This document shows positions 1-24,112 of a stretch of DNA of 24,112 nucleotides, one piece after another. The position numbers and the translations under genes were made by a program. Each line of letters begins with the position of its first letter. The first letter of the stretch is position 1. Origin of the DNA: a virus; the IMG/VR virus record IMGVR_UViG_3300017917_002986, positions 1 through 24,112 of that record; one strand, 5' to 3'. The notes below the pieces were generated by a model. It was given only the letters and a program-made list of their open reading frames with translations, searched no databases and was not told the DNA's origin.

Positions 1-1004
1 TGTAGATCTCTGTAAATTTCCAGCAGTGTATTTTTGTTGTAACTGTCTGATTCTATGGCATTGATCTCTTTGCTGACTATTTCATCCACAGATTCAAAAC
101 GTGTGATATCCAATGTGCTGGTCAGCTCATCATCTTTTTTGCCAGGAATCAACACAATCTCTCTACAGTTGTAATCTTTTATGAAAGTTTCTTTGATAAA
201 ACTAGCTTCTTCGTAACTGATGTCTATGTCCAATGTAACTTGCAAATGCATTTTAGGTTTGATAATATTTTTGGCATCATTCAACAATTCGCTGAGATTA
301 ACTTTTAAATATCTAGGACAATTGTACCAGTTAATATATCTAGGAGCACCACCATGTTCCATGATCATCATGCCTCGTTGATCATCATTCACATCAGCAT
401 AGTTGTGTGGCATGGGATTGCCTATGTAATGTATGTTCTTTGCTGTTTGACGTTTGTGAAAGTGCCCTGTGAACACATATTCTTGATTGACAAAGTCACC
501 GGTCTGTATCAATCCAGTATCTGGCATCTCTATCATGGCATTCATTAAGAAGTGTGGCAATTCAAAATGACCAAACATGTATCTACTTTTGATTTTTTTA
601 ATTTGTTTGTATTCATCACCCACCAACCAAGGTACCAAAGTCACATCATCTATAGTGGTAGTTTCTGTTATCACAGTGATGCCTGGAATAAATCTAGCGA
701 ATTCCACTGAATGAATATCTCGCTTGTCTTTGTAATATAGATCGTGATTGCCAGGAAAGAAATAAAATCTTTCAAATGCTTTGCCCAGTTTTTCCAAACA
801 TTTGATAGAACTGTCCATGGTCATCAAATTCAATGAATTTCTATTGTGATGCCAGTCACCACAGAATATACCTGTTTCACAATTGTTCTGTTTGGCTTGG
901 TCTATGTACCAATCCACAAATTCTTCACAGTCTTGATTGTGTATCACACTGTTGCTTTTTAAACCAAAGTGTATATCAGTGAACACTGCTGCTTTTTTAA
1001 ACAT
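1..1004 (-). CDS. 47: Recombination endonuclease subunit gp47 (Mre11/SbcD-like), 3' end cut by window edge
   Basis: Metallophosphoesterase nuclease that in T4 pairs with the gp46 ATPase to resect DNA ends during recombination-dependent replication. Read on the minus strand, 334 codons are open from the ATG at 1004 to the window edge. T4 gp47 is about 339 aa, so only a few residues are probably missing. The phosphoesterase motifs appear in order: DIH (D10, H12), GDWHH (D50), GNHD (N86, H87, D88), GHFE (H146) and GHFH (H181, H183), which are all the metal ligands expected of the Mre11 core. An AAAGGA ribosome-binding site lies 9 nt upstream of the ATG. It is 56 nt downstream of gp55 on the same strand and probably shares the promoter at 1910-1938. 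No gp46 is visible; it would lie off the left edge. The family call is firm. Confidence 0.93.
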   Translation of the reverse strand, partial: MFKKAAVFTDIHFGLKSNSVIHNQDCEEFVDWYIDQAKQNNCETGIFCGDWHHNRNSLNLMTMDSSIKCLEKLGKAFERFYFFPGNHDLYYKDKRDIHSVEFARFIPGITVITETTTIDDVTLVPWLVGDEYKQIKKIKSRYMFGHFELPHFLMNAMIEMPDTGLIQTGDFVNQEYVFTGHFHKRQTAKNIHYIGNPMPHNYADVNDDQRGMMIMEHGGAPRYINWYNCPRYLKVNLSELLNDAKNIIKPKMHLQVTLDIDISYEEASFIKETFIKDYNCREIVLIPGKKDDELTSTLDITRFESVDEIVSKEINAIESDSYNKNTLLEIYRDL

Positions 1005-1060
1005 TCAAATTTTTCCTTTAAATTGACATTTTAAATTAAAAATCAAAATAAGTCAATCTA

Positions 1061-1885
1061 TTAGGACTTCTTTTTAAACTCTCTATCAACGGCTTTTTCG
1101 TAAGCCTCTTTGTTTTGCCTAGTGGAGCTAGGCATCATATCGTTCATTTCCATAATATCATCTCTGATATTTTGATTTCTTTTTTCAATATTGATAATTC
1201 TCACAAATGAATTGGTCACTGCTGCTGTGTAATAAGCAAATGGATTATTAGATTTACTTTCATCAAATTGTAATCCAATTTGAGTCAATTGCAGTATGGC
1301 TTGTCCTTGCATTTCATCATTGTAAGTGTATCCTCTCACATTGCCTCTGGTGGCATAACGTTCACACAGTTTCATCCACATCATGGCCAACTTGGCAGTG
1401 GGTTTGCCACCTTCTTTGTTGAATTTGCCGTTGTGCATGCCACCCTCCCAATGACTTTTGCCCACGCATACAAGATTGTCTTTGTCATCATACTTCCAAT
1501 GTTGGAAAGCAGGAAAGTTCACTTTAACTTTTGAATCTGCTGGATTTTTAGGATTTTTTTTGCGTCCAGGTTCGTTGGGTATGTGATCATAGGTCATCAC
1601 TCTAAATACCAGGTCCTCTTTTTTAATTTTTTTATAATCCACTTCACAATCAGATAACTTAACTTTGGGATCTACTGCTTTGCGTTTTTCAAAATCTTCT
1701 TGAGCCAATCGTTTGGCTCTAGCTCTTTTAGCTTCTGCTATGGTTCTAACATTGATGCGTTCCAATGATGACACAATAGCATCATATCTATGATGTTCAT
1801 CTTTAATATAACTGCAATAGCTATTCTTGGATTTGTGTATCTCTTCCAAGAGATCTTTATTGTTAAGATAATTGATTTTTTTCAT
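1061..1885 (-). CDS. 55: Late-transcription sigma factor gp55
   Basis: Phage sigma factor that redirects host RNA polymerase to late promoters. It is 274 aa, longer than T4 gp55 (about 185 aa). The N-terminus (YLNNKDLLEEI, residues 6-16) matches the start of T4 gp55 (YVNNKELLQAI). The C-terminal third (about 165-240) holds the sigma-region-2-like core, with FDESKSNNPFAYYT (207-220) followed by AAVTNSFVRIINIEKRNQ; T4 has FDETKYKNPHAYITQ at the equivalent place. Between them, about residues 30-160, is a basic segment absent from T4, including LVFRVMTYDHIP (92-103) and a lysine/proline-rich stretch. The C-terminus ends in basic residues (REFKKKS) without the hydrophobic clamp-binding tail (SLDFLYE) seen in T4. 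An AGGA ribosome-binding site lies 5 nt before the ATG. The gene is transcribed from a sigma70 promoter at 1910-1938. Confidence 0.9.
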   Translation of the reverse strand: MKKINYLNNKDLLEEIHKSKNSYCSYIKDEHHRYDAIVSSLERINVRTIAEAKRARAKRLAQEDFEKRKAVDPKVKLSDCEVDYKKIKKEDLVFRVMTYDHIPNEPGRKKNPKNPADSKVKVNFPAFQHWKYDDKDNLVCVGKSHWEGGMHNGKFNKEGGKPTAKLAMMWMKLCERYATRGNVRGYTYNDEMQGQAILQLTQIGLQFDESKSNNPFAYYTAAVTNSFVRIINIEKRNQNIRDDIMEMNDMMPSSTRQNKEAYEKAVDREFKKKS

Positions 1886-1909
1886 GCAAATCCTATGTAA
1901 TTAGCCTTC

Positions 1910-1938
1910 AGTATAAACTACGCAGTTAATTTTGTCAA
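1910..1938 (-). promoter_or_regulatory. Sigma70-type promoter for gp55-gp47
   Basis: On the minus strand the divergent gap reads TTGACA (1933-1938), a spacer of exactly 17 bases, then TATACT (1910-1915). That is a perfect -35 and a near-perfect -10. The expected start point is near 1903, leaving a leader of about 18 nt with the AGGA ribosome-binding site before the gp55 ATG at 1885. It should be read by unmodified host polymerase, so gp55 would be made before late transcription. Confidence 0.8.
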
Positions 1939-1944
1939 TAAATA
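1937..1944 (+). promoter_or_regulatory. Late-type promoter box (AATAAATA) upstream of the gp48-like gene
   Basis: AATAAATA differs from the T4 late box TATAAATA only in the first base. It lies 18 nt before the ATG at 1963, which fits a start near 1950 followed by an AAAAGG ribosome-binding site (1951-1956). The same octamer occurs in two other gaps (6880-6887 and 7366-7373). Its first two bases overlap the -35 of the divergent sigma70 promoter. Confidence 0.7.
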
Positions 1945-1962
1945 CTTGAGAAAAGGTAGAAT

Positions 1963-2814
1963 ATGGCACTTAAACAAAACAACGTAGATCCAGAAGCAGC
2001 AGTAAACGGATTTTTGGGCAGTGATCCGCTGGGCGACAATCATTTGATCGACAAGGCAGGCACCACAGCCAGCGATTTTGCCAATCCCACAAATCTTGTG
2101 AGCAATATCAGATCTAAAGACTTGCCAAAAGATGGTTTGCCAAATTTAAAAACTAGAGTGCAAGCAGAAGGAGTCAGCAAGCCTGGAGAAAAAGATTGGC
2201 GTGTTAAATTAAGTATACCAAACAGTTTCGTAGACAGTCAATTGATAAGACCCTTGCTTAAAACTGGTGGATTTGCTTTTCCATTCACTCCATCAATCAT
2301 CATGAGTCATTCAGCCAATTATTCATCTCATAATCCTGCACACACCAACTATGCAATGAATTCTTTCAATTACAGCACAGTGGATCAAATTCAAATCAAT
2401 GGTGATTTTTTTGTGCAGAATGGATTGGAAGCAGAATATTGGGTGGCAGCAGTGCATTATTTAAGAAGTGTTACTAAAATGCGTTACGGTGAAACCAGTT
2501 CAGATGCCGGATCACCACCACCAGTGGTTTTGTTGAATGGTTATGGAGATTTTGTTTTTAAAAATGTTCCTGTAGTAGTTGCAAGTTTTAACGTGGAGTT
2601 GCCTCAAGATGTAGATTATATCAGCACAGGCATCAATCAGGAAGTTCAAGGAGATTTTGATGAAGGCACATATAAAAATATAGCATGGGCTCCATCACAG
2701 AGTCAATTCACCGTGACAGTAATGCCACAATTTAGCAGAGCATCCATATCACAATTTAATATGAATGATTTTGTGAGAGGCAATTATATCAAAGGTGAGG
2801 GAGGATTTATCTAA
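1963..2814 (+). CDS. 48: gp48-like baseplate tail-tube protein
   Basis: A 283-aa structural protein of the type annotated as baseplate tail-tube cap gp48 in marine T4-like phages. Recognisable stretches are RVKLSIP (80-86), TGGFAFPFTPSI (101-112), NPAHTNYAMNSF (124-135), INGDFFVQNGLEAEYW (145-160), HYLRSVTKMRYG (165-176), PPPVVLLNGYGDF (185-197) and LPQDVDYI (213-220). The C-terminus VRGNYIKGEGGFI is also typical. In T4, gp48 (364 aa) and gp54 (320 aa) together join the baseplate hub to the tail tube and are related to the tube protein. This shorter protein could be closer to gp54, and the two cannot be separated by eye. First gene of the rightward late operon, with its own late box and ribosome-binding site. 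It overlaps gp53 by one base. Confidence 0.72.
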   Translation: MALKQNNVDPEAAVNGFLGSDPLGDNHLIDKAGTTASDFANPTNLVSNIRSKDLPKDGLPNLKTRVQAEGVSKPGEKDWRVKLSIPNSFVDSQLIRPLLKTGGFAFPFTPSIIMSHSANYSSHNPAHTNYAMNSFNYSTVDQIQINGDFFVQNGLEAEYWVAAVHYLRSVTKMRYGETSSDAGSPPPVVLLNGYGDFVFKNVPVVVASFNVELPQDVDYISTGINQEVQGDFDEGTYKNIAWAPSQSQFTVTVMPQFSRASISQFNMNDFVRGNYIKGEGGFI

Positions 2815-2816
2815 TG
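2795..2816 (+). promoter_or_regulatory. Strong ribosome-binding site with TAATG stop-start overlap, gp53
   Basis: GAGGGAGGA ends 8 nt before the gp53 ATG (2814-2816), and the stop codon of the preceding gene (TAA, 2812-2814) shares its last A with that ATG. The strong Shine-Dalgarno sequence fixes the gp53 start, and the overlap points to translational coupling and matched output of the two proteins. Confidence 0.75.
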
Positions 2817-3116
2817 AGCAATTACAGATCACAAAGTCCTTGGTTTGCAACACCTTTGGTGAATGATCAATATTTAGATTTGCTTTCTATCAGACCCATT
2901 CCAGCCACTGCGGATGACGTGCTGTACACCGTGGGAGTGCAATACAATCACAGACCAGATCTGTTGGCGTATGACTTGTATGGATCTTCCAAACTATGGT
3001 GGGTGTTTGCACAAAGAAACATGGACATAATCAAAGACCCCATATATGATTTAGTTGCAGGTGTAAAAATTTATCTTCCACAAGGACCCAAGTTGAGACA
3101 ATCATTGGGAATATAA
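2814..3116 (+). CDS. 53: Baseplate wedge subunit gp53
   Basis: A 100-aa baseplate wedge protein. In T4, gp53 (196 aa) locks neighbouring wedges around the hub during baseplate assembly. The core of the family is visible: YTVGVQYNHRPDLLAYDLYG (38-57), then KLWWVFAQRNMDIIKDPI (60-77) and the closing AGVKIYLP (82-89). It is about half the T4 length and matches the compact form seen in marine T4-like phages, with essentially only the conserved core left. Translation is probably coupled to the gp48-like gene by the TAATG overlap, and the next gene begins 3 nt after its stop. Confidence 0.88.
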   Translation: MSNYRSQSPWFATPLVNDQYLDLLSIRPIPATADDVLYTVGVQYNHRPDLLAYDLYGSSKLWWVFAQRNMDIIKDPIYDLVAGVKIYLPQGPKLRQSLGI

Positions 3117-3119
3117 TTC

Positions 3120-5372
3120 ATGCCCATAGAAAATTCCAATAACATAAGAGTTCAACAATCAAATAATTCCGCATCAGGAGACACTTTTGGATCTTCCACA
3201 GCAGATGAAATACCACAAGCCACAACCAGTGCTGATGATTCAGTGTTGTTTCCAAACAAAATTCCCAACCCGTTGCACAAATACAATTCATTCAATACTC
3301 TCTTTACTTTGGCTTGTCTTACTCCTGAAGAGATGAATTTTCCTTATAGGTTGCGTGTGCAATCTCCTTCTGTGATTATTCTTCGCAGCGGAGGATCAGG
3401 AAAAAGTAAATTTCCCACACTGTACGATTTAGATTTTGATGGTGGGGGATCCAATAACATTCGCAGAGAATACTTTATTAACAATGTTCAAATCAAATCT
3501 ATTATGGCTCCCAATGAAAAAAGCATGACCAACGCTAACAAAATGGAATTCACAGTGTTTGAACCCTACAGCATGGGAACATTTATAGAAACTATTAGAT
3601 TGTGTGCTGTGAAAGCAGGATATAAAAATTATATTCAAGCACCATTTTGTCTCATTATGGAGTTCATAGGAATAGATCTAGAAAATAACGCAGTGAATGT
3701 CACAGACAAAAACAATAGCAGCACCAAAAGAATCATACCAATATTGCTTTCTGAAATTAATTTTACTGCTGACCAATCTGGAGCCACTTATCAAGTGAGT
3801 GCAACAGCACAACCAGAATATGCCATGCGAAACACCGTGCAAAGCATAGCCAATGATACCACACTGTCAGGGCTCACAGTTCAGGATTTTTTGCAAGGAT
3901 CTTTACAGGCAGAACTGAACAGAACCAAATGGTCAAAAAATAAAAAAGATCAAAAAAAACCAGTAGTGATTGATGATATTATCATAAATTTTCCCAAATT
4001 GGATCAATTAAATTCACAGAGCACAAGAACTGGATTTACAGGAGATGAAAAAGCCACGTATGATCCCAATGAACAAAGAACGCAATTGGTAGGCACAGGA
4101 ACAGCAGTCACTAGCACATTTGAAAGCGTATCCTATAGACAATCCACAAGTTCATTGAACGATGTAGGCAAAGCCAAAATGAACTTCACTGATGAACAAA
4201 GAAAAAGCGTGCTCACAGAAGACGAAAAAGAACTGTGGGACAGCAAAAGAAAAATATCAGTTACTAGCAAAATAAAAGATACAGGTGAAAGCATATTATC
4301 ATTCAAAAAAGGTGCTCGCATAGAAGATGTGATTACCAATGTAATATTGTACAGTGATTATGCAAAATCATTATTGGGAGACAGCGATGCTAATGGATTT
4401 AAAAAATGGTTTAAAGTGGTTCCCAGAGTTTTTTATATCAATGATACTGAAATATTAGAAAAAACAGGAGCCTATCCCAAATTGATTGTGTTTGACGTGA
4501 TAGAACATCAAGTGCATGAATCTTTATTTGTTAAACCAAACAAAAAAACCAATGTGGAAAAAATTAATAAATTTGTTGTGAAAGAATATGACTATCTTTT
4601 TACTGGAAAAAATTTAGATGTGTTAAAATTTGATATCCAAATCAACGCTGCCTTAGTGGCACAATTGCCCAGCGATCAAGCAGATTCCAAAGAAGATCCC
4701 AATAAAAAATCCAAAACAGAAAAAGAAAAACAATCCAACATAGACAACAGCAAAGGTGACACAGCCAGCACCAACACAGGGTCAGGCATAACAGTGACCA
4801 ATTATTTTTATAGCCCCAGAAAAGCCACCATGGAAGCTGTGGGAGAGCTCAGCACTGAACAAAAATTAGCATTGGAATTTCATGATTTTATAACCACAGG
4901 CGGAATATCATTTTCTAAAACAAGTTTGACCATATTGGGTGATCCTTATTTTATTGCTGACAGCGGCACAGGCAATTATTATGCTCAAGTGGAAAAAGGT
5001 GCAAATGGCAATCCTAAATTTGTCAACAAAGACGGCAGCATGGAACCCACATTCAGTGGTATATATATTGTGGTAAACTTTAGAACTCCTATCGATTATG
5101 CCAGCAATGGAGAAACTATATTCAAAGACACAGCCAGTCAATTGAATAAAAATTTTGTAAAACTGGATCAGTTCAGTGGAGTGTTTAGAGTGACTCAGGT
5201 AGAAAATATTTTTGAAAATGGTGTGTTTAGGCAGGAATTAGAATTGACAAGAGTTACCAATCAAGAATTGCCAAAAACTCAAAGCAATTCCAAAGGATCT
5301 GCAGAAATGATGAGTGCAGACCCAATTGTATCTCCTGATGATCAGATGGTACAAAATGCTAATTTAGGATAA
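3120..5372 (+). CDS. Virion structural protein, probable baseplate hub component
   Basis: A 750-aa protein of the family annotated only as virion structural protein between gp53 and gp5 in marine T4-like phages. The first 40 residues are Ser/Asn/Thr-rich and probably flexible. The conserved part opens with NPLHKYNSFNTLFTLACLTP (50-69), a motif found in hub or internal structural proteins of other phages. Residues about 265-400 are charged, and about 517-560 form a Lys/Ser/Asp-rich linker. The C-terminal domain ends with FSGVFRVTQVENIFENG and RQELELTRVTNQ, which resembles the last beta-barrel of tail-hub proteins. Its place directly before gp5, where T4 needs the gp27 hub partner, suggests a gp27-like role, but this is inference from position and shape. 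A GGGA ribosome-binding site lies 9 nt upstream. No enzyme motif was found. Confidence 0.65.
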   Translation: MPIENSNNIRVQQSNNSASGDTFGSSTADEIPQATTSADDSVLFPNKIPNPLHKYNSFNTLFTLACLTPEEMNFPYRLRVQSPSVIILRSGGSGKSKFPTLYDLDFDGGGSNNIRREYFINNVQIKSIMAPNEKSMTNANKMEFTVFEPYSMGTFIETIRLCAVKAGYKNYIQAPFCLIMEFIGIDLENNAVNVTDKNNSSTKRIIPILLSEINFTADQSGATYQVSATAQPEYAMRNTVQSIANDTTLSGLTVQDFLQGSLQAELNRTKWSKNKKDQKKPVVIDDIIINFPKLDQLNSQSTRTGFTGDEKATYDPNEQRTQLVGTGTAVTSTFESVSYRQSTSSLNDVGKAKMNFTDEQRKSVLTEDEKELWDSKRKISVTSKIKDTGESILSFKKGARIEDVITNVILYSDYAKSLLGDSDANGFKKWFKVVPRVFYINDTEILEKTGAYPKLIVFDVIEHQVHESLFVKPNKKTNVEKINKFVVKEYDYLFTGKNLDVLKFDIQINAALVAQLPSDQADSKEDPNKKSKTEKEKQSNIDNSKGDTASTNTGSGITVTNYFYSPRKATMEAVGELSTEQKLALEFHDFITTGGISFSKTSLTILGDPYFIADSGTGNYYAQVEKGANGNPKFVNKDGSMEPTFSGIYIVVNFRTPIDYASNGETIFKDTASQLNKNFVKLDQFSGVFRVTQVENIFENGVFRQELELTRVTNQELPKTQSNSKGSAEMMSADPIVSPDDQMVQNANLG

Positions 5373-5377
5373 CAAAT

Positions 5378-6877
5378 ATGTTTAGTATAGATAAAAGATC
5401 CGGCAAAGGTAGAATAATGAAAAATCCTGGTCCTTATGAGGCCATTGTGACCAGTCATCTGGATGGCAAATATTCAGGCACGCTGGAAGTGGAATTATTG
5501 AGGTCCAACGATCCAGGCAATGATGCTGATGCAGTAAACCAACGTGTGCAAGTCAAATATCTAAATCCATTCTATGGTGTGACCAATTACAATGGTGTGA
5601 CCAAAAATCACGATTATGCCAGCAGTCAACAGAGTTACGGCATGTGGTTCATACCACCAGATCTAGGCAACACAGTGTTGGTGATATTCGTAGAAGGCAA
5701 CATCAACAAAGGTTATTGGTTTGGATGTGTGCAGGCAGAAAATCAAAATTTTATGATTCCGGATGGCAGAGCTGCCACCACTTACACAGACACCACCGAC
5801 AATGAAGATTTAGTAGGCAAAAAATTGCCTGTGGGCGAATACAACAAAGAATTATTGGAAAATTTAAAAAACGTCACAGATTCTACTAAAAATTTAAAAC
5901 CCATTAATCAACAATTTGTGGACATACTGAACAATCAAGGATTGTTGGAAGATGAGATCAGAGGCATAACCACATCAAGTGCTAGACGAGAAGTGCCCAG
6001 CAGTGTGTTTGGAGTGAGCACTCCAGGACCTTTGGACAAACGAGGCAATGCCAGAGGCAAGGGCGGCAGATATTATTCTAGATTGGGCGGCAGCAGCATT
6101 GTGATGGATGACGGAGATGATAAATTTTTGCGTAAAACTTCAGCAGCCACTGGACCTTCAGAGTATGTGAACAGACTCACAGGAGATGAACAAGAAACAG
6201 CAGATGAAACCATACCTCACAATGAATTGGTGCGTATTAGAACTAGAACAGGTCATCAAATACTTTTGCATAATTCAGAAGATTTGATTTATATTGGCAA
6301 TGCCAGAGGCACCACATGGATAGAATTAACTGCCAATGGCAAAATAGATGTGTATGCCAAAGACAGCATCAGTTTTCACACAGAAACAGATTTTAATTTT
6401 AAAGCAGATAGAGATGTGAACATTGAAGCAGGTCGCAATGTGAATATTAAAGCATTAAACAATGTGCAAATGGAAAGCAATCAAAATTTAAATCTAGTGA
6501 TAGGTGCTGATGGGTTTATAACCACAGGATCCAATTTAAATGTGAACAGTGCCAACAATTATTTCACGTCTACCAGTGAAACTCATATTAAAAGCGATGT
6601 TCAATACAGTTCAGGATCAGAAGCATATTCAAATTTTCCAACAGGAGGAACAGCCGATGCCACTGCAGCAGGCAGTGCTTCTATTTTGAATACATTCACT
6701 AATCCAGGAGAAAATTCAGAAAACATAATGAAACGTGTGCCACAGCATGAACCTTGGCCACAGCATGAAAATTTGAATCCCGCTAATGTTAGTGACGATC
6801 TAACGGATAGGGAAAACCCCACTAACATTAACAATTCGTCTCTAACTCAAATTAAGGATACTTTTACAAAAAATTAA
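5378..6877 (+). CDS. 5: Baseplate central spike gp5, lysozyme domain absent
   Basis: A 499-aa central spike (VgrG-like) protein; T4 gp5 is 575 aa with a lysozyme domain in the middle. Here the N-terminal OB-fold is present (about 15-130, including YGMWFIPPDLGNTVLVIF at 87-104 and GYWFGCV at 112-118). It is followed by a helical linker and a conserved segment (RRYYS-type region, GGSSIVMDDGD at 237-247, IRTRTGHQILLHNSEDLIYI at 287-306). The triple-stranded beta-helix then starts: GTTWIELTANGKIDVYA and short repeats such as DRDVNIEAGRNVNIKA (345-360). No lysozyme-like segment or catalytic Glu/Asp pattern is seen between them. Near the C-terminus is a His-rich motif VPQHEPWPQHENLNP (454-468) that may bind metal at the tip. 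An AGGA ribosome-binding site lies 8 nt before the ATG and 5 nt separate it from the preceding stop. Confidence 0.87.
   Translation: MFSIDKRSGKGRIMKNPGPYEAIVTSHLDGKYSGTLEVELLRSNDPGNDADAVNQRVQVKYLNPFYGVTNYNGVTKNHDYASSQQSYGMWFIPPDLGNTVLVIFVEGNINKGYWFGCVQAENQNFMIPDGRAATTYTDTTDNEDLVGKKLPVGEYNKELLENLKNVTDSTKNLKPINQQFVDILNNQGLLEDEIRGITTSSARREVPSSVFGVSTPGPLDKRGNARGKGGRYYSRLGGSSIVMDDGDDKFLRKTSAATGPSEYVNRLTGDEQETADETIPHNELVRIRTRTGHQILLHNSEDLIYIGNARGTTWIELTANGKIDVYAKDSISFHTETDFNFKADRDVNIEAGRNVNIKALNNVQMESNQNLNLVIGADGFITTGSNLNVNSANNYFTSTSETHIKSDVQYSSGSEAYSNFPTGGTADATAAGSASILNTFTNPGENSENIMKRVPQHEPWPQHENLNPANVSDDLTDRENPTNINNSSLTQIKDTFTKN
6784..6830 (+). repeat. 11-bp perfect inverted repeat with inner GGG-CCC hairpin near the gp5 3' end
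   Basis: TAATGTTAGTG (6784-6794) is exactly complementary to CACTAACATTA (6820-6830), with a 25-nt loop. Inside the loop GGG (6810-6812), AAAA and CCC (6817-6819) can form a second small stem. The structure lies in the last coding codons of gp5, 47 nt before its stop and just upstream of the gp25 late box. There is no U-tract, so it is not a standard intrinsic terminator; mRNA protection or processing between promoter units is possible. Confidence 0.5.
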
Positions 6878-6879
6878 CG

Positions 6880-6887
6880 AATAAATA
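6880..6887 (+). promoter_or_regulatory. Late-type promoter box (AATAAATA) directly before gp25
   Basis: Same octamer as at 1937-1944 and 7366-7373, located in the 15-nt gap between the gp5 stop (6875-6877) and the gp25 ATG (6893). Only five bases separate the box from the ATG, so a transcript begun at the usual late distance would start at or next to the start codon. Confidence 0.6.
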
Positions 6888-6892
6888 TTCAT

Positions 6893-7339
6893 ATGAGCAC
6901 CAAAGAGAAAAAATTATACAAAGACATCACAGTACGAGCCAACAAAGCACCCTCGGCACCTTTAGGACCTCGAGCTTACAGAGGTATCAGCACTGTGGAT
7001 CCCAATGCCAACAGTTTTAATCTGTATGATATCGCACTGATCAAACAGGATCTAATCAATCATTTTCATATTCGTCAAGGGGAAAAATTAGAAAATCCTG
7101 AATTTGGTACCATTATTTGGGACGCACTGTTCGAACCTTTGACAGAAAGCATGAAACAAGCCATCATCAACAACGTCACACAGATAGTCAACTATGACCC
7201 TAGAGTGCAGGTGAATGCTGTGACCGTGGACACATACGAGAGCGGCATACAGATTGAGTGTGATTTGACCTATCTCCCCTACAATATTTCCGAAAGCATG
7301 CGTTTAAAATTTGACGAAAATCAAGGTTTAATCAGCTAG
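6893..7339 (+). CDS. 25: Baseplate wedge subunit gp25
   Basis: A 148-aa member of the gp25/GPW family (T4 gp25 is 132 aa; also related to TssE of type VI secretion). It joins gp6 and gp53 in the wedge core and helps trigger sheath polymerisation. The family signature is clear: QDLINHFHIRQGEKLENPEF (52-71), GTIIWDALFEPLTE (72-85), the NYDPRV segment (100-105) and QIECDLTYLPYN (120-131). The usual EPR core motif reads DPR here (102-104). Residues 1-40 form a loose N-terminal extension. The start is set by the stop codon 15 nt upstream in the same frame and the absence of another early Met. No Shine-Dalgarno sequence is visible before this ATG, unlike every neighbour. Confidence 0.94.
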   Translation: MSTKEKKLYKDITVRANKAPSAPLGPRAYRGISTVDPNANSFNLYDIALIKQDLINHFHIRQGEKLENPEFGTIIWDALFEPLTESMKQAIINNVTQIVNYDPRVQVNAVTVDTYESGIQIECDLTYLPYNISESMRLKFDENQGLIS

Positions 7340-7365
7340 AATTAACTGAGCATTTAATCAAACCT

Positions 7366-7373
7366 AATAAATA
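7366..7373 (+). promoter_or_regulatory. Late-type promoter box (AATAAATA) upstream of gp6
   Basis: AATAAATA in the 54-nt gap between gp25 and gp6, 20 nt before the gp6 ATG. A start near 7379 leaves room for a weak GGA ribosome-binding site (7386-7388). This promoter would feed gp6 and the giant ORF behind it. Confidence 0.68.
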
Positions 7374-7393
7374 AGTCTATACAATGGAAACTT

Positions 7394-10300
7394 ATGTCAT
7401 CCACAGATAGATTAAACAGATTATTGTTGGCCGAGGACTGGAAAAAAGTCTATCAGAGTTTTAGAAACGCTGATTTCAAAAGCTACGATTTTGACAATCT
7501 ACGCAGATCCATGATCAATTATCTGCGTCAGAATTATCCCGAAGATTTCAATGATTATTTAGAGAGCAGTGAATACTTGGCACTGATTGATTTGATTGCT
7601 TTCTTGGGACAAAACATTGCTTTTAGAATTGATTTGAATTCTAGAGAAAACTTTATAGAGTTGGCTGAACGTAGAGAATCTGTGTTGCGTCTTGCTAGAC
7701 TGTTGAGTTACAATGCCAAAAGAAATCAAGCAGCCAACGGTTTATTAAAAGTAGAATCAGTCACAACCACTGAAGAAATTATCGACAGCAATAATGTAAA
7801 TCTCAGCAATCAAACCATCATATGGAATGATCCCAGCAATGAAGATTGGTATGAACAATTTGTCAAAGTATTAAATGCTGTGCTGCCAGTGAACACCAAA
7901 GTGGGCAGACCCAGCAAGACAGACACAGTGAATGGAATTCCTGTGGAGTTGTATCAATTCAATTCTAACATACAAGAAGTACCAGTGTTTTCATTTACCA
8001 AAAGTATTGATGGCAGAAACACGTCATTTGAAATTGTGTCTGTGGATCTCAATGATGGCACTGTGGAAGAAACAGCTCCTTTGCCTGCAAATAAATTAAC
8101 TTTCATTTACAAAGATGACGGCAAAGGCAACGCCAGCAGCAACACTGGATTCTTTTTTCATTTTAGACAAGGTGTGCTACAACAAGGTGAATTCACAGTG
8201 GATCTACCCACTCCCAATCAGATAGTGGCCGTGGATGCCACCAACATCAATCAATCAGATGTTTGGTTGTATTCATTGGATACTGCCAAGAACGAAAAAG
8301 AATTATGGACCAAAGTCAGTGCCACGGAAGGCAACAATGTGATCTACAACAGCACTGCTAAATCTATCAGAAACATCTACAGTGTGATCACTAGAACCGA
8401 AGACAGAATCAATTTGCAATTTGCTGATGGAACATTTGGTAATCTTCCCAAAGGTGCTTTTAGAATCTATTACAGAACCAGCGACAACAGACAATTTAAA
8501 ATTGTGCCGGGAGATATGAACAACATACAGATTTCTGTGCCTTACATCAGCACAGCTGGCAAAGATGAAACATTGACAATCAATTTGGCATTACAATACA
8601 CAGTGGACAATGCCACAAACTCTGAAACAGATGCTTCTATCAGAACCAATGCTCCATCCACTTATTACACACAGAACAGAATGATCACTGGAGAAGATTA
8701 CAACGTGGCTCCCTTGGCTGTGAATCAAGAAATTATAAAAATTAAATCAGTCAATAGAACATCCAGCGGCATATCAAGATATTTTGATCTATTGGATGCC
8801 ACGGGCAAATACAGCAGCACCAATTTATACGGTAAAGATGGAGTGATCTACAAAGAAACCATCAATGATGCTCTCACTTTCAGTTATGTGAGCAGAACAG
8901 ACATTGAAGGCATAATCAACAATTCAATCGAACCTATTTTATCCAATACCAAACTGTTTAATTTTTATTTGAATAATTTCAGTAAAATATTGATCACTGA
9001 TGTGGTGATGACTTGGAATCAATCCACCAAAGACACCAATCTAACCACAGGATATTTGACAGATCCAGAACTTAATGTGTTGGAAGTGGGGTCTTTCACA
9101 GACAGTGTGTTAAAATATTTAGAAATAGGAGCCAAATTAAAATTTGTGGCACCTGCTGGAAAATATTTCACAGTGGATGGAAGATTGTTGACAGGAGATC
9201 CTGTGGAAATAGGAGACAGCACAGTGAGATGGACCACAGTGGTAAATGTGATCGACAATGGCACAGTGATACAAAATGATGATTCAGGACCTATCATATT
9301 CAATGATGTGATACCCACAGGTGCTGTGTTGGTTCAGATTTTAGCCAAATTCACCAAATATTTGACAACAGATGTGAAACTTCAAATGTTGGATGAAATA
9401 TTTGCCAACAATACATTTGGTTTGAGATATGATATTGACACTAGAAATTGGGATATTATTGATGAAAATAATCTAGATCTTTATGGCGATTTCAGCACTG
9501 GTAAGACTGGTGACATCAGCAATCAACAATTGGATGCCAGCTGGTTATTGCTGTTTACTACAGATACAGAATTGTACACAGTGACCTACAGAGGCGTGAG
9601 ATATGTGTTTGAAAGCGACAAAGAAATAAGATTTTATTATGATAGCACAGACAAAAATTACAACACAACCAGTGGCAAAATAATCAAAGACAAAATCACA
9701 GTGTTAAGTATCAATAATGCTCCAGATTCATTTGAAGCATTAAAACAAGACATTGCTTGGCAAGTGGTAGCAGAATACAGAGATGCTCAAGGATATGTGG
9801 ACAGTAAAAAAATTGAAATAACTTTCTTTGATTCAGATGATGATGGCTTAATGGATAATCCAGAATCTTTTGATAATTTAATTCCCGCAAGCAATTATAT
9901 CTATCAAAAGAAAATAGTCACCACAGATGGTGTGGAAGATTATCGTTATGTAAATGCTGTGGATGAAAATATCATAGCTGTACAAAATGTGGCTTCTATA
10001 GGTTCTTATCATGATTACACTGAAAACACAAATTTTTACATCACAGAAGATAATGTGTTTAAAACATTAGATGTTTCCACTATGACATTGAGTGACAATT
10101 CAGATTACAAAGCATTCACAGGTAGAAGTGATTTGAAATTTCAATATGTACACAGCACAGATGTGACCAATAGAATTGATCCTAGCGTGACCAATATAAT
10201 TGACATATATCTATTGACAAGAACTTATGACAGCGATTTCAGATCTTATTTGGATGGAAATATTGATTCCAAACCATTGCCGCTGAGTTCAGATGACATG

Positions 10301-10819
10301 TATAATAACTTTGGCAAACAAATTAATCTAATTAAATCTATCAGCGATGAAGTGATATACCATCCAGTCAAATACAAAATATTGTTTGGAAACAAAGCCG
10401 AAACTAAATTTCAGGCAGTGTTCAAAGTGGTCAAAAATTCTGGAGAAGTGGTCAATGATGATGACGTAAAGGTCAGAGTTATCGAAGCTATCAACGAATA
10501 TTTTGCTCTGGAAAATTGGGATTTTGGTGATATATTTTATTTTTCAGAATTGAGTGCTTATGTTATGAATCAATTGGCACCAGACATAGTAACTTTTGTG
10601 ATAGTGCCAGACCAAGCCACACAGACGTTTGGCAGTTTGTTTGAAATCAAATCTGAAAGTGATGAAATTTTTATAAGTGGCGCAACGGTTGACGACGTTG
10701 AAATAATTGATGCTGTAACTGCTTCAAGATTAAAAGCCAGTGGCATAGTGGTTTCATCCACATCCACCAGCAACGTAGGTATAACCAGTACTGCCACTTC
10801 TAGTGGGAGTACAGTTTAA
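7394..10819 (+). CDS. 6: Baseplate wedge subunit gp6 (enlarged)
   Basis: A 1141-aa wedge protein; T4 gp6 is 660 aa. gp6 dimers form the ring that ties the wedges together around the hub. The N-terminal part is typical (LRRSMINYLRQNYPEDFNDY, ALIDLIAFLGQNIAFRIDLN, ELAERRESVLRLARLLSYNA). The gpJ-like core includes YYTQNRMITGEDYN near residue 424. The C-terminal domain is also conserved (HPVKYKILFG near 986; NEYFALENWDFGDIFYFSEL near 1034-1053). The extra length lies mainly between about residues 470 and 960. Within it, residues 813-824 match a calcium-binding EF-hand loop (D813, D815, D817, G818, D821, E824). The last 25 residues are Ser/Thr-rich. An in-frame ATG 10 bases upstream (7384) leads to a stop after 8 codons in another frame and is not the start. 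The stop overlaps the next ATG by one base (TAATG). Confidence 0.92.
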   Translation: MSSTDRLNRLLLAEDWKKVYQSFRNADFKSYDFDNLRRSMINYLRQNYPEDFNDYLESSEYLALIDLIAFLGQNIAFRIDLNSRENFIELAERRESVLRLARLLSYNAKRNQAANGLLKVESVTTTEEIIDSNNVNLSNQTIIWNDPSNEDWYEQFVKVLNAVLPVNTKVGRPSKTDTVNGIPVELYQFNSNIQEVPVFSFTKSIDGRNTSFEIVSVDLNDGTVEETAPLPANKLTFIYKDDGKGNASSNTGFFFHFRQGVLQQGEFTVDLPTPNQIVAVDATNINQSDVWLYSLDTAKNEKELWTKVSATEGNNVIYNSTAKSIRNIYSVITRTEDRINLQFADGTFGNLPKGAFRIYYRTSDNRQFKIVPGDMNNIQISVPYISTAGKDETLTINLALQYTVDNATNSETDASIRTNAPSTYYTQNRMITGEDYNVAPLAVNQEIIKIKSVNRTSSGISRYFDLLDATGKYSSTNLYGKDGVIYKETINDALTFSYVSRTDIEGIINNSIEPILSNTKLFNFYLNNFSKILITDVVMTWNQSTKDTNLTTGYLTDPELNVLEVGSFTDSVLKYLEIGAKLKFVAPAGKYFTVDGRLLTGDPVEIGDSTVRWTTVVNVIDNGTVIQNDDSGPIIFNDVIPTGAVLVQILAKFTKYLTTDVKLQMLDEIFANNTFGLRYDIDTRNWDIIDENNLDLYGDFSTGKTGDISNQQLDASWLLLFTTDTELYTVTYRGVRYVFESDKEIRFYYDSTDKNYNTTSGKIIKDKITVLSINNAPDSFEALKQDIAWQVVAEYRDAQGYVDSKKIEITFFDSDDDGLMDNPESFDNLIPASNYIYQKKIVTTDGVEDYRYVNAVDENIIAVQNVASIGSYHDYTENTNFYITEDNVFKTLDVSTMTLSDNSDYKAFTGRSDLKFQYVHSTDVTNRIDPSVTNIIDIYLLTRTYDSDFRSYLDGNIDSKPLPLSSDDMYNNFGKQINLIKSISDEVIYHPVKYKILFGNKAETKFQAVFKVVKNSGEVVNDDDVKVRVIEAINEYFALENWDFGDIFYFSELSAYVMNQLAPDIVTFVIVPDQATQTFGSLFEIKSESDEIFISGATVDDVEIIDAVTASRLKASGIVVSSTSTSNVGITSTATSSGSTV
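9830..9865 (+). other. EF-hand-type calcium loop encoded within gp6
   Basis: These codons encode DSDDDGLMDNPE (gp6 residues 813-824). Positions 1, 3, 5 and 9 are Asp, position 6 is Gly, position 8 is hydrophobic and position 12 is Glu, the full pattern of a calcium-coordinating EF-hand loop. Flanking strands look beta-rich rather than helical, so it may be an EF-like loop in a beta domain, not a paired EF-hand. Confidence 0.6.
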
Positions 10820-10821
10820 TG
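10805..10821 (+). promoter_or_regulatory. Ribosome-binding site and TAATG overlap for the giant ORF
   Basis: GGGAG (10805-10809) lies 9 nt before the ATG at 10819, and the gp6 stop TAA (10817-10819) shares its last base with that ATG. In the giant reading frame a stop codon (TAG, 10801-10803) sits six codons upstream, so this ATG is the only supported start. No promoter box is visible, so expression depends on the gp6 transcript. Confidence 0.75.
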
Positions 10822-13800
10822 GCATACAATAACGATCAAGAAGAATTTCCACTTCCGGTAAACAATCAGACAGAAACAGAAAGAAATTCTGCCAATCTAC
10901 TGCCTAGATTTTTTAGAACTCCCACAAATAAAAAGTTTTTATACAGCACGCTAGATCAATTGCTGAGTCCAGGCACCGTGGAAAAAATCAGTGCTTTCTA
11001 TGGTAGAAAAACAGCCAAAGCATTCACACCCAACGACAATTACATAGAGGAAGTGACCAATGATAGACAAAATTATCAATTGGAACCTGTGGTGCTGAGC
11101 AAAGATTCATTGGGCAATGTTACTTTTTACAAAGATTATGTGGACTATGTGAATCAAATCAAAACATTGGGCGGCAACGTGGACAATCACAGTGCTTTGA
11201 ATGCTCAAGAATATTACAGTTGGAATCCGCACATTGATTGGGACAAGTTTGTTAATTTTAGAGAGTATTATTGGTTGCCACAAGGACCTGACACCATCAC
11301 TATCACAGGTCAACAACAACAATTGCAAAGCACTTACACAGTGAGATTGTCTGACAATTTGGACAATTATTCTTATGTGTTGACTCCAGATGGACAAACA
11401 CAAAATGCCACTATCACTTTGTACAAAGGAATCACTTATAAATTTGACATAGACACACCAGGCATGCCTTTCACGATCAAAACAGCCAGAACACTGGATG
11501 AAGATTTTCTTTATGATGTGGGAGTGGATCAACAATCCATAGAGAAAGGCATTATCACATTTGAAGTGGGCATAAACACTCCTGACACTTTATATTATGT
11601 GTCTAAAAATGACATCAATGCTTATGGATTGATTAAAATTGCCAGTATTGAAGAAAACAGTGTTATAAATGTTGAAAAAGATATCGTTGGTAAGAAAACA
11701 TTCACACTACAGGATGGCACAGCGTTGTCCAATGGAATGAAGATCAATTTTAAAGGACTTGTTACACCAGAAAAATATGCCACAGACGAATGGTATGTGG
11801 AAGGAGTAGGAGAAGCCATAGTGTTGATCAAAGAACAAGACCTTCAAGTGCCCAATGACATTGCTGATGAAAATTTGGAAGGATTTGACGCAGAAAATTT
11901 TGACAAGGTCACGTACGAGATTGACGATCCCAATAGAGATATCAAAGATTATATTGTTATCAAAAGAAGTTCACCAGATCAAAACCCTTGGACCAGAGCC
12001 AACAAATGGGTACATAAATCTGTGCTGCAAACAGTGGCCAACTACAATGGAACCACGCTGGACACAGATGAAGCACAAAGAGCCAAACGTCCCATTATAG
12101 AATTTGAAGCAGGATTAAAATTATATAAATTTGGAACTCAAGCCAAACCTTATGTGGATGTGGTGGATACATTTACCACAGACGTTTTTTCTGACATAGA
12201 AGGAGCCACAGGCTACAACGTGGATGGCATAGATCTAGTGGATGGCATGAGAATATTAGTGACTGCTGACACAGATGTGTTGGTAAAAAACAGAATATTC
12301 AAAGTAAAAATTATTAATTTTGGTGGTGATGGAGATCCTACCAACAAACAAATTTCTTTGGTGGACACCGATGACACTCAACCCATGGTGGGAGATGTGG
12401 TGTTGATTGCCAGCGGCACAGAAAACCAAGGGCAAATGTATTACTATGACGGAAACACTTGGAATATAGCTCAAGAAAAAACAAAAATTAATCAAACACC
12501 ATTATTTGATCTGTTTGATGAAAATGGAATCAGTTTCAGTGATGGAGAAACTTATCTCAGCACTAATTTTTTAGGCAACAAAATTTTCAGTTATAGAGAG
12601 GGCACAGGCACTGCAGATACAGAATTAGGATTTGCTCTTTCTTATAGAAATGTCAACAATGTGGGCGACATTGTGTTTGATTTTAATCTATTATCTGAAT
12701 CTTTTACCTATCAATCACAAGATCAATTGATAACTCAAAATACTGATGTGGGTTATTTGAAAAAATACACAGATAGAACCACAAACACCACAGTCACAGG
12801 ATGGGCCAAAGCACAAAGTTTTAGCAAACAATTGGTGGTGAGACAATACACAGGATTAGAACAAACGAATAGATTTGCTGTGGATGTGTATGATCAAAGT
12901 GGCACTCTTACAGATTTAAAATTAAAAGTGTATGTGAACAATGTATTAAAAAAACAAACTGTGGATTACACCATTGTTAAAAGTAACAATGTATCATATG
13001 TACAATTGAACAACGCATTGACCGAATCTGATTCAATCATCATCAAATCACACAGTTCAGCTGTGAAAAATGCCAATGGCTATTATGAAATGGCCATAAA
13101 TTTAGAAAGTAACCCTTTCAATGAAAATTTAAATGATTTTACATTTGGAGAAGTGTCCAATCATGTGGAAAGCATTGTGGAACAATTGGATAATTTTGTT
13201 GGATCTAATCCTGGCACAAACAATTTAAGAGATTTAGGACCATTATCTTCATATGGCACAAAATTTGTACAACACAGTGCTCCGTTGAATCTAGCAGTGT
13301 ATCATGTGTCACAAAAAGAAGTAAATGTGATCAAGGCTATTAAATTTGCTCAAAAAGAATACGATAAATTTAAAAAAACATTTTTGCAAACAGCTGAAAA
13401 TTCTAATTTTGATGGTTCTGTGCGTGAACACGTGGAACACATAATGAAACTTATCAATGAAGATAAGAACAGCAACATGCCTTTCTATTTCAGTGATATG
13501 GTTCCTTTTGGGGCAGCCAAACGCAATACATTCACAGTGTATGATGACAGCAACAAATATTTTGCTTTGAGTAAAACATTTTCAATGAGCGTGCTCAGCA
13601 CCAAAGCAGTTCAAGTTTATTTGAATGATGAACAATTGATACACGGTATTGATTACACATTCACATCAGAAAATTTCTGTTATATTACTAAGGCCTTGTC
13701 TGTGAATGACATTGTGGAGATATTTGAGTACGAAAGCACTGATGGTAATTTTGTGCCACAAACTCCCACTAAATTAGGATTGTATCCGAGATTTCAACCA

Positions 13801-16800
13801 AAAAAATATTTGGACAACACATTGATCAATCCAGTGAACGTGATTCAAGGACATGACGGCAGCATCACAGTGGCATTTGATGATTACAGAGATGATTTGT
13901 TATTGGAATTAGAAAATAGAATTTACAACAACATTAAAATTGAATTCAACAAAGACTTACGTAATTTATACGATTTTATTCCAGGCAAAGACAGAAACAC
14001 AGGATACAGTCTAACCAATATTGATTCCAGCATGTCTGCTGATTTCATCACATGGAACAGTGCTGTGGGCACTTTGGATTACACTGAAAATTATTTCTAT
14101 GATAGCACAGACAGTTTCACTTACAACTATGTGTACATGACTGCTTTTGATGGATCACGTTTGCCAGGTTTTTGGAGAGCCGTGTACAAACAAGCCTATG
14201 ACACAGATAGACCGCACAGTCATCCTTGGGAAATGTTGGGATTCAGTGAACAGCCCACTTGGTGGAATTCAGTGTACGGTCCAGCACCCTACACCAGTGA
14301 TAACTTGATTCTTTGGGAAGATCTTCAGAATGGTGTGATCAGAGAGCCAGGTAAAAAATTAGTTTATGATAGCAGATATGTGAGAACGGATCTATTAAAT
14401 CACTTGCCTGTGGATGAAAATGGAGAATTATTGAGTCCGTTGGACAGTGGATATGCTGAAAATTATGTGGCCACTTTGAGCAATGGAGCATTTAAATTTG
14501 GAGATCATGCTCCAGTGGAAAATGCTTGGAGACGCAGTTCCAACTATCCATTTGCTCTGTTAAAGTCCATGATATTAAATAGAACGGCACACACGGTGGC
14601 TGTGAATTTTGATGCTGCAAGAGTGGTAAGAAGCATCACAGATGAAATAATTTATAGCACGACCAAAAAAAGAATCACACTCAAAGATCTGGTATTTCCC
14701 AACAGCAGGGCAGATGAAAATTATGTGTTGACTTCAGGATTGATCAATTACATCAGCAATTATATCAAAACAGATGTGTTAAACAATTATGAAAATTATC
14801 AAAATTCATTAAAGAATCTAACTCAGCATTTGGGATTCAAAGTGAAAGGGTTTACTGAAAAAGAAAAATTTAAGTTGTTATTGGACAGCAGATCTCCTTT
14901 GAATAAAAGCAATGTGTTTGTGCCAGATGAAAATTATGACATCTATCTAAACACCAGTTCACCCATTGATGTGTTGGTGTACAGTGGAGTTATTGTGGAA
15001 AAATTATCAACAGGATTTGCTATCAAAGGTTATGATCAATTTAATCCAGTTTTCAAATATTTTGCTCCTATATCATTACAGAATGATCCCGTAAAAAAAG
15101 TAGGCGGAGTCAGCAAATCATACATTCAATGGACTGCCAATCATGTTTACACAGCAGGACAGATAGTTCAATATCAGAACAAATTCTATATAGTCGATAG
15201 AGATCATTTGAGTGCTTCTAAATTTGATCCAAGCAAATATACCAAACTGGCAGAATTGCCCATAGAAGGTGGAGTCACTGCTACTTTCAGTAGACAGTTT
15301 GAAAACAAAATCAGCACTTTAAATTATGGCACAGTGTTGCGTACTCAGCAAGAAGTGGTGAATTTTTTATTGGGTTACAGCAAATATCTTGAATCCAAAG
15401 GATTTATTTTTGAAAATTTCAATCAAGACATCAATGTGGTAGAAAACTGGAGCTTGAGTGCTCAAGAATTTATGTTTTGGACCACACAGAATTGGAAAGC
15501 TGGAGCGGTATTATCATTAAGTCCAGGAGCCAACAAAATAAAATTACAAACCAACTATTCAGTGGCTGACAATATATTTGATAATTTTTACGATTATGCT
15601 GTGCTTAAAGCAGATGGAACCAAATTGAATAGAGAAAAAATAAGTGTTGTGCGTCAGGGCAATAACTTTTCTATGAATGTTAAAAACACTTCCGATGGAA
15701 TATATTTTGTAAAAATTCCATTGGTACAAAAAGAACACGCAGTGGTTATTGATAATGTCACAGTGTTCAATGATGTGATTTATGATTTAGCACCAGGATA
15801 TAGACAAGACAGAATCAAAGTGATAGGTTACGTGGCCAGCAATTGGGATGGATCGCTGAATGTGCCAGGATTTGTATTTGATGAAGTAAAAATAAAAGAA
15901 TGGCAACCATACACAGACTATGACATGAGCGATGTGGTCAAATACAAACAATTTTATTACAGTGCTAATTCTCACATCATAGGCAACAGCACTTTTATGT
16001 TTGATGAATGGACCAAACTTTCAGAAAAACCATTGTCTTCATTAAAACCAAACTTTGAATACAAAACCAATCAGTTTGGTGATTTTTATGATCTAGACAC
16101 AGATAACTTTGACGTGGAGCAACAAAAACTTGCTCAGCATTTGATAGGTTATCAAAAGAGAGAATATCTACAGAATATTATCAATGATGATGTATCACAA
16201 TATAAATTCTATCAAGGATTTTTACAGGACAAAGGAACCAAAAATGCTTTGGAAAAATTATTTAATTCATTGGCCAGTGCTGACAAAGACAGCATTGAAT
16301 TCTATGAAGAGTGGGCCATTAGAACAGGTCAATACGGTGCTGCCACTGGATTTGACGAAGTAGAATATCTATTATCAGAGAAAAAATTTAAATTAAATCC
16401 ACAACCAATAGAATTGAGCGATTCTGTTTCTTTTGATTCGCCCAATTTTGTTTATAAAATTAAATCCAGCGAAGCATACCTAACTCCAGAAGACTATGAC
16501 CATGCTCCTTTCCCAACCAAATATTTCAACGAAAGTTATTTGAAAACTGCTGGGTTTGTGGATCCCAATGATGTGAACTTCACTGTTAAAAATTATGAAG
16601 ACATATTGACTTTGGACACTGCTGAATTAGCATACGATCAGTATGTATGGGTGGGTTTTGAAAAACAAAGCTGGAATGTGTACAAACACAACCAAGTATC
16701 AGATCAGATTTCATCAGTGACGGAAAGCAACAACAATGTGGTGATCGAATTGATATCAAACACCTCCAACATCCAAGTGGATGAAATTGTATCTGCAACA

Positions 16801-19800
16801 TTGAATGGAACCATCCAATTGTTCAAAGTAAAAACAGTAATTGGCACCACTGTCACTTGTTATAAAAATGGCAATACAAATCTTGGCACCAATGGAACAT
16901 TGGGCAGATTCGTCAGTATGAAATTGGCCACATTATCAGAAATCAATCAAAAAATTATAGACAATGGCAAATCTGTGGGAGAATTGCTGTGGGTAGAGAA
17001 CGATGGCAGCGATCGTTGGGTCACTTTGAAAAATGTTCCAGTATGGCAAACCCATCAAGAGATAGCAAATCCATCGGATGATTCATCAGGAGAATTTTCA
17101 AGATCAATTGCAGTGGATGCAGCCAACACCACATTAGCAGTGGCAGATCTGAACAATGCTGTGTACATCTACAGAAGAGCTTCCAATTCCAATCAATATA
17201 CTTTGAGACAAAAAATTGATGCTCCAAACAGTTTATGGACAGGTGACGGAGATTTTGGAGCCAGCATGGACATCAGTGCAGATGGCCGATATTTAATAGT
17301 GGGTGCTCCAGCAGCCAGTAATTTAAAAACTAATTATGTGGGAGATTATGTCAGCACATCATCATACAATATTAATGATGTAGTGAGACACAATGAACAA
17401 TTATGGAGAGTTGTAAATCCAGTATTGGGTCAAGATCCATCTGTGGATTTCACCACCTTTGATAGTGCTGCATTCATATATGACGCTGAATATAATTCAA
17501 TAGATAATGTTTATCCTGATATAAAAATATTGTTGAGAGGAGATTATGTTTTCCCAGCAGTAACCACTCAACACATGTTGATCAGAGCTTCTGTTAATCA
17601 ATACAGGGGATCAGCAGTGGGAGACAAATTACAATTGATTTGGAATGATTTGAATACTCAATACCCCACAGGCAATGATCCATTTGATGGCAGTGCTGCA
17701 GGTATTGACAAAGCATTCATTGATGGTGAACATATAATTCAACACAAAGTGGATGAAATTTTAAATGTTGATTTGACAATTATTGCCGTCACAGTGAACG
17801 ATGTGGTAAAAACTGACACGGCAGAAGGAACTGTGTGCTATGTGCGTAAAGAAGGCACACAATCTTTAATTTATTTAAAAGATGTGAATGGCAAATTTGA
17901 TGATTCAGGATCTTTGACTGTGGGTATATTAACAGTGGGAGATTATAACAGAGTGATTGCTGAAGATTACGACAGCGTGGCTGGATGGTGGTATATAAAT
18001 TTAGGATTCACTTTAACTTCTTCTGAATTAAGTGATTCAAAAAAATCTTTGGTGGTTCGAGACATAATCAAAGCTGCAGATATTCGAGCAGCAAAAAACT
18101 ATTACAATATTTTAGACACTGAAGCCACACAAAACATAGTATGGCCCACAGCACCAACTCCTGCTTCACAAATTTCTATTTTGAGCTACTACAAACAATT
18201 CAGTATTGCAGGTCAACCAGTGGTAACAGGCATTCAAAATGATGATAGATATTTGATCAGAGTACCTAAAACATTAAGCAATCAATACACCACACCTTAT
18301 GTTTCAGACAGTGAAAAAATAGGAGTATGGTTGAACACTATTAGAACCGGAGATCCTTTGGACAGATATGACATCAGCGACATAGCAGAAGATTTAACTT
18401 TTGAAGAAATAAATTCAGTCAGTTATGGTGATTCGTCGTTTCCAACTAAAAAAATTAATGATATATGGAATGGATGGATTCGAGTTCTAGCAGAACCTGA
18501 TGGATTGGGCACATTTTATGTGCCTCAAGTGGGCGATACTGTGGAAGACTCAGTTACTGGATCACAGGCACAAGTTGCTCATGTCAAAACCATAGGATTC
18601 AATACTTTACAAATTTATATCAAAAACAAAAATGGAGATTTTTCACTGGGTTCTACATTAGGCGACTCAGCTGATATTATTTTAAAAGGTGCTCCTGATA
18701 GAACAGTGGGAGAATTGCAAAGAAGTGAATTGGAAAATTCAGTTGCAGGTAGTTTGTTTGTGTTTGAAGCAGCCAGTCTTTTAGAACCACAAAACAATAC
18801 ATCTGTGTACAATTATGTAAATGGATTAGAATACTGGTTCTGGGATGAAGACAAACAAGACGGAGTTGCCAGATCAGCCAGTACCCCTTCAGAAGAAAAT
18901 AGAGATTATGTGCAGGTGTTTAACATACCAGCAGGTTTAGGAGCAGCATCAGCTTATGTTAACGAAGGAGCATTTTTGGTGTATGAAAGAGCCGTAAATG
19001 GCACTTATAGTTTATATAATACCTACAGCACTCCTAACAGAACATCCAATGCTAGATTGGGTACTAAAATTAAAGTCAGTCAAAATGGCAATGAAACCAC
19101 AGCATTTGTTTCCAGTGTATACAATTCTCCAGACACAGGAAAAATTTATTTTATTAAGAATAACTCCAGCGAGAGATGGCATTTAGGAGTGGATCCACAA
19201 TACACAGGAATATTTGATGTCACAGAAAGATATTACACTGATGATCTAGTGATATACAATGATCAAGTATATAAGAGCACAACCAATCAAGGACCTTCAG
19301 CATTTGATCTAGATTTTTGGACTTTGCAAACTGAAGGTGTGGATTATTTGGGATATGTACCAAATGACAGTGGTATAACATTGGAAGGTGATTCCAGTCT
19401 TGATCTGAACAATATAATAAATTTTGCCCAAGACTTTGATGTGAGCAACACTGGTGGAGTGTTGGTTGCTTCAGTGAATTACACATCACCTGCTAGAAAC
19501 AAAGTGGTGGTTTACAAATTATATGATGGTAGATATCAATATAAACAGACCATTTCACCTCCAGATGATTCAGAAGACAACACAGATTATGCTGTTTCAG
19601 TGGCTGTGAGCAGTGATGGAAAATTTATTGCTGTGGGCAGTCCTGCTGCTGACACAGATTACACTGACATGGGAGTAGTTTATGTGTATCAATTGGTAAA
19701 TGGATCATACGTGTTGAGTCAAACATTAAGCAGTCCTCATCCTCAAACCAATGAACAGTTTGGAAAAAATTTAGATTTTGACGGCAACACTTTAGTGGTG

Positions 19801-22800
19801 TCTAGCGTGAATAGATTGGATGAATCTTCCAACATTGTGCCATCAGGTTCGGTTTACATCTATGAAAATTTCAATGATGTTTTCATATATGCTGAAACAT
19901 TTGAATATGCCAATCAAATATTGGCAGACTTTGGCAGAGATATTTTGATCTCTAGCAATCATGTATATGTGGCATTGCCAAACTTTGATAACAGCGAAGG
20001 ACGCAATGGATTAGTGGTTGATTTTAGAAAAAACAACAATGCCAGCAGCTGGTTAGCACATAAATCTCCAGTGGACACAATAAATTTAGAAAAAATTAAA
20101 GGTATATTCCTTTATAACACAAAAACTAATGAATTATTAAACAGATTGGATTATATAGATCCTATTCAAGGAAAAGTTGCTGGATTAGCTGAACAAGAAT
20201 TGTATTATAAAACTTATTATGATCCTGCTGTGTATACTTTGGGCACTGCTGCAGTGAGTGTGGATGTCAACAACAGTTGGAGCAACATCCAAGTGGGCAG
20301 ATTGTGGTGGGATTTGAGCACAGTGAAATTTTATGATCCTTATCAAGTTAATATTATCTACACAACCAACTATTGGAATAAAATATTTCCTGGTTCTTCT
20401 GTGGATGTGTATGAATGGGTAGAATCCAAATACACTCCATCTCAATGGAATAAATTAGCTGATACTAAAGAAGGCATTGCTGTGGGCATCAGTGGCACCG
20501 CCAAATATGACAATACTGTGTATGTGAGCAAACAATTGTATGATTCTGTGTCTGAAAGTTTCAGCACAAGATATTATTTCTGGGTAAAAAATAAAAAAGT
20601 TTTACCAAATTTAGAATTTAGAAAATTAAGTGCTTATGATGTGGCACAGTTGATCGAAGATCCTAAAAAACAATCTTATAAATTTGTGGCATTGTTGGCA
20701 AATAATAAATTTTCTTTGTACAACTGTAATAATTTGATGCGTAATGAAGAAATTGCCATCAATTTCCGTTATTGGACCATTGAAAATCAAAACATCAATA
20801 TTCACAATGAATATCAATTGATCAGTGAGGGAGTATCTTACAGTCGACCTAAAAAAGAAATTGAATCAGTGTGGTTTAACAGTTTGATAGGCTATGATGA
20901 AAACTTTAAACCAGTGCCAGATGTGAATTTAAGTGTGAAATATCGTTATGGTACATTGAGAAAGCCTCGACAAAGTTGGTTTGTTAACAAAACCGAAGCA
21001 CTCAAACAGGTAATTGAAAGAATCAATGGAGTGCTATTGAAAAATCAAATTGTATCCGACTGTGATTTAACAAGATTAACAGAATCTGAAAAAATTCCAA
21101 GCACAGTGACCAGATTGTATGATTCAATCAAAGACACACTGTCTGAATTACAATTTATAAACACCAATAAAATTGAGCAAGCAGAATTAAGACCCATCAT
21201 TCAAAATGGAAAAATAGTGGATGTGATTATTGTTAATCCAGGTTATGGATACAATGTGATACCCACTTATGAAATAATGGACACTGTGGGGTCAGGAGCA
21301 AAATTAACACTGACCATTGACGCTTTGGGCAAAGTAAACAGTGTCATCGTGAATCAAGAAGGGTCCAGCTATACCAGCAATGCAAGAATAGTTGTGAGAA
21401 AGTACAGCGTATTGATAAATTCAGATGCAGAAGTAAACAATAAATGGTCCGTACACAGCTGGGACGAAGACATTCAACAATGGCAAAGAGTATTGTCGCA
21501 ACGTTATGACGTGAATCAATACTGGAGTTATGTGGATTGGTATGCTGACGGATACAGTCAATTCACAGAAATTGATCACACAGTGGCAGCCAGTTATCAA
21601 TTGCAATTGATTGATGATGTGATAGGCGATGTGGTAAAAATTGAAAACATTGGCACTGGTGGATGGTTGTTATTGGAAAAAATTGACAATCAGGACAACG
21701 TGGATTACACAATCAATTATAAAACCATAGGTAGACAGAATGGAACCATTCAATTCTCCAGCAATTTATATGATACCAGCACATCTACCATAGGATACAA
21801 CAGCACCAGTTTTGACGTGATAGTGTATGATAATCAACCTGTAATAGAAACTAGAGTTATTTTAGAAACTGTAAGAGATTATATTTTTATAGACGAATTA
21901 GAGGTGGAGTACAACAAGTTATTCTTCTCTAGTTTGAGATATGTGTTCAATGAACAATTGTTTGTGGATTGGGCATTCAAGAGCAGTTTTGTCAAAGCCA
22001 CTCACAATGTGGGAGAACTCACACAAAAAACGGTTTACAAAAATGATAACTTGTCCAATTATCAAGATTATATCAATGAAGTAAAACCTTACAAAACCAA
22101 AGTGAGAGAATATATCAGTGCTTATGAATCCATTGATCAATCTCAAACATTGACCACAGACTTTGATCTACCAGCCACTTATGATTCGACTACCAATCAA
22201 ATCATCGTAAGCACAGCAAAAATGATCAACAATCAAATTGTTGATTCTAATCTCACTGAAAATTATCCCAACAAACACTGGTTGGACAATGTGGGATTCA
22301 AAGTTACAAATATTAAAATAGCCCAAGTGGGCAGTGGATATTTGGGAACTCCCGCCATCACAATCACAGGTGGGGGTGGCACAGGAGCCACAGCCAAAGC
22401 ATTTGTGTCCAACGGCCGATTAACACACATTCAAGTGACCAATTCGGGATCTGGTTATCTATCAGCACCCACAGTGAACATATTGGGATCTTTGTCCACC
22501 ACTGGAGTGGCTGGCAAAGCAGTGGCCATATTGGGAGATTCTTTGGTCAAATCCACTCACATAAGAGTTAAATTTGATAGAACCACAGGAGTATTGCTGA
22601 TAACTAATCTGAGTAGAACTGAAACGTTCACCAGCAACGGATCTCAAATCAAATATCCTTTGAAATGGCCAATCAATTTGAAATCCAACAAAGTGAGAGT
22701 GATTGTGAATCAACGTCCTGCATTGTTTAGTGAATACACTTATAACAATGAGCAAGACAGCACTAAATCATATGTGAGAAGCAAAGGATATATTCAATTT

Positions 22801-24112
22801 GTGGACCCTCCAGTGAGCGGATACAGCATTGAAATTCAATATGAGATTGACAGTAATGTGTTGCAAACTCAAGATAGAGTTAATTTATTGTATGAACCCA
22901 CCACAGGACAACTGGGCAATGATCTGGCACAATTAATTGATGGCATAGATTATGGTGGAGTGGAAGTACGCAGTTTTGAATTTGGTGGTGGGGGTGGTTT
23001 TGATGATGCTCCTTACTACACAGGAGTTTGGGATTCATACGACACCACTTATGAAGATGAAATATTCAGATTGGATGGCAGCACCAACATATTCAATTTG
23101 AGTCAACCATTGGTGGATGGTGTCACATACAACATTTATAAAAATGGAGTGAGGATTGATGATCCTAACTACGGCACAGCAGAACCAGTGACCAATCCCA
23201 ATGCTTTGATGCAAACCATTCAGGGAGATGGATCTACCACAGTGATACACATAGATGAATCACTGATTCCCACAGTGAATGGTGACATCATTGTGATAAG
23301 AAAATCCACCAGTGATGGTAGTTTCTTGCCAGATCCAGATGCCTATGACACATTACTGTCGGGCGGTGATTTGGCTTACAGCACGGCCACTGGAATCTTA
23401 GCACAAGACATCATCGTGGATGGTGATGGATTTGTGACTCCTACCACCAGCAAAGGTCCAGAAGAATTGGTTCCAGGACAAGTGTTGGACACTTTGGATA
23501 TCCAAGTGTATGACAGATCAGGCGAAACAGGCAGCAGAATTTACAGTTACAATCACATTGCCGATGGAACCAACAATACATTCAATATTCAGTCGTTGCC
23601 ACAGAGTCAAGATGCTGTGTTTGTGAAAGTGAATAATGTTATTTTAAACAATGATCAATATTCAACAGATTTTGAAAACAAAACAGTGATTTTAAATTCG
23701 ACTCCTGCTGTGGGTTCCACAGTAAACATTGTGACCATGAGCATGAATGGAGAAAAAGTTGTTGACATTGACACATTCACTGGTGATGGCAGCACATTTA
23801 TTTTTGTTACCAGAGCAGAATTCAACAACGATTACACCACTTATGTGCGTGTGAATGGTGAACCAGCAGCGTATGTGGTGGAAGAAACAGACAGTGGTTA
23901 CCAAACGGCCAATAGAATTTTAATAAGATTTGGAGCACCGCCAGCAGCTGGCAGCGTGATCAGCTATGTGGTGTATGCTAGTTCTAGCAAAACATTCAGT
24001 GAAGTTACCTATGATGATTTTGTGGGTGATGGTACAACTCGAGTTTTCACATTGAATCAATCTCCATTCAATCAAGAACCTTTGACACAAAACGTGATTG
24101 TGAAAGTGGACA
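10819..24112 (+). CDS. Giant multidomain virion/baseplate structural protein, 3' end beyond window
   Basis: One reading frame runs from the ATG at 10819 to the window edge: 4431 complete codons without a stop, roughly half a megadalton, and still open. The N-terminus (LPRFFRTPTNKKFL, LDQLLSPGTVEKI, NYQLEPVVLSKD, PHIDWDKFVNFREYYWLPQG) matches large virion structural proteins found right after gene 6 in marine T4-like phages. Further landmarks are HPWEMLGFSEQPTWWNSVYG (about 1135), YGTVLRTQQEVV and GYSKYLESKGF (about 1503-1525), LAQHLIGYQKREYLQNIIND (1771-1790), a beta-propeller in two parts (2090-2174 and 2868-3074), GxGY glycine-rich modules (about 3462 and 3835) and repeated beta-sandwich units to the edge. 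Four carbohydrate-binding-like modules are interspersed. It occupies the place of T4 gene 7, suggesting a wedge or peripheral baseplate protein with adhesive parts; that role is inference. No protease, lysozyme, signal peptide or membrane segment was recognised. Confidence 0.88.
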   Translation, partial: MAYNNDQEEFPLPVNNQTETERNSANLLPRFFRTPTNKKFLYSTLDQLLSPGTVEKISAFYGRKTAKAFTPNDNYIEEVTNDRQNYQLEPVVLSKDSLGNVTFYKDYVDYVNQIKTLGGNVDNHSALNAQEYYSWNPHIDWDKFVNFREYYWLPQGPDTITITGQQQQLQSTYTVRLSDNLDNYSYVLTPDGQTQNATITLYKGITYKFDIDTPGMPFTIKTARTLDEDFLYDVGVDQQSIEKGIITFEVGINTPDTLYYVSKNDINAYGLIKIASIEENSVINVEKDIVGKKTFTLQDGTALSNGMKINFKGLVTPEKYATDEWYVEGVGEAIVLIKEQDLQVPNDIADENLEGFDAENFDKVTYEIDDPNRDIKDYIVIKRSSPDQNPWTRANKWVHKSVLQTVANYNGTTLDTDEAQRAKRPIIEFEAGLKLYKFGTQAKPYVDVVDTFTTDVFSDIEGATGYNVDGIDLVDGMRILVTADTDVLVKNRIFKVKIINFGGDGDPTNKQISLVDTDDTQPMVGDVVLIASGTENQGQMYYYDGNTWNIAQEKTKINQTPLFDLFDENGISFSDGETYLSTNFLGNKIFSYREGTGTADTELGFALSYRNVNNVGDIVFDFNLLSESFTYQSQDQLITQNTDVGYLKKYTDRTTNTTVTGWAKAQSFSKQLVVRQYTGLEQTNRFAVDVYDQSGTLTDLKLKVYVNNVLKKQTVDYTIVKSNNVSYVQLNNALTESDSIIIKSHSSAVKNANGYYEMAINLESNPFNENLNDFTFGEVSNHVESIVEQLDNFVGSNPGTNNLRDLGPLSSYGTKFVQHSAPLNLAVYHVSQKEVNVIKAIKFAQKEYDKFKKTFLQTAENSNFDGSVREHVEHIMKLINEDKNSNMPFYFSDMVPFGAAKRNTFTVYDDSNKYFALSKTFSMSVLSTKAVQVYLNDEQLIHGIDYTFTSENFCYITKALSVNDIVEIFEYESTDGNFVPQTPTKLGLYPRFQPKKYLDNTLINPVNVIQGHDGSITVAFDDYRDDLLLELENRIYNNIKIEFNKDLRNLYDFIPGKDRNTGYSLTNIDSSMSADFITWNSAVGTLDYTENYFYDSTDSFTYNYVYMTAFDGSRLPGFWRAVYKQAYDTDRPHSHPWEMLGFSEQPTWWNSVYGPAPYTSDNLILWEDLQNGVIREPGKKLVYDSRYVRTDLLNHLPVDENGELLSPLDSGYAENYVATLSNGAFKFGDHAPVENAWRRSSNYPFALLKSMILNRTAHTVAVNFDAARVVRSITDEIIYSTTKKRITLKDLVFPNSRADENYVLTSGLINYISNYIKTDVLNNYENYQNSLKNLTQHLGFKVKGFTEKEKFKLLLDSRSPLNKSNVFVPDENYDIYLNTSSPIDVLVYSGVIVEKLSTGFAIKGYDQFNPVFKYFAPISLQNDPVKKVGGVSKSYIQWTANHVYTAGQIVQYQNKFYIVDRDHLSASKFDPSKYTKLAELPIEGGVTATFSRQFENKISTLNYGTVLRTQQEVVNFLLGYSKYLESKGFIFENFNQDINVVENWSLSAQEFMFWTTQNWKAGAVLSLSPGANKIKLQTNYSVADNIFDNFYDYAVLKADGTKLNREKISVVRQGNNFSMNVKNTSDGIYFVKIPLVQKEHAVVIDNVTVFNDVIYDLAPGYRQDRIKVIGYVASNWDGSLNVPGFVFDEVKIKEWQPYTDYDMSDVVKYKQFYYSANSHIIGNSTFMFDEWTKLSEKPLSSLKPNFEYKTNQFGDFYDLDTDNFDVEQQKLAQHLIGYQKREYLQNIINDDVSQYKFYQGFLQDKGTKNALEKLFNSLASADKDSIEFYEEWAIRTGQYGAATGFDEVEYLLSEKKFKLNPQPIELSDSVSFDSPNFVYKIKSSEAYLTPEDYDHAPFPTKYFNESYLKTAGFVDPNDVNFTVKNYEDILTLDTAELAYDQYVWVGFEKQSWNVYKHNQVSDQISSVTESNNNVVIELISNTSNIQVDEIVSATLNGTIQLFKVKTVIGTTVTCYKNGNTNLGTNGTLGRFVSMKLATLSEINQKIIDNGKSVGELLWVENDGSDRWVTLKNVPVWQTHQEIANPSDDSSGEFSRSIAVDAANTTLAVADLNNAVYIYRRASNSNQYTLRQKIDAPNSLWTGDGDFGASMDISADGRYLIVGAPAASNLKTNYVGDYVSTSSYNINDVVRHNEQLWRVVNPVLGQDPSVDFTTFDSAAFIYDAEYNSIDNVYPDIKILLRGDYVFPAVTTQHMLIRASVNQYRGSAVGDKLQLIWNDLNTQYPTGNDPFDGSAAGIDKAFIDGEHIIQHKVDEILNVDLTIIAVTVNDVVKTDTAEGTVCYVRKEGTQSLIYLKDVNGKFDDSGSLTVGILTVGDYNRVIAEDYDSVAGWWYINLGFTLTSSELSDSKKSLVVRDIIKAADIRAAKNYYNILDTEATQNIVWPTAPTPASQISILSYYKQFSIAGQPVVTGIQNDDRYLIRVPKTLSNQYTTPYVSDSEKIGVWLNTIRTGDPLDRYDISDIAEDLTFEEINSVSYGDSSFPTKKINDIWNGWIRVLAEPDGLGTFYVPQVGDTVEDSVTGSQAQVAHVKTIGFNTLQIYIKNKNGDFSLGSTLGDSADIILKGAPDRTVGELQRSELENSVAGSLFVFEAASLLEPQNNTSVYNYVNGLEYWFWDEDKQDGVARSASTPSEENRDYVQVFNIPAGLGAASAYVNEGAFLVYERAVNGTYSLYNTYSTPNRTSNARLGTKIKVSQNGNETTAFVSSVYNSPDTGKIYFIKNNSSERWHLGVDPQYTGIFDVTERYYTDDLVIYNDQVYKSTTNQGPSAFDLDFWTLQTEGVDYLGYVPNDSGITLEGDSSLDLNNIINFAQDFDVSNTGGVLVASVNYTSPARNKVVVYKLYDGRYQYKQTISPPDDSEDNTDYAVSVAVSSDGKFIAVGSPAADTDYTDMGVVYVYQLVNGSYVLSQTLSSPHPQTNEQFGKNLDFDGNTLVVSSVNRLDESSNIVPSGSVYIYENFNDVFIYAETFEYANQILADFGRDILISSNHVYVALPNFDNSEGRNGLVVDFRKNNNASSWLAHKSPVDTINLEKIKGIFLYNTKTNELLNRLDYIDPIQGKVAGLAEQELYYKTYYDPAVYTLGTAAVSVDVNNSWSNIQVGRLWWDLSTVKFYDPYQVNIIYTTNYWNKIFPGSSVDVYEWVESKYTPSQWNKLADTKEGIAVGISGTAKYDNTVYVSKQLYDSVSESFSTRYYFWVKNKKVLPNLEFRKLSAYDVAQLIEDPKKQSYKFVALLANNKFSLYNCNNLMRNEEIAINFRYWTIENQNINIHNEYQLISEGVSYSRPKKEIESVWFNSLIGYDENFKPVPDVNLSVKYRYGTLRKPRQSWFVNKTEALKQVIERINGVLLKNQIVSDCDLTRLTESEKIPSTVTRLYDSIKDTLSELQFINTNKIEQAELRPIIQNGKIVDVIIVNPGYGYNVIPTYEIMDTVGSGAKLTLTIDALGKVNSVIVNQEGSSYTSNARIVVRKYSVLINSDAEVNNKWSVHSWDEDIQQWQRVLSQRYDVNQYWSYVDWYADGYSQFTEIDHTVAASYQLQLIDDVIGDVVKIENIGTGGWLLLEKIDNQDNVDYTINYKTIGRQNGTIQFSSNLYDTSTSTIGYNSTSFDVIVYDNQPVIETRVILETVRDYIFIDELEVEYNKLFFSSLRYVFNEQLFVDWAFKSSFVKATHNVGELTQKTVYKNDNLSNYQDYINEVKPYKTKVREYISAYESIDQSQTLTTDFDLPATYDSTTNQIIVSTAKMINNQIVDSNLTENYPNKHWLDNVGFKVTNIKIAQVGSGYLGTPAITITGGGGTGATAKAFVSNGRLTHIQVTNSGSGYLSAPTVNILGSLSTTGVAGKAVAILGDSLVKSTHIRVKFDRTTGVLLITNLSRTETFTSNGSQIKYPLKWPINLKSNKVRVIVNQRPALFSEYTYNNEQDSTKSYVRSKGYIQFVDPPVSGYSIEIQYEIDSNVLQTQDRVNLLYEPTTGQLGNDLAQLIDGIDYGGVEVRSFEFGGGGGFDDAPYYTGVWDSYDTTYEDEIFRLDGSTNIFNLSQPLVDGVTYNIYKNGVRIDDPNYGTAEPVTNPNALMQTIQGDGSTTVIHIDESLIPTVNGDIIVIRKSTSDGSFLPDPDAYDTLLSGGDLAYSTATGILAQDIIVDGDGFVTPTTSKGPEELVPGQVLDTLDIQVYDRSGETGSRIYSYNHIADGTNNTFNIQSLPQSQDAVFVKVNNVILNNDQYSTDFENKTVILNSTPAVGSTVNIVTMSMNGEKVVDIDTFTGDGSTFIFVTRAEFNNDYTTYVRVNGEPAAYVVEETDSGYQTANRILIRFGAPPAAGSVISYVVYASSSKTFSEVTYDDFVGDGTTRVFTLNQSPFNQEPLTQNVIVKVD
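12919..13740 (+). repeat. Two N-terminal copies of a phage beta-sandwich module
   Basis: Two segments of the giant protein share one pattern: a strand with V-x-V-Y-x-N, a short turn, a DYT strand, then a strand ending in a leucine-rich turn and D-x-I-x-I. Copy one runs about 12919-13050 (LKVYVNNVLKKQTVDYTIV, then LTESDSIIIKS). Copy two runs about 13606-13740 (VQVYLNDEQLIHGIDYTFT, then LSVNDIVEIFEYES). Related units recur near the right edge of the window. Confidence 0.55.
15121..15258 (+). other. Carbohydrate-binding-like (CBM5/12 pattern) module 1 in giant protein
   Basis: Residues 1435-1480 read as a short W-x(4)-Y-x-x-G-x-x-V-x-Y-x-N-x-x-Y pattern: WTANHVYTAGQIVQYQNKFY, followed about 20 residues later by YTKLAEL, where chitin-binding modules end in W-x-x-L. 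The final Trp is Tyr here. This is pattern recognition, not a profile match. Confidence 0.5.
15325..15423 (+). other. Conserved YGT/LGY block of the giant protein
   Basis: Residues about 1503-1535 (YGTVLRTQQEVVNFLLGY, then SKYLESKGFIF) form a block recognisable in giant structural proteins of marine myoviruses. It is followed by NWSLSAQEFMFWTTQNWKAG. The block is useful for aligning this protein with homologues; its function is unknown. Confidence 0.5.
15898..16026 (+). other. Carbohydrate-binding-like module 2 in giant protein
   Basis: Residues 1694-1736: WQPYTDYDMSDVVKYKQFYY, then FDEWTKLSE after about 15 residues. The W-x-x-x-x-x-Y-x-x-x-D-V-V-x-Y-x-x-x-Y-Y start and W-T-K-L end fit the CBM5/12 layout better than module 1 does. 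Confidence 0.55.
16081..16263 (+). other. Strongly conserved helical block of the giant protein
   Basis: Residues 1755-1815 (DFYDLDTDNFDVEQQKLAQH, LIGYQKREYLQNIINDDVSQ, YKFYQGFLQDKGTKNALEKL) look alpha-helical, unlike the beta-rich surroundings. They resemble a block I recall as highly conserved in marine T4-like giant structural proteins. It directly follows module 2 and may be a multimerisation or docking element; that role is inference. Confidence 0.5.
17086..17340 (+). repeat. FG-GAP-like beta-propeller, first two blades
   Basis: Residues 2090-2174 of the giant protein hold SGEFSRSIAVDAANTTLAVA, then AVYIYRRAS, and then DFGASMDISADGRYLIVGAP. The FGxSxxxSxDGxxLxVGAP line is the hallmark of integrin-alpha-type FG-GAP blades. 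The second blade stops right after VGAPAAS, before its G-x-V-x-V-Y strand, because another segment begins there. Confidence 0.68.
17332..17445 (+). other. Carbohydrate-binding-like module 3, left border of the propeller insert
   Basis: Residues about 2172-2209: YVGDYVSTSSYNINDVVRHN followed by EQLWRVVNPVLGQDPS. It has the G-x-Y-x-x-x-x-x-Y-x-x-x-D-V-V core and an aromatic W in the last strand. It starts immediately after the interrupted propeller blade. Confidence 0.45.
19201..19335 (+). other. Carbohydrate-binding-like module 4, right border of the propeller insert
   Basis: Residues 2795-2839: YTGIFDVTERYYTDDLVIYN, DQVYKSTTNQGPSAFD, then FWTLQTEG. The YYTDDLVIYNDQVYKS core and the FW-T-L end give the best CBM5/12-like layout of the four modules. 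It lies just before the propeller resumes. Confidence 0.58.
19420..20040 (+). repeat. FG-GAP-like beta-propeller, remaining four blades
   Basis: Residues 2868-3074 contain four consecutive blades: FAQDFDVSNTGGVLVASVN with VVVYKLYDG; YAVSVAVSSDGKFIAVGSPA with GVVYVYQLVNGSY; FGKNLDFDGNTLVVSS with GSVYIYENFNDV; and FGRDILISSNHVYVALPNFD with GLVVDF. The alternation of F/Y-x-x-x-h-D-x-x-G strands with V-Y-x-Y strands is regular. With the two blades at 17086-17340 the total is six visible blades, compatible with a seven-bladed propeller whose other blade is diverged or split. Confidence 0.7.
21202..21410 (+). repeat. Glycine-rich GxGY module, copy 1
   Basis: Residues about 3462-3531: NGKIVDVIIVNPGYGYNVIP, a GSGAKLTL strand, LGKVNSVIVNQEGSSYTS. 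The order is G-x-I-x-x-V-x-V-x-x-x-G-x-G-Y-x-x-x-P, then G-x-G-A-x, then a degenerate repeat of the first line. It is common in phage tail proteins. Confidence 0.55.
22321..22548 (+). repeat. Glycine-rich GxGY module, copy 2
   Basis: Residues about 3835-3910: AQVGSGYLGTPAITITGGGG, TGATAKAFVSNGRLTHIQV, TNSGSGYLSAPTVNILG. Two clean G-S-G-Y-L-x-x-P lines flank a GGGGTGATAKA strand. Clearer than copy 1; probably a beta-structured spacer or trimerising element. Confidence 0.6.
22633..24112 (+). repeat. Tandem beta-sandwich repeats at the visible C-terminal part of the giant protein
   Basis: Units start with (D/N)G(S/T)xxxF and run through V-x-V-x-V-N-x to an I-x-I/V-x-Y strand. They begin at about 22633 (SNGSQIKYPLKW), 23071 (LDGSTNIFNLSQ), 23224 (GDGSTTVIHIDE), 23560 (ADGTNNTFNIQS), 23779 (TGDGSTFIFVTR) and 24022 (VGDGTTRVFTLN). 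The last three follow one another at roughly 70-80 residues. Between 23308 and 23559 lies another segment (SKGPEELVPGQVLDTLDIQV) typical of marine phage structural proteins. The array continues past the window. Confidence 0.6.

Follow-up and report, generated by a model that had tools for sequence, protein, structure and literature searches.

In the uncultured T4-related phage whose DNA is analysed here, and in its close relatives, synthesis of the late sigma factor and expression of the baseplate genes appear to be coupled at a single short site. The DNA is a stretch of 24,112 nucleotides (the window) comprising positions 1 to 24,112 of IMG/VR virus record IMGVR_UViG_3300017917_002986. Judged from the sequence, there is a slightly better than even chance that this is a composite site in which an early gp55-gp47 promoter is nested in a late promoter on the opposite strand, with exclusive occupancy of the two and feedback by gp55, the whole constituting an early-to-late switch. 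As we envisage it, host sigma70 polymerase would initiate gp55-gp47 transcription at the minus-strand early promoter, which would lie inside a gp55-dependent, plus-strand late promoter serving the baseplate operon, in the upstream half formed by that promoter's upstream element and spacer. A single polymerase would be seated at a time. As gp55 rises, the late complex would occupy the site, either unaided or together with any factor that reads the upstream element, turning on the baseplate operon and blocking further early transcription of gp55-gp47.

The predicted early and late starts lie ~48 bp apart, a distance at which two polymerases could not both be seated, so that the early promoter should be blocked while the late complex is in place. 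Mutual exclusion of the early and late polymerases follows from this predicted geometry, and negative feedback by gp55 on its own promoter is compatible with it. No transcription-start map of a close relative came to light in the literature searched.

The gp55 gap and its promoters

The first-pass annotation had placed gp55 opposite baseplate genes, and phrog matches bear out both assignments. On the minus strand, a gp55-like late sigma factor of 274 aa (1061..1885; phrog_12791, 1.2e-74, with a match also to phrog_234) is followed downstream by a gp47-like recombination nuclease subunit (3..1004; phrog_100, 1.6e-62) that is cut by the window end. The plus strand carries, as first gene of the late operon, that of a virion/baseplate structural protein (1963..2814; phrog_12050, 6.6e-47), and then genes for a gp53-like baseplate wedge subunit (2814..3116; PF11246, phrog_7145), a virion structural protein (3120..5372; phrog_11190) and a gp5-like baseplate hub (5378..6877; phrog_13211). 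The gp47-gp55 pair diverges from the baseplate genes in the same order in the cultured phages PA5oct, MIJ3, RaK2, 121Q, Munch and others, and the two clusters also diverge in Atu_ph07 and Phosso, where an extra gene stands ahead of the baseplate genes. Farther along the window, positions 10819-24111 form one ORF of at least 4431 codons that continues past the window end, specifying a giant protein after gp6 that is perhaps tail-related.

T4 gp55 (7d7c_F) matches the window gp55 by phmmer (1.4e-5) at the N-terminal motif and the sigma-2 domain, between which the proteins of the window and its relatives carry ~130 residues more than T4 gp55. An AlphaFold2 model of gp55, for which the input was confined to the window and metagenome loci, has a mean pLDDT of 87, and its top fold match is T4 gp55 (7d7c; E 0.007, probability 1.00, TM 0.56 to target). 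Sequence and model alike identify the sigma-2 homologue expected of a gp55-type late transcription system. Solved structures gave no convincing match beyond the sigma-2 domain by which the insertion could be assigned to a known DNA-binding fold. The C-terminus (1061-1130), read by eye, has no obvious T4-like hydrophobic clamp-binding motif, and in relatives this region, again by eye, is charged or Pro/Lys-rich.

The putative early promoter, recognised by promoter scan and by conservation, consists of a -35 hexamer TTGACA (1933..1938, minus strand), a 17-bp spacer and a -10 hexamer TATACT (1910..1915, minus strand; TATAAT in many relatives). It matches the consensus at 11 of 12 positions, as befits a promoter of the sigma70 type (TTGACA, 16-18 bp, TATAAT), and the position of its -10 predicts a transcription start at 1903 on the minus strand. 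The promoter had been proposed from inspection at 1910-1938 and emerges as the top match of the promoter scan, ranking first among 81 sigma70-like matches in the first 20 kb. That total is no more than chance gives, so the class of matches as such says little; the gp55 early promoter still stands out, its pattern being expected by chance 0.04 times in the window on average.

On the plus strand, the predicted late box AATAAATA (1937..1944) is identified by motif scan, conservation and non-coding enrichment, and the spacing of T4 late promoters would put the late start at 1950. Motif scans also located a second box AATAAATA before gp25 (6880..6887, plus strand) and a third before gp6 (7366..7373, plus strand). 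The first-pass annotation had recognised the box at 1937-1944, and it proves to be one of three occurrences of ATAAATA in the 24-kb window (1938, 6881 and 7367, against 6.8 expected by chance), all of them intergenic, on the plus strand and pointing at the next ORF. Across the window and six long relatives, in which non-coding DNA makes up 1-4% of the genomes, NATAAATA is strongly over-represented outside coding sequence (P 1e-7 to 1e-29, with ORFs called by a simple longest-ORF rule), and the variant ACTAAATA is intergenic in 15 of 18 instances among the six long relatives. These distributions are what would be expected of a TATAAATA-like late box lying close upstream of late genes.

The two promoters had been described as overlapping by two bases at 1937-1938. 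The overlap is real, although it involves the first two bases of the -35 (TT, read 5' to 3') and not the last two, and its extent is ~36 bp rather than 2 bp. The reason is the near-palindrome ATAAACT-ACGC-AGTTAAT (1913..1930, plus strand), 6 bp before the late box, which we interpret as an upstream element of the late promoter; it occupies most of the early spacer and has 3 bp in common with the early -10. With the early spacer serving as late-promoter element, the early promoter would be nested inside the late promoter, an arrangement that goes beyond mere contact.

Conservation within and beyond clade A

Relatives of gp55 were gathered as 160 loci from two scans, some with a start codon taken from the tblastn match. 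In scan 1, the early promoter and the late box are present together in 42 of 42 distinct intact gaps, window included, with a register offset of -1 where the box is AATAAATA and 0 where it is ACTAAATA. Scan 2 found the same register in 62 of 63 distinct gaps of clade A; the exception (L179) keeps the early promoter, and its nearest late box has moved and lies 56 bp off. Of 155 intact loci, in which gp55 is 66-97% identical and which down-weighting reduces to an effective 84 sequences, 154 carry the fused -35/late-box string, and that string occurs exactly once per contig in 12 long contigs of up to 156 kb. At 70% gp55 identity, identity reaches 84% in the 36-bp core and 76% in the early spacer, the values for fourfold-degenerate sites and gap flanks being 34% and 36%. 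In the ACTAAATA lineages, the two elements have just one loosely constrained base in common, yet they remain adjacent. The gp55 gap of three loci (L074-L076) holds an additional AATAAATA adjoining the early -10, besides the usual ACTAAATA.

Together with the non-coding enrichment of the late box, this conservation strongly supports the overlapping early and late promoters that had been proposed. The expectation that both would be conserved together across relatives holds for clade A, where the 154 loci keep the two elements, and fails outside it, where the early promoter is displaced or unrecognised though both genes persist. Among relatives with gp55 at most 58% identical, the genes and the late promoter are retained and the early promoter is displaced, mostly by 35-37 bp (37 bp in L275, with gp55 58% identical), or unrecognisable; the gaps of L288, L290, L308 and L369 yielded no recognisable early promoter, and the canonical element and box are present there. 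Clade B, comprising 26 distinct PA5oct-like loci, has its early promoter exactly 35 bp from the late box, and an ATAAAA...GTTTAT element keeps its position beside that box; the predicted starts are ~84 bp apart, and two polymerases might coexist. In the remaining loci of the PA5oct-like set the early promoter lies 27 to 71 bp from the late box, and in PA5oct itself 22 bp. Since both genes are kept where the early promoter has been displaced or is unrecognised, the overlap is not required for a gp55 system in general.

In RaK2-like phages, a different gp55 promoter has its -10 31-33 bp to the left of the late box and its -35 region 2-4 bp from it. Clade A forms one group in the gp55 tree (100/98), from which RaK2-like phages are distant, although the tree contains several long branches and its rooting is arbitrary. 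Close packing on so distant a branch suggests that the close-packed early/late geometry, as read from sequence, arose at least twice. In Agrobacterium phage Atu_ph07 (L121; gp55 38.5% identical), the gap (~3894-4000) contains AGTTAATTTGTCAACTAAATA, close to the clade A sequence, and no clear -10 was seen in that gap.

The upstream element and competing readings

The spacer of a sigma70 promoter would be expected to vary freely, and yet a TTAA within the early spacer is almost invariant. We propose that the conserved early-promoter spacer is the upstream element of the late promoter, a feature newly found here. A second copy, ATTAACTGAGCATTTAAT (7341..7358, plus strand), precedes the third late box by 7 bp at a place that has no early promoter, and the element likewise persists in relatives whose early promoter has moved off. 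Among 111 late boxes, a weight matrix built from the gp55 locus detected the motif at 8 others, in each case 6 or 7 bp upstream, as compared with 0.08 matches on average in shuffles. These matches precede gp6, a gp26-like gene and one other gene, and they therefore represent about three independent promoters across several genomes, matches in different genomes being partly orthologous and not independent. A scan of IMG/VR for TTAANTNNNCANTTAATN{7,9}TAAATA returned at least 120 stretches; among the matches listed, 71 had a spacing of 9, 31 of 8 and 18 of 7, and genes of the lineage (gp6/gp25, gp26-like or gp55) accounted for 67 of the 102 listed at spacing 8 or 9 and for 1 of the 18 listed at spacing 7. 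When 7-4-7 dyads were sought without regard to sequence, with gp55 loci removed, 6 lay at 6-7 bp (shuffle mean 0.5, maximum 4). We also considered an extension of early promoters genome-wide as the source of spacer conservation and rejected it, TTGACAAAATTAA being present at most once per contig. In two other loci (L097 in G002, at ~2496, and L096 in G006, at 71560-71610), two late boxes ~50 bp apart, one on each strand, serve a gp26-like gene and a gene of ~720 residues on the opposite strand, with an upstream element immediately ahead of the latter's start codon.

We advance as a tentative proposal, with a modest chance of being right, that a subset of late promoters in this branch of the T4-related phages is bipartite, composed of the 18-bp near-palindrome and the late box, and that at gp55 one factor both activates the baseplate operon and shuts the sigma gene. 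The near-palindrome would be read by a phage factor or by the inserted region of gp55, the early promoter would have been built within the element, and a switch resembling that of phage phi29 would have evolved independently. It is rather unlikely, in our estimate, that control rests chiefly with a separate phage DNA-binding protein acting on the near-palindrome, by activating the late and repressing the early promoter or by repressing both until replication, with occlusion by gp55-polymerase secondary. Such a protein would suit an element that has its centre at about -28.5 relative to the late start and between the two early hexamers, that is symmetric in consensus (ATTAACT-N4-AGTTAAT) and held at a fixed distance from the box, that recurs at late promoters devoid of an early promoter, and that has no conserved counterpart at its position in T4 late promoters (PMC2988020). 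The IMG/VR matches listed, with spacings N9 and N8 (71 and 31) outnumbering N7 (18) and lineage genes concentrated at the former, also favour it. Against this reading, the gp55 copy of the element has an imperfect left arm, and the element could be read instead by the inserted region of gp55 or by a gp33-like protein. Moreover, the arms do not covary at the pair tested, where 12 of 43 are complementary against a shuffle mean of 12.8. Covariation therefore gives no proof of a dimer-binding site, which is a reading and not a result.

Two further explanations would dispense with any local switch. Chance likeness to promoter consensuses in AT-rich intergenic DNA is highly improbable. The gap is indeed AT-rich, and NATAAATA arises in 6.0% of dinucleotide shuffles of its 77 bp; an early promoter of at least 11/12 arises in 0.37%, however, early and late elements together in 0.015%, and both in the observed register in none of 20,000. 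These shuffles, and conservation across saturated divergence, led us to reject it. An unlikely but more substantial alternative is that the overlap is mere economy in a genome that is ~97% coding, each promoter being conserved for its own sake and sigma70 being replaced globally. The 1-4% of non-coding DNA and the want of overlap in sister groups having both genes accord with this view, and gp55 could shut sigma70 promoters globally through competition for core, which would make local occlusion unnecessary. On the other hand, the ACTAAATA lineages could part their elements cheaply by small insertions and almost none has been observed, and RaK2-like phages have a promoter of another class at almost the same place. 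Indels cannot easily part overlapping elements, so the fixed register may in part be frozen history.

Relation to known systems

The nested early-to-late switch that we favour finds its nearest known parallel, by working principle, in the phi29 A2b/A2c-A3 switch, with which the geometry here is compatible; the relation is one of likeness and not of membership. In phi29, early and late genes occupy opposite strands, and early products acting between the promoters repress early and activate late transcription simultaneously (PMC3100819). Whereas phi29 employs a sequence-specific protein and a nucleoid protein (p4 and p6) with the host sigma, in the window phage the late sigma factor would itself be the early product, and the late promoter would contain the early one.

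T4 middle promoters carry a MotA box near -30, a phage-specific element that replaces the -35. The window phage differs from them in the sequence of its box and in that the core is a late box, not a sigma70 -10. Pelagimyophages and cyanophages reportedly lack motA and asi (PMC7029224). Like T4 late promoters (gp55, gp33, gp45), those of the window phage combine a gp55-family sigma with a T/NATAAATA box, and ACTAAATA matches the variant consensus given for Aeh1 (PMC2988020). At the -35 position, T4 late promoters are not conserved in sequence (PMC2988020), whereas a subset of those considered here has a conserved upstream element 6-7 bp before the box and so departs from the strict T4 form. The CBB/RaK2 group has the same ATAAATA late motif, the CBB gp55 gene lies just downstream of an RpoD-like promoter predicted in silico (Porf_244), and that promoter is assigned, also in silico, to a second class with -35 TGAAACG, unlike that of the window phage; overlap with a late box is not described in the portion consulted (PMC5259590). 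RaK2-like phages share the divergent gene order.

The timely stop of early protein production in T4-like phages has been described mostly for T4 itself. In a widely sampled, uncultured group, one conserved 36-bp site would couple the making of the late sigma factor to the activity of that same protein. The arrangement predicts a second late-promoter element that is absent from T4 late promoters, and natural variants with promoters 35 bp apart would serve as ready controls.
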